The position numbers and the translations under genes were made by a program. The notes below the pieces were generated by a model. The model ran no database searches. It had not been told where the DNA came from and saw only the letters and a program-made list of their open reading frames with translations. Positions 1-64,000 of a stretch of 64,000 nucleotides of DNA are shown one piece after another (the stretch's first letter is position 1; every line of letters begins with the position of its first letter). This DNA comes from an uncultured Verrucomicrobia subdivision 3 bacterium (GTDB lineage: Bacteria; Verrucomicrobiota; Verrucomicrobiia; Limisphaerales; UBA11358), in assembly GCA_903922735.1 (NCBI GenBank), contig CAIXUZ010000044.1, positions 1 to 64,000 of the forward strand, read 5' to 3'.

Positions 1-104
1 CGCAGCTCGCCTCCGGCTCGTTTTAACTCGAAACGAAAATCCTTTGACTGAAAAAACAGAACTGATATGAATCCCTTACTTCAGAGTGGCCGGTTTTGAA
101 TCGC

Positions 105-368
105 TCACCTCTGGCCGGTTTTCAACCGCTCGGTGACAGCGATGACAACCATTACAATACCGCCTATGCCCATCGCTATGATAAATACCTCAAAACCCGT
201 ATATGGTGCCTCAAAAGTATATCCCTGCTTAAGGTTTGACCCACCAGAAAATAAAGTAACAAATGGGTGTTCTTTTACTTGTGTCTCGTTTTGGCTTTTC
301 ACAATCACAACATTGTAGAAGATGACTGCTGCTGATATGAGTATGAGAATCCATCCTGCTTTTTTCAT
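105..368 (-). CDS. Small two-TM membrane protein, unknown function
   Basis: 87-residue protein. A hydrophobic segment at about residues 5-23 could be a signal anchor. A second at about 60-78 is followed by a basic tail, so two membrane spans with a short extracytoplasmic loop are likely. A good Shine-Dalgarno (AAAGGA, about 8 bases before the ATG) supports the start, which is notable because most genes here lack one. No family recognised. No gene lies close enough on the same strand to suggest an operon. Confidence 0.6.
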   Translation of the reverse strand: MKKAGWILILISAAVIFYNVVIVKSQNETQVKEHPFVTLFSGGSNLKQGYTFEAPYTGFEVFIIAMGIGGIVMVVIAVTERLKTGQR

Positions 369-576
369 TTAAGTTTCCTTTCTATTATTTTGAGGGTTTC
401 CATAGTTTTGTTGCGTTTCGGGTTTATCTGGGGTCATCTACGAATATGTCCACACCAGAAATTCAGTCAACCACAAAATCAGCAGTTGTCCTGTCAAAGC
501 GAATAGCGCACAATAACTGCACCGTAACCAGATGACAGCCGGTGCCTGAAACCATCAATAATAAAAAAACACAACT

Positions 577-1248
577 ATGTTTTGCCAAAAATGCGGGACA
601 CAGATTTCAGACAACGCGGTAGCCTGTTCGAATTGCGGCGTATTGATCGCAGCACCTAACCCAACCGCGCTGGCCGCAGATAAGGTCAAGGTCGCGTCCA
701 AGGATGCTTTAAAGGCTTTTAAAATGTTTGCCTCCAACCCTGTTGCTGGCTTGGCGGGAGCGTTCGAGAGCTTGGGGCGGGTCCGCGCTCTCGGCGTTGG
801 AATTACTTTCGGCGCGCTCTTTAGTCTTTGCTTATTATTTGGCATATACCGGCTTTTGGGAGGGTGGAATACGCCATCCGGGTTCAACGGATTCATCAAG
901 ATTCTCGTGGTCTCAGTTGTGCCCTTCATCAGTTTTTTTTCGGCGTGCGTCCTCGGACGAAAGGCGTTCCGAGGGGAGGGGGATTTTGGACATGACAGTT
1001 TTATTGCTGGAGCGTCATTGCTGCCCTTCGGGTTTGCCGCGTTGGTGGCGGCCATTTTTGGCCTTGGAAATATGGAAGTCATCGCCGGGTTCTCACTCTT
1101 CGCATTTTGCCTGACCATCCTGATGCTGTTTGCGGGCTTGACCCGAATCTATAAAATCTCGGAGCGGTCAGCGACCATTGCTGTTCCTTTGATGCTGATT
1201 GCCAGTGCCTGGTTATCCAAGATTATCTACACAGCAATGTTGTCGTGA
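577..1248 (+). CDS. Zinc-ribbon multi-pass membrane protein
   Basis: 223 residues. The N-terminus carries a zinc ribbon with two CxxC pairs (Cys3/Cys6 and Cys17/Cys20), the pattern of the zinc_ribbon_2 family. A helical linker follows, then about five hydrophobic segments between residues 70 and 222. Proteins of this architecture are common in bacteria and mostly uncharacterised; the ribbon is expected on the cytoplasmic side. The gene stands alone, with about 200 bases of noncoding DNA on each side. Confidence 0.75.
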   Translation: MFCQKCGTQISDNAVACSNCGVLIAAPNPTALAADKVKVASKDALKAFKMFASNPVAGLAGAFESLGRVRALGVGITFGALFSLCLLFGIYRLLGGWNTPSGFNGFIKILVVSVVPFISFFSACVLGRKAFRGEGDFGHDSFIAGASLLPFGFAALVAAIFGLGNMEVIAGFSLFAFCLTILMLFAGLTRIYKISERSATIAVPLMLIASAWLSKIIYTAMLS

Positions 1249-1340
1249 CCACGCAGTGTCATGGAGCCATAGATGGGTTGGTTCTCAATGTGGACGGGGC
1301 AATCAAATGCATTGTGCTATTGGGATAAAACTTTGACTGA

Positions 1341-1400
1341 TCACCCGCCCCGCGCCGCGTCCAGTATATGAGCCATCATGAAAAGCAGTTTCCCATCAGC
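1341..1400 (+). repeat. Imperfect direct repeat, copy 1, upstream of the toxin-antitoxin module
   Basis: About 60 bases that recur at 2245-2300 on the far side of the toxin-antitoxin genes. The shared core contains GCCGC, TCCAGTAT and TGAGCC, followed by an AAAAGC, TTTCC tail. The copies differ by a 4-base gap and scattered substitutions. Both have the same orientation. Confidence 0.6.
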
Positions 1401-1405
1401 AAAAC

Positions 1406-1447
1406 ATCAATGGCAGACATTGACATATCCTGCCATTGATTTAATTT
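1406..1447 (+). promoter_or_regulatory. Toxin-antitoxin promoter with operator-like inverted repeat
   Basis: A perfect 11-base inverted repeat (ATCAATGGCAG at 1406-1416, CTGCCATTGAT at 1430-1440) encloses a consensus -35 box TTGACA at 1420-1425. A plausible -10 (TAATTT, 1442-1447) lies 16 bases further on. This fits the autorepression usual for RHH antitoxins, where antitoxin or TA complex binds palindromes over its own promoter. The predicted transcript would begin almost at the antitoxin ATG (1454), implying a leaderless message. Confidence 0.65.
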
Positions 1448-1453
1448 GACGAC

Positions 1454-1729
1454 ATGAAAGCCGTAACCATCAACATTTCATTAAACCCGGAGCTGGCCGA
1501 CTTCGCCAGGTCGGATTCGGCAGCGCACGCATTTGACTCCATGAGCGAATACATGCGCGACCTGATCCGCAACCGGCGACAGGAACAAATCAAGCAGGAC
1601 GCGGCCTTTTTGGAAAAAGCCATTGCGGGAGCGCCGCCGGGCGATCCTTCGGACGAAGAAATGGCCGCCATTGTGAAAGCCCAGCATCGCCTCCGGGCGG
1701 AGAGGAGAAAACGTGCGCGTTGTGCTTGA
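1454..1729 (+). CDS. Antitoxin, ParD/CopG-like ribbon-helix-helix
   Basis: 91 residues. The N-terminal part (residues 1-40) has the beta-strand plus two-helix pattern of ribbon-helix-helix DNA-binding antitoxins, including a SEYMRDLI segment typical of ParD-like proteins. The rest is charged and helical and would wrap the toxin. The gene overlaps the downstream PIN gene by 17 bases, the usual antitoxin-first order, and sits just behind a promoter with a perfect inverted repeat. Expected role: neutralise the PIN toxin and repress the operon. Confidence 0.8.
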   Translation: MKAVTINISLNPELADFARSDSAAHAFDSMSEYMRDLIRNRRQEQIKQDAAFLEKAIAGAPPGDPSDEEMAAIVKAQHRLRAERRKRARCA

Positions 1730-2120
1730 TGCCAATGTGGTTTTCGCCGGGATAGGCTGGCGCGGTGAGGCGCATAATTGCCTGCTGGCGATGGCTAAAA
1801 GGCGAATCACCGTTTTTGCCACGCTGGAAATTCTGGAAGAAGTCCGGGCGCTGACGGCGGAGCGGGGAAACAAATTCAAGCACCCGGCGCACAATCTTCT
1901 GACCTGGTATTACGACCGGGTAAAACTGGTTGAACCGGCCCCGCTGGGCAAGCAGCGCAGCCGGGATGCCAAAGACGATCCTTACCTGGCGTGCGCCCTG
2001 GCTGCGGGGGCGAAAGTCATCGTATCGCGGGATGAGGATTTATTGGCGCTGCAAAAACCGTTTGGAATACAGATCGTCACTCCGCGCCAGCTGCTCACAA
2101 AAATGATGCGGACAATTTAG
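1713..2120 (+). CDS. PIN-domain toxin (putative ribonuclease)
   Basis: 135 residues, GTG start inside the end of the antitoxin gene. PIN-fold features: Asp6 in the first strand (LDAN), a Glu-rich helix near residues 40-46, the conserved DDPYLACALA segment near residue 90, and a SRDEDLL segment with further acidic residues. Together these form the metal-binding acidic cluster. It matches the COG1569-type PIN toxins, which cleave RNA. Translational overlap with the antitoxin supports a functional type II pair. Confidence 0.85.
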   Translation: MRVVLDANVVFAGIGWRGEAHNCLLAMAKRRITVFATLEILEEVRALTAERGNKFKHPAHNLLTWYYDRVKLVEPAPLGKQRSRDAKDDPYLACALAAGAKVIVSRDEDLLALQKPFGIQIVTPRQLLTKMMRTI

Positions 2121-2441
2121 CCTCGGCAAAGCAGACCGCCTTCAGCGGACGGCTGACACCCCGCCCCGGCTGCTGCATGACGTGGGTATATAACTGCGTG
2201 GTGGCTACGTTGCTGCGTCGTTGGCACTAACCGACCGGCTGGGCTCACCCGCGCCGCATCCAGTATTTGAGCCCGCCTTAAAAGCGATTTCCTATGAGAC
2301 CAATGTGAATCTATACCGCAAGTTTCATCTCTCCGGTTGCAAGGAGATGCAAGCAGTGACGACGAACTAAACCAACACCGCGGCATATTTCCTTTGTTAA
2401 TTTTTCTTGCCGCAGGCAAATGAAACCCTTATAGTAAAACC
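2121..2441. other. Intergenic region with second direct-repeat copy
   Basis: No gene. It contains copy 2 of the direct repeat flanking the toxin-antitoxin module (2245-2300). The rest shows no recognisable coding sequence, RNA or hairpin terminator. A 100-residue minus-strand reading frame here has no family resemblance and is treated as chance. Confidence 0.5.
2245..2300 (+). repeat. Imperfect direct repeat, copy 2, downstream of the toxin-antitoxin module
   Basis: Partner of 1341-1400 in the same orientation, with one 4-base gap and roughly 80 percent identity by eye. The pair brackets the promoter-antitoxin-toxin unit. Confidence 0.6.
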
Positions 2442-3872
2442 ATGAGGACAGGGAGTCCATTGCGATTCGTTTTCCAATGCGTTTTCGTGGTTTTGATTTT
2501 GGCAGGTTGGCCCACAGGGCAAATGGCGCACTCGACCCCTGCTTTGCAAGTGATTTGTGAATTTCCCCTCTCATCCAATTCCGCGCCCCGACAACCAAAC
2601 GGTGCCTTGACTGAAATACAGCCAGGCAACTTTTATGGAACAACTAGATCCGGTGGAACCAATGGCAATGGAACGATCTATAAAGTTACAGCCACCGGCG
2701 CTTTAGCCCCGGTGTGTATGTTCGATGGGTTTAACGGGTCTTCTCCTTATGGTCTGACACTTGGAAAGAATGGCGACCTTTATGGCCTATGCGCAAATGG
2801 TGGCCTGAATTTTTCTGGAACGATGTTTGAGGTTTCAACTAACGGTGTCTTTAAGCCATTTCAGACCAATGGCAGTTACACGTCGTTTTTCTCCTTCGGC
2901 GGAACCAATGGTAGCAATCCCGGCCGCAAATTGGTTTTGGGCAATGACGGAAACTTCTACGGCACGGCGGCCAATGGAGGATCTTCCAGCGGCAACGGCA
3001 CGGTTTTCAAAATCACCACCAATGCGGTGTTGACGCTGCTTTGGTCGTTCAACGGCACCAATGGTTCACAACCTTTTGCTGGCCTGACCTTGGGAACCGA
3101 TGGGATTTTTTACGGAACTACTGCATTTGGCGGGAGTAACTACACTGGTGTCAATACCGGCAACGGCACGGTTTTTCGGATAACCACCAATGGTCTTCTC
3201 ACAACCCTGGCGTTCTTCAACGGCACAAATGGCAGTGCTCCGATGTCGGGTTTGGCACAGGCCAGCGACGGGAATTTCTACGGCACCACAAGTTTAGGTG
3301 GAACCCATAATTTCGGGACTGTTTTTCAAATCACGACCAATGGCAACCTGACCACCTTGATATCCTTTGATGGAACCAATGGCAGCAGTCCTAGTAGCGG
3401 TCTGACCCAGGGCAGTGATGGAAGCCTCTACGGAACGACCGCCTTTTCAGGTGCGACCGGAACTAACTTTGGCACCATTTTCAGCATCACGACAAACGGA
3501 ATATTGAACACGCTGGTTTATCTCAATGGCACAAACGGTAGGAATGCTTTTAGCGACATGTGCATGGGGCGCGATGGTAATCTGTATGGCTCGATGGGGG
3601 ATATAAATGCGCGGCCGCTGCTGGATGGAAATTACGGCAACTTCTTCCGCCTTGTTCAACAACCGGTTGTTTCAGTTGGTTTGACAAACCATCAGACGAT
3701 CGTGTCCTGGACATCATTTACCAATGGAGTTTACCGGGTCGAAAGAAAATCTTCCTTGGCGGATGCATCCTGGATTCCGCTGGCAACCAATATGGCCATC
3801 AGCAACATCACATCCTTTACCAATTCGTTTTCGAATGAAGCCCAATATTTCTATCGGGTTGTGCTGCCTTAG
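2442..3872 (+). CDS. Secreted Gloeo_Verruco-repeat protein
   Basis: 476 residues. Signal peptide at about residues 1-30. Residues 40-400 consist of about seven units of roughly 50 residues with the pattern GTNGSxP, GLxxGxDGNFYGTT, GTVFxITTNG. This is the Gloeo_Verruco repeat (TIGR03803), typical of Verrucomicrobia, which probably folds as a beta-propeller. A C-terminal module (about 405-476) with VxRxSSL and FYRVVLP resembles the fibronectin-like tails common on secreted verrucomicrobial proteins. No catalytic site is visible. Surface binding or structure is likely, function unknown. Confidence 0.85.
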   Translation: MRTGSPLRFVFQCVFVVLILAGWPTGQMAHSTPALQVICEFPLSSNSAPRQPNGALTEIQPGNFYGTTRSGGTNGNGTIYKVTATGALAPVCMFDGFNGSSPYGLTLGKNGDLYGLCANGGLNFSGTMFEVSTNGVFKPFQTNGSYTSFFSFGGTNGSNPGRKLVLGNDGNFYGTAANGGSSSGNGTVFKITTNAVLTLLWSFNGTNGSQPFAGLTLGTDGIFYGTTAFGGSNYTGVNTGNGTVFRITTNGLLTTLAFFNGTNGSAPMSGLAQASDGNFYGTTSLGGTHNFGTVFQITTNGNLTTLISFDGTNGSSPSSGLTQGSDGSLYGTTAFSGATGTNFGTIFSITTNGILNTLVYLNGTNGRNAFSDMCMGRDGNLYGSMGDINARPLLDGNYGNFFRLVQQPVVSVGLTNHQTIVSWTSFTNGVYRVERKSSLADASWIPLATNMAISNITSFTNSFSNEAQYFYRVVLP

Positions 3873-4191
3873 CCGGAACGATTCTGCTTATGTAGGGGTT
3901 AGTGTTTGATTTTGAACAATCCCGCATCACCCGGCCCCTCCGTCCGATCGTTCACCCCATTCTGCTTCGCCACCACCGTCCCCCGCATCTTTCCATACCG
4001 ATGCGCCAGAAACCATCCGCCCACCAGCACCGCCACGCCGCCAAATCCGGATCCGCCGCGCCGCTGGAGAGAGTTGCACCAGCGCTGAAGTTCATTTCAC
4101 TAAAGCGGATAAAAGCGGCAGAGCTGGCGGAAAAAGTTGTTTAACGAAATAAAGAAAGCTTTTGGCGATCCCGCTCCGTGAAATTATAGTG
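3873..4191. other. Intergenic region, no gene recognised
   Basis: 319 bases between two secreted-protein genes. Short plus-strand reading frames here (up to 80 codons) are rich in Pro, His and Arg and look like GC-driven chance. No terminator hairpin or promoter stands out. Confidence 0.4.
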
Positions 4192-7100
4192 ATGAAAATG
4201 AAACCCGTCTCCCGCCGGTGGCCCGGTTCGAAAACGCTCGCCGTCGCGGCTGGGCTGGCCGGGTTCGTCGGGCTGGCGGCGGCGTCCGCCCAGGCGGCCA
4301 ATTTCAGCGCGTGGGTTTATCCCGGCGCCAGCGGTCGTTTGCTTTCCCAGCCGGACGCGCTGGGCAACCGCATCCTGGACTTTTCCGGCGTGGGCTACGC
4401 GGCCGGCCTGGCGCCGTTGCCGGGAACCAACGCGGTTCCGAACAAAGTCGTCGTCACTCCGCTGGCGGGCGACAACACCACCAACATCCAGAATGCCATC
4501 AATCTGGTCTCCGCCCTGCCGCTGGAGGCCGGCGGATTTCGCGGCGCGGTGCTGCTGTCCGCCGGCCTTTACAAATGTTCCAACACCCTGAGCATCGCGG
4601 CGGGCGGCGTGGTGCTGCGCGGCGTCGGCAGTTACACGAACGGCTCGGGAACCGTTCTGGAAGCGACGGCTTCGAATCAGTATTCATTGATTCAAATCAT
4701 CGGCTCGGGCTCCCGCGCCATCTATCCGACCACGCGGCACGTCATCACCAATCGCTATGTGCCGGCGGGGGCCCGGAGTTTTTTTGTGGACAGCACCGGC
4801 GGGCTGGCGGTGGGCGATACCGTGCTGGTCACGCGCATTGCCACCCCGAACTGGATTCATGATCTCGGCATGGATTTGCTGGGGCCGCTGCCCGATGTTC
4901 CCTGGACCACGGACGGCTCCGACACGGCGTTCTATAACACCAAGATGGAGCGCGTCATCACGCATATCGAAGGGAATGAGATTTTCGTGGATGCCCCCCT
5001 CACCTGCGCCATTGATGCCGGCTATACCAACGGCATCATCGCCAAATATTCCTGGCCGGGGCGCATTTCCAACGTCGGCGTCGAACACCTTTATGCCAAG
5101 TCGGATTATTTCGGGAGCGTGACCAACGAGACGCACGCCTGGAGTTGTGTGCAGCTGGACAAGGTGGTCAACGGCTGGGTGCGCGATGTGAACTCGCAAT
5201 ACTTCGGCTACGCCTGTGTCTTTCTCAACAGCGGCAACAAATACATCACGGTGCAGGATTGCCAGGCCTTGGACCCCGTTTCCATCATCACCGGTGAGCG
5301 CCGCTATGCCTTCTGTCTCAATGACGCCCAATATAGCCTGGTGAAAAACTGTTACACGCGCCAGGACCGCCATCAATTTGTCACCCAGGCGATGCTGGCC
5401 GGCCCCAATGTCTTCGTGGATGGCACCAGCGACAATGCGCAGAGTTACGCGGGCCCCCATCAACGGTGGGCGACGGGCATTCTCTGGGACAACATCACTT
5501 GCAATGGGGCGAGCGGGGCGATCGAAAACCAGAATGACGGCAATGCCGGCACCGGCCACGGCTGGGAATCGGCCAACAGCGTCATGTGGAACAACAGTTC
5601 GCAGGGTGGCTACTACATCCAGTCGCCGCCGGGCGCGAACAACTGGCTGATCGGCTCCATCGGCGCGTTGAACTCGTCCTCGTGGTGGCAGGCGGGCTAT
5701 TCCGGGCTGTGTTGCGACCTGCCGCATGCACCCGGCAATTATGATTCCTCGGGGCCAAAAGCCACCAATGTTTTCCCCGACAGCCTCTACTTTGCGCAGC
5801 AGCAGGACCGGCTGGCTTGCCCGGGTTTGCAGACGCGCGACTATTGGCTGGGACAAATTGACGGATTCACCGGCGGGGGGCCGGGCGGAGAAGCCGTCGC
5901 TGTGGAGGTCAACTGGAGCAACGCCGTTCAAGCCCTGGCCGGCGGCCAGCCTGTGGACGGTTTCGATGTGGTGACCAACAGTCATTGGATTCCGTTCAGT
6001 TTTGGTTTCACCCTCGCGCCGGATGAGCGCGTGGTCGGCGCCTCGCTGGCGCTGGCGCTGCGCGCGAATGCCTCGGCGAATGGCAACGTCCTTTACCTCG
6101 GCGCCACCAACAATGCCTTCGCCTTCACCAACCTTGGCTGGCTGCCCGTGGGCACCGGCACCAACACGACCGTCCGCGGTCTGGATCTGGTGAATCAACT
6201 GGGGTTTTTTACGAATGGCGTCTTCAATGTCGCCGTGCAGGGCGATGCCGGCATTGATTGGGCCATGCTGGAATTGAAAGTGGCACCGGCGGCCGCGGGC
6301 ACGACGAACATTCTCACGCCGGTCGCGGATGCCACCGTGGGCGGCGGCACGAATGCGAACGCCAATTTCGGCACCGCCACCAACCTGATCGTCCAGCAGA
6401 GCGCTTCGACGAACAACCAGCGGCAGGCTTATTTGCGCTGGGATTTAAGCGGCATCGCCGGCAATGTTTTTCAGGCGCGCGTGGTGCTGACGCCGCTGAG
6501 CCTCGGCGCCGGCGGCATCGAGCAGGCCGTGAACGTGGCGAATTCAAACAGCTGGACGGAAGCGGCGGTCACCTGGAAAAACCAGCCGGGCGGCGGCGAA
6601 CGCTTTGCCTCCTGGCTCGCGGTCACGAACGGCACGATCGCGTTCGATGTCACGCCCCAGGCCCTGGATGCGCTCCAGGGTGACAAGCAGTTGTCGCTCC
6701 AGCTTTTCTCCATCGGCTCGAACAGCGTCACTTACGCCGCGCGCGAAAACGCCAATGCCTCCGCCCGTCCGCAGCTGATTCTCCTCACCAGTTACGGGCC
6801 GGTGATCTCCGCCCTCGGCAGCCAGGTCATTTTGCCCAACACCGCCGCCGGCCCGCTCAGCTTCACCGTGAACGAGCAGAACTTGAATGCCACCAACCTG
6901 ACCGTCACCGGCAGTTCATCGGATCCGAACTTGGTGCCGGACGCCAGTCTGGTTTTCGGCGGCAGCGGCACCAACCGGACCGTGACGGTGACGCCGCTGG
7001 CCAACCAGACCGGCACGGCCACGCTGACGGTCACCGTCACCGATCCGGCTGGCTTTAGCGCGAGCAGCGCCTTCACGCTGGTGGTTTCCAGTCACGCGGC

Positions 7101-8835
7101 CACGAACCTGGTCTGGAACGGCCCCGGCGCCGGGACGAACCGATGGTCCAACACCAATTACTGGCTGCCGACCCTGCTGCCCGAGGCCACGGATGATGTG
7201 AAATTTTATGACGCCGGCGCCAGCGGGGTGGGCATTTCCAACGTCAACAGCTCGCTCGACGTGAATTTCGGCGGCAACCTGGCCTCGCTGCAGATTGCCA
7301 ACACGAACGGCAATCACACGATTCTGATCACCAACGGCCAGTCCCTCAGCCTCTACGGAACCAATGGTCTGATGGTGGGAACGGAAACCGACAGCGGCGC
7401 CAACCAGCTTCTCAACGCCACCATGACCGGCCTGGCCGGCTCGCTGAATATCAACCATGCCAGCGCCAACATCATCGTCCGGCAGGGCAGCGCCGCGAGT
7501 GGCACGCACCGGGCGACGCTGGATTTATCGGGGCTGGGCAATTTATCGGCAACGGTGAGCCAGTTGCTGGTGGGCACGGCCGGATTGAATTGGCCGGCCG
7601 GCACCTTGAAGCTGGCCCGCACCAATGACCTGACGCTGAATGGTTTTCCCGCCCTGGATTTAAGCGATGGTCTCAGCAACATCGGATCGACCAGCTATCT
7701 ATATCTCGGCCTCCAGAACAGCCTCGCCGCCGATTCCATTTTCATCGCCCGGACCAAGGGGCAAGGGACGCTCGCCTTCAACCCGGCCTTCACCAATGCC
7801 TCGCCGCAGCTATTGCTCCGCGGCGTCAATGGGGACCGGGTGCCCGTCTTTAACATCGGCGACTTCTCCGGCGCCGGCACCAGCGGCAGCCTCACCGCCG
7901 GCGTGGCGGACTTTTCCGGCGGCACCGTGGACGCCCTGGTTGACACCCTGTTTGTCGCCTATGGCCAGCCGGGCAGCGGCACCGGTTCCACGACGGGAAC
8001 CCTCGCCCTCAAGTCCGGCACCTTCGATGTCAACACGATGGAAGTGGCCTATCAAAATTCCGCCGCCGCCGCCGGCACCATCACCGGGACGGTGAATCTA
8101 AACGGCTCGATTGTGATGGTGGTGAACAATTCGCTTCGCCTGGCGCGCTATACCGGCAGCGGCACGGTGCCGGTGGCGGCCTTGAACCTGAATGGCGCGG
8201 CCATCACCGGTGCCGGCCAGCTTCTCGCCGGCGGCGGCAATGCGACGATCACCGCCAATCGCGCCACCTTTGCCCTGGGCGATGTCATCGGCACCTTGGG
8301 CAATCCGGTCACCAAAGTGACCCTCACCAATTCCACGCTCCAATTCGTGGCCGATGTGGCGACGACCAACCTGGTGGCCACCAGCCTCGTTACCGGCGGC
8401 GCGACCAACCTGATTCGCATCGCTTCCCTGCCCACCGTGAGCATCCCCACGCGCCTTTCGCTCATTGCCTATTCCAACAGCATTGGCGGTGCCGGATATA
8501 ATTTTCTGCTCGCCTCGCCGCTGCCGTCGGGATTTAGCGGTTACCTGACGAACAACGCCGCAAACAGCTCCGTGGATCTGGTGTTCGTCTCGCTGCCGGC
8601 CGTGCCGCCGCAATTCGGCGCGGTTTCGGCGACCGGTACCAAGCTGGTGATCTCCGGCACCAATGGGGTGCCCGCCTGGCCTTACGTCGTCTTGTTCGCC
8701 ACCAATCTCACGCAGCCCTTGACCCAATGGTCGCGGCTGGCCACCAATATTTTCGATGCGTCGGGCAATTTCCTTTTCACGAATACAATTCAACCGAATC
8801 CCGGCCAAAGATATTTCAGGCTGCTGGTTCAATGA
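4192..8835 (+). CDS. Giant secreted beta-helix protein with DNRLRE and strand-repeat domains
   Basis: 1547 residues from ATG 4192; a TTG 30 bases upstream is in frame, but this ATG gives a clean signal peptide (MKMKPVSRRW then a hydrophobic stretch ending AQA). Residues about 60-510: right-handed beta-helix of the pectate-lyase superfamily type. About 700-870: DNRLRE domain (LRWDLSGI, SWTEAAVTW, FDVTPQAL). About 870-970: cadherin/Ig-like domain. From about 975: a WNGPGxGTNRWSNxxNW motif and Asn/Thr/Gly-rich strand repeats like autotransporter-associated passenger regions. No beta-barrel translocator is present. A surface or extracellular polysaccharide-active or adhesive protein is likely. 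Confidence 0.8.
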   Translation: MKMKPVSRRWPGSKTLAVAAGLAGFVGLAAASAQAANFSAWVYPGASGRLLSQPDALGNRILDFSGVGYAAGLAPLPGTNAVPNKVVVTPLAGDNTTNIQNAINLVSALPLEAGGFRGAVLLSAGLYKCSNTLSIAAGGVVLRGVGSYTNGSGTVLEATASNQYSLIQIIGSGSRAIYPTTRHVITNRYVPAGARSFFVDSTGGLAVGDTVLVTRIATPNWIHDLGMDLLGPLPDVPWTTDGSDTAFYNTKMERVITHIEGNEIFVDAPLTCAIDAGYTNGIIAKYSWPGRISNVGVEHLYAKSDYFGSVTNETHAWSCVQLDKVVNGWVRDVNSQYFGYACVFLNSGNKYITVQDCQALDPVSIITGERRYAFCLNDAQYSLVKNCYTRQDRHQFVTQAMLAGPNVFVDGTSDNAQSYAGPHQRWATGILWDNITCNGASGAIENQNDGNAGTGHGWESANSVMWNNSSQGGYYIQSPPGANNWLIGSIGALNSSSWWQAGYSGLCCDLPHAPGNYDSSGPKATNVFPDSLYFAQQQDRLACPGLQTRDYWLGQIDGFTGGGPGGEAVAVEVNWSNAVQALAGGQPVDGFDVVTNSHWIPFSFGFTLAPDERVVGASLALALRANASANGNVLYLGATNNAFAFTNLGWLPVGTGTNTTVRGLDLVNQLGFFTNGVFNVAVQGDAGIDWAMLELKVAPAAAGTTNILTPVADATVGGGTNANANFGTATNLIVQQSASTNNQRQAYLRWDLSGIAGNVFQARVVLTPLSLGAGGIEQAVNVANSNSWTEAAVTWKNQPGGGERFASWLAVTNGTIAFDVTPQALDALQGDKQLSLQLFSIGSNSVTYAARENANASARPQLILLTSYGPVISALGSQVILPNTAAGPLSFTVNEQNLNATNLTVTGSSSDPNLVPDASLVFGGSGTNRTVTVTPLANQTGTATLTVTVTDPAGFSASSAFTLVVSSHAATNLVWNGPGAGTNRWSNTNYWLPTLLPEATDDVKFYDAGASGVGISNVNSSLDVNFGGNLASLQIANTNGNHTILITNGQSLSLYGTNGLMVGTETDSGANQLLNATMTGLAGSLNINHASANIIVRQGSAASGTHRATLDLSGLGNLSATVSQLLVGTAGLNWPAGTLKLARTNDLTLNGFPALDLSDGLSNIGSTSYLYLGLQNSLAADSIFIARTKGQGTLAFNPAFTNASPQLLLRGVNGDRVPVFNIGDFSGAGTSGSLTAGVADFSGGTVDALVDTLFVAYGQPGSGTGSTTGTLALKSGTFDVNTMEVAYQNSAAAAGTITGTVNLNGSIVMVVNNSLRLARYTGSGTVPVAALNLNGAAITGAGQLLAGGGNATITANRATFALGDVIGTLGNPVTKVTLTNSTLQFVADVATTNLVATSLVTGGATNLIRIASLPTVSIPTRLSLIAYSNSIGGAGYNFLLASPLPSGFSGYLTNNAANSSVDLVFVSLPAVPPQFGAVSATGTKLVISGTNGVPAWPYVVLFATNLTQPLTQWSRLATNIFDASGNFLFTNTIQPNPGQRYFRLLVQ

Positions 8836-8895
8836 CGGGGTAAATCAAGGCCGGCCCCGGTCACTGGTGCCACCAGGGGAGGCTGGACGGTCGGC

Positions 8896-8916
8896 GTTGA
8901 AGGTTCGCTGTTCCCC
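8896..8916 (+). repeat. Heptamer tandem repeat
   Basis: Three degenerate 7-base units (GTTGAAG, GTTCGCT, GTTCCCC) lie between convergent genes. They belong with the other 7-base-period repeats at 10391, 12480, 12551 and 13515. Confidence 0.45.
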
Positions 8917-8927
8917 TTGATGGCGCC

Positions 8928-10190
8928 TTACGCCGGGTTGAGGCTGGCGAGTTTCGCGCGGACGTAATCAATATGGCCGCGCAAGCCATAGAACCGGTCG
9001 GCATAGGAGGCGGGCACTTTCATGTGCTGCACCGCCGTTTCAATCTCGCTCAGCCGCGCGTGCATTTCCCGGCTTTTGGCCGGCGTGATTTCCCGGGTGA
9101 GTTCCCGCTCCAGCACCAGCAGCGTGCGATACCACCGGTACAGGCGCAGCTGGATCCGCCAGCGATAGGCCGCCGAGATCAGGCGCAGCCCGGGGATCAG
9201 CACCAGGATCATGGGGATAAAGGCCACCAGGATGCGGTTCAACAGGCTGGCAATCCAAAACGGCAGTTGCTGGTAGAGAAACTTCTTGCCGGATTTATAG
9301 TAGCGGCTGGCGTCCGGGCTGATTTTGAATTCATGCTCCACCGGGTTCGGAAACTCGCCTTTGTTCTGGAGCATGCTGGCTTTGCCGTGTACTTCCCGGG
9401 CGGCTTCCAGCAACAAATCCGCGATGGCCGCATTCAAATCCGGCCGGGCCAGCAGTTCCACGGTCGGCCCGACCAGCCAGACATCCTGCGCGGGCAGGTT
9501 TTTGCCGAAATCAATGGAGCCTTCGGGGATGCGCAGCTTGTTCAGATAACTGAAGCGCCGGACATAGGCTTCGGCCTGTTCCAGGCTGAGCAGATGGATG
9601 CCGGGCGAGCGCAACAGCGTCCGCATGGTGCGGGTGGACGCCGAATCGCTCATCATGAACGCGGCCTCCGCCGTTCCCGCCAGCAACGCCTTCGCCGCCG
9701 CTTCCGCGTCCAGCTCCAGCAACCGGGTGGCGCCGTCGCCCACCAGTCCGTTGGTTTGCAGCAGGGTGATGGCCAGGGAATGCGCACCGCTGCCCACGGC
9801 GCCGATGGCCAGCCGCTGGCCGGCCAGCCCGGACAATAAGCCGGTGTTGGTGCCGCCCCGATAAAAAATCAGCAGCGGTTCATAGGCGACGTTGCCAAGC
9901 GAAACCAATTGATCATCGTTGGTGCCATCGGAGATTCCGCCCTGGACAAATCCGATGTCCACCTTGAACTTGGGATCGCCCAGACGCTGGAGATTTTCGA
10001 GGGAGCCTTGCGAGGGCAGGATGGTCAGGGTCACGCCATTGCGGGCGAGGATGGCGCGATACTTTTCAGCATTCACCGCAAAGGGGCTTCCCGGCGGGCC
10101 GCTGGTGATGGTGAGGTTGCGGGGTGGGGCGGAATGGATGAACCAGGAGATGGCGAGGCAGGCGACGACGCCGATGAAACAGACCACCAT
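8928..10190 (-). CDS. TAXI-family TRAP-type solute-binding protein, membrane-anchored
   Basis: 420 residues. An N-terminal membrane segment (residues 1-16) precedes a TAXI solute-binding fold: ITSGPPGSPF near residue 28, GFVQGG near 80, GAVGSGAHSLA near 130 and a SDSAST loop near 180. A C-terminal hydrophobic hairpin (about 305-345) and a helical tail follow, as in membrane-tethered TAXI proteins outside classical TRAP operons. No TRAP permease is adjacent. The same frame continues upstream through a TAG at 10197-10199 into a 25-codon stretch that looks like the missing N-terminus, so the ATG used here may be secondary. Confidence 0.75.
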   Translation of the reverse strand: MVVCFIGVVACLAISWFIHSAPPRNLTITSGPPGSPFAVNAEKYRAILARNGVTLTILPSQGSLENLQRLGDPKFKVDIGFVQGGISDGTNDDQLVSLGNVAYEPLLIFYRGGTNTGLLSGLAGQRLAIGAVGSGAHSLAITLLQTNGLVGDGATRLLELDAEAAAKALLAGTAEAAFMMSDSASTRTMRTLLRSPGIHLLSLEQAEAYVRRFSYLNKLRIPEGSIDFGKNLPAQDVWLVGPTVELLARPDLNAAIADLLLEAAREVHGKASMLQNKGEFPNPVEHEFKISPDASRYYKSGKKFLYQQLPFWIASLLNRILVAFIPMILVLIPGLRLISAAYRWRIQLRLYRWYRTLLVLERELTREITPAKSREMHARLSEIETAVQHMKVPASYADRFYGLRGHIDYVRAKLASLNPA

Positions 10191-10196
10191 CAGCGA

Positions 10197-10274
10197 CTAG
10201 GCCCAGCTCAGCCCGAAATTCTCCGTGAAGACAGCCACCACCCGGGTAAGACTGGATTTGCGCTCTTTATTCAT
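10197..10274 (-). other. In-frame N-terminal extension of the TAXI gene ended by an amber codon
   Basis: ATG at 10274 opens 25 codons ending in TAG (10197-10199), in the same frame as the TAXI protein whose ATG lies two codons further on. The peptide starts MNKERKSSLTRVVAVF, a plausible cytoplasmic lead-in to a membrane anchor. A single TGG-to-TAG change would explain the split. Confidence 0.5.
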
Positions 10275-10390
10275 GAATACCGTCAGCCGCTGCGGTTGGT
10301 TGCGCTGGTAGCATAAGGGCCTTCCGCCCCGGTCGCAAGAAATCATGGGCCGGCGACGTGCGTCACCCGGAACCGACCTGGCCGCCCGCA

Positions 10391-10425
10391 CCGCCCTCCG
10401 CCCTCTGCCCTCTGCCCTCTGCCCA
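10391..10425 (+). repeat. Heptamer tandem repeat (5 units)
   Basis: Five uninterrupted 7-base units: CCGCCCT twice, CTGCCCT twice, CTGCCCA. They lie in a pyrimidine-rich intergenic stretch (about 10380-10490) between the TAXI gene and the PPC-domain gene. Confidence 0.75.
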
Positions 10426-10489
10426 CCCCCCATCCTCACTCCAAGCTCGCAGTTCCCCGCTCCTCGCTCCTAACTTCCAGCTTCTCCGC

Positions 10490-12382
10490 TTACTTTTTCC
10501 GCCCCATCCGCCCGTTCCCCGTGACCATCACCGATAACTCTTTCGCCGGCGCCAGGTGCCGGTAAAAGAAAGCCTGCATCATGTCTTGCGCCGGGATCGC
10601 TAAGTGTTCCAAGGCCCGCCCATCCACCATTGCCCGCCCCTCCACCACCACTTTGACCGGCTTGCCGCTCGCAACCGCCGGGCCGTTCAAGGTCACACTG
10701 GCCTTGTCCTGATTTTCCCCGATTCGCCCGCCGCTCAGAGAAAATCCCTTCGGCGCATCCTTCAATGTCAGATCAATCGCGTTCGTAAACCCATCCCGCC
10801 GGAGCGCATAGATCTCCAGCGGCGAACTTCTCCCCACGCGCATATCAAGGCTCGCCGGCACCATCCGCAAGGCAAAATCCGGTCGCGGCTCGCTGATGCG
10901 CAGCCGGTAGGCAAAATCCGGCCCGCCCTTGCTTTGGGTGTCTGTGATGTGGATAAAATACGTTCCCGCCGCCGGCAAAGTGGCCGTGAGATAGGAATCG
11001 GCATGGTGCGTTTGCAAACCCGCTCCCTTGTCATCAAAATCATCATTGAACGCCAGTTGCGTCCCGTCCTTGTCCGTCAGGCGCAGCAGCGAATCCAGCG
11101 GCGAATCCAAACGCCGCGCGAATACCTCGGCCACCAACTTTTGCCCGGCCCGCCCTTCAAACTGGTAAACATCCTGTTCCTCCGGCTTGCCAATCCGCCC
11201 ATTGATGATCACCGGCAGGGTCACAGCCTGGGCCGTCTCCCGCGAATCATTGGGTTCGCGCTCAATGCATTCCGGCAGATCATCCACCGCGAACGGAACG
11301 GCGTTGTAAAAACTCCCCGGCACCACGGTAATGCCGGTGGCGGCGGCGGTAATGTCCAGCATCACTTCCTTCACCGCCAGGTTCCAGCCCGTCAGGGTGA
11401 TCGGTATTTTCTCCCCCTTCTTGCCGCCCAGCGGGAAGACGCTCGTCACAAACGGCAATTCCGCAATCGTGAGCCGATAAATGAAATCCTCGCGGCCGCG
11501 GTAAAGCGAATCATGGATCTCCACCGTGTAATTGCCATCGGCCGGCACTTCAAAATGCAGCACCGGATCGGGACGAAACCGGTAGCGTTCCGCCTTCGCC
11601 ACCTCTTTCCCCTGGGCATCGCGGATCACCAGCACCGCTTCAAACCAGCCCGGCACCGCGTCGGCCAGATACGGAATCAAATCCCGCGCCGCCACGGCAA
11701 TGATGAGGTGTTTCCCCTTTTGCGCCCAAAAATGATAGCGATCATGTCCCGCCGGCGAGCTCTGCCCATTGATCGTGGCGGGAAGTTTGACCGTGGCCTC
11801 ATAGGGCAGCGCCAGTTTCACCTCGCCGTTCTTCGGCTTTTTCGGCGGCGTCACCCAAAACGACTTGGTGGTTTCCGGAATCAGCCCCACGCAGAACTTG
11901 AACGGGGCGGAATACCCGTTGGGCGTCTTGATGCGAACCGCATGGTCGCCCGGGGTGATGTTGTTGGGCAGCGTCAACTGAACCTCCACGAACTTCTGGT
12001 TGATGTTGTTGTTTTTATTTTTTTTGGTGGTGCCTTGGCGGTCGAACTGCGCCAGCTTTTGCTTGAGGACATTCATTCGCGCCAGCTCCGCCGGTCCGGG
12101 TTTTCCAAACTGCTTCTGGCTGGCTTCGAGTTTGTTCAGTTCCGCCTTCAGTTTCAGTTCCTCCTTGGAATCCAAACCGCCAATGGCCAGGTCATCCAGA
12201 TACACGGTGAAATCATTGATGGCGGCGAGCTTTTGCCCGCCAATAAAAGCGTTGATCGTCGTGCCCGGCACCCCGCCGGCGGGATAAATGTAATCAATCT
12301 CCTGCGTCGGCTTCTTCTGGGCAAAAGCCGTGACCGCCGACAAGGAAACGGCCGCGATTGCCAGGCAGATGATTAATCTCAT
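10490..12382 (-). CDS. Secreted PPC-domain protein
   Basis: 630 residues from ATG 12382; an in-frame start 45 bases upstream exists, but this one begins a proper signal peptide (MRLIICLAIAAVSL, cleavage after AFA). The N-terminal region (about 25-60) has a PAGGVPGTTI motif typical of the opening domain of large planctomycete and verrucomicrobial secreted proteins. A Lys/Asn-rich linker is followed by beta-rich domains. A bacterial pre-peptidase C-terminal (PPC) domain lies around 380-480 (EREPNDSRETAQ, DVYQFEGRAGQ, AGTYFIHITD). No protease domain is present. Likely an extracellular binding or scaffold protein. Confidence 0.75.
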   Translation of the reverse strand: MRLIICLAIAAVSLSAVTAFAQKKPTQEIDYIYPAGGVPGTTINAFIGGQKLAAINDFTVYLDDLAIGGLDSKEELKLKAELNKLEASQKQFGKPGPAELARMNVLKQKLAQFDRQGTTKKNKNNNINQKFVEVQLTLPNNITPGDHAVRIKTPNGYSAPFKFCVGLIPETTKSFWVTPPKKPKNGEVKLALPYEATVKLPATINGQSSPAGHDRYHFWAQKGKHLIIAVAARDLIPYLADAVPGWFEAVLVIRDAQGKEVAKAERYRFRPDPVLHFEVPADGNYTVEIHDSLYRGREDFIYRLTIAELPFVTSVFPLGGKKGEKIPITLTGWNLAVKEVMLDITAAATGITVVPGSFYNAVPFAVDDLPECIEREPNDSRETAQAVTLPVIINGRIGKPEEQDVYQFEGRAGQKLVAEVFARRLDSPLDSLLRLTDKDGTQLAFNDDFDDKGAGLQTHHADSYLTATLPAAGTYFIHITDTQSKGGPDFAYRLRISEPRPDFALRMVPASLDMRVGRSSPLEIYALRRDGFTNAIDLTLKDAPKGFSLSGGRIGENQDKASVTLNGPAVASGKPVKVVVEGRAMVDGRALEHLAIPAQDMMQAFFYRHLAPAKELSVMVTGNGRMGRKK

Positions 12383-12479
12383 GCCCCATAAGATGCAATT
12401 GGCGGGAAAAGGATACAAAAACTTCACTCCAGCCCGCTCCCCGCTCCAAACTCCATGCTTTCTGCTTTAATATCTGCCT

Positions 12480-12514
12480 CTGGCCTCTGGCCTCTGACGT
12501 CTGATTTCTGTCCC
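12480..12514 (+). repeat. Heptamer tandem repeat (5 units)
   Basis: Five 7-base units beginning CTG: CTGGCCT twice, CTGACGT, CTGATTT, CTGTCCC. They lie in a pyrimidine-rich gap between the PPC-domain gene and the metal permease gene. Confidence 0.7.
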
Positions 12515-12550
12515 TGTTTCCGCTTTCTCGCTTTCCCGATTTTCCGCTTT

Positions 12551-12585
12551 GCCCTCCGCCCTCCGCCCTCTGTCCTCTGGCCGCC
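12551..12585 (+). repeat. Heptamer tandem repeat (5 units)
   Basis: Five further 7-base units: GCCCTCC twice, GCCCTCT, GTCCTCT, GGCCGCC. Same gap as the preceding array and similar to the array at 10391 on the other side of the PPC-domain gene. Confidence 0.7.
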
Positions 12586-12632
12586 AAAACTTAATGCCGT
12601 TGCTTGCCCGCAGGGCAGGTGCGGGGTTCGCC

Positions 12633-13463
12633 CTAGGCGGCTTTCTTTTTGGAACAGACCGCCGCGAATCCGCACAGCAGCAGCGCGGCGCCCAGCACGC
12701 AGATGATGGCCGCGCCCGTCGGCAGATCAAAGCGGTAGGCGGCATACAATCCGGCCACGCCGGAAGCCGTGGCAATGCCCCAGCCCAGCGCGAGCAGCGC
12801 CGCCACGCGGCGGGCCAGCAGGTTCGCGCAGACCGCCGGCACGATGAGGTACGAAAACACCAGCAGCACGCCGCCGATCTGCACAAAACTCGTCACCACC
12901 AGGCCGAACAGGGCATAAAATAAAAAATCCCACCAGCGCACCGCCATTCCTTCCGCCTCCGCCCGCTGCGGCTCGAAGGAAATCATCATGAATTTTTTCC
13001 GGAACACAAAATGCACCGCGCCGATGACGAGATAGATGCCAAAGGTTTTCAGCACCTGCTTTGGACTGACGAGCAGCACGTCGCCGATGAGCGTCCGGCG
13101 CAGTTCTTCGTTGCCCTCCGCCGTGCGGCTCAGCAGTAGAATTCCCGCCGCCGCCGCGACGACGTAGGTGATGCCGATGAGCGCCTCCTGTGGCACGCGG
13201 GCATGATTGCGCATCCGCGTCACCGCAAAGATGGCCGCGCCGATGAGCGTGAAGCCCACCGACCAGAGGTAAGTCTGCGGGTCCCCCGCCTCGTGGCCCA
13301 GCAGCAGGCTCACGCACGCGCCCAGCGAGGCCACCTGCGCCAGCGCGAGATCCACGAAGATGACCTCGCGCCGCACGATGTGCAGGCCCAGGTAAACCAG
13401 CATGCCCGGCAACAACAGGCACGCGATCAGCGGCCACTTCATCACGGTAAATATTTCAGTCAT
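12633..13463 (-). CDS. Metal ABC transporter permease (ZnuB/MntB-like)
   Basis: 276 residues with eight or nine predicted membrane helices, matching the ABC-3 family that imports zinc, manganese or iron. The typical segment VFVDLALAQVASLG (here VIFVDLALAQ, residues about 34-43) is present, as is the FSYLIVPAVCANLL helix near residue 205. Downstream of the binding-protein gene by 87 bases on the same strand, so probably co-transcribed. No ATPase gene follows, so the energising subunit must be encoded elsewhere. Confidence 0.88.
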   Translation of the reverse strand: MTEIFTVMKWPLIACLLLPGMLVYLGLHIVRREVIFVDLALAQVASLGACVSLLLGHEAGDPQTYLWSVGFTLIGAAIFAVTRMRNHARVPQEALIGITYVVAAAAGILLLSRTAEGNEELRRTLIGDVLLVSPKQVLKTFGIYLVIGAVHFVFRKKFMMISFEPQRAEAEGMAVRWWDFLFYALFGLVVTSFVQIGGVLLVFSYLIVPAVCANLLARRVAALLALGWGIATASGVAGLYAAYRFDLPTGAAIICVLGAALLLCGFAAVCSKKKAA

Positions 13464-13476
13464 AAGTTTTAGGGAT

Positions 13477-13556
13477 CATTCAACATTCAACTGAATCGGC
13501 GCACGACGCTGTCATTGGATGTTGGGCGTTGAAGGTTGAATGTTCGATGTTCATTT
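13477..13556. repeat. Heptamer repeats in inverted arrangement
   Basis: Two CATTCAA units (13477-13490) face a run of six TTGAATG-like units (TTGGATG, TTGGGCG, TTGAAGG, TTGAATG, TTCGATG, TTCATTT; 13515-13556). CATTCAA is the reverse complement of TTGAATG, so the spacer between binding-protein and permease genes could fold into a hairpin in the transcript. Confidence 0.6.
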
Positions 13557-14459
13557 CTTTTCAGCCAGCGCGGCGGCCAGCGAGCTGACCAATTGATCCA
13601 GCAATTGGATATAGCCGCCCTCGGTGCCTTTGATGCCGCCGGGGAATTGCGTCACCGGCACGACCGCGGCGCCCGTCTCGCGCGCCACCGTTTCCGCCGT
13701 GCGCCGGTTGAGATAGGCATCCACGATGATGACGCGCGCCTGCTCCGCCTTCATTTTGGTGATGACTTCCGCCAGATGCGACGGCGTCGGGGGAATGCCC
13801 GGCTTGGGTTCGAGAAACAACTCAATCTTTAACCCGAATTCCCGGGCGAAGTAAGGCCACGAATCGTGATACGCCACCACGCTCCGGCCCCGGAACGGCG
13901 CGAGCGTCTGCTGCCATTCCGCCCGCTTCGCGTCGAGCGCGGCGAGGAAGGTTTTCAGATTGGCGCGGTAGGCGGCGGCACCCGGCGGATCATTTTCGGC
14001 CAGCGCGGCGGCGATGGTTTGCGCGATGATCCTCCCGTTCGACGGGCTGATGGGGAAATGCGGATTTCCCGCCGCGTGAATGTCGCCGCGCGAACGGTCC
14101 AGTTTTTCGGGCACGTCGAGCAGTTGCACGCCCGCCGAACAATTCACATGGCCGGGCGCGCCCGCCGCCAGTTTTTCGTTACGCGATTGGCCCAGCAGCG
14201 CCGGGAGCCAGCCGATTTCCAGCTCCGCGCCGCCCTCGATCACTACGTCGGCGTGGTTCAACTTCACGATGAAGCTGGGCTTGGCATCCACAAAATGCGG
14301 GTCTTCCGTGGGTTTCGCCAGCGTGGTGAGCGTGATTTTATCGCCCCCGATTTCCCTGGCGATGGCGGCGAGATCCGCCGTGGTGGCCACGACATTCAGC
14401 TTGGCTTGTGCGCCAAACGCAAGCAATGCCCCGAGCGTTCCGAGTAAAAGTTTTTTCAT
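13551..14459 (-). CDS. Metal ABC transporter substrate-binding protein (ZnuA-like)
   Basis: 302 residues with a signal peptide (residues 1-19). Cluster A-I (TroA/ZnuA) binding-protein fold. Candidate metal ligands are His55 (EDPHFVDAKP), His134 (GNPHFPISPS), His198 (AYHDSWPYF) and Asp247 (VDAYLNRRT), in the positions usual for zinc or manganese receptors. The long His-rich loop seen in many ZnuA proteins is absent. Upstream lies an outer-membrane porin gene and downstream the cognate permease, giving a porin, receptor, permease order on one strand. Confidence 0.88.
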   Translation of the reverse strand: MKKLLLGTLGALLAFGAQAKLNVVATTADLAAIAREIGGDKITLTTLAKPTEDPHFVDAKPSFIVKLNHADVVIEGGAELEIGWLPALLGQSRNEKLAAGAPGHVNCSAGVQLLDVPEKLDRSRGDIHAAGNPHFPISPSNGRIIAQTIAAALAENDPPGAAAYRANLKTFLAALDAKRAEWQQTLAPFRGRSVVAYHDSWPYFAREFGLKIELFLEPKPGIPPTPSHLAEVITKMKAEQARVIIVDAYLNRRTAETVARETGAAVVPVTQFPGGIKGTEGGYIQLLDQLVSSLAAALAEKK

Positions 14460-14466
14460 AAAGTAA

Positions 14467-14496
14467 TATCCGTGTTTATCTGTGTTTATCCGTGGT
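14467..14496 (+). repeat. Decamer tandem repeat (3 units)
   Basis: Three 10-base units, TATCCGTGTT, TATCTGTGTT, TATCCGTGGT, then TTAAAA. They fill the short gap between the porin and binding-protein genes. A 9-base relative occurs at 55195. Confidence 0.65.
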
Positions 14497-15977
14497 TAAA
14501 ACTTATGCGCCGCGTGCGCACCCAGCAGAAATTCAAACTGCAGCCAGATCGAGTGATCCACGCCGATGCGGTCGCGATCGTCGTAGTTGTATTGCAGGCG
14601 GATTTTGGAGAACTCGCTCGGATACCACGTCAGATTGGGCGAAATGCGCCAGCGCGTGGCCCGCGCCAGATCCGCCCCGTAGAGTTTTTCATACTGCGCC
14701 TGGTTGCCGGTCACGTAATCGCCGCGCAAGCCCGCCACCCAGCCCGGCTTGAAGCCCCACAGCACCTGGGAATACCCGCCCCAGTCCGTGATCGTCTCGC
14801 GCGGAACGTAATCCGGCACCCCGTCGCCCGTCAGGTCAACCGACGTGGACGCGCCTGCCTGATAACGGCGCAGCATCGCCTCCGTCTGCCAGCTCACAAA
14901 GGGAAAACCGCCGTGCGCGCTGGGCGATTTCCATTTCCAATAAACATCCGCGCCGTAGATCTGCGTGTCAGTGTCGGCGCCGGAACTGTTCGGGCCGAAC
15001 ACCGCCGAGAGGCCGCCGAGCAAGGTCTGGTTCTCCGTCAATTCAAACGACGCCGCGTAACGCGCCGAGTAAAGCATGTCGGAAAACCGGTCCACGCCGC
15101 GCGCGGTGGCCAGGCGGTCAAAGAACGACTGGCCGCCGTTGTCGTTGCGAAAGCTATAGGCCGTGCCGCCCTGGCTGTTTTGCACGCCAAAAAACAGCTC
15201 GGAGTAAAACGGCGTCGGCGCCAGCCACGAGAGCCGCGCGCCGGGATTGCGCAGGCCGTCCCCGCCGAGCAGCCGGGCGTTCACCAGCGGCGCGTCCACG
15301 AAGCCCCAGGAATGCGGATGCTGCGTGTTGAGCCGCCCAAAATCGGTGAGATATTGCCCGGCGCGAAGCTGCAGGTTGTAAGGCATCGACACGGTTTCGA
15401 GCCACGCTTCCTCCAGTTCCACGCGGGTTTCCCCGCCGTTATCCACCAGGAAGGCCACATTGGCGTTGGCGCGAAAATACGGATCCACCGCGCCTTGCAA
15501 ATTCAACTCCGCGCCCTGCACGGTGAAACCGCGCTGGTTCGGATCGTGCCCGCCCGGTTGCAGCGCGCCGATGTCGCTGGCCGTCGAGCCGCCCACCGCA
15601 AACGTTCCCACCATGCTCAAGTCGGCGTAAGTGCCGCCCTTGCCGACGCGGATGGGATCGCCGGGCGACCACGACTGGGCGAAAACCGCCGGCGGCGCGG
15701 TGGTCTGCGCCGGAGCCGGTTCGCCTGCGGGCGGCGCCTCCGTTTTTTTCGGTTCCGCCGCCGCCGGTTGCTGCCGGGCCACTTCGTTCAGCTTTTGCGT
15801 CAGCGCCGCGATCTGCGCGTTCTGCTCCCGCTGAATCTTTTCAAAATTCTCCTGCAGCTGCCGCAGTTGCTGCTGCAGCTGCTCCACCTGATTGGTTTCC
15901 TGCGCGCAAAGGCTGGTTGCCCCCGCTCCCAACGCCAGAACCAAAACCATCATTTCAAAATTCTTAAAAGTTTTCAC
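14496..15977 (-). CDS. Outer-membrane porin-like protein with periplasmic coiled coil
   Basis: 493 residues from GTG 15977, chosen because AAGGA precedes it and a signal peptide ending SLCAQ follows; the frame stays open further upstream with Arg/Pro-rich, non-signal sequence. Residues about 30-75 form a Gln-rich coiled coil (LQQQLRQLQENFEKI), followed by a Pro/Ala linker. From about 110 to the end the protein is beta-rich and aromatic, consistent with a 16-strand-like porin barrel. Adjacent to a zinc/manganese-type binding protein and permease, it may admit the metal across the outer membrane. That role is inferred from position. Confidence 0.75.
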   Translation of the reverse strand: MKTFKNFEMMVLVLALGAGATSLCAQETNQVEQLQQQLRQLQENFEKIQREQNAQIAALTQKLNEVARQQPAAAEPKKTEAPPAGEPAPAQTTAPPAVFAQSWSPGDPIRVGKGGTYADLSMVGTFAVGGSTASDIGALQPGGHDPNQRGFTVQGAELNLQGAVDPYFRANANVAFLVDNGGETRVELEEAWLETVSMPYNLQLRAGQYLTDFGRLNTQHPHSWGFVDAPLVNARLLGGDGLRNPGARLSWLAPTPFYSELFFGVQNSQGGTAYSFRNDNGGQSFFDRLATARGVDRFSDMLYSARYAASFELTENQTLLGGLSAVFGPNSSGADTDTQIYGADVYWKWKSPSAHGGFPFVSWQTEAMLRRYQAGASTSVDLTGDGVPDYVPRETITDWGGYSQVLWGFKPGWVAGLRGDYVTGNQAQYEKLYGADLARATRWRISPNLTWYPSEFSKIRLQYNYDDRDRIGVDHSIWLQFEFLLGAHAAHKF

Positions 15978-16074
15978 GCCATCCTTTCCCGGCCTCCGCG
16001 CACACGGCGGAAGGCCAGAGTTATCCAAGTTTAAACGAACGAAAAACCGGCCGGAAAGCGGCCAGCGAACGGAA

Positions 16075-16395
16075 TCAGGAATTGCAGGAGGAAACCGGCG
16101 GAGCGCGGCCGGGCGGAAGCGTTTCCGCCGCGAGGCTGAAAACCATAACGGGCGGCGGCGGGGAAAAATCAAAGCCTGCGGACGGCAGGCCGGCGGTCAC
16201 GGCGGCATCCGCCGCATCCATCTGGCCGTGCGCGAACATCGTGACCGCGCACAGATGATCGGCCTTGCTGTGATCCGTGTGAAAAATTTCGTGCAGCTGG
16301 GGCGACGCGGCCAGCGCATTCAACAGCAAAACGAGCGCCACCAGCAATCCGCTGGCAGGCGCCTTGAGCCATTTCGATGTTGTTGAGAACCGCAC
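16075..16395 (-). CDS. Small His-rich exported protein in the metal-uptake cluster
   Basis: About 106 residues from GTG 16395 (start uncertain; the frame extends to 16476). A hydrophobic segment SGLLVALVLLLNALAA (about residues 15-30) would be a signal peptide or anchor. It is followed by a metal-ligand-rich stretch: HEIFHTDHSKADHLCAV then HGQM. The tail is Pro-rich. The His/Cys cluster beside a zinc/manganese transporter suggests periplasmic metal binding or sensing, but no characterised family was recognised. Confidence 0.6.
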   Translation of the reverse strand: MRFSTTSKWLKAPASGLLVALVLLLNALAASPQLHEIFHTDHSKADHLCAVTMFAHGQMDAADAAVTAGLPSAGFDFSPPPPVMVFSLAAETLPPGRAPPVSSCNS

Positions 16396-16614
16396 GGCAT
16401 CCGGAATATAGCCGCAGTTCGTCCGGGCGCAAGTCCTGCGCCGCGGGGATGGGCGATGGTTGATCCGGAATGCCATGGCCCGCTGTGGTGCGCATTCAAC
16501 TTCCGCTCCCCGATGTCAGTATTTCAGCTTTTCCCCTGCTTTCCCCCTACCGCGTCGCCAATTGCCCCGGCAAACCCGCCGCCAAATCCTGATCAAATTT
16601 ACCCATTGGTATAG

Positions 16615-17859
16615 TTATTCGTAACGTAAAGCCACGATGGGATCCAGCGCGGCGGCCTTGTGCGCGGGATAAAAACCAAAAAATATTCCAATCGCGGAAC
16701 TGACGCCAAACGCCAGTAAAATGGACCCGGTTGAAACCACGGCCTTGAAATCCGCAAACATACCCACCAGGTGGGAAGCGCCGACGCCGCAAAGCACGCC
16801 TATCAAGCCGCCGAGCAAACTCAACGTCACCGCTTCGATGAGAAATTGCAGCCGGATGTCTCCCGGTTCTGCCCCCACCGCGATGCGGATGCCGATTTCG
16901 CGGGTCCGCTCCGTCACGCTCACCAGCATGATGTTCATGATGCCGATGCCGCCGACGACCAGCGAAATGCCGGCAATGGATCCCAGCAACAAAGTGATGA
17001 TTTTGGAGATGGAATTTACCGTGTCGGCAATTTCCTTTTGATTGAAAATGTTGAAATCATCGCCTTGAGTGGAGGTCAGCCGGTGGCGCTGGCGCAACAG
17101 GCTGCTGATTTGTTGCTGGGCGATGTCCATGCGGTCCGCGCTGCGGATTTGCACGTTCACGGAACGGAGATAACGGTCGCCCGTGAGACGTTTCATTGCC
17201 GTGGTGTAGGGGATGAGAATACGGTCATCCTGGTTGGCTCCGCCCATGCCGGCGCCTTTGCTTTCCAGCAGGCCGATGATGGTGAAGGGTATGTTTTTGA
17301 TCCGCACACTTTGGCCGACCGGATTCAGCGGGCCGAACAGTTCGTTGGCCGTTTTCGAGCCGATGACCGCAATTTTGGCCGCGCTGCGAATATCGCTTTC
17401 GTTGAACATCGAGCCTGCCGCCAGTTTCCAGTCACGGATTCTCAAATAATCATGGGACTCGCCAACCACGGTGGTGGACCAGTTGCGTCCATTGGCAATG
17501 GCTTGGGCCGTCACGGAAACCTCCGGGCTGACCGCCGCCACGTCCGGCACCTCGCGCTGAATCGCCCCGGCGTCGGCGAGGGTGATGGCGCTGGCGCTGC
17601 CGAGACCGGAATTTACACCGCCGGATTTTTTGCTCCCAGCGAAGACCATCAAAAGGTTTTGTCCCAGCGCTGAAACCTGGCTGGTGATGCGGGCTTGGGC
17701 GCCATTGCCTACTGCCACCATCGCCACCACGGACGCCACGCCGATGATGATGCCCAGTGCGGTCAGCATGGAGCGCATTTTGTTGCGGCGCAGGGCGCGC
17801 AAGGCAATCAGCGCCGTCTGCCAGATTTGCAGCAATTTGATTTGGATGAGAGTGAACAT
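16615..17859 (-). CDS. MacB-type ABC transporter permease
   Basis: 414 residues. An N-terminal transmembrane helix (about 25-47, MLTALGIIIGVASVVAMVAV) is followed by a large MacB periplasmic domain (about 50-245). Three C-terminal helices make up the FtsX-like domain (about 290-410), with the conserved ERTREIGIRIAVGA motif before the last two. The ATPase is a separate protein encoded five bases upstream, as in split MacB systems. Expected to drive export of a small molecule or lipoprotein with the adaptor and TolC-like partner upstream. Confidence 0.9.
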   Translation of the reverse strand: MFTLIQIKLLQIWQTALIALRALRRNKMRSMLTALGIIIGVASVVAMVAVGNGAQARITSQVSALGQNLLMVFAGSKKSGGVNSGLGSASAITLADAGAIQREVPDVAAVSPEVSVTAQAIANGRNWSTTVVGESHDYLRIRDWKLAAGSMFNESDIRSAAKIAVIGSKTANELFGPLNPVGQSVRIKNIPFTIIGLLESKGAGMGGANQDDRILIPYTTAMKRLTGDRYLRSVNVQIRSADRMDIAQQQISSLLRQRHRLTSTQGDDFNIFNQKEIADTVNSISKIITLLLGSIAGISLVVGGIGIMNIMLVSVTERTREIGIRIAVGAEPGDIRLQFLIEAVTLSLLGGLIGVLCGVGASHLVGMFADFKAVVSTGSILLAFGVSSAIGIFFGFYPAHKAAALDPIVALRYE

Positions 17860-17864
17860 AGGCT

Positions 17865-18626
17865 TCAGGCGAGCTTGGCTTTTTCTTCCGCCTGATTCAG
17901 CACGGCGATTTCATCGCGTGCCAGCCGGCGTGTTTTGTTCAAGGTGTCGCTGATGACCTGGCCATCGCGCATGACCACGATGCGCTTGCAATAGGCGGCG
18001 ATGTCCAGTTCGTGCGTGACCATGACGAGGGTGATGCCGGATTCGTTCAACTCCTGAAACAAGCCCATGATTTCAATGCTGGTGCGGGTGTCGAGGTTGC
18101 CGGTCGGTTCGTCGGCGAGCAGCACTTCCGGCCGGCTGACGAGGGCGCGGGCGATGGCGACCCGCTGTTGCTGGCCGCCCGAAAGCTGGCTGGGAAGGTG
18201 ATCACGCCGCTGGCCGAGCCCGACTTTCTCCAGCGCCTGCCCGGCGCGATTGTGCCGGTCGCCCAGCGTCACCAGCGGATGACTGTAAAACAGCGGCAGC
18301 TCGACATTTTCCTGCGCGGATGTGCGCGACAGCAGATTGAAACTCTGGAAAACAAAACCGAGTTTCTTGTTTCGCAGTTTGGCCAGTTGCTTGCGGTCGA
18401 GGTCGGCCACGGCCACGCCATCAAGCAGATAAGTTCCCGACGTGGGCTGGTCGAGGCAGCCGATGGTGTTCATCAGCGTGGACTTGCCCGATCCGCTCGA
18501 TCCCATGATGGCCACGAACTCGCCGCGATGGATGTCCAGCGTCACGCCGCGCACGGCTTTCACCTCGACCTCGCCGGTCTTGTAGGTGCGGTCGAGTTCG
18601 CGCAATTGAATCACCGGAGTGCTCAT
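17865..18626 (-). CDS. MacB-type ABC transporter ATPase
   Basis: 253 residues from ATG 18626, four bases after the adaptor stop; an in-frame upstream start would overlap the adaptor. Walker [10 protein letters not shown], signature LSGGQQQR, Walker [10 protein letters not shown] and the H-loop (VTHE) are all present, in the LolD/MacB subgroup. It energises the MacB permease encoded just downstream. Confidence 0.92.
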
Positions 18627-18630
18627 GATT

Positions 18631-19839
18631 TTATTGCGGCGTTTGCGGCGGCGGGCTGCCAAATCCGCCTTTCGTGGTGGCGGTCAAAGTGGAGGTGACG
18701 ACCGCTTCGCCGGCTTTCAAGCCTCCAGTCACTTCCGTGTCCGCGCCGTCCGTGATGCCGGTCTTGATGATGACGGGCTTTAGTTTCGCGCCATCCGCGC
18801 TGAGGCTGTAAACAAGACGCTGGCTGCGATCCAGTTTTTTCGGCGGTGTGCCGTCATAGACCGCTCCATCGGGCGGCGAGTAGCGCAAGGCCGTATTGGG
18901 AATCTTCGAGACACCCTTCCGCTCGGATACCAAAATGGAAACGTCGGCGGTCATGCCGGGAAACAGTTTTTGCCCCGGGTTTTCGACGGCAATGATGGTT
19001 TCATAAGTGACCACGTTTTGCGTGGTGGTCGGTGATTTGCGGACCTGCGTGACCCCGCCGTGAAAGATTTCGTCGGGGAAAGCGTCCACGGTGAAATCCA
19101 CCGGCTGGCCCACGCGCACCTGGCCGATGTCCGCCTCCGAAACCGCCGCGCTGATGTTCATCTTGGTGATGTCCTGCGCCACGGTGAACAAAACCGGCGT
19201 GTTCATGGCGGCGTTGACAGTCTGCCCCAAATCAACTTTGCGCGAAATGACCACGCCGTCCACCGGCGCAGTGATCTTGCAGTAATCCAGATTCGCCTGG
19301 GCGCTTTCCAAAGCTGCTTCCCGGATCGTTATCGTGGCTTCAGCTTGGGCCAGTTCGGCCGTGGCCTGGTCCAGATCGAGCTGCGAAGCCGCCTTCAGCG
19401 GGACGAGGATTTTCTTTCGCTCCAGTTTCTGCCGTTTCAAGATCACGTCGGCCTTGGTGCTGGCGAGTTCGCCCTCCGCTTGCCGCCGGGCTGCGGCATA
19501 AACCGTGGGGTCTATCTCCGCCACGAGCTGCCCTTTCTTCACGGGCGAATTGAAGTCCACATTCAGCGCGGAGATTTTTCCCGACACCTGACTGCCGACA
19601 TCCACGCTGACCACCGCGCTCAACGTGCCGCTGGCGGTGACATGCTGCACCAGATCGCCGCGTGCGACGGTGGCGGTTTCGTAATGCTTCGATCCTGAGC
19701 CGGATGGCTTGCAGCCCGCCAAGCTGATGGCGGCCAATGCGAGGAGGCCGGCGCAACACCATAGGGTCAGGCAGTGTTTTCTGCCGGATAAATTCACCGG
19801 CCAGATTTCTTCGCGATAAAAACGAATGGATAGTTTCAT
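18631..19839 (-). CDS. Periplasmic adaptor (MacA/HlyD family) lipoprotein
   Basis: 402 residues. The lipobox LAGC (Cys about 43) follows a hydrophobic segment and implies an inner-membrane lipoprotein. Biotinyl-lipoyl-like halves (VGSQVSGKI near 85, KITAPVDGVVISRKV near 190) flank an alpha-hairpin (about 115-180). The beta-barrel and membrane-proximal domains complete the MacA architecture. It would bridge the MacB permease and the outer-membrane channel encoded on either side. Confidence 0.9.
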   Translation of the reverse strand: MKLSIRFYREEIWPVNLSGRKHCLTLWCCAGLLALAAISLAGCKPSGSGSKHYETATVARGDLVQHVTASGTLSAVVSVDVGSQVSGKISALNVDFNSPVKKGQLVAEIDPTVYAAARRQAEGELASTKADVILKRQKLERKKILVPLKAASQLDLDQATAELAQAEATITIREAALESAQANLDYCKITAPVDGVVISRKVDLGQTVNAAMNTPVLFTVAQDITKMNISAAVSEADIGQVRVGQPVDFTVDAFPDEIFHGGVTQVRKSPTTTQNVVTYETIIAVENPGQKLFPGMTADVSILVSERKGVSKIPNTALRYSPPDGAVYDGTPPKKLDRSQRLVYSLSADGAKLKPVIIKTGITDGADTEVTGGLKAGEAVVTSTLTATTKGGFGSPPPQTPQ

Positions 19840-19845
19840 AAATAT

Positions 19846-21213
19846 TTAGTTCCAACCGCCGCCGACCGCTTTGTAGAGCGAAATTTGGCTGGTGAGTTGA
19901 CGAAAACGGGCTTGCAGCAAGTTCTGCCGGGCGTTGTAAAGGTCTTGTTGCGATGAGAGCACGTTCAAATAGGTATCTTCGCCCTGACGATAGCGGAGAT
20001 TGGCCAGTTCAAATCGGCGCTGCTGGGCCGTCACCAAAAGCGATTCCTCCTCGATTTGCCGGGTGTAGCTGCGGCTGGCCACCAAAGCGTCGGCCACTTC
20101 CCTGAAGGCGGTTTCGATGGCCTTCCGGTAATTCTGCACTTCAATCCGGTGGCTGATTTTGGCGGCATCCAGCGAAGCCAGATTTTGTCCGGCCGTGAAA
20201 ATGGGCACGGTGACCTGCGGCGAAAAACTCCAGACTCCGGTCCCGCCGCCAAACAGCTTTTCAAATTCCGCGCTGGTGGATCCAACCGAGGCCGTCATCG
20301 TAATGGTGGGGAAGAACGCCGCGCGTGCCGCGCCGATGTTGGCGTTGGCGGCTTTGAGCGTGTGTTCCGCTTCCAAAATGTCGGGGCGTTGTTGAAGCAA
20401 CTCGGATGGTAGCCCGGCCGGAACGTCTGCCAGCAGATTGGTGCCGTTGAATGCTCGTGCCGGCGGCAGGTTGGTTGGCAGCGGTTGGCCGATCAGCAGC
20501 CCCAGGTAGTTTTCCACCTGCGCATGGTCGCGCTCGTAGGCCAGCAGGTTGATTTTCGCCGTTTGCACCTGGCCTTCCGCCGTGCGTAAATCCAGTTCGC
20601 TGCTGGCGCCGGCGTCAAACATGGCTTGGTTGAGGGCATAAGAATCCTGCACCGTCTGCAAGGTGTGTTTCGCCAGTGCTATCTGTTCCTCGGTCTGGCG
20701 CAGCGTGAAATATTCCGTGGCCACTTCGGCTACCAATGACACTTGGGCGCTGCGTTTGCCTTCCACGGTGGCAAAGTATTTTTCCAGCGCCTGACGATTC
20801 AGGCTGCGCACGCGGCCAAACAAATCCACTTCATACGCCGTCGAGCCGAGACTGGCGCTCCATTGGTCGGCAGTCACTCCGGCAGCATGCGACTTCTGAT
20901 AACTGCCGGCGGCATTCACCGTGGGCAGGGAAGCCGAACGGGTGATACGGTATTGCACCCGGTTTTGTTCCACCTTAAGCATCGCCACCTGAAAATCACA
21001 GTTGTTGGTCAGCGCCAGCTCAATCAATTGCTTCAGCCGTTCATCCGCAAAGAAGTTTGTCCAGGGCATCGCCGCGACCGCACCGGCATGGGCTCCGTCT
21101 GCGCCGGGATATTGCGCCGCCACCGGTGCGGCCGGGCGCTCATATTTTGGAATCATCGCGCAGCCGGAAAATAAAAGCGCGCCCGCAAACCAGATTGGCA
21201 GATAGGTTTTCAT
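19846..21213 (-). CDS. Outer-membrane efflux lipoprotein (NodT/TolC family)
   Basis: 455 residues. The signal peptide ends in a lipobox (LLFSGC, Cys18). Two long helical repeats of the outer-membrane efflux protein family follow, with the IGxARAAFFPTI motif near residue 290 and LYNARQNLL near 430. Forms the outer-membrane exit duct. It sits between the TetR regulator and the adaptor, with spacers of six bases on both sides, so the efflux genes form one operon. Confidence 0.9.
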   Translation of the reverse strand: MKTYLPIWFAGALLFSGCAMIPKYERPAAPVAAQYPGADGAHAGAVAAMPWTNFFADERLKQLIELALTNNCDFQVAMLKVEQNRVQYRITRSASLPTVNAAGSYQKSHAAGVTADQWSASLGSTAYEVDLFGRVRSLNRQALEKYFATVEGKRSAQVSLVAEVATEYFTLRQTEEQIALAKHTLQTVQDSYALNQAMFDAGASSELDLRTAEGQVQTAKINLLAYERDHAQVENYLGLLIGQPLPTNLPPARAFNGTNLLADVPAGLPSELLQQRPDILEAEHTLKAANANIGAARAAFFPTITMTASVGSTSAEFEKLFGGGTGVWSFSPQVTVPIFTAGQNLASLDAAKISHRIEVQNYRKAIETAFREVADALVASRSYTRQIEEESLLVTAQQRRFELANLRYRQGEDTYLNVLSSQQDLYNARQNLLQARFRQLTSQISLYKAVGGGWN

Positions 21214-21219
21214 GGCCGG

Positions 21220-21918
21220 TCAGCGCTTCAGAGGTTTGGGCGGAATCGGCAATCGCGGCCTTGCCGACGACGGAACGACCGGTCGGCTTTTCAAACCCGC
21301 CGTGACATAGCCGATCATTTCGCGCAGCACCGTCTCGCGCGATTTTGCGTTCTTCATTCCCGGCATTTCGCTCGCGTGAATGGAAAACATCAGCAGCGCG
21401 CCCATCGCAAACATCGAGCGCAAATGGAGCAAATCCTCCGGGATGTCCGGCAGCGCGCGTTTGAGCGCCGCAATGAACAATCCGATGCTGGGGGCCATAT
21501 CCCTTTGGATGGCGGCATGGATGAACGGCGGCGGCATTAATAGATTCCGGGCCAGAAATTTGTGAAAGGCGGGATGTTCCAGCCCCGACTCGTAAGGCGG
21601 ACGGACCATGCACTCGACGATTTTCTCTACGGAAACGGGCTTGCCGCCCGCTTGCGTTTCCGCGTCCCGGAGCAGCCGCGCCCGCTCCGCGTTGACCGGC
21701 CGGAAGCCGCGCATGAAGGTCTCGACATAAAGCGCCTCTTTCGAGCCATAGTGATAAGTCGCCGCGCCCAAATTCACCTTGGCCTCATCCGCAAGCATCC
21801 GCATCCCGACGCCGTCGTAGCCCAGCTCGCCGAACAGGCGCTCCGCCGTGTCCAGCAGGCGGGTGACGGTCGCCTGATCCTCCGTTGACTTGCTTGGTGT
21901 TTTAGCTTTCACAGACAT
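21220..21918 (-). CDS. TetR-family regulator with CecR-like C-terminus
   Basis: 232 residues from ATG 21918; a start 90 bases further upstream is in frame, but a consensus promoter lies between the two. The helix-turn-helix is at about residues 15-60 (AERLFGELGYDGVGMRMLADEAKVN, then AATYHYGSKEALY). The C-terminal ligand domain has the GLEHPAFHKFL and FIHAAIQRD pattern of CecR-type regulators, which control ABC efflux operons. It is the first gene of the efflux operon and likely represses itself and the transporter. Confidence 0.85.
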   Translation of the reverse strand: MSVKAKTPSKSTEDQATVTRLLDTAERLFGELGYDGVGMRMLADEAKVNLGAATYHYGSKEALYVETFMRGFRPVNAERARLLRDAETQAGGKPVSVEKIVECMVRPPYESGLEHPAFHKFLARNLLMPPPFIHAAIQRDMAPSIGLFIAALKRALPDIPEDLLHLRSMFAMGALLMFSIHASEMPGMKNAKSRETVLREMIGYVTAGLKSRPVVPSSARPRLPIPPKPLKR

Positions 21919-21919
21919 A

Positions 21920-21947
21920 ATAATACATACGTATGAAATAATGTCAA
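21920..21947 (-). promoter_or_regulatory. Efflux-operon promoter with palindromic operator
   Basis: Read on the minus strand: a perfect -35 TTGACA (21947-21942), a 16-base spacer, and a -10 TATTAT (21925-21920). The spacer holds a perfect 10-base palindrome CATACGTATG (21926-21935) with partial symmetry beyond it, a good candidate TetR operator. The predicted start of transcription is near 21913, at or just inside the regulator's first codons. A GTG at 21912 could serve as a leaderless start. Confidence 0.65.
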
Positions 21948-22219
21948 GCCCGCACCAATTATCCGCGCTGTTGTCGTGTAAAACCCGCACATGACACCAA
22001 ATAATCATGCGCCCGGCCCAGGCCGCTTATCCAAAAGTTCCCTCCTTCGATGGCTCGTGCAACCCGTACTTTTCACCCGGTCCGGCCAGCCGCCGGATTC
22101 ATTTTCTGCATGATGCCCGCCGGCAGGTTGCCGGTCAGGTTTCCGCTTTCAGAATTTCAGCGTTTGCGTTTGCCGTTCGTATTCCTCCAGCGCCGACAAT
22201 TTCATCAGCGCCCGTTGGA

Positions 22220-22915
22220 TCAGCTGATCCAGCGGGCGATGCCAAACGCCGCGGCCGCCGCCAGGCCGCCGATGATGCTCGTTTGCAGGGCGCTGCGGAT
22301 GACCGGCGCGCCGGTGAACCGGCCCTTGATTCCGCCGAACACCGCCAGCGCCGCGAGGGTCACCACCACCGAAAGCTTTAACGCGCTGTGGGCATCCGCC
22401 AGCAGCCAGTAGGCGCTCAGCGGAATCACCCCGCCGACAATATACGCCAGCGCGATGGTCAGCGCACTTTTCCAGGCGCGGCTCGGTTCGGGTTTCTCCA
22501 AGCCCAGCTCAAAGCGCATCATGAACGCCACCCAATCCTTCGGCCGTTTCCGCAGCGATTCCACCACCGTGGCGGATTCCTCATCCGACAGCCCGTAGGT
22601 CCGGAAAATTTCCCGCACCTCCAGCGCCTCCCGCTCGGGCAGGGTCAAGATCTCCTCCTCTTCGCGGGCCAGTTCATGCGTGTAATGCTCCGCATCCCCG
22701 CGCGCCGCCAGGTATCCGCCCAGCCCCATCGCGATGGAACCGGCGGCAATCTCCGCGAACCCGGCCGTGACAATCAAATGCGTCTGGGAAATCGCGCCGG
22801 TCAATCCCGCCGCCAGCGCGAACGGCACCGTCAAGCCATCCGACATGCCGATGACGACATCGCGGACCGTTTCACCGGCGGTGAAATGCTTTTCAATGTG
22901 GGGCGTGGTGGGCAT
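22220..22915 (-). CDS. VIT1/CCC1-family metal transporter
   Basis: 231 residues. The N-terminal GETVRDVVIGMSDGLTVPFALAAG motif and the EIAAGSIAMGLGGYLAAR helix are typical of the VIT1/CCC1 iron/manganese family. A central acidic cytoplasmic segment (EEEEILTLPEREALEVREIF) matches the metal-binding region of family members, and three C-terminal helices complete five spans. Expected to move Fe2+ or Mn2+ out of the cytoplasm. It stands alone on this strand. Confidence 0.88.
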   Translation of the reverse strand: MPTTPHIEKHFTAGETVRDVVIGMSDGLTVPFALAAGLTGAISQTHLIVTAGFAEIAAGSIAMGLGGYLAARGDAEHYTHELAREEEEILTLPEREALEVREIFRTYGLSDEESATVVESLRKRPKDWVAFMMRFELGLEKPEPSRAWKSALTIALAYIVGGVIPLSAYWLLADAHSALKLSVVVTLAALAVFGGIKGRFTGAPVIRSALQTSIIGGLAAAAAFGIARWIS

Positions 22916-23150
22916 AGGTCAAATTTGCAAGCAGCGAAGAGTAACGATATCGAAATCGGTTCGTCCAAAGGATTCGTCCACCGCCGGGCGATATTTCCTG
23001 GCCGCCCGTTTCAGTTTTGAGGGCCGCCCGCGTCGCGCCGACAGGCGGTAAATTCATCAATAATAACAGCGTTTTTAGCTTGGCAGGTCGTTTTAACCCA
23101 GCTTTAATGGGGCTTCGGTTAACAATAACACAAAACACATTGATAACATT

Positions 23151-23438
23151 ATGGCAAAAGCACTGACCAAATCGCAGATCGCGGCGGAACTCGCCACCCA
23201 AAACAACCTCACCAAGAAACAAGCGGTGGAAATTTTGGAATCCCTCGTTCAACTGGCCTACAAGAACGCCAAGAACACCTTTACCCTCCCCGGCCTCGGC
23301 AAGCTGGTCCTCGTCAACCGCGCCGCGCGCATGGGCCGCAACCCGGCCACCGGCGAAGCCATCAAGATCAAAGCCAAGCGCGTCGTGAAATTCCGCGTGG
23401 CCAAGGCCGCCAAGGACGCGATCCTCGGCACCAAGTAA
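23151..23438 (+). CDS. HU-family DNA-binding protein
   Basis: 95 residues. N-terminal helices (KSQIAAELATQNNLTKKQAVEIL) lead to the beta-arm with the signature GRNPATGE (GLGKLVLVNRAARMGRNP), the HU/IHF DNA-bending fold. The arm carries extra Lys/Arg. The gene is 15 bases upstream of a Lys/Ala-rich histone-like gene and both end at one terminator, so they probably form a nucleoid-protein operon. No Shine-Dalgarno is evident. Confidence 0.92.
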   Translation: MAKALTKSQIAAELATQNNLTKKQAVEILESLVQLAYKNAKNTFTLPGLGKLVLVNRAARMGRNPATGEAIKIKAKRVVKFRVAKAAKDAILGTK

Positions 23439-23453
23439 GAGGTTTATCATTTT

Positions 23454-23831
23454 ATGAGTCTGATCAATCTAACGGCCGCCCAACTAAGAAAGGCCGCCGA
23501 TCTTCAAGAACGGATCGCCAGCTTGAGCCATGAACTCGCCGCCCTGCTTGGCGGCAGTGCCTCATCGGCTCCCGCTCAGCCGGCCAAACCGGCGGTGGTG
23601 AAAAAAGGCGGGATGAGTGCCGCGGGCAAAGCCAGAATTGCCGCCGCCCAAAAGCTGCGCTGGGCCAAAGTCCATGCGGCCAAAGCCAAATCCGCTCCGG
23701 CCGCCAAGGCTGTCGCCAAACCGGCGGCCAAGAAAGGCAAGATCAGTCCCGAAGGCATGGCGCGCATCGTCGCCGCCGCCAAAGCCCGCTGGGCCAAGGT
23801 TCGCGCCGCGAAAGCCGCCAAGAAGAAATGA
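23454..23831 (+). CDS. Lys/Ala-rich histone H1-like protein with duplicated RWAKV motif
   Basis: 125 residues. A short N-terminal coiled coil (about 8-37) is followed by a basic, Ala/Pro/Lys-rich region. A motif of the form SAxGxARIAAAxxxRWAKV occurs twice (about 53-72 and 97-116), each followed by AAKA-type runs; similar units occur in verrucomicrobial DNA-binding proteins. The coiled coil suggests dimerisation with two basic DNA-contact units per chain. Co-transcription with HU supports a nucleoid role, which remains inferred. Confidence 0.75.
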   Translation: MSLINLTAAQLRKAADLQERIASLSHELAALLGGSASSAPAQPAKPAVVKKGGMSAAGKARIAAAQKLRWAKVHAAKAKSAPAAKAVAKPAAKKGKISPEGMARIVAAAKARWAKVRAAKAAKKK

Positions 23832-23852
23832 TTTGACGGACAACTCAATCGC

Positions 23853-23882
23853 AAGGCCACTCCAAAAGAGTGGCCTTTTTTT
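23853..23882 (+). terminator. Rho-independent terminator of the HU operon
   Basis: Perfect 10-base stem (AAGGCCACTC, 23853-23862; GAGTGGCCTT, 23868-23877) with a CAAAA loop, followed by a run of T. It lies 21 bases after the histone-like gene stop. Confidence 0.92.
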
Positions 23883-24191
23883 GCCGGCCTCCGGCGCTCC
23901 GCTCCGGTTCCTCAAGCGCAAGGCGTGGCTATTGATTGCAAGTGTGGGGATCAAATGAAAGAACCGTGGCCAGAGAATCACTGGGCCTGGACCGGAGAAA
24001 AGAGTTGCAAACCCGTGGCGCAGAAAGAAAATAGGGGCAGTGCTGCCGCGCCCGTCGCGGGCCAGCACACCAATGAGGAAATCCCGGACAACGCATGCCG
24101 TCATATCAAGCATTCCGCTCCATAATTAAGCTCGGAAAAAACCGCAGAGAATATTGGCAAAAAGCCCGCCCGCCCGAAACCATCCCTGATC
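23883..24191. other. Intergenic region, no gene recognised
   Basis: 309 bases between the HU-operon terminator and the glycosyltransferase-methyltransferase gene. No convincing reading frame, RNA or repeat was seen. Confidence 0.4.
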
Positions 24192-26033
24192 ATGGCCAAT
24201 AAATTTTGGGCAAAATTCTGGAAAGCCCGATCATTTTTTGGCAAGGCGGCTGAGGCTGAAAGCATTAATCCGCCCGCGCCGCCCGCCGTCAAGAAAAGTA
24301 AAGCCCGTCTAAAAATCACGGCGGAAAAAAACGGGGATGGGGTGATCGCCATCGCCATGGTGAAGAATGAAGATGATATCATCGAACAATTTGTCCGGCA
24401 TAATCTACAGTGGGTTGACGGGCTGGTGGTTTTGGACAATGGATCCATTGATGATACGCGGCGCATCCTGCGTTCTTTGCAGGCGGAAGGGCTTCCCTTA
24501 TTGGTGCTGGACGATCCCCTCACCGGTTTTATTCAAGACCAGATAATGACGAAACTGCTGCGGGCGGTGACGGCTTCCTTTTTCCCGGAGTTTGTGGTGC
24601 CATTGGATGCCGATGAATTCATCGCCTGCGAGTCCCGGGAGGTCTTGCTGGAAGCCTTGCGCAAGATTCCTTCGGACACAGTGGGCATTGTTCCGTGGCA
24701 GACCTATGTCGTTCTGCCCGGCGATGACGAGCAAAGGTTTAAAGACATACCGCGGAATTTTGTGGCGCGGCGCACTTGCGAGACTCCGCAATACTATAAA
24801 ACCATCCTTCGCACCGATGGCGGATATGCGGACGATATTGCCTTATGCCAGGGTAATCATAATGTAATAAACACTAAAACCGGCGAGCTGTTACCTTCCA
24901 TTCATTTAGCGGGCGTCAAACTTTCGCATTATCCGGTCAGGAGTCCCCAGCAGGTGGCGGCCAAGGGCATCATCACCGCGATGGGCGTGCTCAAAAAAAA
25001 TCCAAATTCCGAAAAGGAGGGCATTAGTTATCAGCACTTCGCGCTCCTTAGAAAATGTCAAAGTTCAACCGGGATTACAGCGGCGGATCTGCCCGGGCTG
25101 TCAATGCAATATGCCCAGTCCCGGCCGGAAATTGACTGGCAGAAGGATGTGGTGGCCGATCCGATGCCTTACACCTATGTCCGCCGGTATGCGGCCGCAA
25201 AGTCGCTTTCGGTCCTCGCCAAAGTCACCAAGTCATGGGAAGCCTCCATCGCCAAGCCCCGGTCGTTGGGGGATGAGTTGAATGGCCTGGTGATGAATAA
25301 ACGGGAAGCCGTGGCGGCCAGGTTGAAAAACGCGGGAGACGGGGCCGGGTCAACCGCCTTTGACCCGCTGTGGCATTTCGATCATCTATTTATTGATGTC
25401 GCCCCGCTTCAATTTCTGGCCGACCGGCATCAATTCAAATCCGCGCTGGATGCCGGCTGCGGCCTGGGGGCCAATCTGGAAATCCTCCGGCGCAACGGCG
25501 CCACCGAGGTCATGGGTATCGACGGATTCCCGGGTGAGTATTCGCTCTTATCCGGTCACGAATATCTCCAGCATGATCTCGCCCTACCCTTTGATCTGGG
25601 ACGAAAGTTCGACCTCGTCATTTGCACCGAGCTGGCGGAACACCTTGCCCCGGGCAGTGAAAATGATTTGATCCGGTCGCTTGCCCGGCATGCGGACAAA
25701 TTCATTTTATTTTCAGCAGCGGAGCCGAACCAGCCCGGCCACGGGCATATCAATGGCCGGCCATTCACCTACTGGATGTCGCGCTGGCGGGAGGCGGGCT
25801 GGGAGCCAATCCTGTTTGATTCACTTGCCTTCAGGTGTGCTGCGACCATGTCCTGGCTGCGGCGCAATGCCATCTTGCTCCAACCCCTATCCAAAGGCGT
25901 AACGGTTGCCGATGGTGCGGATATCAAACTAGAAGCCATCAGCCAGCTTCCCTACGCATGGTATGGCCAGAATTCCGGAATCCGCAGTTTTGCCCTGCAG
26001 GAAGAGTTGCCCGCCGGGTTGTTTGATCTGTGA
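24192..26033 (+). CDS. Glycosyltransferase (GT2-like)-methyltransferase fusion
   Basis: 613 residues. Residues about 48-300 form a GT2-type glycosyltransferase of the Glyco_tranf_2_4 kind: AIAMVKNEDDIIEQFVRHNL, VVLDNGSIDDT and a DADEF metal site near residue 139. Residues about 395-570 carry a class I SAM-dependent methyltransferase, with motif I LDAGCGLGANLEIL near 417 and an FDLVICTELAEHL segment near 470. The two activities would act on the same cytoplasmic glycan precursor. No other glycan-assembly gene is adjacent. Confidence 0.82.
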   Translation: MANKFWAKFWKARSFFGKAAEAESINPPAPPAVKKSKARLKITAEKNGDGVIAIAMVKNEDDIIEQFVRHNLQWVDGLVVLDNGSIDDTRRILRSLQAEGLPLLVLDDPLTGFIQDQIMTKLLRAVTASFFPEFVVPLDADEFIACESREVLLEALRKIPSDTVGIVPWQTYVVLPGDDEQRFKDIPRNFVARRTCETPQYYKTILRTDGGYADDIALCQGNHNVINTKTGELLPSIHLAGVKLSHYPVRSPQQVAAKGIITAMGVLKKNPNSEKEGISYQHFALLRKCQSSTGITAADLPGLSMQYAQSRPEIDWQKDVVADPMPYTYVRRYAAAKSLSVLAKVTKSWEASIAKPRSLGDELNGLVMNKREAVAARLKNAGDGAGSTAFDPLWHFDHLFIDVAPLQFLADRHQFKSALDAGCGLGANLEILRRNGATEVMGIDGFPGEYSLLSGHEYLQHDLALPFDLGRKFDLVICTELAEHLAPGSENDLIRSLARHADKFILFSAAEPNQPGHGHINGRPFTYWMSRWREAGWEPILFDSLAFRCAATMSWLRRNAILLQPLSKGVTVADGADIKLEAISQLPYAWYGQNSGIRSFALQEELPAGLFDL

Positions 26034-26166
26034 TTAGGCGTATACGCTCACAGGCACCGCTTTGGAGAAGTATTTCAGCTGTTCAGACAACAAGCGTCCG
26101 CCCGCGGGAAAGCCTTGACGGGTTTCCAGCGCGGGCCCTAAATGTCACATAAAGTTTCAGCGGCCT

Positions 26167-26787
26167 ATGTATTCAGCCAAGCAATGCGTGAATGTTCTGC
26201 TGGCCAGCCTGATGGCCGGGCTGGGTGGCGGCTGCAAAACCGAAGCGGATGCAAAGAATTACAGTCTCACTTACCATCTATGGAGTCAGAACAATACGCC
26301 CTCCTTCTGTCGGCCTTTGGCCGGTCCGGATCTGGCCTTGTTCCGCGCGGCCTCCGGGCAGGATTGGCTGGTGGTTTATAATTGCGCCAGTGAACTCCAT
26401 CCGGGCAGTCATCGGCGGGCATATTTTCTTGAGGAAAACCGCACCAACAGCACCCCCCATTTTGTTGACCTTAAAATCGCACGCGGCCTGCCGTCGGTTC
26501 CCGTCGTGAAGCAGTTCAAGCATGATAAAAATCCAACGCCGACCAATACCTGCGCGATCTGGTATCTGGATATGGAGAATACCAGCTTTACGCTTTATCG
26601 GCCGGGCAGTCCGCCAGAAACTTACTCATTACCCTGCTACCCGGATTGGATTCCCCAGCCGGAAACCAAAGGCGGCACTTGGTGGCGCAAGGCGCTGACT
26701 CCGATTACGATGACAGTGGACATAACCGTAGGCGTGGCGGTGGTTGCCACGTGCATTTGGATGGCGGTTGGGGCACCGGGGTATTGA
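26167..26787 (+). CDS. Putative lipoprotein with C-terminal membrane segment
   Basis: 206 residues. The hydrophobic N-terminus ends in LGGGCKTE, a plausible lipobox with Cys about 23. The middle is beta-rich and unremarkable. A hydrophobic segment (about 177-200, ITVGVAVVATCIWMAV) near the end suggests a second membrane contact. No family recognised. It follows the glycosyltransferase fusion by 133 bases but shows no clear link to it. Confidence 0.6.
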   Translation: MYSAKQCVNVLLASLMAGLGGGCKTEADAKNYSLTYHLWSQNNTPSFCRPLAGPDLALFRAASGQDWLVVYNCASELHPGSHRRAYFLEENRTNSTPHFVDLKIARGLPSVPVVKQFKHDKNPTPTNTCAIWYLDMENTSFTLYRPGSPPETYSLPCYPDWIPQPETKGGTWWRKALTPITMTVDITVGVAVVATCIWMAVGAPGY

Positions 26788-27408
26788 CCATAGCCATTGC
26801 ATGGGGATGATCCAGTTCCAATCTGGAAAATTGCAATGACGCCGGTAACATTTGCGGAAGATGCCACACTGTTCGGAATTGTGGCCGGAAGAATCGGGGG
26901 ATTAATGTGGGTTCAACCCGGTGGCTCCGGTGTCGCGGGTCAGTGATGAAAAGAAATGCGGAACCCCCGGTCATGATTTTTTCGATCCCTGCAATATCAC
27001 TGTTTGCTGTGCATCAACTTAGAAACCGCAGTTGATTTGCCGTAAAAAAGCGCAGAAGGCACAAAGCAATTGCCGCTGATGTGATTTTTCACCAGCGGCG
27101 TGTTTCCAATTTGATTTGGCGGGCAAGGGTGGCAAAGGTCGCGCCGCCACCATTGCCGTCGCCGAGTGCAGCGTCAGGCGACGGAATCGTTCGTGAGCCG
27201 GAACACTGGCTGCGTCTCAAAGTGACCGCCCGCTGCCAAACCCACGGCTCCGGCGGCATTTTGAAAACACGCCCTAGGACTGTTGCTTTTTGCGACCACT
27301 CGATTTTCTCAGGGCTGCCCAGAAGGGAAATAGTTTTTATCGGCTTGCGGAAACCGGCGGGGAGGCCGTTGGCGCGGCCGCAGACCCGACTTGTATCCAG
27401 AGTCCCGG
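26788..27408. other. Intergenic region of 621 bases, no gene recognised
   Basis: A plus-strand frame of 124 codons (27081-27455) runs into the end of the convergent glycoside hydrolase gene and shows no family resemblance, so it is not called. No RNA gene, terminator or dinB-like fragment was found. The base composition is as variable as in decayed coding sequence. Confidence 0.4.
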
Positions 27409-28773
27409 TTAACGGCGGTCAAAGAACGCGGTCAGCGGATAGACCTGGGTGTTGAGCATCTTCATGGCGGCCAGCAGTTCGGTGTAGGGCTGGTAGGAGC
27501 AGCTGAGGATGCCTTTGTTGCTGTCAAGATTGCTCGGGTCGGCCTTCGTATTCGCGGGGTCATTGTCCGCATACTTGAACCAGTGCCAGCCGACACAACC
27601 GCGCGATTCGAGCAGCGCGAGCGTAAAGTTCTGGTAAAACAGCCCGCGGTCGTGCTGTGTTTTGACATTCCAGCCGGCGCCGGTTTTATTCGCGAGGCCC
27701 GGCACGTCGTGCGCCTTGGCATACCATTCGGTGGCCATCATCGGCCGGCCCGACCACTGTTCCCACTGGCGCACGGACTCCGTCGGCGTCCAGTCGCCAT
27801 AGACATTGATGGCGATCACCGGCAAATGTTGGCCGGCCACTTTCCAGAGCGCCGCGTTTTTTGCGTCCGGCCCGTGCAGGCGCGAGCCAAGATAAATATG
27901 GTGCGGGTCCACTTTGCGGATCGCGCCGCCCACCAGCGTATAATAGCGATCCATTACATGCGCCGTCCATTCGCTGCGATCGGCGGCGGTAAGGTTCTTC
28001 GTGTCAATATGCCGCGCGGCGAGCCACAGCCCGAGTTCCTTGCGGCCCGGATCATCGGCGGGCCGTTTGAGATAACGCTCGATGGATTGCGACGGCTGTT
28101 GCAGTTCGTTGTCGGAATAAATGCCCAGCAGCCAGGGGTCATCCTTGGTGCCGGCGAGCTGCTGCGCGAATCCCTCGCAGAATTTCGGAAAGTCGGGATG
28201 GAACACCGGAATCAATTCATCCAGATAACCCGTGTGACCGGGCACCACGTGCGTGAGGCCGAGCTTTTTGGCAAACGATGACATGAAATCCACGCCGCGC
28301 GTATAAACCAGCCGTTGCGGTGCGGCGGCGAGCGTCGTGTCGGCCGACCAGTTGCCGGTGCCGTTAAAGCCGTTCGTGTGCAGCAGCGCCGCCGTCTGGC
28401 GGGCCCAGCCCTCGCGGTCTTGGAACAGCTTCGCGAACACGGCCTTGGCGGTCGGGCCGCTGTCCGGGTTGACCGTGGCGACCCCGATATGGATGAACGC
28501 ATGGCCGGCCGGCGTGACCAGCCACCAGCGGCCGCCGATTTTTTCCGCGCGGAAAAACCCCGTGCCGGCACTGCATGGGGGGCCGGCCAGCCAGCCGCCG
28601 TAGGGATCAAGCTGGGGGGTGGCGTTGACCGGCTTAAAACCGGGGAGCGCGGCCAGTGTTCGCGTGGGCATCAGCACGGGCGGCTTGCCGTTCCTCCAGG
28701 CCTCGACGGTGACTTCAGCCTGGGCGGTCATGGTTGCGCAGGCGCAAAGGAGCAGAAGCAGACGTGGGTTCAT
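27409..28773 (-). CDS. Secreted agarase-like glycoside hydrolase (clan GH-A type)
   Basis: 454 residues from ATG 28773; an in-frame TTG 15 bases upstream is less likely. Signal peptide about 1-19. The N-terminal part has the beta-agarase-like GGRWWLVTPAGHAFIHIG segment (80-97). Candidate catalytic acids are Glu223 in GIYSDNEL and Glu349 in MMATEWYAK, the spacing expected of a retaining GH-A TIM barrel. This resembles GH50-type agarases and related uncharacterised enzymes; the true substrate is unknown. It lies in a region rich in sulfatases and esterases. Confidence 0.78.
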   Translation of the reverse strand: MNPRLLLLLCACATMTAQAEVTVEAWRNGKPPVLMPTRTLAALPGFKPVNATPQLDPYGGWLAGPPCSAGTGFFRAEKIGGRWWLVTPAGHAFIHIGVATVNPDSGPTAKAVFAKLFQDREGWARQTAALLHTNGFNGTGNWSADTTLAAAPQRLVYTRGVDFMSSFAKKLGLTHVVPGHTGYLDELIPVFHPDFPKFCEGFAQQLAGTKDDPWLLGIYSDNELQQPSQSIERYLKRPADDPGRKELGLWLAARHIDTKNLTAADRSEWTAHVMDRYYTLVGGAIRKVDPHHIYLGSRLHGPDAKNAALWKVAGQHLPVIAINVYGDWTPTESVRQWEQWSGRPMMATEWYAKAHDVPGLANKTGAGWNVKTQHDRGLFYQNFTLALLESRGCVGWHWFKYADNDPANTKADPSNLDSNKGILSCSYQPYTELLAAMKMLNTQVYPLTAFFDRR

Positions 28774-28878
28774 AAGGTTTTCATTCAAAGTGTGGCGACA
28801 AAAGCCATTCTGGTAAAGCCATGATCCTTGATGGAGAAAATATATCTCAGTTTAAATTGATTATGACACTGGCCACCG

Positions 28879-30093
28879 TCACCGGCCCAGCAGCCAGTTC
28901 CAGCCGCGCCAATGGTTGGGTTGAGCGGCATTAAAGTTGTCGCCAGAGTGGCGCCCCAGATCAATTTGCAGCAAAAAACTGATGCTATTTGCCCCGCGCC
29001 CATCGGAGCGGAAGGCATCGATGCCGTAAGCGTAAGTCACGATGTATTTGTACCGGCTGGACGGCGAGCGATACAGAATACCCGCGCCGACGCCGCTGAC
29101 CCAGTTGCCCGCCTGCTCCGTGCCGGCGAGATATTTGATGCCCGCCGTGGCGCCGTTGAAAATCAAATTCCACTGATGGCCGGGTGAAATCGGCAACAGA
29201 TAGCTGGCGTTGACCAGCGCAAACTGTCGCGCGCTCAATTCCTGAAAATAGTAGCCGGGCAACGACAGCGGATATTCCGCGATGAGTGGCAAAAATCCGC
29301 CGAGGCGATACGCGCTCATCCGGTCGGCGTCCAGGCTGGTGCCGGCGACGAGGCGCACAAAAAAATTCTGTTTGCTCTCCGGCAGCGTGTAGGACAGCGC
29401 CGCCGAGGCCCAGAACAAATGCGAGGCGGACGCCAGTTCGCGGTCGCCGTTGAACCCATACTCACCCGGGTGGCTGCGGAACTGGCCTTCATACCACACG
29501 GCGAGCTCCATCGCGAGGTCGGGAAACAGCGTCGGCTCGATGCCGCCGTAGCGCAGGCCGGTGCGGACGCTGTAATTGGCGCCGTCCGCGGGTGGATGAA
29601 AATTCGCCGCCGTGCTGTCGTTGCCCTCGTAAACGGAATAATGCGCCGCGCCGCGCAAAACGAAATTCAGGGGTATCAAATCACCGGGGTTGAACAGGTG
29701 ATACACGCTGGCGGAAAGTTCCGCGCCGTGGCCGTCGAAGGATTCCCCCTCAATCCATTTGCCGCCGCGCATTTCGTTGTAGCTGTCGGCAAAACCGCCG
29801 CCGGCCACGCCGATGGCAAAATCCGTGTTCGGGCCGAGCAGGTGATTAAAGCCGAGTTCGGAATCGAGATACACCGGCGCGAGCGCCACCCGCAGGGTGA
29901 GGTTGGTGCGGAGGAAATCCGGCTGGTTGTGGTAGAAATAAGCGTAGCCCGCCACCGGCGCGCGGCCTTCGAGCGGCTGGTTGTAGCCGAACTGGAAGAG
30001 GTCGCGCTTGACCGGGTCAATCTGGGCGGCGGCGGCGAGCGGGAGCAGAAGCGCCAGCGCGTGGAGCAAGGATTTGATTCGCCGCATCAGCAT
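28879..30093 (-). CDS. Outer-membrane beta-barrel protein, unknown function
   Basis: 404 residues. Signal peptide about 1-22 (MLMRRIKSLLHALALLLPLA). The rest alternates polar and aromatic residues in strands (YAYFYHNQPDF, FVLRGAAHYSVY, YKYIVTYAYGIDAF), as expected for a 12-16 strand outer-membrane barrel. It ends in an unusual WNWLLGR. No named family recognised. Stands alone on this strand, 106 bases upstream of the glycoside hydrolase gene, so co-transcription is possible. Confidence 0.7.
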   Translation of the reverse strand: MLMRRIKSLLHALALLLPLAAAAQIDPVKRDLFQFGYNQPLEGRAPVAGYAYFYHNQPDFLRTNLTLRVALAPVYLDSELGFNHLLGPNTDFAIGVAGGGFADSYNEMRGGKWIEGESFDGHGAELSASVYHLFNPGDLIPLNFVLRGAAHYSVYEGNDSTAANFHPPADGANYSVRTGLRYGGIEPTLFPDLAMELAVWYEGQFRSHPGEYGFNGDRELASASHLFWASAALSYTLPESKQNFFVRLVAGTSLDADRMSAYRLGGFLPLIAEYPLSLPGYYFQELSARQFALVNASYLLPISPGHQWNLIFNGATAGIKYLAGTEQAGNWVSGVGAGILYRSPSSRYKYIVTYAYGIDAFRSDGRGANSISFLLQIDLGRHSGDNFNAAQPNHWRGWNWLLGR

Positions 30094-30268
30094 GTTACTT
30101 AAGGCAAATCCGGCACGGGGGCAAGCGCGTTTGGCTGGACCCCAGGGGATATCGCGCTTTTCCGTGCCGCTTTCGCAAAGCTACAAATTGACTTTTGCCT
30201 TAATCAGCGGCTAAATCGATGCCATCAATTTACTTGAATACATCCTGCTGGCGGCCAGTTCGCTCTTT

Positions 30269-30871
30269 GTGATTGTGGATCCACTGGCGGTGGTGCCGGC
30301 GTTTCTGGCCATGACGCCAAATGACACGGCGGAGCAACGCATTCGCACGGCCAGATTGGCGTGCTGGGTGGCGGCCGGCGTGCTGCTGGTGTTTTCCCTG
30401 GCCGGCCAGATCATCTTCAGATTCATGGGGATCACCATGCCGGCATTCCAGATTGCGGCGAGCATCCTGCTGCTGATCGTGGCGCTGGACATGGTGCGTG
30501 CCCAACGCTCACGGGTTCAAGAAACCCATGAGGAAACCAAGGCCGGAACGGAAAAGACGGATATTGCCGTGACCCCGCTGGCAATTCCCATGCTCGCCGG
30601 TCCCGGGGCAATCTCCACAACGGTTCTGCTGCAAAATGAAGCCAGGGATATCCCACAGCACATCGCCCTTTACGGCTGTATCCTGGCGGTTTCGTTTGTG
30701 AGTTATCTGGTCTTGCGACTCGCCGCCCGGGGCACACGCTGGCTGAATCCCATCATGATGAGCATTGCCATCCGCATCATGGGATTATTGCTGGCGGCTG
30801 TCGCCATTCAATTCATGCTCAATGCCATCAAAGCCTTCCGTCTGGAATTGATCGCGCCGATACCAATCTGA
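30269..30871 (+). CDS. MarC-family integral membrane protein
   Basis: 200 residues from GTG 30269, with five clear membrane helices and the MarC hallmarks VDPLAVVPAFLAMT near the start and TPLAIPMLAGPGAI near residue 105. The reading frame continues upstream to a TAA at 30212-30214 and encodes a convincing first helix (LLEYILLAASSLF), giving 218 residues, the usual family length. That extension has no ATG, GTG or TTG; its first codon is ATC 30215. Either an unusual start is used or the protein begins within helix 1. Confidence 0.8.
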   Translation: MIVDPLAVVPAFLAMTPNDTAEQRIRTARLACWVAAGVLLVFSLAGQIIFRFMGITMPAFQIAASILLLIVALDMVRAQRSRVQETHEETKAGTEKTDIAVTPLAIPMLAGPGAISTTVLLQNEARDIPQHIALYGCILAVSFVSYLVLRLAARGTRWLNPIMMSIAIRIMGLLLAAVAIQFMLNAIKAFRLELIAPIPI

Positions 30872-30936
30872 ATCCAACCCCCGCCAACCTTTCAAATCCA
30901 GTTGCTTAAACCCGCTGCCTGAATCAGAGTAACGGG

Positions 30937-31260
30937 ATGGATTCTGAAATCTTTCGCGCGAGCCGGTGGACGAGTGGAAACCATCTCTTCCCGACCATCA
31001 TTGAGGTGACGGACCAGGCAGTCATCCGTCATAAGCGTTCATGGTTCAGCAAAGATGAGATCAGCATCAGCATCACCAAAGTCGCTTCCGTCCACATCAA
31101 AACCGGCATCATCTGGTCAGACATCCTGATTGAATCCAGCGGCGGCTCTGATCCGCTCACCAGCCACGGCCATACCAAAGCCGACGCCCAACGCATCCGC
31201 GCACGCGTTGAGAATGCCCAGGGAATCCTGAGTGGACCGGAGAAAATGAAATTATCTTGA
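30937..31260 (+). CDS. Small PH-like domain protein
   Basis: 107 residues. Beta-rich with a C-terminal helix (KADAQRIRARVENAQG), consistent with a bacterial pleckstrin-homology-like (bPH) domain: HLFPTIIEVTDQAVIRHKRSWFS supplies the early strands and ISITKVASVHI the next. No signal peptide or membrane segment. Sixty-five bases downstream of marC on the same strand. Function unknown. Confidence 0.6.
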   Translation: MDSEIFRASRWTSGNHLFPTIIEVTDQAVIRHKRSWFSKDEISISITKVASVHIKTGIIWSDILIESSGGSDPLTSHGHTKADAQRIRARVENAQGILSGPEKMKLS

Positions 31261-31288
31261 ACCAATCAGGGGAGCGACCGATGCAAAT

Positions 31289-32533
31289 ATGAAAGCAACC
31301 ATTCTTTTTACCGTGCTGACATTGGCAGCCTTCGGGTCATCGCCGGCTCAGGACGGGGTGACGGCTGCCGCGGCGATAAAAAGCGGGCAGCAGGCCTACG
31401 AATTCAATGCGGCGGTCGCCGAGGAGCTGCGGGTTCGCGGCGGTTTGCCTAATTTCTTTGCCAAACTGGAAGCCGGAGGCCCGGTCCGGATTGCTTATTT
31501 TGGCGGCAGCATAACCGCGGCGAATGGCTGGCGCCCCAAGACCCTGGCGTGGTTCAAGGAGCATTTTCCCAAGGCGGAGGTGATTGAAATCAATGCCGCC
31601 ATTTCCGGCACCGGTTCGGACTACGGCGCCTGTCGAATCGCCGGCGATGTGCTCGCCCAGAAGCCCGATCTTGTGTTCATGGAACATCGGGTCAATGGCG
31701 GTGGTGGTTTTGAAGCCAAGTCGGTTGAAGGCGTCGTCCGGCAAATCTGGAAAAACAATCCGCGCGCCGACATCTGTTTGATTTACACGATTAATCAGCC
31801 GATGCTCAAAGACCTGCAAGCGGGCAAAACGCCGTGGTTTGGCGCGATTATGGAGCGAATAGCCAATGTCTATGGCATACCCTCGATTGACCTCGGGGTT
31901 GAAATCGCCAGGCGCGAGCAGGCTGGCTGGCTCATTTTCAAAGCGAATGAGCCGGTGCCGGGCAAGCTGGTTTTTTCCGCCGATGGCACGCATCCGGGCG
32001 ACGCCGGACATGATGTTTATCGCGATGTGGTCGCCCGCTCCATGCTTACCATGAAGCCGGCGGGACCGGTTCGCGACCATCGTTTGCCCGCGCCGATGGA
32101 ATCGCGCTGCTGGGAAACGGCCGGGTTGCTCGCGATCACCAATGCCCAATTGAGCGCGGGTTGGAGCATCGTCAATCCGGGAAAAGATGCGGTTTACCGG
32201 GATGATTTCGGGCGCACTCATGCCATGCTCCGGGGCGGGGTGAAGTGTGATCATGCCGGGGAAACCATCACCGTGAAATGGAGCGGGACCACTATTGGCT
32301 TCAGCGACATCCCCCAAGGCAGTGAGATGGTGGTGGAGGTCGCCATGGATAATAAGCCTCCGATGGCCATCAAACGTCCGCAGACGGAACTGCGCCGCAA
32401 ATACGCGCGTTTTTTCTATCTCCCCGAGCAAGCTCCAGGCGACCACACGGCCGTTTTGCGGGTAAAAAACCTCCCCGTCGGAATGTCCTTTTATGCCGGA
32501 CAAGTGCTGGTAGTCGGCAAGATTAACCCGTGA
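31289..32533 (+). CDS. Secreted SGNH/GDSL hydrolase
   Basis: 414 residues with a signal peptide (about 1-20). An SGNH hydrolase domain spans about 65-255: nucleophile Ser74 in AYFGGSITAANGW (GGS in place of GDS), block II Gly in AISGTGSDYGA, Asn near 136 (EHRVNGGGG), and Asp232/His235 in DGTHPGDAGHD. A C-terminal beta-sandwich (about 275-410) may bind carbohydrate. Likely a carbohydrate esterase acting on acylated glycans, consistent with neighbouring sulfatase and esterase genes. Confidence 0.8.
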   Translation: MKATILFTVLTLAAFGSSPAQDGVTAAAAIKSGQQAYEFNAAVAEELRVRGGLPNFFAKLEAGGPVRIAYFGGSITAANGWRPKTLAWFKEHFPKAEVIEINAAISGTGSDYGACRIAGDVLAQKPDLVFMEHRVNGGGGFEAKSVEGVVRQIWKNNPRADICLIYTINQPMLKDLQAGKTPWFGAIMERIANVYGIPSIDLGVEIARREQAGWLIFKANEPVPGKLVFSADGTHPGDAGHDVYRDVVARSMLTMKPAGPVRDHRLPAPMESRCWETAGLLAITNAQLSAGWSIVNPGKDAVYRDDFGRTHAMLRGGVKCDHAGETITVKWSGTTIGFSDIPQGSEMVVEVAMDNKPPMAIKRPQTELRRKYARFFYLPEQAPGDHTAVLRVKNLPVGMSFYAGQVLVVGKINP

Positions 32534-32581
32534 CCCGCTCCCGTTATCTGACCAGCGAGATCAGGGTGGGATTTCAAAATC

Positions 32582-32646
32582 AAATTGGCGGGCGCAGCCG
32601 CCGGAGCGGTGGCGATAGCTGCCAGCAGGCAAGTTGGCAGGTGTCC
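32582..32646 (-). pseudogene. Probable dinB 3'-end fragment (weakest copy)
   Basis: Read on the minus strand it gives DTCQLACWQLSPPLRRL, resembling the DinB segment DIYRLACWLL followed by PLRLL. The first 30 bases match dinB at about 23 positions, including a 10-base exact run. It shares the orientation of dinB and of the better fragments at 35731, 42017, 45868 and 46655. Confidence 0.4.
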
Positions 32647-32660
32647 GGTTCCATCCGGTT

Positions 32661-33497
32661 TCAGGACTTGATATCACGAATCTGAAATGCGACGGAGCCG
32701 ATGACAAAGGCGGTCGCGCTCACGGCGCACAGGACAATTTCCGACTGGCAGATTTGCCACCAGGGGGCCGGGTCGCGGAAGATCAACAGCCAGCATTTGA
32801 AATGGTGCGTGATGAACCAGTTTTCGTAACGGTCAAAAAACGGGATGTTTTCCATGACCATGCTCACAAATAAAAATGAAAGCGCCAGGATCGTGGCCGC
32901 GGCCGGCTTCATGTTGAAACACGAGAACATGAAGGCGACGGACACCATGACACTGGCGTTCACCGCCAGAAAGAGATGAGAGAAAATAAACCGCAGCCAG
33001 CCTTCGTGCGCGGAAAACACACTAAACGCCTGACCGGGGACAAAAACAAACATGCCCTTCCACGGGAACAAGAGGCTCGCAAACCCCAATGCGGTCAGGC
33101 CCAGAGCCACCACCAAAACTACGGCAAAGATAATTCCGGCACTCCACTTCACAAACAACAGCCGGACGCGCGAGATGGGCCGGGATAAAATCATGCGCAA
33201 TGTGCCGTCCTCAGCCTCCTTCGCCACCAGATCGCCACCCACGAGCGTGGTGTAGAGCGGCATGAGGAGCATGATCTGGGGGATCAGCATTACGACCGCC
33301 ACCGTCAGCGCCGAAATGAACTCCTCGGCAAAATAGCCGTTGCCGTTCAGCAGCCGTTCCATATCGCGCTGCCAGTGGGTGTATTTGAAGGCGAGCAGCA
33401 TCGCCGTCTGGGCCAGCAAAAACGCGCCGAACCCGATGTAGGTGCGCTGCTTGCCGAACAGCTTCCAGAGTTCGTTTTTGAGCTGGGCGAAATACAT
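32661..33497 (-). CDS. ABC-2-type transporter permease
   Basis: 278 residues with six predicted membrane helices. The segment GGDLVAKEAEDGTLRMILSRPISR (about 88-111) is the hallmark of ABC-2 permeases of the NatB/YhaP type. Three bases downstream of its ATPase gene. Substrate unknown. Last gene of a four-gene minus-strand operon with the helical protein, pseudopilin and ATPase. Confidence 0.88.
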   Translation of the reverse strand: MYFAQLKNELWKLFGKQRTYIGFGAFLLAQTAMLLAFKYTHWQRDMERLLNGNGYFAEEFISALTVAVVMLIPQIMLLMPLYTTLVGGDLVAKEAEDGTLRMILSRPISRVRLLFVKWSAGIIFAVVLVVALGLTALGFASLLFPWKGMFVFVPGQAFSVFSAHEGWLRFIFSHLFLAVNASVMVSVAFMFSCFNMKPAAATILALSFLFVSMVMENIPFFDRYENWFITHHFKCWLLIFRDPAPWWQICQSEIVLCAVSATAFVIGSVAFQIRDIKS

Positions 33498-33500
33498 GAT

Positions 33501-34409
33501 TTAATTTTTGGCGGCGGCGGGCGGCGGTTTGATCAGGCCGAGATAAAAATCTTCCACCGTCTGCTCGTGCTGCCAGATGCCTTCCACTGCAATGCCCTGC
33601 GAAACCAGAGCGTGGATTATCTCCGCCGTTGTTCGGCCCTCGGCCAGCGTGATGAACCGTTCTTCCGCCGTGACCGTGATCAGGCCGCGCTCGCGGAGCA
33701 GCCGGGTCGCGTTGGTGAAATCGGGTGTTTTCAACGCCACCTTGCCGCGCGCGGCCTTCACTTCAGCAACGCTGCCTGCAAACACCTTCCTGCCCTGCTG
33801 CAAGACGGCGATGCGGGTGCAGAGCTGTTCCACCTCGTTCAGCAGGTGCGACGAAAGCAGGATGGTCAGGCCGAGTTCGCGCTGCAACCGGAGGATCGTC
33901 TGGCGCATCTCGTGAATGCCTTCGGGGTCAAGCCCGTCGCTCGGCTCGTCGAGAATGAGCAGTTCCGGCTTGGGCAGCAGCGCCTGCGCCAGCGCGAGCC
34001 GGGAACGCATTCCATGCGAATAGGTCTTCACCTTGGACTGCTCGCGACCCGTCAGCCCCACCCACTCAATGACCTCGCGCAACCGCGCCTTGGACGTCGG
34101 CGCGGTGTAAGTGCTCAAAATTTCCAGATTGCTCCAGCCGCTCAAGTAATCATAAAAAGCCGGGGCTTCAAAGATCGCACCGACCGGCAGCAACGCCGCC
34201 CGGCGGTTGACCGCGACGTCGTGGCCGCAGATCCTCACCTCGCCGCTGGTCGGCCAGACTTGTCCCAGCATCATGCCAATGGCCGTGCTTTTGCCCGCGC
34301 CGTTGTGGCCGAGCAGCCCGAAAATTTCCCCGCGCGCCACCGTGAAGGACAGGTCGTCCACCGCCGTGCGCCCGGCAAATTTCTTGGTGACGTTGCGCAG
34401 TTCGATCAT
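33501..34409 (-). CDS. ABC transporter ATPase
   Basis: 302 residues. Walker [10 protein letters not shown] (about 35-43), Walker [17 protein letters not shown] (about 152-167), [15 protein letters not shown] as signature region, and the [10 protein letters not shown]-loop. CcmA/NatA-like exporters with a C-terminal regulatory extension (about 215-300) have this layout. Its ATG overlaps the pseudopilin stop by four bases, so translation is coupled. Confidence 0.9.
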
Positions 34410-34966
34410 TTGCTGCCTTCGAGGGTGAGCAGGTTTTTGATGTGGCCGTCAGCATAGAGATAATTCACGGCCTTGTTCGCACCGCGCGCCTTGTGGAAAT
34501 CTTCTTTGTCATAAACGACGGGAATTTCCTGCGGGCTGAACTTGATGTTGAAGACCACCAGATGATCCGCGTCTTCGCCGTTCAACAAGCTGTTCCACGA
34601 ATAACTGGAGCCGGTCAGTTCAAAATATCGCTGCAGGTCCGAGGGGCAACGCAGCACGTTGGTGTTGCCAAGGTGCGTTGCGAGCACTTTATGAATGGCG
34701 GGAAAAATATTGGTGGCGGCGGCGGCCGGGTCAGTCGGAACGTCGCGCAGGCTCGGCAGTTTGTTGTTATTTTCCGACACATAAATTTGCAGCGCGATGC
34801 CGATCTGGTGCAGGTTGCTCAAACAGACGGTGGCGCGGGCGGATTCCTTGGTTCGCCCCAGCACCGGCAGCATCAGCGCGGCGAGGATCGCGATGATGGC
34901 GATGACCGTCAGCAGTTCAACCAACGTGAAAGCCCGTCCGGGTTTGGCTGGTGAAGATGACTTCAT
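34406..34966 (-). CDS. Type II pseudopilin-like protein (prepilin N-terminus)
   Basis: 186 residues. Starts with a prepilin leader and hydrophobic helix ([21 protein letters not shown]), cleaved before Phe by a prepilin peptidase and then N-methylated. The globular part has the conserved CLSNLHQIG segment and a C-terminal [10 protein letters not shown], the H-X9-DG-like end common in the greatly expanded pseudopilin families of Verrucomicrobia and Planctomycetes. Its position within an ABC-exporter operon, overlapping the ATPase start, is unusual. Confidence 0.85.
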
Positions 34967-34968
34967 GG

Positions 34969-35589
34969 TTATGGTCCGCGCATCATTCGGCCGCTTTCCA
35001 TGGTGCGCTGCATTTCTTCCAGCAGCGGTGCCATTTCGGCCTTGGTCTGGGCGGAGCTTTGGCTGTAAAAACTTTGCAGGCCGATTTTCGTCACCTTGTC
35101 TTGAAGTTCAGCGCTCAACGCCACGCTGTTGGTGCCCGGTGGCGGAGATGGCCCGCCCGCCGCCAGTTTTTCGCGGGCATTTTTCATTTGTTTGAGGGCC
35201 TGGTCCACGACGCGCTTTCGTTTCTCCGGCGGCAGATTTTCAAAAGCCCCGAGCATCTGTTTGAAGCCGGTGGGCAGTGTGGCTTCGAGGAATTCGCCTT
35301 TCTCCTGCTCCGTCATTTGTTCAAACCACCGGTAAGCCGTGCGATCCAAGCGCATACTCTGCCGTTCTTCCAGTGAAAGCGCGTTGAGCATGGCCGCCAG
35401 TTTTCGGAGGGCGGCTTTCCGTTCGGCGGCGGATAAACGGCTGAAATCCGTGGATGCGGTAAAAGTCCGGACTTTATCGGGAGTGACTTTAGCGTTCTCG
35501 GTAATCTTGTAGCCAACAAAGGCACCCAACCAAATTACCGCAAGCACAGTAACCGCAACGAATATCGAGCGCGAGCGCGGTTTTAACAT
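34969..35589 (-). CDS. Membrane-anchored helical protein, unknown function
   Basis: 206 residues. One N-terminal transmembrane segment (about 9-28) and then a long, charged, helical region with repeated short helices ([45 protein letters not shown]). It resembles the DUF-type helical periplasmic proteins often seen in Verrucomicrobia. Two bases upstream of the pseudopilin gene and therefore first in the operon; it may be an assembly or accessory factor. No motif identifies an activity. Confidence 0.65.
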
Positions 35590-35730
35590 GCCTATAGTTT
35601 ATGTCATGGTCTGCCATTCACCAAGAAAAAGGGTTCAACTGGAAGGCTTCATTGGCTCCTAGTTTCAACAGTTTGCGGTGATTTGCGCCGGCCAACCAAT
35701 GATTGCCCCACACTGGCCATGGGCACTTAC

Positions 35731-35836
35731 CTACAGCAGCACCAGCTGCCTTCCCGCCTGTTACCGCAGGCTGCTGACACCCAGCCCCTGCAACCGGAGC
35801 GGGCGCGACACCACGCGTTCTCGTCCGAGTAGCCAG
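35731..35836 (-). pseudogene. dinB 3'-end fragment, best-preserved copy
   Basis: 106 bases align without gaps to the last 106 bases of dinB (47099-47204) with about 83 percent identity. Read in frame, about 30 of the last 34 DinB residues are kept (WLLGRER, SRPLRL, GLGVSSLR, AGRQLVLL) and the stop codon is conserved. One Glu codon is now TAA. Most differences are synonymous, so the source was a dinB evolving under selection. No dinB-like sequence lies beyond either end. Confidence 0.85.
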
Positions 35837-35892
35837 AGTGCCGCCATGTGGCTATGGCCGTGGGTGTGGGGGTGGCGTAAAATGAACTTGAT

Positions 35893-37329
35893 CTAGTCAA
35901 CGGCCTTGACCGTTTTCGGGTCAATAACATTGGCTGGCGGTGTCCATTCGGCTGGCTTGGGATGAGCGATGGCGAGCAGCGCGGCATCGCCTGACTTCCG
36001 TTGTTCTTTTTGCAGCCGTACGGTCAACTCGGCGACTTTTGCGGCGTATTTGGGCAAATAGGCAAGATTGGTTGCCTCCTCTGGATCGGTTTGCAGGTCA
36101 AAGAGCTGAGTTTTATCTACCTGCGGATAGCGAATCAATTTCCAACGCTCGTCGCAGAAGCCACGTTGCACGTTTTTGTAGGCGAACAGCATTTCCGGGC
36201 GGGCGGGCTTTGCAGGATCGTGCAATGTTTCGCTGAACTCAATTCCATCATTGCCCTTTGGCGCGGGAACGCCACAGAGCTTGCCGAGCGTGGGCAGAAC
36301 GTCGAAAAGATAGCACATGGCGTCGGTTCGCTGTCCTCTGGGAATGCTCGGGCCACTGATGATCATCGGCACGCGGACGGAATCGTATTCATATAGATTC
36401 TGTTTGCCGATGAGGCCGTGGCTCCCGCACGCCACGCCGGAGTCCGCGCTGAAGACGATGATCGTGTTCGTTGCATAGGGCGAGGCTGCCAGCGCATCAA
36501 GAATGCGGCCTATCTGCGTGTCGAGATAGTTGATGTAACGGTAGTATTCTGCAAGATAGGCTTTGACGCCTTCGGGCGTGCGCGGCCAGCGCATCAGTTG
36601 TTCATCACGGACGGTCATTTCGCCATTGTCCCACGGATGCAGGGGCAGAAAACTTAGCGGCAGCGGGATTTTGGCGGAATCGTAGTTGAAAGAAAAGTCC
36701 GACGGGACGACGTGTGGATCGTGCGGTGCATCGAAGGGCACATAGGCGAAGAATGGCCCGCCTTTGTGCTCTTTGAGAAAACGAATTGTCTCATCGGCAA
36801 AGATGGAACATGAATGCTGGGTGGCAATGTGCGGCGGTGTAAGTTTGCCATCAACCATATCACTTAGCTTTAACTGCAACGGATTACCCATGCCGCCAGC
36901 GAACACGGAACGCGCGATTTGAAAGCTGTGGGACAGCGCTGGCGGGCCGTTGTGCCATTTGCCGGTCATGAAGGTGGTGTAACCATTGCAGCCAAAGACA
37001 GCTGGCCAAGTCTCATCGAACGTCCTGTCGTGCATGAGGTTCTCGTGGATGTGAAACAAGTTGCGCCCAGAGAGCAGCATCGCCCGCGACGACACGCAGG
37101 TCGCGGCAGTCATTCCCCCCTGCATGTAGGCACGATTGAAAGCCAGCCCCTCATGAGCCAGCCGGTCGAGGTTGGGCGTCTTGATGGCGGAATTTCCGAG
37201 TGCTGCGATAGTGTCCGCCCGCTGGTCGTCAGCGAAAAGAAAAAGGATATTGGGTTTGGCTGGCAGCGCATCGGCGGCATGCAGCGCAGCCAGCGGTGAC
37301 AGCAGCAGGGCGAGCAGGATGGACTTCAT
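35893..37329 (-). CDS. Secreted sulfatase (S1 family)
   Basis: 478 residues from ATG 37329, which begins the signal peptide MKSILLALLLSPLAALHAAD; further in-frame starts exist up to 37395. Metal ligands are in LFADDQRADT (about 32-40). The formylglycine position is Cys78 in ATCVSSRAMLLSGR. This is CxSxR rather than the usual CxPxR or CxAxR, so maturation may be less efficient or need a specific enzyme. DAPHDPH and SADSGVACG further on complete the site. Related to choline- or iduronate-type sulfatases. No maturase gene is in the window. Confidence 0.85.
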   Translation of the reverse strand: MKSILLALLLSPLAALHAADALPAKPNILFLFADDQRADTIAALGNSAIKTPNLDRLAHEGLAFNRAYMQGGMTAATCVSSRAMLLSGRNLFHIHENLMHDRTFDETWPAVFGCNGYTTFMTGKWHNGPPALSHSFQIARSVFAGGMGNPLQLKLSDMVDGKLTPPHIATQHSCSIFADETIRFLKEHKGGPFFAYVPFDAPHDPHVVPSDFSFNYDSAKIPLPLSFLPLHPWDNGEMTVRDEQLMRWPRTPEGVKAYLAEYYRYINYLDTQIGRILDALAASPYATNTIIVFSADSGVACGSHGLIGKQNLYEYDSVRVPMIISGPSIPRGQRTDAMCYLFDVLPTLGKLCGVPAPKGNDGIEFSETLHDPAKPARPEMLFAYKNVQRGFCDERWKLIRYPQVDKTQLFDLQTDPEEATNLAYLPKYAAKVAELTVRLQKEQRKSGDAALLAIAHPKPAEWTPPANVIDPKTVKAVD

Positions 37330-37393
37330 GACGGAGTGCATGAATGGCATACTAGAGAAATCTCGGGTGCGGTCAACGGGCGTCAGGGCCGCC
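37286..37393. repeat. 108-base duplicated 5' segment, copy 1
   Basis: About 91 percent identical to 38970-39077 with no gaps. It spans the upstream DNA and signal-peptide codons of this sulfatase gene. The shared coding-strand sequence contains TTGACC and, 16 bases later, TAGTAT, a possible common promoter just before the ATG. Confidence 0.85.
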
Positions 37394-37450
37394 ATGACGC
37401 TGTGGTGTGTGAATCAGGGTTCGTTTTAAAACCCCAGTGAGAATCTTCAT

Positions 37451-39013
37451 TCAGTCCCCGTCTTTCCGAAGAGTTTCATCATCGGCGGGCTGGCCTTCCT
37501 TCCAGAGCTTGATGGCAGCGTCGTTTTTTTGGGGTACTCCGGGTGTGCTGCGCCCAACGGCAATGTATTTCTCCAGCAGTTTCGTCAACCGGGCGACAAT
37601 TTCCGGGTGGACTTTGCATTCGTTGGTGCGTTCGCCGACATCCTTGGTCATATTATAGAGTTGGATCGGCGGAAGCTTCTTCGCCTCCTTGCTGCCGGGC
37701 TTGGGCAAGCTCCAGCCGCCTGAGCTGGCGCAGAGTTCGAGCTTCCATTGCCCTTGATGGATCGCGAAGGAGCCATTGATTGAATGATACACCACCGCCT
37801 CACGTAACGGCTTATCCGTCGTTCCCAGCAATGCCGGTAGCAGGCTGACGCTGTCTTCGCCAGCGTTATCGGGTAGTTTCACGCCGAGGAGATCGGCACA
37901 GGTGGCCATCAAATCCACGAGGGAAACCAGTTGACCGCTGTTGGAACCAGCCTTGATTTCCCCCGGCCAGCGGGCGATGAATGGAATGCGGTGGCCACCG
38001 TCCCAGATGTCGGCCTTATATCCGCGCCGGAGTTCGCTCGGAAAATGGCCCTTGGCCTCCAGTGTGGATACGGCATCCTGTCCTTGGTGAGTTAAGGCTG
38101 GATCATCCGTACTCAAGGTTCCGACATAGGGGGCACATCCGTTGTCGCTGGTAAGGACGACCAACGTGTTAGCCGCCAATCCGGCAGTCTCCAGAACCTT
38201 GAGAACTTCACCCACAGCCCAGTCGGTTTCCATTACGTAGTCACCATAATCGCCCAGACCACTTTTTCCTTTCCAATCCTTCGTCGGGGCAAGCGGTGTG
38301 TGGGGCGAGTTGAGCGGCAGGTAGAGGAAAAAGGGGTGCTCTTTGTGCTGGTCAATCCAGACCTTGGATTTTTGAACCAGCGTCGGCAAAATATCCACCA
38401 CCGCGAAGCCCGGTGCCGTCGGCCCACGACGTCCTTTGTAAAGCTCTTTGACTGCCGTTGGGGCTTCCCTAAACCGGTCGTTCTCAATGAACGCATACGG
38501 CGGCATGTCCGCTGATGCGCTGATACCGAAGAAATAATCGAAGCCGCAAGCGTTTGGCCCATTGGTGATCGGTGCGTCCAACTGCTTTTGAGAAAGCCCC
38601 AGCCCGAGATGCCACTTGCCGATGCAGGCAGTGGCGTATCCATTTTGCTTCAGCAAGGCCGCAACCGTCAGCCGTTCGGGCGCGATCAGCGGCGGACTAA
38701 ATCCTTGAAGCACTCCGGCCTGCAAATGCGAACGCCAGCTGTAGCGACCCGTGAGAATGCTGTAGCGGCTCGGCGTGCAGACCGCTGAACTGGAATGCAT
38801 CTCGGTGAATGTCATGCCTTGAGATGCGAGTCTGTCCATGTTCGGAGTGGCAATCTTGCTGCGCACGCCGCCGAGGCAATGTACGTCGCCATAACCGAGA
38901 TCGTCACAAAGGATATAAAGGAGGTTGGGTTTGCCTATTGGCGGCGCATTAGCGGCTCGGGTGGTCGTGGCAGCCAGCGGAGCTAGCAGCAGGGCGAGCA
39001 GGATGAACTTCAT
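37451..39013 (-). CDS. Secreted arylsulfatase (S1 family)
   Basis: 520 residues from ATG 39013, with signal peptide MKFILLALLLAPLAATTTRA. The N-terminal metal site is ILCDDLGYGD (about 34-43). The formylglycine motif is canonical: Cys79 in SAVCTPSRYSILTGRYSW. Later features LTSDNGCAPY and FPSELRRGYKADIWDGGHRIPFI match arylsulfatase A-type enzymes. It would desulfate a polysaccharide in the periplasm or outside. The 5' end is shared with the downstream sulfatase by duplication, although the mature domains are clearly different subfamilies. Confidence 0.9.
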   Translation of the reverse strand: MKFILLALLLAPLAATTTRAANAPPIGKPNLLYILCDDLGYGDVHCLGGVRSKIATPNMDRLASQGMTFTEMHSSSAVCTPSRYSILTGRYSWRSHLQAGVLQGFSPPLIAPERLTVAALLKQNGYATACIGKWHLGLGLSQKQLDAPITNGPNACGFDYFFGISASADMPPYAFIENDRFREAPTAVKELYKGRRGPTAPGFAVVDILPTLVQKSKVWIDQHKEHPFFLYLPLNSPHTPLAPTKDWKGKSGLGDYGDYVMETDWAVGEVLKVLETAGLAANTLVVLTSDNGCAPYVGTLSTDDPALTHQGQDAVSTLEAKGHFPSELRRGYKADIWDGGHRIPFIARWPGEIKAGSNSGQLVSLVDLMATCADLLGVKLPDNAGEDSVSLLPALLGTTDKPLREAVVYHSINGSFAIHQGQWKLELCASSGGWSLPKPGSKEAKKLPPIQLYNMTKDVGERTNECKVHPEIVARLTKLLEKYIAVGRSTPGVPQKNDAAIKLWKEGQPADDETLRKDGD

Positions 39014-39077
39014 GGCGGGGTGCATGAATGGCATACTAGAGAAATCTTAAATGCGGTCAACGGGCGTCAGGGCCGCC
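38970..39077. repeat. 108-base duplicated 5' segment, copy 2
   Basis: Partner of 37286-37393, same orientation, about 10 differences in 108 positions. Covers the promoter region and signal-peptide codons of the second sulfatase gene. Confidence 0.85.
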
Positions 39078-39145
39078 CGGCGCTGGCCGTGATGCTGCGG
39101 AAAGTCCGCCGTAAAAACACCAATTAAGCTTTAAGCGACGACGAG

Positions 39146-40891
39146 TCATTGGATATGCCCCATGCTGAGTTTACGCGGATTATCCGGTCGTTTTCCCAGA
39201 TAATCAATATCCGTGTCCCAAGGAAGAATATTTTTCAAATCTTTGCCTTTGCCGAATCCTGCAAAGAAGGCGGTGGGTTTATAGGGAGGTTCGTCGTTGA
39301 AGGCGGGATGTGCGTAATCCTCCTGTGAAAAACCGGCGAGCGTGTGGGTATCCATGCCGTAGCGGGTCTGCCACTCGCTCCTTCCGTCCGGGACTTCAAA
39401 CATTTTCTGGAAATGAATTTTCGGCGCGTGCGTAACCGGATTCCAATAAAAATTGTAGTCGAACTGATTGCCGAAGCAGTGCGGCCGCTGGCCGTTGAAC
39501 AAGCCCATCAGGAAGACGCAGGCATTCGTGGGCTTAGTGGTGGTTTGCACAACGACGTTGTTGAAAAACAGGTTGCTGTAAGCGTAAACGAGTTTGCTGT
39601 CCCACGATTGGCGCAGCCATTTCCGGTGCGGCTCGTCAGCGTAGTTCATCTGCCACCTGGATAAATTAGAGGCATCGCGCAGGTAGGTGGAGAGCTGGAT
39701 GCCGACCCCGAGATTGTCTTTCAGAAAGTTGTGAACGACGCAAATTTCGGCTGAGTTCTGCACCGAGATGCCGATGCAATGAGTCTGCGTCCGACCGAAC
39801 ATGGTGGAGGTGCAGGGCTTGGTGTCCTCGACGATGTTGAATCCAATGTAGCTGTGAAAAGAGATTTCAGCGCGGATGCCTTCCCCGTAATTGCCGGAGA
39901 CGTAATTATATTCGATGACATTGTTGCAGGGCCCATCATCGAGCCAGATGGCGACGCCGCCGAGGTTGCCGATGAACCGGTTGCGGCGGATGATGTTGCC
40001 GTTGCCAACAATCTTGGTGCCGCCGGTGCCCCATTCCTTGTAGCCGGCAAGGTCATTGCCTTGGACAAGATTGTTCTCAATCAGATTATCCGAGCCGCCG
40101 GTGGCGAAACCGAACTGGCCATTCGAGCGAAAGATATTGTCATGAATATGTGAGTGCTTCGTCTGGATGCCCAGACCAGACCCGGCGCTCGAATATTCCA
40201 GGAGATTGTCCCGAAATTCGATGCCTTCCCCGTGAAGCGTGACCATTGCATTCTGGTAGGTGTTCCTGACGCGGCGAAAGACAAAACCATCAATGACCAC
40301 ATGGTCAGCGCGCACATTCAAGAGGTTGGTCTTGACCGTGATTTCCGTCTTTGCCATGTCCGGGGTCATGCCTTGGGGAAGTTTGAGCACATAAGTCGCA
40401 GGATTGGCCATGGTCGCGGTAAAACTGTAATCAGCCGTTGGGATTTCTTGGGTTTGGGTGCAGCGTTTTCCATTTACAAAAATCTGTTCCGACCGGGGCG
40501 CCATGACCCAGCGGCCATGATCGTTGTTATAAGGAGAGGAGGTGCCGAATGACCGGGTCCAAAGGTTTTGAGCATGGTCGACAAGCCTCCAGTCTCGGAC
40601 ACGCCCGGCTCCGTCGAGAATGACTCCTTGTTTCGTCGCGGCTTTGATCAGAATGGGCTTGTCTGGCAGGCCGGATGATCGTAGTGAAAGTTCTTCTGAA
40701 TAGGTGCCGGGCAACACCGTCACCGTGTCACCGGGCTTCCGGGCAGAATCAATCCCCTGCTGGATGGTTCGGAATGGCTGCGATGCCGAACCGTTGCCGG
40801 TATCAGAGCCGCTGGTGGCGACAAAATAGTCGGCGGCGCACACAGGCACCGCGCACAGGAGTAAGAGCAAGAAAAACGATTCTGGTTTCAC
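39146..40891 (-). CDS. Secreted right-handed beta-helix protein (polysaccharide lyase-like)
   Basis: 581 residues, GTG start. Signal peptide about 1-19. The opening DYFVATSGSDTGNGSASQPFRTIQQGI is the typical N-terminus of DUF1565/beta-helix proteins. Residues about 180-420 show repeating helical coils with HIHDNIF, NLIENNLVQGND and NVIEYNYVSGNYGEGI patterns, as in PL6/PL1-like or chondroitinase-B-like folds. Catalytic residues cannot be assigned by eye. Adjacent to an esterase and two sulfatases in the same direction, it may cleave the same polysaccharide. Confidence 0.8.
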   Translation of the reverse strand: MKPESFFLLLLLCAVPVCAADYFVATSGSDTGNGSASQPFRTIQQGIDSARKPGDTVTVLPGTYSEELSLRSSGLPDKPILIKAATKQGVILDGAGRVRDWRLVDHAQNLWTRSFGTSSPYNNDHGRWVMAPRSEQIFVNGKRCTQTQEIPTADYSFTATMANPATYVLKLPQGMTPDMAKTEITVKTNLLNVRADHVVIDGFVFRRVRNTYQNAMVTLHGEGIEFRDNLLEYSSAGSGLGIQTKHSHIHDNIFRSNGQFGFATGGSDNLIENNLVQGNDLAGYKEWGTGGTKIVGNGNIIRRNRFIGNLGGVAIWLDDGPCNNVIEYNYVSGNYGEGIRAEISFHSYIGFNIVEDTKPCTSTMFGRTQTHCIGISVQNSAEICVVHNFLKDNLGVGIQLSTYLRDASNLSRWQMNYADEPHRKWLRQSWDSKLVYAYSNLFFNNVVVQTTTKPTNACVFLMGLFNGQRPHCFGNQFDYNFYWNPVTHAPKIHFQKMFEVPDGRSEWQTRYGMDTHTLAGFSQEDYAHPAFNDEPPYKPTAFFAGFGKGKDLKNILPWDTDIDYLGKRPDNPRKLSMGHIQ

Positions 40892-40923
40892 GGGTGTTGG
40901 AATGGAACAGCGGATCGCATCGT

Positions 40924-41910
40924 TTATCTGGTCTGATCCGGCGCGGCGAGGCTTTTCCGGTGGAACTCGAAGACCTTTGTCCCCAGCTTTTGATAATAGA
41001 GCTGCGAATTATGCGCCACGTCGGGCACGACTTCATATTCGTGCGGGACACCCAGTTGGGTCAACAACTCGTGCAGATCCTGATTCCGAGGCAACAGGCT
41101 GTCGAGCGAGCCGCAGCCAATGCGAATGTTGGTCTTGTTGCGGATTTGGTCCACATTTTTACGCGCCAATGTCTGTGGATGCTCGGCAACACGGCGTTCG
41201 TTGTCCTTGCTAAATACGCCGAACATCGGGCCGGTCTGCTGAATATTTGCCGGGCTCGGATCAATCAACGCGCCCGCATTGATCACCACCGTTCCGAACA
41301 ATTCGGGATACTTGAATCCTAAGTGCCCCGCACCATAACCGCCCATGGAATAGCCCTCGATGATCCGGCCCTCGCGATTGGTGATGGTGCGATAGGATAA
41401 GTCCACATGGGGGATCAAATCTTTGATGATGACGCTTTCCATCGGACACTGGCCATTGCTGGCATCGCAGTAAAAACTTTTTACCATGCCATTGACCAGC
41501 ACCACGATGACCGGCGGCAACTGGCCGCTTTGGATGGCTGCCTGAATATGCGGAACGAACATCATCGCCCCGGCGCGCTGGTTTCCCCCCATGCCATGCA
41601 GCCAATAGATCACTGGGTAGTGCTTTTTTCCCTGCTCATAACCCGGCGGCAGCCAGACCAGATAGCTGACTTCACGGCCCAGCACCTGGCTTTGGAATGT
41701 CCGGTATTGCGTGTCGTTGGGCGCGGTGTGATCTGAGTCCAGCCACTCGGCTTTGGGCATGGGCCGCTGGTTCGATTGGCGGGGCAAGTTGGGTTTGGCC
41801 GGCGCCGGGGCTGGTTCCGGCGGCGTCCCGGCTTGCACCGATGTGTCGGCACCGGCCGGGATAATGGTTAACAGCAACAAGGAGAATATGGCGGCAATCA
41901 ATTTTTTCAT
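40924..41910 (-). CDS. Secreted esterase (esterase D / CE1-like)
   Basis: 328 residues. Signal peptide about 1-21, then a Pro-rich linker (about 28-50). Alpha/beta-hydrolase of the PF00756 type: oxyanion segment YWLHGMGGNQ (102-111), nucleophile Ser188 in EGYSMGGYGAGH, and a probable catalytic His near residue 302 (PDVAHNSQLYY). Enzymes of this type remove feruloyl or acetyl groups from polysaccharides. Thirty-two bases upstream of the beta-helix gene, so likely in one operon. Confidence 0.85.
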   Translation of the reverse strand: MKKLIAAIFSLLLLTIIPAGADTSVQAGTPPEPAPAPAKPNLPRQSNQRPMPKAEWLDSDHTAPNDTQYRTFQSQVLGREVSYLVWLPPGYEQGKKHYPVIYWLHGMGGNQRAGAMMFVPHIQAAIQSGQLPPVIVVLVNGMVKSFYCDASNGQCPMESVIIKDLIPHVDLSYRTITNREGRIIEGYSMGGYGAGHLGFKYPELFGTVVINAGALIDPSPANIQQTGPMFGVFSKDNERRVAEHPQTLARKNVDQIRNKTNIRIGCGSLDSLLPRNQDLHELLTQLGVPHEYEVVPDVAHNSQLYYQKLGTKVFEFHRKSLAAPDQTR

Positions 41911-42016
41911 GACTTAAGGAGTTGTGAATGCTCAATGGGGAATATTGGAAACGTTATCAGATTTAGTTTCAGTGGTAAATACCGGCTCGGCACTGGCCAA
42001 GGTGTGAAGGTCGTGC

Positions 42017-42113
42017 CTAGCGCAGCCCCCGTTGCCTCCCCGCCGGTTCGCGCAGGCTGCTGCTGCCCAATCCCAGCAGCCATAGCGGTCGCGGTATTTG
42101 CCGCTCCCGGCCC
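42017..42113 (-). pseudogene. dinB 3'-end fragment with intact frame and stop
   Basis: 97 bases align without gaps to the last 97 bases of dinB, about 78 percent identical. In frame, about 23 of 31 DinB residues are kept (GRER, RPL, LLGLG, SSLREPAGRQ) and it ends at the equivalent TAG. It is the only coherent feature in the 272-base gap between the esterase and OmpA genes. Confidence 0.8.
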
Positions 42114-42182
42114 GGAATGGACCTGGTGAAAATTCTCTGCTTGGTCGGTCTCCCGCGGTCTGATTAAATTTGCCTGCTGAAG

Positions 42183-42971
42183 ATGAGCGCAGACAATCCA
42201 TTTACCAGATCCGTGGCCGAAAGCCGTCGGGGCCCGGATCATCCCAAGCCCGGCTGGATCGTCGCCGGCATTCTGGCCGCGCTGCTGATGGCGGTGCTGC
42301 TCCTTTGGGCGACGGCCTTGGGCAAATTGCGCAGCCAAGAAACGCTCCAACCCAAGCTGGACGAAGCCAATGCCAGCCTTGCCCGGGCGCTCGATCAAAG
42401 CCAGAAAGACAAAGACCAGATTGCGGCCCTCAAAGCGCAGGTGGCGGATCTGGAAAAGGAAAAAGCGGACGCCGCCCAGATGGCCAAGGGGCTGGAGGAT
42501 GAAATGCGTTCCGACCTTGAAACCAAGGATGTCACCATCTCCAATCTGCGGGGCAAGTTGACTGTCAACATCCTCGACCGGGTCATGTTTGATTCTGGCG
42601 AGGCGGTTCTGAAGCCGGACGGTGAATCCGTGATGCGCAAGATTGCCGCCCTCCTGTCCGGACATCCGGAATTAAAAATTCAAGTTGTCGGCCACACGGA
42701 CAACGTGCCCATCCGCAGCCGGTTCCCGAGCAACTGGGAACTGTCTACGGCCCGCGCCCTGGCGGCCGTGCATTTTCTCACGGAAAAGGCGGGCGTTGAC
42801 CCGCGCCGGGTGGGGGCAGTGGGCTATGGTGAATTCAGACCTATCGCCGACAATGCGACCGTCGAGGGACGGGCCATGAACCGGCGGATTGCGATCATCA
42901 TCCTGCCGGACGCACTCGTTGGGGCAGACACGGTGCCGGTGGCCAGGCCGAATTTAAACGGGTCGCCATGA
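42183..42971 (+). CDS. OmpA-family peptidoglycan-binding protein with coiled coil
   Basis: 262 residues. A transmembrane helix (about 25-45) is followed by a coiled coil (about 50-115, KLDEANASLARALDQSQKDK). The OmpA/MotB C-terminal domain spans about 125-240: DRVMFDSGEAVLKPDG, VVGHTDNVPIRSRFPSNWELSTARA and AVGYGEFRPIADN, then NRRIAI. This is the inner-membrane-anchored layout of MotB-like or stator-type proteins, but no MotA partner is adjacent. Probably tethers the envelope to peptidoglycan. Confidence 0.88.
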   Translation: MSADNPFTRSVAESRRGPDHPKPGWIVAGILAALLMAVLLLWATALGKLRSQETLQPKLDEANASLARALDQSQKDKDQIAALKAQVADLEKEKADAAQMAKGLEDEMRSDLETKDVTISNLRGKLTVNILDRVMFDSGEAVLKPDGESVMRKIAALLSGHPELKIQVVGHTDNVPIRSRFPSNWELSTARALAAVHFLTEKAGVDPRRVGAVGYGEFRPIADNATVEGRAMNRRIAIIILPDALVGADTVPVARPNLNGSP

Positions 42972-43111
42972 GGCCGGTCGATCAGGTTTGGGGTTGTCGC
43001 GCGGCGCCACGGAGGCTGGAAGGGCGAGCCGCCGTGGCGCTGGCTGCGGGGTGGAGGGCGCACAAATCTTGATTGCCAGCTGGAATCCTTAAGCATAGTT
43101 TCGCCACAAAT

Positions 43112-43873
43112 ATGCTCGCATCGTTGTTCAGCCGCTTTGAATCCTTGGGTTTTCTTTTAACCAACCCGGTCTGGCTGGCCATGACGGTATTCCAGATTTG
43201 GATGCTGGTTCACGCCCTTCGCAGCCGTGAATGGCTCTGGGCATTTTTCATTTTCATCGGTTCCGGGCTGGGAGCCATCTGGTATTTTTTTTCGGTTTAT
43301 CGCGATTCGTCCTCCAGTGGTTTTGAACTGCCCGGCACCCAGAGCCGTGCCCGCATCAAGGAACTGCAGTCAAAAATCCATCATGTGGATAACGCCTACC
43401 ATCACTTCCAGTTGGGCGACATTTATTTCCAGCGGGGAAAATTCACGGAGGCGGAGAAATGCTACCGGGCCGCGCTCGAACGCGAGCCGAAGGATATTGA
43501 TGCCCGCGCCCACCTTGGCCAATGTCTCCTGCGCCTGAAACGACCCGGCGAAGCGCGCCCGCTTCTCGAAAGTGTCATGCAGGAAAAGCCGGAGCATGAT
43601 TACGGGCACACGAAGATGGCGCTGGCGGAAACCTTGACGGTGCTCGGCGAAACCGACCACGCCATCCGCTGCTGGCAGCAGGTCACGCAAAACCATTCCT
43701 ATCCGCGTGCCAAGGTTCAACTCGCGGAACTTTATGCCGCCAAAAAACAGAACGATGCGGCCCGCGCTGAACTCAAAGATGTCTTGAGCGACGATCCGCA
43801 CGCGCCAGCCTACCAGCGGAAGCGTGACCGGGTATGGGTTCGCCGCGCCAAAAGGCTGATGGCGAGGTTGTAG
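43112..43873 (+). CDS. TPR-repeat membrane protein
   Basis: 253 residues from ATG 43112. Two membrane segments (about 15-35 and 42-63) are separated by a short basic loop, as in PLDc_N/phospholipase-D-nuclease-like N-termini. TPR-like units follow from about 90 to 235 (AYHHFQLGDIYFQRGKFTEA, ARAHLGQCLLRLKRPGEA, MALAETLTVLGETDHA). Likely a cytoplasmic scaffold attached to the membrane. It follows the OmpA gene by 140 bases. Confidence 0.75.
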   Translation: MLASLFSRFESLGFLLTNPVWLAMTVFQIWMLVHALRSREWLWAFFIFIGSGLGAIWYFFSVYRDSSSSGFELPGTQSRARIKELQSKIHHVDNAYHHFQLGDIYFQRGKFTEAEKCYRAALEREPKDIDARAHLGQCLLRLKRPGEARPLLESVMQEKPEHDYGHTKMALAETLTVLGETDHAIRCWQQVTQNHSYPRAKVQLAELYAAKKQNDAARAELKDVLSDDPHAPAYQRKRDRVWVRRAKRLMARL

Positions 43874-43946
43874 CCGCCGTGCGCTGGCCGTGGGCGGAGG
43901 TCACTAGGCGGTCTGCCAGCTCATCTATTCTTGCGAGGCGGTGGGT

Positions 43947-44111
43947 TCAGCGGTTCAGCATCGCCTTCGGAACAAAATCCGAGAGCCGAAATTGGTGAAT
44001 AACGGTGCCTAGGACGGGAACTTCACCCGAACTTTCCAAGGCGCTGTCCCTGAGAGAACTTGGACCCGGAAACGTCATCCGCAACGAGTCAGACAGAATA
44101 GGGTCCACCAT
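43947..44111 (-). other. Short reading frame after the sialate esterase stop
   Basis: Fifty-four codons from ATG 44111 to TGA 43947, with protein-like composition (MVDPILSDSLRMTF at the start, RLSDFVPKAMLNR at the end). It is in the same frame as the sialate O-acetylesterase, whose TGA lies ten open codons upstream. It could be a small gene, a remnant or chance. No ribosome site and no family resemblance. Confidence 0.25.
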
Positions 44112-44141
44112 CACCGCCCCAACATCTTCCCGTTGAAATTT

Positions 44142-45728
44142 TCAATGGGCCGCCTCGGTGTCAGTTCGGAACGAAGATGCCGGCAGCCCCTCTTTATTAT
44201 AAAGGTTGCCAATCGGGTTCATCGCCCAGTTATAGCGAACCGCCGCCGGCTCGGCCACTTGCTGGCTGGAGACAACGACCTCGCCACCTTCGATTTTTGC
44301 ATCTCCCCAGACGAAATTGCCATCCTTGCCCGCGATGGCAAACCCTTTCAAGTTGTCGTTTTTGGCAACCAGACCACCGTCGGCATGGTTGAAGCTTAAC
44401 CGCACTTTGTTCCCGGCGATTTTAAATCCGGAATAGATGGGGCCGGAATAGCTGGCGACCTTTTGATCATAAACTCTGGCGAGGGCGATTAGTGAAAGGC
44501 GGCGGCCGACTTCGCGCTTGTTATGAGGGTGGACATCATCGGGTTTTTCCGGGTCGGCGAGGTCGATGGCCAAGGCCATTCCGGTGTTGGGCAGGCTCAA
44601 GGTCATGAGTTGCGCCTCGCGGAGGAAAGCCCAGCCCCCTTCAACGGGCTGCTTTTGCACCGCCTGAAAATTCGCCAGCTGGACAAAGAGAAAAGGGAAT
44701 TCCCCTTGGTTCCACCGACTGCGCCAGTCTTTGATCATGGCCGGGAAGAGGGTTTTGTAGGTTGCCGGGTCGCCACTGTTGGATTCACCCTGATACCAGA
44801 TTACCCCTTTGATCCCATAAGGAATCAACGGGTTCACCATGGCATTAAAGAGGGTGGAGAGCCGGTGCGGGCTGTTTGGCCCTTCCGGTGGCCGCGGTTT
44901 TGCCGGGGCGGACTTGCCTTCGACTTTGGCCTTCGCAACTTTTTGCTGCCAGCCCCGCAGGGTCTGTTCCTCATATTTCTTCTGCTCGGCAGGATAATCC
45001 GCCAGCTTCTTGTCCCATGATGCGAACAAAGGCTTCAGCCGGGCGTCCGCTTCCAACGCGCGGCGGCTTGTCCAGGCTTCGGCGGGAGTGCCGCCCCAGG
45101 AGGTATGGATGATGCCGACGGGAACATTTAGTTTATGCCGCAGTTCACACGCATAATAATAAGCGACGGCAGAAAACTTCCCGGCTTCCAACGGGGTGGC
45201 GGCTTTCCAGGCGCCATCCGGCCCCGGCGTGTTGTCAGTGGCTCCGTCCGGTGACATTTTCTTGGTGACGGTGAACATCCGCAATAAAGGGTCATTGGCC
45301 GCCGCGATTTCCGCCTTGGCTTTGGGCCCATAAACCGGGTCGTTGGGCGCAAAGGTGTTAAGCGGGAATTCCATATTGGACTGTCCGGAGGCCACCCACA
45401 CTTCGCCCACGGCAACATTGTGAACCACGACGGTATTTTTCCCCGATACGGCGAGGTCAAAAGGCCCGCCTGCCGGCATCGCGGAAAACTTCAGGAGCCA
45501 CCGGCCGGAATTGTCGGCGGTGGTCTTCGCGTGTTTTCCATTGAAGCTGGCAGTAATCACTTCACCTGCGTCCGCCGTTCCCCAAACCGGGGCGTCCATA
45601 CCGCGTTGCAATACCGCGCCGTCACTGAAGAGGGTAGCGAGATGGATATCCGCCAGCGCGTTTGGCGCGAAAGGGAGGGCAAAGGTTGTGGTGAGCCAAA
45701 AAGTTTTGTGCAGGAATGAGGTTTTCAC
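44142..45728 (-). CDS. Sialate O-acetylesterase
   Basis: 528 residues, GTG start, signal peptide about 1-26. Family features: HLATLFSDGAVLQRGMDAPVWG at the start, nucleophile Ser117 in VASGQSNMEFPL, IIHTSWGGTPAEAW near 207, GVIWYQGESNSGD near 310 and the DVHPHNK catalytic segment near 397. It removes O-acetyl groups from sialic acids or, in environmental bacteria, from other acetylated sugars such as xylan. Fits the glycan-degrading character of the region. Confidence 0.9.
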   Translation of the reverse strand: MKTSFLHKTFWLTTTFALPFAPNALADIHLATLFSDGAVLQRGMDAPVWGTADAGEVITASFNGKHAKTTADNSGRWLLKFSAMPAGGPFDLAVSGKNTVVVHNVAVGEVWVASGQSNMEFPLNTFAPNDPVYGPKAKAEIAAANDPLLRMFTVTKKMSPDGATDNTPGPDGAWKAATPLEAGKFSAVAYYYACELRHKLNVPVGIIHTSWGGTPAEAWTSRRALEADARLKPLFASWDKKLADYPAEQKKYEEQTLRGWQQKVAKAKVEGKSAPAKPRPPEGPNSPHRLSTLFNAMVNPLIPYGIKGVIWYQGESNSGDPATYKTLFPAMIKDWRSRWNQGEFPFLFVQLANFQAVQKQPVEGGWAFLREAQLMTLSLPNTGMALAIDLADPEKPDDVHPHNKREVGRRLSLIALARVYDQKVASYSGPIYSGFKIAGNKVRLSFNHADGGLVAKNDNLKGFAIAGKDGNFVWGDAKIEGGEVVVSSQQVAEPAAVRYNWAMNPIGNLYNKEGLPASSFRTDTEAAH

Positions 45729-46143
45729 GGGTTGGATTTTGGAAGTTTGCCCGCCTTTTAAAAACAGTCCACTTTAAAAAATCCATCGGAACAGGAAAAG
45801 GCTGCCAGGGCGGTCGCCAGACTATTTGCGTCTTCATTTCATACCAAGAAATATAAAATGCGGGGGGGCACCAACCTTTCCCGACCCAGCAGCCAGCCGA
45901 CAAGCCCGGAGATAGGTGTCCATGGGCTGGGCTGGAAAGGCAGGCCGCTTACTTTTGTGATCGGCAGTACAATGCTCAAATAAACTCGATAATCATCTTT
46001 CTGAGTACCTCCAGCGTCTCTTGGCCGGAAATCAACGCTAATAGCTTCCCCCCCGGGGCCCCCTAGCCGCCAGTCGCATCTGGGTGGTATTATCTAACGT
46101 TTATCTTCCCCTACTCCTCTACGAATAATACCCGATCGGCTCG
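45729..46143. other. Intergenic region containing a dinB fragment
   Basis: 415 bases without a gene. Contains the frameshifted dinB fragment at 45868-45921 and a G/C-homopolymer-rich stretch near 46050. No terminator or promoter was assigned. Confidence 0.5.
45868..45921 (-). pseudogene. dinB C-terminal fragment, frameshifted
   Basis: Read on the minus strand, it gives DTYLRAC and then, after a one-base shift, WLLGRERLV. This matches the DinB segment DIYRLACWLLGRERLV upstream of the region kept in the other fragments. A long exact run (CCCAGCAGCCAGC) is shared with 47193-47205. Confidence 0.65.
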
Positions 46144-46479
46144 TCAAGCGAAGTTAGACAAATCAAATTTATGGTCGCTGTGCTCCAAAATGTCCCGCAG
46201 TTGTGGGGCCAGAAATTTTATTTTTGAACCAGTGGGTTTTGGGGCAGATGCATGAATCTGGTATCTGCCAGAGCCATCGGTGTCCACTAGCCGCAACTCC
46301 AGCAGTTGCGTCAATGGATTGTGCGCCCAGTGCTTGTCCTCCATGAACCGGGTTCGCCCATCGGCGTGACTGGTGATTTCCATCTCGGTGATAAATGCGT
46401 CGGGATAGTTTCGCAGATATTGTAAAATGGAGTTCTCATCCGCTCCCAGCAAATCCTCTGTGGCTTCAATTGTGCTCAT
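46144..46479 (-). CDS. Small conserved-looking hypothetical protein
   Basis: 111 residues, acidic N-terminus, mixed alpha/beta. ENSILQYLRNYPDAFITEMEI followed by LTQLLELRLVDTDGSGRYQI has the look of a winged-helix: helix, helix, strand and a wing before YQI. No Cys clusters, signal or membrane segment. No known partner. The winged-helix reading is a suggestion only. Confidence 0.55.
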   Translation of the reverse strand: MSTIEATEDLLGADENSILQYLRNYPDAFITEMEITSHADGRTRFMEDKHWAHNPLTQLLELRLVDTDGSGRYQIHASAPKPTGSKIKFLAPQLRDILEHSDHKFDLSNFA

Positions 46480-46654
46480 AGATTTCCTTTCTCCAGAATT
46501 ACACCCACCGCTTTGTGAGCATTAATAACTTCTCCCGAATTCAAAAATCCGTCAATCCACAGATTTTGCCATCAGATTTTCAAATCATGGCATGTGACCG
46601 GTGAATTAAATACCCGCCGCCTGGCGCTGTCCGTGGTTATTAACCGGCCGTGAA

Positions 46655-46722
46655 CTACAATCGCACCCGCTGCCTCCCCGCCGGTTTCCGCAGGCTGCTC
46701 GCGCCCGTCCCCCGGCCACAGC
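46655..46722 (-). pseudogene. dinB 3'-end fragment, shortest terminal copy
   Basis: About 68 bases. In frame it reads GTGASSLRKPAGRQRVRL and then the conserved TAG, matching about 13 of the last 18 DinB residues. It lies only about 380 bases from the end of the intact dinB gene, in the same orientation. Confidence 0.75.
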
Positions 46723-46735
46723 AGGGGGATGGCGT

Positions 46736-47002
46736 TCAGGAAAAAGCCGCCTCTTCAGCCGAGCGCACCGCTAATTTCATGTTCATGCAGGTATAGTGAT
46801 AGGCGGCAAGGTAGTCCAAATCGTCCTTGGTCAGTTCATTGAACCATTTCAGCCGGGCCGCGTGTTTTAATTTCCGCATTTGGTAAAGCGGACACTCTTC
46901 CGGGTTGCAACCTTCCACCGGACAGCACTCGGCGAGGTGAATCAGACTGGCTAGCAATTCATCTCTACAACACCTGACTGATTTCGTTTTAACCGTGGTC
47001 AT
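46736..47002 (-). CDS. Small Cys-rich hypothetical protein
   Basis: 88 residues with a compact Cys cluster (ECCPVEGCNPEECPLYQMRKL, about 25-45) and a second segment YLAAYHYTCMNMK. The spacing could bind zinc or an iron-sulfur cluster. The motif pair looks conserved rather than random, but no named family was recognised. Upstream of the dinB fragment and downstream of dinB on the same strand. Confidence 0.6.
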   Translation of the reverse strand: MTTVKTKSVRCCRDELLASLIHLAECCPVEGCNPEECPLYQMRKLKHAARLKWFNELTKDDLDYLAAYHYTCMNMKLAVRSAEEAAFS

Positions 47003-47098
47003 CGTGACGCTCCCAGATGGTTAAGCTTCTCATCGCAAGCTGCGCCTACGATGAGGGGATGTCAAGAGCATGGAATAACGCTCGCAGTAATACTGCGG

Positions 47099-48172
47099 CT
47101 ACAACAACACCAGTTGTCTCCCCGCCGGTTCCCGCAGGCTGCTGACGCCCAGCCCCAGCAGCCGCAGCGGACGCGACACCAGCCGTTCCCGGCCCAGCAG
47201 CCAGCAGGCGAGCCGGTAAATGTCCCCAGCCTCCGTGAGCGGTTCCTCCACGGTGAATTGCCGCGTGAGCGTCGTGAAGTCGCCGTAGCGCACTTTCACC
47301 TGCACCGTGTGCGCGCCCAGCCGCCGGTGCTTGAGCCGCAGCTCGATGTCCGCTGCCTGCTCCTTGAGGCAAGCCCTCAGCACCTTCCGGTCGTCCGTGT
47401 CCTTTAGGAACGTCTCTTCACCGCTGATGCTCTTAATCTCGTCACCCAGTTCCAGCGGACGGTCGTCCTCACCCATGGCGAACGACTTCAACTGCCCGGC
47501 GAACGATCCCACCAGCGCCCGGAGATCATTGGGATAATCCTGCAGGTCACCAACCATCGCCAACCCGGCATCGAGCAGGACTTTCTCGGTGACCTTCCCG
47601 ACGCCGTAAAGCGCTCGCACCGGCAGCGGACGCAGGAATTGCACCTTCTCTTTTTCAGGGATGAGGGTCAGGCCATCGGGTTTCTGGTGGTCGCTGGCGA
47701 TCTTGGCGAGCAGCTTGTTGGCGGCGATGCCGATGGTGGCGGTTAACCGGCGCTCGGACTTGATGCGGGCTTTCAGTTCACGCGCGAGCGGCACGGCCAG
47801 GCGCAGGGAAGCGTCGGCATCTTCCGCCTGCGAGATGGAAGACACATCGAGGTAGGCTTCATCCACGGACATCTGTTCAACGATGGCACCGGTGCCGGCG
47901 ATGATCTGCATGATCCTACGAGATTCCTCGCGGTAGGCATCCATACGCGGGCGGACGAAGCAGCCTTCCGGGCAGAGGCGCTTGGCCGTGATGCTGGCCA
48001 TGGCCGAGCGGACGCCGAACTGCCGCGCTTCATAGCTGGCCGCGCAAACGACGCCACGCTGGGTGGGCGGCGCGCCGACGATCACCGGCTTGCCGATCAA
48101 GGCCGGGTTGTCGCGTTGTTCGACGGAGGCGTAAAAGGCGTCCATGTCGAGATGGCAGATAACGCGGAACAT
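47099..48172 (-). CDS. dinB: DNA polymerase IV (Y-family translesion polymerase)
   Basis: 357 residues, normal length. Palm motif with Asp9 (CHLDMDAFYASVE) and the second acidic pair Asp104/Glu105 in SVDEAYLDVS. Finger residues SYEARQFGVRSAM, HhH region LYGVGKVTEKVLLDAG near 200, and a little-finger domain (about 235-345). The C-terminus ends SLREPAGRQLVLL with no clear beta-clamp-binding QLxLF apart from the QLVLL end, which may itself bind the clamp. The gene is complete and is the intact parent-type sequence for the nearby fragments. Confidence 0.95.
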   Translation of the reverse strand: MFRVICHLDMDAFYASVEQRDNPALIGKPVIVGAPPTQRGVVCAASYEARQFGVRSAMASITAKRLCPEGCFVRPRMDAYREESRRIMQIIAGTGAIVEQMSVDEAYLDVSSISQAEDADASLRLAVPLARELKARIKSERRLTATIGIAANKLLAKIASDHQKPDGLTLIPEKEKVQFLRPLPVRALYGVGKVTEKVLLDAGLAMVGDLQDYPNDLRALVGSFAGQLKSFAMGEDDRPLELGDEIKSISGEETFLKDTDDRKVLRACLKEQAADIELRLKHRRLGAHTVQVKVRYGDFTTLTRQFTVEEPLTEAGDIYRLACWLLGRERLVSRPLRLLGLGVSSLREPAGRQLVLL

Positions 48173-48536
48173 TCTGGCGGGAGGTTAACAAACGATCCCT
48201 GCCGGGCAAAGGCCCGCCATGGTTATCAACGGGAGGCGAACACCTGGCTGACCATGATCTGGCATTGGCGTCGACCCGTCCTGAAAACGTGTCGATTAAT
48301 TTCGTTTATATTGACATATCCTTCTGACTTGTCGAATGGCTCGACATTCGCATGCATGTGTTCGACCTGATAGCCTTGGACATAGGGCGGCGGTGGTGGA
48401 TTTATTGTGCGGTTACGCACGCGCGGCATCGGATTTATGGCGGATGAGTTTTTGACCGGGCAGATTTTTTAGATTTGCGCTTGAAGCGCGTGGCTTTGCC
48501 GATAAGGATTTGGCGGGGCAGCTAGGCTGTGCCGTC
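48173..48536. other. Divergent intergenic region between dinB and the biosynthetic operon
   Basis: 364 bases. Contains a hairpin (TGTCGA at 48330-48335, TCGACA at 48341-48346) and another GCGCT/AGCGC hairpin at 48477-48489 just ahead of the biosynthetic operon. The sequence ATTGACATATCC (48310-48321) also occurs in the toxin-antitoxin promoter at 1419. No promoter could be assigned with confidence for either direction. Confidence 0.45.
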
Positions 48537-51500
48537 ATGAAAATCACCTTTGTCTATCCGCGGTTTGAGAAGTTTCTGCGCAGCGTGCCCGAGCTGGACG
48601 CGGGCTTGATTGATTATTTCCTGGGGGATTACACCACGCCGCCCTCGCTGGGCATTCCGCTACTGGCGGCGCTCACGCCGGAGGAATTTGAAATCGAGCT
48701 GATTGACGACAACAGCGGGCAACCGGTGGACTACGCCGCGCCCACCGATCTGGTGGCCATCAACTGCTTCACGCCGCAGGCCACCCGCGCGTTTGAAATC
48801 GCCGACCATTTCCGGGCACAAGGCAAAACCGTCATCATGGGCGGAATTTTTCCTTCAACCATGCCGGATGAATGTCTCAAGCACGCCGACTCGGTGAACG
48901 TCGGCGAAGGCGAACCGAGCTGGCCGAAAATACTCGCCGACCTCAGGGCCGGAACCCTCAAGCGCCGCTACGACGGCGGCAGTTCGATGGATGCGGCAAA
49001 AATTCCCGCCGCCAAACGCGAAATTTTTTACCGCAACGACCACTACGACTGGGATGAAGACCTGATTCAGGTGATGCGCGGCTGTCTTTACAACTGCCCG
49101 ATGTGCCCGCTGCCGCAGCAGATGGGCGAACGCATCCGGTTCCGGCCGATTGAAAACGTCGTGGCCGAGATGCGCACGCTCAAGCACGAGAACGTCTATC
49201 TTGCGGATGACATGCTGTTCTTCCCGCACCGGCACGTCCGGGAGTATTCCCAGAAACTTTTCGAGGCGCTGACGCCGCTGGGCAAAAAGTATTTCGTCAA
49301 TTCCACAATGGGGTTGAACATGGAACCGGCCTTTCTCGACGTGGCCGCCCGCGCCGGCGTGAAAAATTTCTATTGCACGATGAACGTCGAGCCGGTGTCC
49401 ATCCGCGCGCTCCAGGGCGGCAAGCGCGAGCGGCAGATGCTGATTGACCTCGTGAAAGCCACGCAGGACCGCGACATCCGCTTCTTCGCATCCGTTGGCA
49501 TGGGCCGCGATTGGGATGATCTCGGTTTTGTGGATCGCGCGCTGGATCTCCTGGCGGCGGCGGACATTCACACGGCGGAATTTTTCATTTTCACGCCGTT
49601 CCCCGGCTCGCCGCACTGGGACCGGATGTTGAGCCAGAAACGGATTTTTGATTTCCAGTGGTCGCGTTACAACGGTTCGCACGTCGTGGCCAAGCCGCAG
49701 AACATGACGGCGGACCAGCTCCGCGAACAGTTCATCCGCATCTGGCGCGAGTTTTTCCAGATGCAGAAAAGCCGTCATGCCGCCTCGCTGGAACCTGCGA
49801 CGTGGCAGAACGGCATCCAAGTGCTCGGCAAGCCGCTTCAGCGGCAGGGCACGCGCGACGAGGCGGCCATCACGGGCATTGGCCTGCTCAGCCCCATCGG
49901 TAATGACGCAGCGACAATTACCGCCGCGCTGCGTTCCGGCCGGCATGGCATCGCGCCGGTCACGCGCTTTGATGCGAGCCATTTTCGCGCAAATCTGTTT
50001 GGCGAAATTAAAAATTTCAATGCCGCCGACTGGTTCCCGCCCGGCGAACTGGCGGAATACGAAGATTTATATATCCGCTATGCCATTGCGGCCGCGCGCC
50101 GCGCCCTGGAAGATGCCGGACTGGCACCAGCCAACGGTGAAATTCGACGGAACATTGCCATAATCCTCGGCACCTGCAACGGCGGGCTGGCTTCGGCCGA
50201 AGCGGAATACGCCTGGAAACACGGGCATAGTTCGCGGCCGTTCGACGAGGTGATGAATTTACAGGCGCAGCATTACGGCTTTGGCAAAGCCCTGGCGAGC
50301 GCGCTGAAAATCGGCGGCGAAACCTGGGTGGTCACCACCGCCTGTTCCTCAACCACCGTGGCGCTCGGCCTTGCGCAGACGCTCATCAATCGCGGCTATT
50401 ACGACATCGTGCTGGTCGGCGGCTCGGACGCGCTCTGTGTGGCGAACGTCTCCGGCTTCGACGCCATCAAGGCGACCTCCACCGCCCGCATGTCGCCGTT
50501 CTCCGTGCCGCCGGGCTTGAACATCGGCGAGGCGGCGTGTTTCTGGGTGGTTGAAGATTTGGAAAAAGCCATTTTACGCCGGGCGCATTGCCGGGGCCGG
50601 CTCATCGGCCATGCGACGACTTCCGACGCCTATCATCCGACCACGCCCGATCCGAGGGGTCTGGGCGTGGCCCGCACGCTGACGAATGCGCTCGCCGATT
50701 CCGGCCTGGCCATCACCGATCTCGGCTGCGTCAATGCCCATGGCAGCGGCACCGAGGCCAACGACCGGGCGGAGACCAAAGGCATCGTCAAATTTCTCGG
50801 CGGCCATAACCTGCCGGTCGTCTCGACAAAATCATTTTTCGGCCACTGCATGGGCGTGACCGGAATTCTTGAAACCACCAGCCAGCTGCTGGCGATGAAT
50901 GAGGATTTTATTCCGCCCACGTTGAACTTCACCGAGCCGCGTCCCGGCTGCACCTTGGATCATGTTCCGAATGTGCCGCGAGAAAAAAAATACGACGCCT
51001 TCATTTCCGCCAATTATGCCTTCGGGGGCAACAACGCGGCGGCGGTGGTTTGCAAATGGGATGCCGCCATACCGCCGCGCCCGAAAAAATCCGAACGGGT
51101 CGTCATCACCGGCGTCGGCGCGGTCACATCGCTGGGTTTGGGCGTGGCGGCGACGGTGGAGCAACTACGGCGCGGCACCGTGGGCATTTCGCCCGTCACG
51201 AATTTTCCGCTGACCGGCCAGACTTCGCGGCTGGCCGGCCAGGTGCCGGATTTCTCCGCCGCGCAAGTGGACCGGCGGCTGGATTTTTCCGTGCTGAACC
51301 CGATCAGCAAATTCGCCGTGGCCGCCGGGCGGCTGGCGCTGGAAAACGCCGGCTTGAAAATCACGCCCGCCAACGGCGACGACATCGGCGTGGTCATGGG
51401 CGTCTGCAACGGCCCGTCCGAGATGGGCCACATGGACAGCGTGTTCACCAGCGATAATTTTGCGGCGAACATTCCGAGCTTTTCGAACATCACCCCCAAT

Positions 51501-52337
51501 TCCACCGCCGGCTGGGTTTCGATGCAGCTTTATCTGAAAGGTGTGAACTCGTCGTTATGTGCCGGGCCTCATGCCGGGCTGCAAGGCCTCGCCTACGCCT
51601 TCGATGCGCTGGCGGAAAAGCGCGCCCGCGCCATCCTTGCCGGCGCGGCCGACGAGGTTTACGGCCAGACGTTTTACAATTACGACGGCATGGACTTCCT
51701 GTACTCCGGCGCGGAGGAAAACGACTACCGTCTCCGGCTGGAAGCCGACAAACGCAAGGTGCTCGGCGAAGGTTCGGCGATGTTCGTCATGGAAACCGCC
51801 GGGTCCGCGAATGCGCGCGGCGCGAAGATCCTGGCGGAACTGGTCAGCTATGGCATGAGCATGGACGCCGAAGGTTTTCTGGCGGCGAACCTTGGCACCG
51901 ATGGCCTGAAGCACGCTGTGCAGCTGGCGCTGACGCGTGCGAGCATCACGCCGGAGCAAATTGGGTTACTCGTCTGGGCACCGCAGGGCAACCGGCAGGA
52001 TGAAAAGGTTCTCAAAGTGGGCGCGGAAATCTTCGGTGGTCGCTTTGCACAACTGCCGCTGGTCACCACGACGTTTAACACCGGTTACATCGAAGCCGCT
52101 TCAATTCTGGTGAGCCTGGCAGCCGCCTTGTCCGCGCTGGCCGACGGCACCGAACTTTGGCCGCAGCGCACCGGTCTGACGGAACTGGATCAGCGGCCGC
52201 TGACCGCGCTTCCGGAATTCATCCTGGCGCTGGCCAGCTCGGATGTTGGCTACAACTTCGCCGTCGTGTTGCGGCGCGGGCTCACCGGCGGGCGCGACGA
52301 TGGTTCAAAAGTGAAGTTTAAGCCAGTTTCGGTTTGA
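48537..52337 (+). CDS. B12-type radical SAM - ketosynthase - chain-length-factor fusion
   Basis: 1266 residues from ATG 48537; an in-frame TTG 27 bases upstream is less likely. Residues 1-150: B12-binding-like Rossmann domain without a DxHxxG motif. About 170-410: radical SAM with Cys183, Cys187, Cys190 (CxxxCxxC) for the 4Fe-4S cluster. About 440-842: ketosynthase with Cys603 (TTACSS), His735 (NAHGSGTE), Lys765 and His770 (FFGH), a full catalytic set. About 852-1250: second ketosynthase fold keeping Cys1008 (SSLCAG) but with APQGN where HGTGT belongs and NTGY where the second His belongs, so probably chain-length-factor-like. First gene of the operon. A single-chain rSAM-KS-CLF is highly unusual; the substrate is unknown. 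Confidence 0.9.
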   Translation: MKITFVYPRFEKFLRSVPELDAGLIDYFLGDYTTPPSLGIPLLAALTPEEFEIELIDDNSGQPVDYAAPTDLVAINCFTPQATRAFEIADHFRAQGKTVIMGGIFPSTMPDECLKHADSVNVGEGEPSWPKILADLRAGTLKRRYDGGSSMDAAKIPAAKREIFYRNDHYDWDEDLIQVMRGCLYNCPMCPLPQQMGERIRFRPIENVVAEMRTLKHENVYLADDMLFFPHRHVREYSQKLFEALTPLGKKYFVNSTMGLNMEPAFLDVAARAGVKNFYCTMNVEPVSIRALQGGKRERQMLIDLVKATQDRDIRFFASVGMGRDWDDLGFVDRALDLLAAADIHTAEFFIFTPFPGSPHWDRMLSQKRIFDFQWSRYNGSHVVAKPQNMTADQLREQFIRIWREFFQMQKSRHAASLEPATWQNGIQVLGKPLQRQGTRDEAAITGIGLLSPIGNDAATITAALRSGRHGIAPVTRFDASHFRANLFGEIKNFNAADWFPPGELAEYEDLYIRYAIAAARRALEDAGLAPANGEIRRNIAIILGTCNGGLASAEAEYAWKHGHSSRPFDEVMNLQAQHYGFGKALASALKIGGETWVVTTACSSTTVALGLAQTLINRGYYDIVLVGGSDALCVANVSGFDAIKATSTARMSPFSVPPGLNIGEAACFWVVEDLEKAILRRAHCRGRLIGHATTSDAYHPTTPDPRGLGVARTLTNALADSGLAITDLGCVNAHGSGTEANDRAETKGIVKFLGGHNLPVVSTKSFFGHCMGVTGILETTSQLLAMNEDFIPPTLNFTEPRPGCTLDHVPNVPREKKYDAFISANYAFGGNNAAAVVCKWDAAIPPRPKKSERVVITGVGAVTSLGLGVAATVEQLRRGTVGISPVTNFPLTGQTSRLAGQVPDFSAAQVDRRLDFSVLNPISKFAVAAGRLALENAGLKITPANGDDIGVVMGVCNGPSEMGHMDSVFTSDNFAANIPSFSNITPNSTAGWVSMQLYLKGVNSSLCAGPHAGLQGLAYAFDALAEKRARAILAGAADEVYGQTFYNYDGMDFLYSGAEENDYRLRLEADKRKVLGEGSAMFVMETAGSANARGAKILAELVSYGMSMDAEGFLAANLGTDGLKHAVQLALTRASITPEQIGLLVWAPQGNRQDEKVLKVGAEIFGGRFAQLPLVTTTFNTGYIEAASILVSLAAALSALADGTELWPQRTGLTELDQRPLTALPEFILALASSDVGYNFAVVLRRGLTGGRDDGSKVKFKPVSV

Positions 52338-52395
52338 TAATCCGGCGTCGAACGGCAAAAATCACCGCTCATCGGAACCAACGGAAAAGCGTTTA

Positions 52396-52692
52396 ATGTC
52401 AGCAAACACTAATCAGACCATCGCGCGTCGTCGGCAGGTAATCGACACCTTCAAGCAGGAGTTGATTCGCCGCCTGAACCTGCCCTATGCCCCGGAAGAT
52501 TTGCACGAAGACGTGTCGCTGCTCGGCTCAGGCCTGGGGCTGGACTCGCTGGATGCGCTGGAAATCGTGCTGTGCGTGGAGACGTGCTTCAAAATAAAAA
52601 TACCGGATGAAAACATTTCCGTGCTGCGTTCCATCAATACCGTCGTGGATTTTGTGATTGAACAGCAGGACAAGAACGGAGGCCAGGCGTGA
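52396..52692 (+). CDS. Acyl carrier protein
   Basis: 98 residues, about 20 longer than a housekeeping ACP because of a basic N-terminal helix. The phosphopantetheine site is Ser51 in GLDSLDALEIV. Helices II and III (ETCFKIKIPDENISVLRSI) are typical. It should carry the growing chain for the fused KS-CLF. Its stop overlaps the next gene's GTG start by four bases. No phosphopantetheinyl transferase is in the window. Confidence 0.92.
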   Translation: MSANTNQTIARRRQVIDTFKQELIRRLNLPYAPEDLHEDVSLLGSGLGLDSLDALEIVLCVETCFKIKIPDENISVLRSINTVVDFVIEQQDKNGGQA

Positions 52693-53795
52693 GAACTTCC
52701 CCGCTCAAAGACCAGCTGGCCGCCGCCGGCGCGGTGTTCCGCGAACGCCACGGCGTTGAGGTGGTTTCCCATTTCGGAAATCTCCAGGCCGAGTGCGGCG
52801 CGGTGCGCGACGCGGCGGCGCTGGCGGATTTTTCCTTCGTCCGCCTCTTCACGCTGCCGGAGACGCCGGGCATTGATTTCCTGGACGCGCTGCTCGCGGG
52901 CAACGTGCCGAAGATCCGCTTTGGCCGCGTGCTGCACACGTTTCTGGCGGACAAAGACGGCAATCTGGCGGCGGACTGTTTGGTGGCGAACAACGACCAG
53001 GAATTCGTCTTCATCTGCGAAAGTATTTTGCCCGACGCCGGATTGGATGCGCTGCTCGCTTCCAATGGCGGTGAATCGCCGGCGAAAGATTTATCCGCCG
53101 ACCATGTTATCCTGAGTCTTGACGGCTTCAAATCGTGGGAAATCGTGAAAAAGATTTTCGGCGCGGATGTCATCGGCCTGCCGTATCTCTCGATTGAGAA
53201 TTATCAGTTCGCGGGCGAGCCGGTGCGGTTCATTCGGGCGGGCAAAACGTCCGAATTCGGCTATCTCCTCATCGCCCCGGTGAAAATTGCGGCGCAATTG
53301 TTCGACACGCTCAAGGCGGAAGTCGAGGCGCGCGGCGGGCGGCTCGCCGGCGCCGATGCTCACGATGCGCTGCGGCTCGAAGGCCGGTTCTTTAACATTT
53401 TCCGCGAAGGCGAACGCGTGCGCGATCCGCTTCCCCTCGGCCTGCAATGGATGATTGATCTGGAGAAGGAAAATTTCAGCGGCGGCACCGCCATCAAGCA
53501 GCGGCGCGCGGCGGGGCTTAAACAAAAAATCATCGGTCTGGCCGCTGAAGCCGGATGCACAGCTCTGAAGACGGGCGCGCCAATATTCCACGAAGGCAAG
53601 CCGGTGGGCGAAGTCGTGACCGACTGCGTTTCCCAGGTGCTAAACCAGCCGCTCGCCCTCGGCTTGCTTCCGCTGGAACTCGCGTTTTCCGGCCTGCAAT
53701 TCCGCGTCGGCTCACCGGACGGCGCGGTGGTGCGTTCGATTTCCATGCCGCCGATCATGCCGAAGAGCCTGACGGTGAAGCTCGACGAAATGTGA
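52689..53795 (+). CDS. GcvT/YgfZ-like folate-binding-fold protein
   Basis: 368 residues, GTG start overlapping the ACP stop (GTGA). The sequence follows the aminomethyltransferase (GcvT) and YgfZ fold: FGNLQAECGAVRDAAALADFS near 30-50, LDALLAGNVPKI near 65, a central GKTSEFGYLLIAP (about 185-197), DALRLEGRFF and GLQWMIDLEKENFSGG (about 255-270), and a C-terminal barrel. The YgfZ KGCxxGQE motif is not seen. YgfZ-type proteins support Fe-S enzymes through tetrahydrofolate, so it could maintain the radical SAM cluster or transfer a one-carbon unit. Neither is shown. Confidence 0.8.
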   Translation: MRTSPLKDQLAAAGAVFRERHGVEVVSHFGNLQAECGAVRDAAALADFSFVRLFTLPETPGIDFLDALLAGNVPKIRFGRVLHTFLADKDGNLAADCLVANNDQEFVFICESILPDAGLDALLASNGGESPAKDLSADHVILSLDGFKSWEIVKKIFGADVIGLPYLSIENYQFAGEPVRFIRAGKTSEFGYLLIAPVKIAAQLFDTLKAEVEARGGRLAGADAHDALRLEGRFFNIFREGERVRDPLPLGLQWMIDLEKENFSGGTAIKQRRAAGLKQKIIGLAAEAGCTALKTGAPIFHEGKPVGEVVTDCVSQVLNQPLALGLLPLELAFSGLQFRVGSPDGAVVRSISMPPIMPKSLTVKLDEM

Positions 53796-53808
53796 TTTTG
53801 GAAGGCGC

Positions 53809-54255
53809 ATGTTAAAACCATCGCCCCAAGCCAAAGGCCGGCTCATCAAACGCAAGCTGGCCATCCAGCCCGCCTTCCACGAAACGGACATGATGGGCGT
53901 GGTTCACAATTCGAATTATTTTCTGTGGTTCGAGCAAGGCCGGTTGCAAATCATGTTTGAGGTGCTGCCGTTCGACGAGGCGGTCAAGCTCGGCCTGTTC
54001 ATGCCTGTGGTGGAAAATATCTGCCACTACCGCAAGCCGGTGAAGTTCGGGATGCCGCTGCTGCTGTACACCACGCACAATCTCCAGACCGCTTACGAAG
54101 GGCGGCTGGTGTTCAGCCATTATCTGATCCACGAAAAACAGCGAATGGCCATGGCGTTTGGCCAGACCGCGATGACGCTGGTGGATGCCCGGACGAACAA
54201 ACTGGTCAAGGAATGGTCGGCCGAAACCTGGCATCGCTATCAGGCATTGAAATAG
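53809..54255 (+). CDS. 4HBT-type acyl thioesterase (hotdog fold)
   Basis: 148 residues. The opening strand and catalytic loop ETDMMGVVHNSNYFLWFEQGR contains Asp27 in the position of the YbgC/4-hydroxybenzoyl-CoA thioesterase nucleophile, followed by the long hotdog helix. It probably releases the finished acyl chain from ACP or CoA, or edits stalled intermediates. Thirteen bases after the GcvT-like gene. Confidence 0.88.
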   Translation: MLKPSPQAKGRLIKRKLAIQPAFHETDMMGVVHNSNYFLWFEQGRLQIMFEVLPFDEAVKLGLFMPVVENICHYRKPVKFGMPLLLYTTHNLQTAYEGRLVFSHYLIHEKQRMAMAFGQTAMTLVDARTNKLVKEWSAETWHRYQALK

Positions 54256-54355
54256 AACACAAACTTGCAGGAGACGACGTGAGGAGTCTCTGTCCGCCGG
54301 CGAAAATATTTGAGCCTCGTCACCTCGGCTCCTACGAAATAAGCTTTTCAAAATT

Positions 54356-55099
54356 ATGAGCCGAGAATTTGAGGGACAAGTCGTTGTCGTTACCGGTGGA
54401 TCTCGTGGCATTGGCCGCGCCATCGTGGAACGCTTTGCCGCGCAGGGGGCGAAGGTTTATTTCACTTTTCACCAGAATGCCGAGGCCGCCGCGCAGGTTG
54501 CCGCCGCGACGCAGGCGGAGGCCATCCAGTGTTCGCAGAACGATGCCGAGGCCATCAACGCCGCCGTGGAAAAAATCATTGCTGCTTCTGGAAAAATTGA
54601 CGTGCTGGTCAACAATGCCGGCATCACCGCCGACACGTTTCTCATGCTCATGCCGGCGGAGGATTGGAACCGCGTGATTGATACGAACCTCAACGGCGTC
54701 TATCGCTGGTGCAAGGCCGTGACCCGTCCCATGCTCGGCGCCCGGCGCGGCAACATCATCAATCTCGCTTCTATCGCCGGCCTCGTCGGCGTGATGGGCC
54801 AGACGAATTACGCCGCGTCCAAAGGCGCGCTGCTGGCATTCACCCGCGCGCTGGCGGCGGAACTCGGCGCAAAAAACATCCGCGTCAATTCGGTGGTCCC
54901 CGGCTTTATCGAAACGGATATGTCCGCCCGGGTGCCGCGCCAGATCAAGCAGAAGAATCTCGACCACATCGTCCAGAAACGCTTTGGCAAGCCGGAAGAG
55001 ATTGCTTCGGTCGTGACCTTTCTGGCGTCCGAGGGCGCCTCTTACATCATGGGGCAGTCCATCGTGGTGGACGGCGGCCTCACTGCCACGGCGGCTTAA
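54356..55099 (+). CDS. 3-oxoacyl-ACP reductase (FabG-type SDR)
   Basis: 247 residues. NADPH-binding TGGSRGIGR (13-21), NNAG at 86-89, and catalytic Ser139, Tyr152, Lys156 (YAASK), all of the classical SDR set. C-terminal IETDMSARVP and GQSIVVDGG match FabG enzymes. It provides the keto reduction step after KS condensation. A 100-base gap separates it from the thioesterase gene. Confidence 0.93.
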   Translation: MSREFEGQVVVVTGGSRGIGRAIVERFAAQGAKVYFTFHQNAEAAAQVAAATQAEAIQCSQNDAEAINAAVEKIIAASGKIDVLVNNAGITADTFLMLMPAEDWNRVIDTNLNGVYRWCKAVTRPMLGARRGNIINLASIAGLVGVMGQTNYAASKGALLAFTRALAAELGAKNIRVNSVVPGFIETDMSARVPRQIKQKNLDHIVQKRFGKPEEIASVVTFLASEGASYIMGQSIVVDGGLTATAA

Positions 55100-55194
55100 C
55101 GGAGGGAAATTTAAACGGCAATTCAGATGAACCGCGAATCTCACGAAAATCTTTCTGGTTGGCTGAACCAAGCCGTTCGGTCCAAATCTTTTCC

Positions 55195-55225
55195 TTTCGT
55201 GTATTTGGTGTATTTCCTGGTTTAA
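55195..55225 (+). repeat. Nine-base tandem repeat (3 units)
   Basis: TTTCGTGTA, TTTGGTGTA, TTTCCTGGT, then TTAA, in the 138-base gap between FabG and FabD genes. Similar in layout to the ten-base repeat at 14467 that also ends GGTTAA. Confidence 0.5.
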
Positions 55226-55237
55226 CTGTTTTCCAGA

Positions 55238-56167
55238 ATGAACGTCTTTCTTTTCCCTGGCCAAGGCTCGCAGGAAATCGGCATGGCGTCGGACTTGTTC
55301 AAAGCTGATGCAGCTTTCTGCGAACTGGTTTGCCGCGCCAGCGAACGCGCCGGCTCCGATCTGGAAAAAATCTGCCGGCGCGGACCGGAACGCGAACTGA
55401 CGCGCACCAAGAATCTCCAACCGCTCCTCGTTTGCGTTTCGCTGGGCTATCTACGGCAGTTAACGGACAAGGGAATCCGTCCGGATAAAGTCCTCGGCCA
55501 TTCGCTGGGCGAAATATCCGCGCTCGCGGCGGCGGGCATCGTCAGTTTTGAAACCGCCGTGGACATCGCCGCCAAACGCGGCGAACTGATGGATGCCGCC
55601 GCCGCCCGCGGGCAAGGCGGGATGACCGCCGTGATTTCAAGCGAACGCGAAGCCGTCCTCCAATTGCTCGCGCAAAAATTTGCCGGCGGCCAGCTGGTTC
55701 TGGCCAATGACAACACGCCCAACCAGCTTGTTCTTTCCGGCGAAGTCACCGCGTTGGAACAGTTCGCCGCACTCGTCACGGCGGAGAAGCTTGGCCAGTG
55801 TCGCCGCCTGGCGGTCGCCGGGCCGTGGCACAGTCCGCTGATGGAGTCGGCGCAGCGGGAGTTTTCAAGCTGGCTCGACGCGGTTGAGTTTCACGCGCCG
55901 AAAGTGCCGGTGATTTTCAACGTCACCGCTGAAGCGGAAACCGATCCGGCGAAAATCCGTCAGCTCATCGCGCGTAATCTGGTGGCGCCGGTCCGCTGGC
56001 GGACGGCGATGGATTCCTTGCGGGGCATGGAAAAACTGACCTTGTTCGAGGTCGGGCCGGGGCGCGTGTTGTCCGGTCTGGCGCGGGCCAGCGGCTTTGG
56101 CGACGAGGTGAAAATATTCAACATCAATAATCTGCGCGGCGTTGAAATGGCCGCGCCGCTTGTCTAA
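55238..56167 (+). CDS. Malonyl-CoA:ACP transacylase (FabD-type)
   Basis: 309 residues. N-terminal FLFPGQGSQEIGM, nucleophile Ser89 in LGHSLGEISALAAAG, Arg114 for malonate recognition and catalytic His198 in AGPWHSPLM. All are standard for FabD-type enzymes using malonyl-CoA. It supplies extender units to the pathway ACP. Confidence 0.93.
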   Translation: MNVFLFPGQGSQEIGMASDLFKADAAFCELVCRASERAGSDLEKICRRGPERELTRTKNLQPLLVCVSLGYLRQLTDKGIRPDKVLGHSLGEISALAAAGIVSFETAVDIAAKRGELMDAAAARGQGGMTAVISSEREAVLQLLAQKFAGGQLVLANDNTPNQLVLSGEVTALEQFAALVTAEKLGQCRRLAVAGPWHSPLMESAQREFSSWLDAVEFHAPKVPVIFNVTAEAETDPAKIRQLIARNLVAPVRWRTAMDSLRGMEKLTLFEVGPGRVLSGLARASGFGDEVKIFNINNLRGVEMAAPLV

Positions 56168-56176
56168 CATCCCGCC

Positions 56177-57937
56177 GTGCCATCTGAACCCACCCAATCC
56201 AACCGTGTCACTGGCAGCGTCGGCGGCGAGGATGTTTTCGCCGGCCGCCGGCTCATAGTCCGCATGGCGGACAACTGCGACCGCGAGCGGATTTATCAGA
56301 TCCGCCATGAGGTTTTCGCCGCCGAGCTGGGCCAGTATGCCACCAACTCCGTCGGCCGGCTGACCGATGCGCTGGATGCGTTCAACCATTATATCGTGGT
56401 TGCCGACGGCGAGCGCATTGTGGGTTTTGTCGCCATCACGCCGCCGGGCAGCCCGAGTTTTTCCATTGATAAATATTTCCAGCGCGCCGAACTGCCTTTT
56501 CCCGTGGATGACCGGCTCTACGAGGTGCGGCTGCTGACCGTGCCGCAGGAATCGCGGCGGAGCCTGCTCGCGCTGGCGCTGATGTATGCGGCCTTCCGCT
56601 GGGTGGAGGCGCGCGGCGGCACGCGTATCATGGCGATTGGCCGGCGCGAAATCCGCTCCATGCATGTTCGCGTTGGATTGAAGCCGACCGGGCAGGACGT
56701 GAAATGTGGCGCCGTAACTTACGGTCTCCTGCAGGCGACCATGCAGGATGTGCAGGATTCGCTCGGCGGCATCCGCAAAATGCTGGACCGCATCGAGGCC
56801 GAAATGGCCTGGGAAATTGGCGTGGCCTATCGCACGCCTTCGCCTTGCTACCACGGCGGAAAATTCTTCGAGGCGGTCGGTGACGAATTTCAAAATCTCG
56901 AACAGCTCGACACCGTCATCGCCGCCGATGTTTTGGACGCGTGGTTTCCGCCGTCGCCCAAAGCCGTGGCCGCGCTTCAAAAACATCTCGGGCAGCTGCT
57001 CCGCACCTCGCCGCCGACCGGCTGCGAAGGACTGGTGCGGACGATTGCGCGCATCCGGGGTGTTGGCGTGGATAATATTTTGCCCGGCGGCGGCTCATCG
57101 GATTTGATTTTCCTCGCGCTGCGCCACTGGCTCACGCCGGCTTCCCGCGTGCTAATTCTCGACCCGACTTATGGCGAATACGCGCACGTTCTCGAACGCG
57201 TCATTCGTTGTCAGGTGGACCGGTTGCCGTTGACCCGCGCCGCCCAATATCGTGTGGATTTGCACCAGTTGGAGCCGGCCTTGCAGGGCGGTTATGATCT
57301 GGTGGTGCTGGTGAACCCGAACAGCCCCGCCGGCCAGCACATCCCGCGGGTTGAACTGGAAGCCGTGCTTAAAAAAGTTCCCGCTGTCACGCGCGTTTGG
57401 GTGGACGAGACGTATATTGAATACGCCGGAGCCGGGGAATCGCTGGAAAAATTCGCCGCGCGCTCGGAAAATGTCATCGTCTGCAAATCCATGTCCAAGG
57501 TTTACGCGTTGAGCGGCGCACGGGTGGCGTATTTGTGCGCCGGAGCGCAGCAGCTTGAATCGCTGCGCCCGCTGAATCCGCCGTGGGCCGTGAGTTTGCC
57601 CGCGCAAGTTGCCGCCGTGAATGCGCTCGCCGATACGGATTACTACGCCGCGAAATATGCCAAGACCCACAACCTGCGGGAGGAACTGGCCGCCGAACTC
57701 CGCCGGCTGAACTGGCAGATTGTTTCCGGCGTGACGAATTTCCTGCTCTGCCACCTGCCGGACGCTGGGCCGGACGCCGAGACGCTGATTGTCCGCTGCC
57801 GGGAGCGCGGTCTTTTCCTGCGCAACGCCGCTTCGATGGGCACGAACCTCGGTGAACGCGCCGTCCGCATCGCCGTGAAGGACGCCGAGACCAACCGGCG
57901 GATGGTGAAAATTATTTCCGAAGCAGTTGCCGCCTGA
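56177..57937 (+). CDS. GNAT (acyl-amino-acid/autoinducer-synthase-like) - PLP aminotransferase fusion
   Basis: 586 residues, GTG start nine bases after fabD. Residues about 25-190: GNAT-like domain with YQIRHEVFAAELGQY, LDAFNHYIVVADGERIVGFVAI and RLLTVPQESRRS, recalling LuxI-type and FeeM-type N-acyl synthases that take acyl chains from ACP. Residues about 225-585: fold-type I PLP enzyme of the HisC/CobD type with GGSSDL (305-310), NPNSPAG (380-386), Asp410 in VWVDETYIEY, the Schiff-base Lys441 (SMSK) and Arg449. It may make an amino compound and acylate it, or introduce an amine. Last gene of the plus operon. Confidence 0.85.
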   Translation: MPSEPTQSNRVTGSVGGEDVFAGRRLIVRMADNCDRERIYQIRHEVFAAELGQYATNSVGRLTDALDAFNHYIVVADGERIVGFVAITPPGSPSFSIDKYFQRAELPFPVDDRLYEVRLLTVPQESRRSLLALALMYAAFRWVEARGGTRIMAIGRREIRSMHVRVGLKPTGQDVKCGAVTYGLLQATMQDVQDSLGGIRKMLDRIEAEMAWEIGVAYRTPSPCYHGGKFFEAVGDEFQNLEQLDTVIAADVLDAWFPPSPKAVAALQKHLGQLLRTSPPTGCEGLVRTIARIRGVGVDNILPGGGSSDLIFLALRHWLTPASRVLILDPTYGEYAHVLERVIRCQVDRLPLTRAAQYRVDLHQLEPALQGGYDLVVLVNPNSPAGQHIPRVELEAVLKKVPAVTRVWVDETYIEYAGAGESLEKFAARSENVIVCKSMSKVYALSGARVAYLCAGAQQLESLRPLNPPWAVSLPAQVAAVNALADTDYYAAKYAKTHNLREELAAELRRLNWQIVSGVTNFLLCHLPDAGPDAETLIVRCRERGLFLRNAASMGTNLGERAVRIAVKDAETNRRMVKIISEAVAA

Positions 57938-57948
57938 AGTTTGTCCCC

Positions 57949-58410
57949 TTACCCCTCGACCATCGCCAGCGTCAGCGAACCGCTAGCGATCAAATTTCTT
58001 CCCGCTGTCGTCTCCACATTGAAGCGGAACAGCGCGCCGAAATTCCGGTCCATCGTCGCGCGCAGCACCAGTGTGTCACCCGGCACGGCGGGATGCGTGA
58101 ACTTGATGTTTGTCACGGCCAGAAAGAACGCTCTCGGCTTTTCCGGCGGCGCGGCGGCGGCCGCCATTTCGCTCAAGCCGATGAGCAAGCCGCTCGTCTG
58201 CGCCAGCGCCTCGGCGATGAGCACGCCGGGCATGATGGGGCGGCCCGGAAAGTGCCCGCCGAAGTGCGGTTCTTCCGGGCGTAGCAAACGCTCGGCTACG
58301 ATAGATTTTTGCGGCTCCAGCTTGATCACGCGGTCCACAAACAGGAATGGCGCGCGGTGCGGCAGCAACGGCAGCAGGTCGGCGAGTTCAAACAAGGCTT
58401 TATCGTTCAT
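57949..58410 (-). CDS. 3-hydroxyacyl-ACP dehydratase (FabZ-type)
   Basis: 153 residues from ATG 58410, which overlaps the acyltransferase stop by four bases. Hotdog fold with the FabZ active site: His53 in FGGHFPGRPIMPG and Glu67 in LIAEALAQTSG. LLPHRAPFLFVDRV at the start is diagnostic. It dehydrates 3-hydroxyacyl-ACP to enoyl-ACP. With no enoyl reductase nearby, double bonds may be kept. Ends 11 bases from the convergent plus-strand operon. Confidence 0.92.
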   Translation of the reverse strand: MNDKALFELADLLPLLPHRAPFLFVDRVIKLEPQKSIVAERLLRPEEPHFGGHFPGRPIMPGVLIAEALAQTSGLLIGLSEMAAAAAPPEKPRAFFLAVTNIKFTHPAVPGDTLVLRATMDRNFGALFRFNVETTAGRNLIASGSLTLAMVEG

Positions 58411-59219
58411 GATTTTTGCGGGTTGATTTCCCAAGCGGTTCCGGCGTCGAGCGATTTCAATTCCTGGGCGATGCGCCAATGCACACGGTCGCACAACGCG
58501 CGGGCGTTGTCTCCGGGACGCGACGGTTCCGGGTCGAGAAAGCGGATGCAGTAAAAATTCTGGCGGCGCGGAAAAACACTGCCGGGAACTTTTGCCATGA
58601 ACGGCTCGGTGGAATGGATGACCACCGGCAGCACCGGCACGCCGGCCGCGAGCGCCAGGTCGAAGGCCAGCCGGTTGAACGGCTGCAACCGGCCGCTCCG
58701 GGCGCGGGAGCCTTCGGGAAACACCAGCAGGTTTTTCCCGTCGGCCAGAATCTGGCGGCAGCGCGCCGACGCGGTCGTGACCGACTCCAACGAATCGCGG
58801 TTCACGCTGACGAGGTCAAAATAGCGGACGAGCAGGTGATACATCGGCTGCCGGGCATGAGCGGACTTGGTCAATGCGCCGGTGCGCGGCGACAGGCCGA
58901 GCAGAAAGATCGAGTCCATGAAACCTCGGTGATTCGATACCAAAACGACCGGTCGAGTCGGCTCGATTTTATCGCGCCCGGAAATTTCAATGATCCGATA
59001 GACGCGGAACAGCGGCAGCCAGACGCGTGTGAAAAAACCCAGGAAGCCGGTTAAAACCCTTTGAAAAAATCGCTGCCGCGCCGCTGGCCACGGCGTCAGC
59101 AACAGGAACAGCGGCACGCCCAGCGCCACAAAAATCAGCTTTGAGAGGAAGTAGCTCGCGTAGCCGAGGCCCGTCAGGAATACGACGGCGGGGAAAAACC
59201 TGTTCGGGCCGCGTTTCAT
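58407..59219 (-). CDS. PlsC-like lysophospholipid acyltransferase
   Basis: 270 residues from ATG 59219 (the ATGA overlap with the upstream stop is preferred over ATG 59234). N-terminal membrane helices at about 10-45. The PlsC H(x4)D motif is His97 and Asp102 in VSNHRGFMD, followed by the EGSRARSG motif (about 163-170). It would move an acyl chain onto a glycerolipid or similar alcohol at the inner membrane. Acyltransferases of this type are regular members of aryl-polyene loci. Confidence 0.88.
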   Translation of the reverse strand: MKRGPNRFFPAVVFLTGLGYASYFLSKLIFVALGVPLFLLLTPWPAARQRFFQRVLTGFLGFFTRVWLPLFRVYRIIEISGRDKIEPTRPVVLVSNHRGFMDSIFLLGLSPRTGALTKSAHARQPMYHLLVRYFDLVSVNRDSLESVTTASARCRQILADGKNLLVFPEGSRARSGRLQPFNRLAFDLALAAGVPVLPVVIHSTEPFMAKVPGSVFPRRQNFYCIRFLDPEPSRPGDNARALCDRVHWRIAQELKSLDAGTAWEINPQKS

Positions 59220-60889
59220 TTTTGCTCGAAGCATTGTTTCAGCAGCATTTCGATTTTATGCCGTTCGCCGCCGAGCGCCGGCTTGCCGTCCAGCGCCCGC
59301 CGGCAGGCGGCGGCAGCTTCGGTGCGTTTGCCTTGCCGGAATAAAACCTCCGCCAGCAGCCACGCGTTTTGATAATAGCCTGGATTGTTCGTTTCGGCTT
59401 GTAGCGCGAAGGTTTTGGCGGCCTCGAGTTCACCTTTTTTCAGCGCAGAATAGCAGTCGCTCAAATTGGTTTTGCTCGCGAGGTAATGCGCATATCCGCC
59501 ATCCGTCAAAATGGGATCGGCGGGCAGTGCCTGTTCCGGCAACAGTTTTTCCGGCGCGTTCAGGTCGAACGCCACAAATTTACCAAGCTGGTGCGGCGGC
59601 GTGGCGGCCCAGAAAACTCCGGCCGTCAAATCCATCACCACCGAGTGCGTGGCGATGAGCGGATTCAGCGAGCCACGATGGCCGGCGCCGGCGGATTTTC
59701 CGCCGGGCAGTTGCCGGTCGCGCAGCAACGCCGCGCAAGCCGCCGCGCCGAGGTGGTTGGTGGCGAGCAGTTCAGTCATCCGTTCAAAACGCGAAAGGGA
59801 GGTATCGGCACGTTTGTAGGTTTCGTTGATGGCGGTGTCCTTCAGCTCCGCGGTAAGATAATGATTGGCACAGACGAGCGAATTCGCCTTCGGCTCCGGC
59901 TCGCGCACGGCGGTTTGCTCCGGTGTCTTCTCGATGACGATGAATTTTCCATCCGCGCGGCTGCCGACCAGAAACATCGCCGAAACAAACACCTGGCGAT
60001 GGCGGATGATTTCCGTGGCCTCAGCCAGATTGTGCGCGTGCTCCAAAACTTCGCGCGCCACGAGGCACGTCGGCGTCGCGGCGTCGGAAGGCAAATCGGA
60101 TGGCGCGCCATTGACCGTGATGGAAATGCCCTCGCGGTTCATGCCTGAAACGCAGCCGGTCATGCCCGCCCATGCCAGCGAGATGAAGGGAATGCCGTTC
60201 TTTGGCTCGCAGATGATCAAGATTCGTTCCACTTCAAAAACCGGGTCCGCTTCCCAGTCAAAATTACGCCCACAGAGCAGGTGACTTTCCGTCGTGGCGC
60301 TGCCCCATGCGCCGAACGCCGTGCAGCCGCGCCGGATGAGCGGGCTATTCATCAGCATATATGAGATGTCCTGCGCACCGTGATAATTCAAAATGCGGTT
60401 GTAATACGGCCCCATTTCCGGATGCGGGTCGGGGCTGCCACGAGAAATCCCCAGCATCTCCAACTGCAACTCCGGCGTGATGTGCTGCGTCATGTGCCGG
60501 TTCTTGTAGGTCACCAAAAACTCCAGCGTGAACTGAATCCAGCGGTACGGTGCGACGTGGTGCAGCAGGGTCACAACGGAATCTTCCTGGCGTTTGATTT
60601 GTTTCTGCGTGAGCACGCCATTGGCGTAGCCCATTTCAAACGGCGTGCCGGTGAGGTAAAGCACAGGCAAGCCTTCGCGCTGGCCGAACCAGTTCTTTCC
60701 CAGATAGACACGGTCGCCGCGCGGTTCCGGCTGGAGCGCAAGAATGGCCGGGGTCTCCGTCAGCACCGGTTCCCTGGCCACCCAGCGATACATGAGCGAG
60801 AGCATCACGCCCCACAATATCAGCAGTGCCACAGCCCCGCCGCCGGTGAGCCAGAGCAGCCGTTTAAGCCATTTGCGACGGCGGTTCAT
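59216..60889 (-). CDS. C45-family Ntn acyltransferase/hydrolase with C-terminal TPR
   Basis: 557 residues. Membrane anchor at about 12-33. The acyl-transferase core resembles the C45 acyl-CoA:6-APA acyltransferase family: GTPFEMGYANG near 81-91, an autoprocessing candidate Cys189 in RRGCTAFGAWG, and LLCGRNFDWE near 204-213. After about residue 470 are two TPR-like helical pairs (ALKKGELEAAKTFALQAE, LAEVLFRQGKRTEAAAACRR). It may form or cleave an amide bond to the acyl product, which would pair well with the GNAT-aminotransferase of the facing operon. Confidence 0.82.
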   Translation of the reverse strand: MNRRRKWLKRLLWLTGGGAVALLILWGVMLSLMYRWVAREPVLTETPAILALQPEPRGDRVYLGKNWFGQREGLPVLYLTGTPFEMGYANGVLTQKQIKRQEDSVVTLLHHVAPYRWIQFTLEFLVTYKNRHMTQHITPELQLEMLGISRGSPDPHPEMGPYYNRILNYHGAQDISYMLMNSPLIRRGCTAFGAWGSATTESHLLCGRNFDWEADPVFEVERILIICEPKNGIPFISLAWAGMTGCVSGMNREGISITVNGAPSDLPSDAATPTCLVAREVLEHAHNLAEATEIIRHRQVFVSAMFLVGSRADGKFIVIEKTPEQTAVREPEPKANSLVCANHYLTAELKDTAINETYKRADTSLSRFERMTELLATNHLGAAACAALLRDRQLPGGKSAGAGHRGSLNPLIATHSVVMDLTAGVFWAATPPHQLGKFVAFDLNAPEKLLPEQALPADPILTDGGYAHYLASKTNLSDCYSALKKGELEAAKTFALQAETNNPGYYQNAWLLAEVLFRQGKRTEAAAACRRALDGKPALGGERHKIEMLLKQCFEQK

Positions 60890-61593
60890 GGCTGCGCCTC
60901 CTTCGGCACGGTCATTTCGGCGATCCGCAGTTCCAGCCGATAAGATTCCGCATTGACCTCAAACGCGCCGGGGATTTCGGTGGCAACTCCGGGATACTTG
61001 CGGAAATTCTTCGCCATTGCCCGGTAAAAATAGTTTCCCTCGAGCAGCAAATCCAATTCATGCCAGTGCGCGCCATCGGCGGAAAAAATGTATCGTGCTA
61101 TCACGCCGGTGGAATCTGGATCGGTTTGCAAAACAACGCTGCCGTCCGCGAGCCGGCCCGCCGGTTGTAAATTAGCCGGTGCGCCAAACAACCAGCGCAG
61201 GTCGCGGGCAACGAACCGGCGGCTCCAGTCCTCCCGGAACAGCGGTGTGACCTTAAGCAGTTCGCAGTCGCCATTGGCTTTTACGCGCAAATCCGTCACT
61301 ACGCCAAAACTGCTGACGATGGCCAGATGATGTCCGTTGGCTGGCGAAACTTGCAGCAGTCCGTCACAGGTGAACTGCTTGCCCCCGGCAGTGACGATGG
61401 CGCGTTGGGTGGCCCGATACTGTGGCGGGAAAAGGTTTTTAATGGTCTGCTCCGCTCGCAAAAACGCGGGGCGGTTGCTTCCGTCATCCGGAAAAATGGC
61501 AGGTGTCGCAAAATGATTCCGGGTGGCACAGCCGGTGGCCCATGCGGCGAGCAGGGTGATGCAAAAAGTATTTATGGCAGTTCGGACAGGCAT
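60886..61593 (-). CDS. Outer-membrane lipoprotein of the polyene-type cluster
   Basis: 235 residues from ATG 61593 (in-frame upstream starts have no signal peptide). Lipobox with Cys near 22 (LLAAWATGCATR). The body has the beta-rich LolB-like/DUF3261-like character of lipoproteins found in aryl-polyene loci (QFTCDGLLQVSPANG, LAIVSSFGVV, VARDLRWLF). Four bases after the LolA-like gene and overlapping the acyltransferase start, so it fits a LolA-to-LolB-like delivery pair. Family assignment is tentative. Confidence 0.65.
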   Translation of the reverse strand: MPVRTAINTFCITLLAAWATGCATRNHFATPAIFPDDGSNRPAFLRAEQTIKNLFPPQYRATQRAIVTAGGKQFTCDGLLQVSPANGHHLAIVSSFGVVTDLRVKANGDCELLKVTPLFREDWSRRFVARDLRWLFGAPANLQPAGRLADGSVVLQTDPDSTGVIARYIFSADGAHWHELDLLLEGNYFYRAMAKNFRKYPGVATEIPGAFEVNAESYRLELRIAEMTVPKEAQP

Positions 61594-61597
61594 GGCG

Positions 61598-62275
61598 TTA
61601 GGGCTTGGCGCGGGCGGCGGCCCGGATTTGCTCAATGGCCACCGGCGCGGTGCGGTCAAAAGTCGTCGACGGCAGTTCTTGATTCACGATTTGTTCGCTA
61701 AACTGGATGTCCGTGTAGTCGCCGCCGTTTTCGCGCAGCACCACGCGCCGGGTGCCTTTCAAGTCGGCGGCCAGATGCACCTCGATGGCCGCCATCATTT
61801 TCCGCATGGACTCGTTTTTGGGGACGAGGGTGATGACGATGGCGTCGGCGGCGTTGGTGACGGTGGCGGTATAGCTGCGCTGGTCGCTGGCAAATCGACC
61901 ATCCATCACACTGGCGATTTGGGAAACGATATTTTGCAACGCGTCGCCGAGGCCGAGGTCCAGCTTCTTCCATTTCTCGTCCGCCCATTCGAACTGCGCC
62001 ACGCCGGAACCGTCCGAAACCAAGATGGATTTATAGGGCGCCGTCGTTTCCCAGCGGATATGGCCGGGCTTTTGAAAACAGAGAAACCCCTCCGAGCGCA
62101 GCGGCTCATTGAAGAGCGACAGATGCCGCTCCTGCACGAACCGCGTGAAAATCGTCCGCGCCTGGCTGGTCGCGCCGCTGATCTGGGCCAGCGAAATCGG
62201 CGCGTTGGTCTGCGCCCGCCCGCCGGTCAAACCCAGCAGCACCGTAAAAAATGTGATGTGAGCAATTCGTTTCAT
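61598..62275 (-). CDS. LolA-like outer-membrane lipid/lipoprotein carrier
   Basis: 225 residues. Signal peptide about 1-21. The LolA fold is indicated by FTRFVQERHLSLFNEPLRSEG and CFQKPGHIRWETTAPYKSILVSDG near 43-90. Dedicated LolA paralogues occur in aryl-polyene clusters and are thought to carry the lipid-like product across the periplasm. Overlaps the deacetylase stop by four bases. Confidence 0.88.
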   Translation of the reverse strand: MKRIAHITFFTVLLGLTGGRAQTNAPISLAQISGATSQARTIFTRFVQERHLSLFNEPLRSEGFLCFQKPGHIRWETTAPYKSILVSDGSGVAQFEWADEKWKKLDLGLGDALQNIVSQIASVMDGRFASDQRSYTATVTNAADAIVITLVPKNESMRKMMAAIEVHLAADLKGTRRVVLRENGGDYTDIQFSEQIVNQELPSTTFDRTAPVAIEQIRAAARAKP

Positions 62276-63057
62276 GTTTCAGCGATCAGTTCATCCACCC
62301 GCCCGCATTGGTAGCCGTCGGCTTCCAATTTGTCCAACAGCAACGTCACCACGGCCAGCAGACGTTCGCGTGGCACCCCGGCGTCGTGCAGGAGGAAAAT
62401 CGCGCCCGGCTGGAGCTTCCGTAGCAACCGCTCGACGATGATTTCCGGCGGGTCGTTCCGGCGATCCAGTCCGCGCGCCGTGTAGCCGATGACTTTCAGG
62501 TTGAGTTCGTCGGTTACGCGGAAGATGCGTGGATTCGTCAGGCCCACCGGCGGGCGGAAATATTCCGGGGCGCGTCCGGACGCCTGCAGGATTTCAGCCT
62601 GCGCCTGGGTCAGATCTTCGCGCAGCCGCGAGATGGAGAAAATGTTGGTCGCCGGGCTGTGCTGAAACGTGTGATTTTCAATCCGGTGGCCTTCCGCCGC
62701 CATGCGCTTCACCAGTTCCGATTGCTGAAAAACGCGGTTACCGATGCAGAAAAACGTGGCGCGGACTTTTCGCTGCGCCAGCAGCGCGAGCAGGGCCGGG
62801 GTGTTCTCCGCGTCCGGTCCGTCGTCGAAAGTCAGGGCGACAAATTTCCGCTGGGTCGCCACCGCGCAAATGCTTTCACCAAACATCTGCCATTGCGGAA
62901 ACGATACGCCGAGTCCGATGATTGCTCCAGCCAGTGAGCAAACGCCTGCGAGCCACCAGCAGCGCGCGACGCCACTGGCAAAAGTAGCAATCAACACCGT
63001 CGCGCAAACGGTGGCGACGAGAACCATCTGGTATCTGGTCAGACGCGGATGCAACAC
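62272..63057 (-). CDS. Polysaccharide deacetylase (NodB-type), membrane-anchored
   Basis: 261 residues from GTG 63057, overlapping the ketosynthase-like gene by 19 bases; ATG 63027 is an alternative. Two hydrophobic segments (about 12-30 and 33-52) anchor it. NodB domain: Asp78/Asp79 in TFDDGP, His129 and His133 in IENHTFQHS, FRPPVGL near 166 and LLHDAG near 223. All metal and catalytic positions are present. It may N-deacetylate an amino sugar or de-acylate the product. Confidence 0.85.
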   Translation of the reverse strand: MLHPRLTRYQMVLVATVCATVLIATFASGVARCWWLAGVCSLAGAIIGLGVSFPQWQMFGESICAVATQRKFVALTFDDGPDAENTPALLALLAQRKVRATFFCIGNRVFQQSELVKRMAAEGHRIENHTFQHSPATNIFSISRLREDLTQAQAEILQASGRAPEYFRPPVGLTNPRIFRVTDELNLKVIGYTARGLDRRNDPPEIIVERLLRKLQPGAIFLLHDAGVPRERLLAVVTLLLDKLEADGYQCGRVDELIAET

Positions 63058-64000
63058 ATTCCTTTCGTTCCCGTCGGCGAGAGCGTGAGCAGCACCACGG
63101 CTTTGCAGGCGCGCTCCGCCGCAATTTCTCCGCGCACCAAACCTATCGCGGTAAGAAAGCCAAACGCCGACGCCGAATGATGTTCTCCGCAGACCTGCTG
63201 GTAGGTGTGGAGTAAAACCTCGTGTCCGGCGCGCCGGGAAAACTCCGTCGCCAGCGCACGGTAATATTCAGTCTGCGCGGGAGCACCATTCGCGCCGGTC
63301 AGCAGCAAATCCACTTCGCCCGATGCCATGCCGTCGCGCTCCAGTGTTTCCAGAATCCAGTCAGCTTCAGCCACGGGGTCAGGTTTTTCACTTCGACCAA
63401 TGCGAATGGCAGAGACAAACGCCAGTGGCGACGCCGCAGTTTCCGCGCGGCCGAGCGTAAACAGCGCGCAGCCCTCGCCCGGCAGCGACCGTGGCAAAGT
63501 TTTATTCCACCAGCCCCAGCGGATTCCGGCGGCGAGGTGGTATTGGTTCAACTCGTCCGCCGCACCGACGAGTGCGAGTTCCGCGCGGCCGGATGCCAGT
63601 TCGTTGGCCCCCTGCCAGAGCGCGGTTTCAAAGGCGATTTCGCGCTGCACCGGCGTTGAGTTCAGGCCGGAAAGCTTGAGTTCAATCGCCACCTGCGATG
63701 CCAGCGAGTTGTGGACGGAACTGGTGAACAGAGCCGGGCGCGGGGCGCGCTCATCTTTCAAAATCAGATTTTCCACAAATGCCGCCGTGTCCGTCAGCGA
63801 GCCGAGTCCGGTGCCAATCACCGCGCAGATTCCTTCCGGTGTGGTGCTGGCGAGGAGTTCCGCACCCAGGGCTTTCTTGGCGGCGACCAGCGTCATTTGC
63901 TGGATGCGGCTCAACTTGCGGCGCTTGGCCGGCTCGATGAATTGCTCCGCGCCGAATTCGCCGCAGGCATGAACTTGCGCTTGTGCCGTCGGGGAAATAG
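63039..64000 (-). CDS. Ketosynthase-like protein without active-site Cys (5' end beyond window)
   Basis: Partial: the frame is open to the window end, and the first visible codons (PAKRRKLSRIQQMTLVAA) look like the interior of a ketosynthase N-terminal domain, so more lies upstream. The Ketoacyl-synt_2-like segment SSVHNSLASQVAIELKLSG is followed by TPVQREIAFETALWQ at the place where ketosynthases have TACSS. The catalytic Cys is therefore missing. GAADELN and GEGCALFTLG follow as in KS folds. It is probably a chain-length-factor or regulatory subunit like ApeC-type proteins. First visible gene of the minus operon. Confidence 0.8.
   Translation of the reverse strand, partial: ISPTAQAQVHACGEFGAEQFIEPAKRRKLSRIQQMTLVAAKKALGAELLASTTPEGICAVIGTGLGSLTDTAAFVENLILKDERAPRPALFTSSVHNSLASQVAIELKLSGLNSTPVQREIAFETALWQGANELASGRAELALVGAADELNQYHLAAGIRWGWWNKTLPRSLPGEGCALFTLGRAETAASPLAFVSAIRIGRSEKPDPVAEADWILETLERDGMASGEVDLLLTGANGAPAQTEYYRALATEFSRRAGHEVLLHTYQQVCGEHHSASAFGFLTAIGLVRGEIAAERACKAVVLLTLSPTGTKGMCCIRV

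Follow-up and report, generated by a model that had tools for sequence, protein, structure and literature searches.

What does a protein do that joins a radical SAM enzyme to a ketosynthase (KS) and a chain-length factor (CLF), and is such a protein real? The question is raised by the gene at 48537..52337 (+) of the 64,000-nucleotide stretch of DNA analysed here, referred to as the window. An earlier note had described it as one 1266-residue protein with the order radical SAM - KS - CLF, and our analysis agrees with it in frame, length and strand; the order of the domains was confirmed by the single open frame, by Pfam, NCBIfam and PDB matches, and by relatives.

Domain architecture of the fusion protein

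The mechanical open reading frame begins upstream, at TTG 48510. ATG 48537 is the likely start: of 29 relatives whose N-terminus is intact, 28 have M, V or L at the aligned position and one, L079, has F. Residues 1-430 (48537..49826, +) comprise a B12-binding fold and radical SAM region, identified by Pfam, a structure model and Foldseek, and the CxxxCxxC motif lies inside it at residues 183-190 (49083-49106, +). Comparison across the fused rows showed a conserved linker between the radical SAM and KS parts (residues 405-445; 49749..49871, +). The next domain is a FabF-like ketosynthase with C603, H735, K765 and H770 (49863..51062, +), supported by Pfam, NCBIfam and PDB sequence matches and by alignment. 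The last is a second, chain-length-factor-like KS fold (51093..52271, +) that lacks the Cys, both His and the Lys, as seen in PDB matches, alignment and a KS-CLF model. Pfam detected no further catalytic domain in the fusion protein past the second KS. The motif at 183-190, the complete Cys-His-His set of the first KS (603, 735, 770) and the loss of both His from the second had all been claimed for this protein, and all were found; the second KS has lost its Cys and Lys as well.

The fusion is a recurrent family

Relatives were sought by a scan seeded with radical-SAM motifs alone. Thirty further loci were recovered, on 30 separate contigs, and the radical SAM part runs in frame into the KS in all of them. 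The second KS was seen at least partly in 28 (exceptions L091 and L094), and 26 of these reach its end; five of the 30 loci are cut at a contig end. Because the in-frame junction recurs in 30 of 30 separate loci, an assembly error was ruled out as the source of the fusion, and the idea that misassembly or a frameshift has merged separate genes, for which no support was found, is vanishingly improbable. Judged by sequence, the fusion is a real, conserved family.

The fusion is common to many uncultured bacteria, with loci from Verrucomicrobiota/Kiritimatiellota/Lentisphaerota, Fibrobacterota and Omnitrophota, and among 167 genomes sampled from the Fibrobacterota group, 17 carry it in frames longer than 1100 aa. 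A search for relatives in viral contigs found none. The radical SAM parts form one clade (support 100/99) in a tree from which the L103 row, below the 300-aa limit, was dropped; several outgroup rows are long-branched, and how the lineages beyond the fused clade branch is uncertain. Two alignments were used below: A3, consisting of the window protein and 29 of the 30 loci (L083, without an N-terminus, was left out), and A4, consisting of the window protein, 26 of the 30 loci and two KS-CLF proteins without radical SAM (the cut loci L085, L090, L091 and L094 were left out).

The radical SAM region resembles B12-type enzymes

In the window protein, the Pfam Radical_SAM model matches residues 177-322 (30.0 bits, cut-off 29.5) and the B12-binding model residues 36-127 (32.5 bits, cut-off 32.1). 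Each of the 30 rows of A3 is matched by both models, and CxxxCxxC is kept in all 31 fused rows (window and 30 loci). The region therefore carries the motif and the B12-binding fold that mark cobalamin-dependent radical SAM enzymes, and it may bind and use cobalamin; that the B12-binding model is barely above its cut-off in the window protein counts against such use.

The model of residues 1-430 (pLDDT 87.9) gave Foldseek matches to AprD4, TsrM, MgmA, CysS and OxsB, with AprD4 at the top (TM 0.78, 18% identity). When the PDB was searched with the radical SAM profile, the C-methylase MgmA (9ccb) was the best match (1.2e-6) and AprD4 the second (6.7e-4). TIGR04013 was the best NCBIfam match and TIGR04014 was also matched, all far under their cut-offs. 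Assignment to TIGR04072 ('rSAM_ladder_B12'), the ladderane-type lipid-biosynthesis equivalog, was rejected, the score being 51.6 bits where the cut-off is 360.

These matches bear on the reaction in two directions. C-methylation is supported by MgmA, by TIGR04013 and TIGR04014, and by the presence among the fold matches of CysS, which we take to be a B12 radical SAM methyltransferase and whose structure was solved with pantetheinylated substrates. CysS differs from the fused region in being a separate enzyme, with 14-15% identity, and MgmA in acting on a protein glutamine. Counting against methylation, the top fold match, AprD4, is a radical diol dehydratase and no methylase; AprD4 is not known to need cobalamin. 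An AprD4-like enzyme that creates or shifts double bonds, or eliminates a hydroxyl, would give anaerobic unsaturation of the growing chain, and anaerobic synthesis of polyunsaturated fatty acids (PUFA) was proposed by Rattray et al. for clusters of Kuenenia and Desulfotalea (PMC2649909, in part). Yet the substrate of AprD4 is a sugar, its identity to the model is low, and the best sequence match is a methylase, and we consider this reading rather unlikely.

The KS and CLF halves are predicted to pair as in PfaC

The first KS is matched by Pfam ketoacyl-synt (444-678) and Ketoacyl-synt_C (688-798). C603 is kept in 30 of 30 covering rows, and H735, K765 and H770 in 29 of 29. The second KS region is matched by NCBIfam (850-959) and by PDB sequences (853-1169). 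Its position aligned to the KS Cys (1011) is P, H, A or S in 28 of 28 covering rows, two of which (the window protein and L088) have a non-conserved Cys at 1008. The first-His position is A in 26 of 27 rows and S in the other; the second is Tyr in 21, F, K or T in four, and His in two (L077 and L083). The second half thus has the form expected of the partner in a KS-CLF pair, a KS fold without catalytic residues, with the second His retained in 2 of 27 rows.

The KS-CLF model (pLDDT 93.1, pTM 0.94) has as its best fold match the PfaC KS-CLF didomain of PUFA synthases (6riw), which spans both halves with a TM of 0.77 (query length) over 930 columns. The two halves are accordingly modelled in a heterodimer-like arrangement, as in that didomain, which suggests an interface of the kind that the earlier note proposed to look for. 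In the KS-CLF profile search, PDB 9s5h chain B was the top match and chain C matched too. The description of KS and CLF as normally being separate subunits holds for classical type II polyketide synthases (PKS) but not beyond them, since single-chain KS-CLF is known in PfaC and the contig carries a further fused KS-KS gene. The radical SAM enzyme fused ahead of KS-CLF is another matter: in the literature searched, in agreement with the note, no enzyme with the order radical SAM - KS - CLF was described, and in the available part of PMC12895367 a radical SAM domain is not mentioned for PfaC. The fusion further differs from PUFA synthases in that acyltransferase, acyl carrier protein (ACP) and ketoreductase are separate small proteins near it; its KS-CLF is not set within the larger multidomain enzyme of a Pfa megasynthase.

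The fusion lies in a fatty-acid-like operon

Downstream of the fusion gene, the operon continues with a 98-aa ACP (52396..52692, +; PF00550), which is conserved near the fusion, and a GcvT-like protein of the aminomethyltransferase fold (52689..53795, +; PF01571), whose gene overlaps that of the ACP by 4 bases. These are followed by a 4HBT thioesterase-like protein found by domain search (53809..54255, +), a FabG-like ketoreductase of the short-chain dehydrogenase type (54356..55099, +) and a FabD-like malonyl transferase (55238..56167, +; TIGR00128, 265.5 bits, cut-off 260.9). The best NCBIfam models of the ketoreductase are FabG models (NF009466, 248.4 bits, cut-off 222; TIGR01830, 279.6 bits, below 297.75). 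Its best Pfam model, PF13561, is named enoyl-ACP reductase. A FeeM/GNAT-like region fused to a CobD/HisC-like PLP enzyme (56177..57937, +) is accessory, being present in 2 of 19 fusion loci. On the opposite strand lie a FabA/FabZ-like dehydratase (57949..58494, -; PF07977), an acyltransferase (58407..59234, -; PF01553) and an adjoining aryl-polyene/flexirubin-like block (59216..64000, -) with AAT-like, LolA and polysaccharide deacetylase genes and the start of the fused KS-KS gene. ACP, ketoreductase and dehydratase are separate proteins; a separate enoyl reductase did not turn up among the 20 proteins of the window that were scanned. Promoter-like sites numbered 3 against 2.9 expected, and terminator-like sites 17 against 15.1.

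The GcvT-like protein has an invariant D96 in a 17-row alignment, and its PDB matches are aminomethyltransferases, dimethylglycine dehydrogenases/oxidases, a GcvT-like protein and a TMAO demethylase. A YgfZ/IBA57 role is not favoured, as these matches differ and the gene is retained at two loci (L054 and L055) whose KS-CLF lacks radical SAM.

Neighbours were tallied on either side and strand in the 19 of 30 loci whose downstream sequence is 4.5 kb or longer. ACP, GcvT-like and FabG genes occur near the fusion in 16 of them, and L067, L072 and L083 are without these genes.

More aryl-polyene/flexirubin-like genes lie farther along the contig, to about base 90100, and the contig carries an aromatic ammonia-lyase and a FlxY-like ligase. 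The radical SAM part might thus act off the chain of its own KS-CLF, on an aryl starter, a head group or the finished lipid of an aryl-polyene-like pathway, with fusion ensuring co-expression. Near the fusion, lyase relatives occur in 3 of 30 loci (L080, L084 and L087) and a ligase relative in one (L083). The best stand-alone radical SAM protein of 387 sampled genomes (in G206) also adjoins a FlxY-like ligase, and KS-CLF relatives occur without radical SAM. Set against this are the conservation of the fusion in one piece with its linker across phyla and the 26 of 30 loci, some of them short, that have neither lyase nor ligase. We regard action on another substrate as decidedly improbable.

Unfused relatives point to one shared pathway

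The nearest stand-alone radical SAM relatives are from Fibrobacterota. One clade (support 100/100) has eight members, all of them with an intact KS close by and six with a KS fold that lacks Cys/His; support for uniting the two stand-alone clades is only 84/46. The alignment of these loci used nine first-KS and seven partner genes chosen from locus maps. Operons with unfused radical SAM, KS and Cys/His-less KS argue that the three activities serve one pathway. Conversely, two single-chain KS-CLF relatives without radical SAM (L054, 50%; L055, 45%) share their loci with ACP, GcvT-like and FabG genes. Neither of their genomes (G378 and G400) had a match to the radical SAM profile at 1e-60, with up to four candidates scored in each, so radical SAM is dispensable for the module.

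Some of the nearest stand-alone enzymes also cluster with FAD oxidoreductases of the Amino_oxidase family (L122 and L124; in L125 fused to the radical SAM protein), neighbours that were checked in few loci. This family includes phytoene desaturases. Such company would suit a radical SAM enzyme that makes rings or C-C bonds, ladderane-like or other, in a polyunsaturated chain supplied by KS-CLF. In the genomes, TIGR04072 is above cut-off in 20 of 31 with the fusion versus 36 of 385 others sampled from the window's phylum, counts whose Fisher tests are uncorrected for kinship and differing sampling. According to part of PMC2649909, the anammox candidate clusters of Rattray et al. hold SAM radical enzymes, phytoene-desaturase-like enzymes and divergent FabF. 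Against cyclisation, the fused enzyme itself falls outside TIGR04072, 11 of the 31 fusion genomes have no TIGR04072 above cut-off, an FAD oxidoreductase relative was found in 0 of 30 fusion loci, and a distant TIGR04072-like protein (24-26%) in only 2 of 30. Ladderanes are described as 'strictly associated' with anammox Planctomycetota (PMC9902471, in part), and in the available part of PMC4790861 the Kuenenia candidate operons yielded no new fatty acids in E. coli, where the detected proteins were mostly insoluble. We consider cyclisation unlikely.

Proposed function and its meaning

We propose, at about even confidence, that a polyunsaturated chain is assembled by KS-CLF on an ACP of its own and functionalised by the fused radical SAM enzyme, with C-methylation as the likeliest reaction. 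KS and CLF would pair intramolecularly, as in PfaC, and extend an acyl chain on the ACP of the adjacent gene, with malonyl loaded by the FabD-like protein, reduction by FabG and dehydration by the FabA/Z-like protein. The chain is probably polyunsaturated because no separate enoyl reductase was seen in the window scan. The N-terminal cobalamin-type domain would modify an unactivated carbon of the carrier-bound chain, and the product, probably a lipid, would be released by the thioesterase or handed to an acyltransferase. The earlier note placed the radical chemistry during elongation; the domain may act then or once elongation is over. The loci with ACP, GcvT-like and FabG genes but no radical SAM, and the three fusion loci without these genes, count against this reading.

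Two known arrangements are similar in part. The FASII clusters of anammox bacteria and Desulfotalea, which have been put forward as routes to ladderanes or to anaerobically made PUFA, contain genes for a B12-type radical SAM enzyme (Kuste2803), FabF and an active-site-altered KS (Kuste2805), as separate genes unlike the fusion; the likeness is by description (PMC2649909, in part). In sponge symbionts, the B12-type radical SAM gene swfC likewise adjoins a PKS gene (SwfA), but SwfC is a separate protein and the PKS is of type I (PMC3908369, in part).

'Ladderane-like' clusters whose products are not known are expressed in Fibrobacterota, Verrucomicrobiota and Omnitrophota, among others, of an anoxic basin (PMC9902471, in part), and the fusion shares these phyla, a likeness at phylum level. 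A bolder reading, which we consider distinctly unlikely, is that the radical SAM domain, as a covalent part of the condensing enzyme, rewrites the chain between elongation rounds by adding a ring or a branch; polyene lipids of a new class, cyclic or branched, would then be widespread in Verrucomicrobiota, Fibrobacterota and Omnitrophota and would explain some orphan 'ladderane-like' clusters outside anammox bacteria. Since radical enzyme, condensing enzyme and chain-length factor make up one expressible protein with its ACP adjoining, the role of radical SAM enzymes in fatty-acid-like clusters is testable with one operon. The recurrence of the fusion, usually near its own carrier protein, suggests that in these bacteria radical chemistry is built into the making of a lipid.

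Architecture of the fused protein

The fusion was encoded by an uninterrupted frame of 1266 residues at window 48537-52337 (+), within the 64,000 bases (1-64000) taken from a 105,255-base contig of a 4.48 Mb assembly. A B12-binding fold and radical SAM (rSAM) domain occupied residues 1 to about 430 and was followed by a conserved linker and then by two ketosynthase (KS) folds, the first FabF-like (about 443-842), the second spanning about 853-1245, which confirmed the order on one chain proposed in the earlier note. The window protein was aligned with fused proteins from 30 other loci. The CxxxCxxC motif was present in all 31 rows, and the first KS retained its Cys in 30/30 and both His and Lys in 29/29 covering rows, so that the complete Cys-His-His set claimed for it was upheld. 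The second KS lacked Cys at the aligned position (28/28 covering rows), carried Ala or Ser at the first-His position (27/27), and had Tyr in 21 and His in 2 of 27 covering rows at the second.

The structure model of the KS-chain-length factor (CLF) half (pLDDT 93.1, pTM 0.94) had as its best PDB match the PfaC KS-CLF didomain, 6riw, which spanned both halves and agreed with the KS-CLF arrangement suggested earlier. The rSAM half (pLDDT 87.9) matched the folds of AprD4, TsrM, MgmA, CysS, OxsB and MiaB. Single-chain KS-CLF proteins are thus already known from PfaC, whose didomain is reported to perform the final chain elongation in PUFA synthesis (PMC12895367). B12-rSAM genes beside FAS/PKS genes are likewise already known from two reports (PMC2649909, PMC3908369). 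The three-part rSAM-KS-CLF protein was not found in the literature searched, which included few subscription papers, in line with the earlier note, which knew of no described enzyme of this order.

Distribution and phylogeny of the fused family

GTDB species genomes were scanned with two motifs drawn from the rSAM part alone. Of 131 matching stretches, 30 encoded a relative, and in all 30 the rSAM part and the KS shared one uninterrupted reading frame. At least part of the second KS was seen in 28 of these loci, and its end in 26; contig ends cut five (L083 at the start; L085, L090, L091 and L094 at the end). This continuity across separate loci refuted the assembly or sequencing join that could have undone the claim, and the fused proteins make up a family. 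All but one of the loci came, by their record titles, from Verrucomicrobia (subdivision 3, Opitutales and others), Kiritimatiellia, Lentisphaerae, Chitinivibrionales, Chitinispirillaceae, Fibrobacter sp. and Omnitrophota, and the closest named fused relatives were Verrucomicrobiota metagenome bins. Further phyla are possible, because the scan requires exact motif matches. Searches with an rSAM profile, in which the fused form was defined as an open frame above 1100 aa, found it in 2/387 sampled genomes of the window's phylum, 17/167 of the Fibrobacterota group and 1/285 of the Omnitrophota group. Scores in the window's phylum fell from 605 to 292 bits at the next-best match, and Fibrobacterota held an intermediate class (about 396-454 bits, frames below 1000 aa).

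An rSAM tree of 59 rows placed all 30 fused rSAM parts in a single clade (ultrafast bootstrap 100, SH-aLRT 99). Phyla were intermixed within it, and the fused gene has therefore likely passed between phyla. Nearest to it were two stand-alone Fibrobacterota clades of 8 (100/100) and 12 rows (100/99), whose union was weak (84/46) and whose fork with the fused clade had support of 86/85. Near the rSAM genes of the clade of 8 were an intact KS (8/8), a partner KS fold (6/8), FabG (5/8) and FabA/Z (4/8). Seven partner KS genes were aligned, six from this clade and one from locus L125; they carried Phe for Cys, Ser or Gly for the first His and Glu for the second, with Lys kept. Three loci in the clade of 12 were checked with Pfam: in L122 and L124 the rSAM gene adjoined an FAD oxidoreductase of the Amino_oxidase family, and at L125:6482-9280 such a domain was fused ahead of the related rSAM. 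Frames of 921-949 aa in L126-L128 probably encode the same kind of fusion, the Pfam check covering L125. At L066:8094-12703 (genome G206), the best stand-alone rSAM among the 387 sampled genomes adjoined a FlxY-like ligase, a second radical SAM/SPASM-like protein and a lipid-A-type acyltransferase.

Gene neighbourhood of the fusion

Downstream of the fusion in the window, on the same strand, lay genes for an ACP, a GcvT-like protein, 4HBT, FabG, a FabD-like protein and a GNAT-PLP protein. Of the 30 loci, the 19 that extended 4.5 kb or more downstream were used to tally neighbours on either side and strand. ACP, GcvT-like and FabG genes occurred in 16 (absent from L067, L072 and L083), being divergent in L086 and about 8 kb away on the other strand in L092. 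The remaining counts were AT 10, FabA/Z 8, MMPL 8, 4HBT 8, acyltransferase 5 and LolA 1. A further KS-KS protein adjoined the fusion in 10/19, and its first KS had all four residues in 11/11 aligned copies. The gene at window 56177-57937, which joins a FeeM/GNAT-like region to a CobD/HisC-like PLP domain, had relatives in only two tallied loci, L068 (74%) and L086 (73%). The 360-aa protein encoded at L074:19331-20413, FMN_red-like at its N-terminus, was present in 7/30 fusion loci, the other six being L069, L080, L081, L084, L087 and L093.

The GcvT-like gene (window 52689-53795) overlaps the ACP gene by 4 bases. Besides the 16 fusion loci, it was found, again with ACP and FabG, on two loci encoding a single-chain KS-CLF without rSAM, L054 (50%) and L055 (45%). 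Its Asp96 was invariant (17/17 rows) and aligned without gaps to residue 96 of PDB chain 1woo, which we take to be the T. maritima enzyme, in which this Asp presumably matters for folate. This places a folate-type GcvT-like enzyme alongside KS-CLF.

From window 59216 to 64000, and on the contig to about 90100, lay a flexirubin/aryl-polyene-like cluster with an aromatic ammonia-lyase, an MMPL joined to a lipid-A-type acyltransferase, LolA, a fused KS-KS and a FlxY-like ligase (467.4 bits, under the cut-off of 520). Relatives of the lyase occurred in 3/30 fusion loci and of the ligase in 1/30. An aryl group as the rSAM substrate is a rival to a chain built by the fusion itself.

Association with ladderane-type genes

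The fused rSAM scored 51.6 bits on TIGR04072 (rSAM_ladder_B12; cut-off 360), which ruled it out as a member. TIGR04072 was above cut-off in 20/31 fusion genomes, among them 11/13 from Verrucomicrobiota, Kiritimatiellota or Lentisphaerota, versus 36/385 of the remaining genomes sampled from the window's phylum; the Fisher tests for this comparison ignore kinship and the differing sampling of the genome sets. This co-occurrence suggests a link between the fusion and ladderane-like chemistry. On the fusion's own locus, TIGR04072-like genes occurred in only 2/30, and these were distant relatives.

An unfused block on the window's contig (G000:C44:75861-80860; L050, L097), about 27 kb from the fusion, held a FabF-like KS, a B12-rSAM and a genuine member of TIGR04072, which scored 418.9 bits against the cut-off of 360; the gene beside the KS had no Pfam or NCBIfam match at the thresholds used. 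The stand-alone Fibrobacterota gene sets resemble the clusters that Rattray et al. described from anammox bacteria and Desulfotalea, in which radical SAM enzymes occur with phytoene-desaturase-like enzymes and with FabF paralogues whose active sites are altered (PMC2649909). Relatives of the FAD oxidoreductase of L122, L124 and L125 were found in 0/30 fusion loci.

Predicted function

That the fusion builds a chain on a carrier is the safe part of the prediction, because of its ACP and KR company, intact KS and KS-CLF fold. Enzymes of this rSAM class most often methylate, and the best sequence match of the fused rSAM was MgmA, a methylase. AprD4, however, heads the fold matches, which makes dehydration or desaturation by the rSAM domain a real rival. 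The fusion itself, the unfused rSAM/KS/partner operons and, by analogy, the CysS precedent with pantetheinylated substrates are the basis on which the rSAM domain would act on the chain that the fusion builds.
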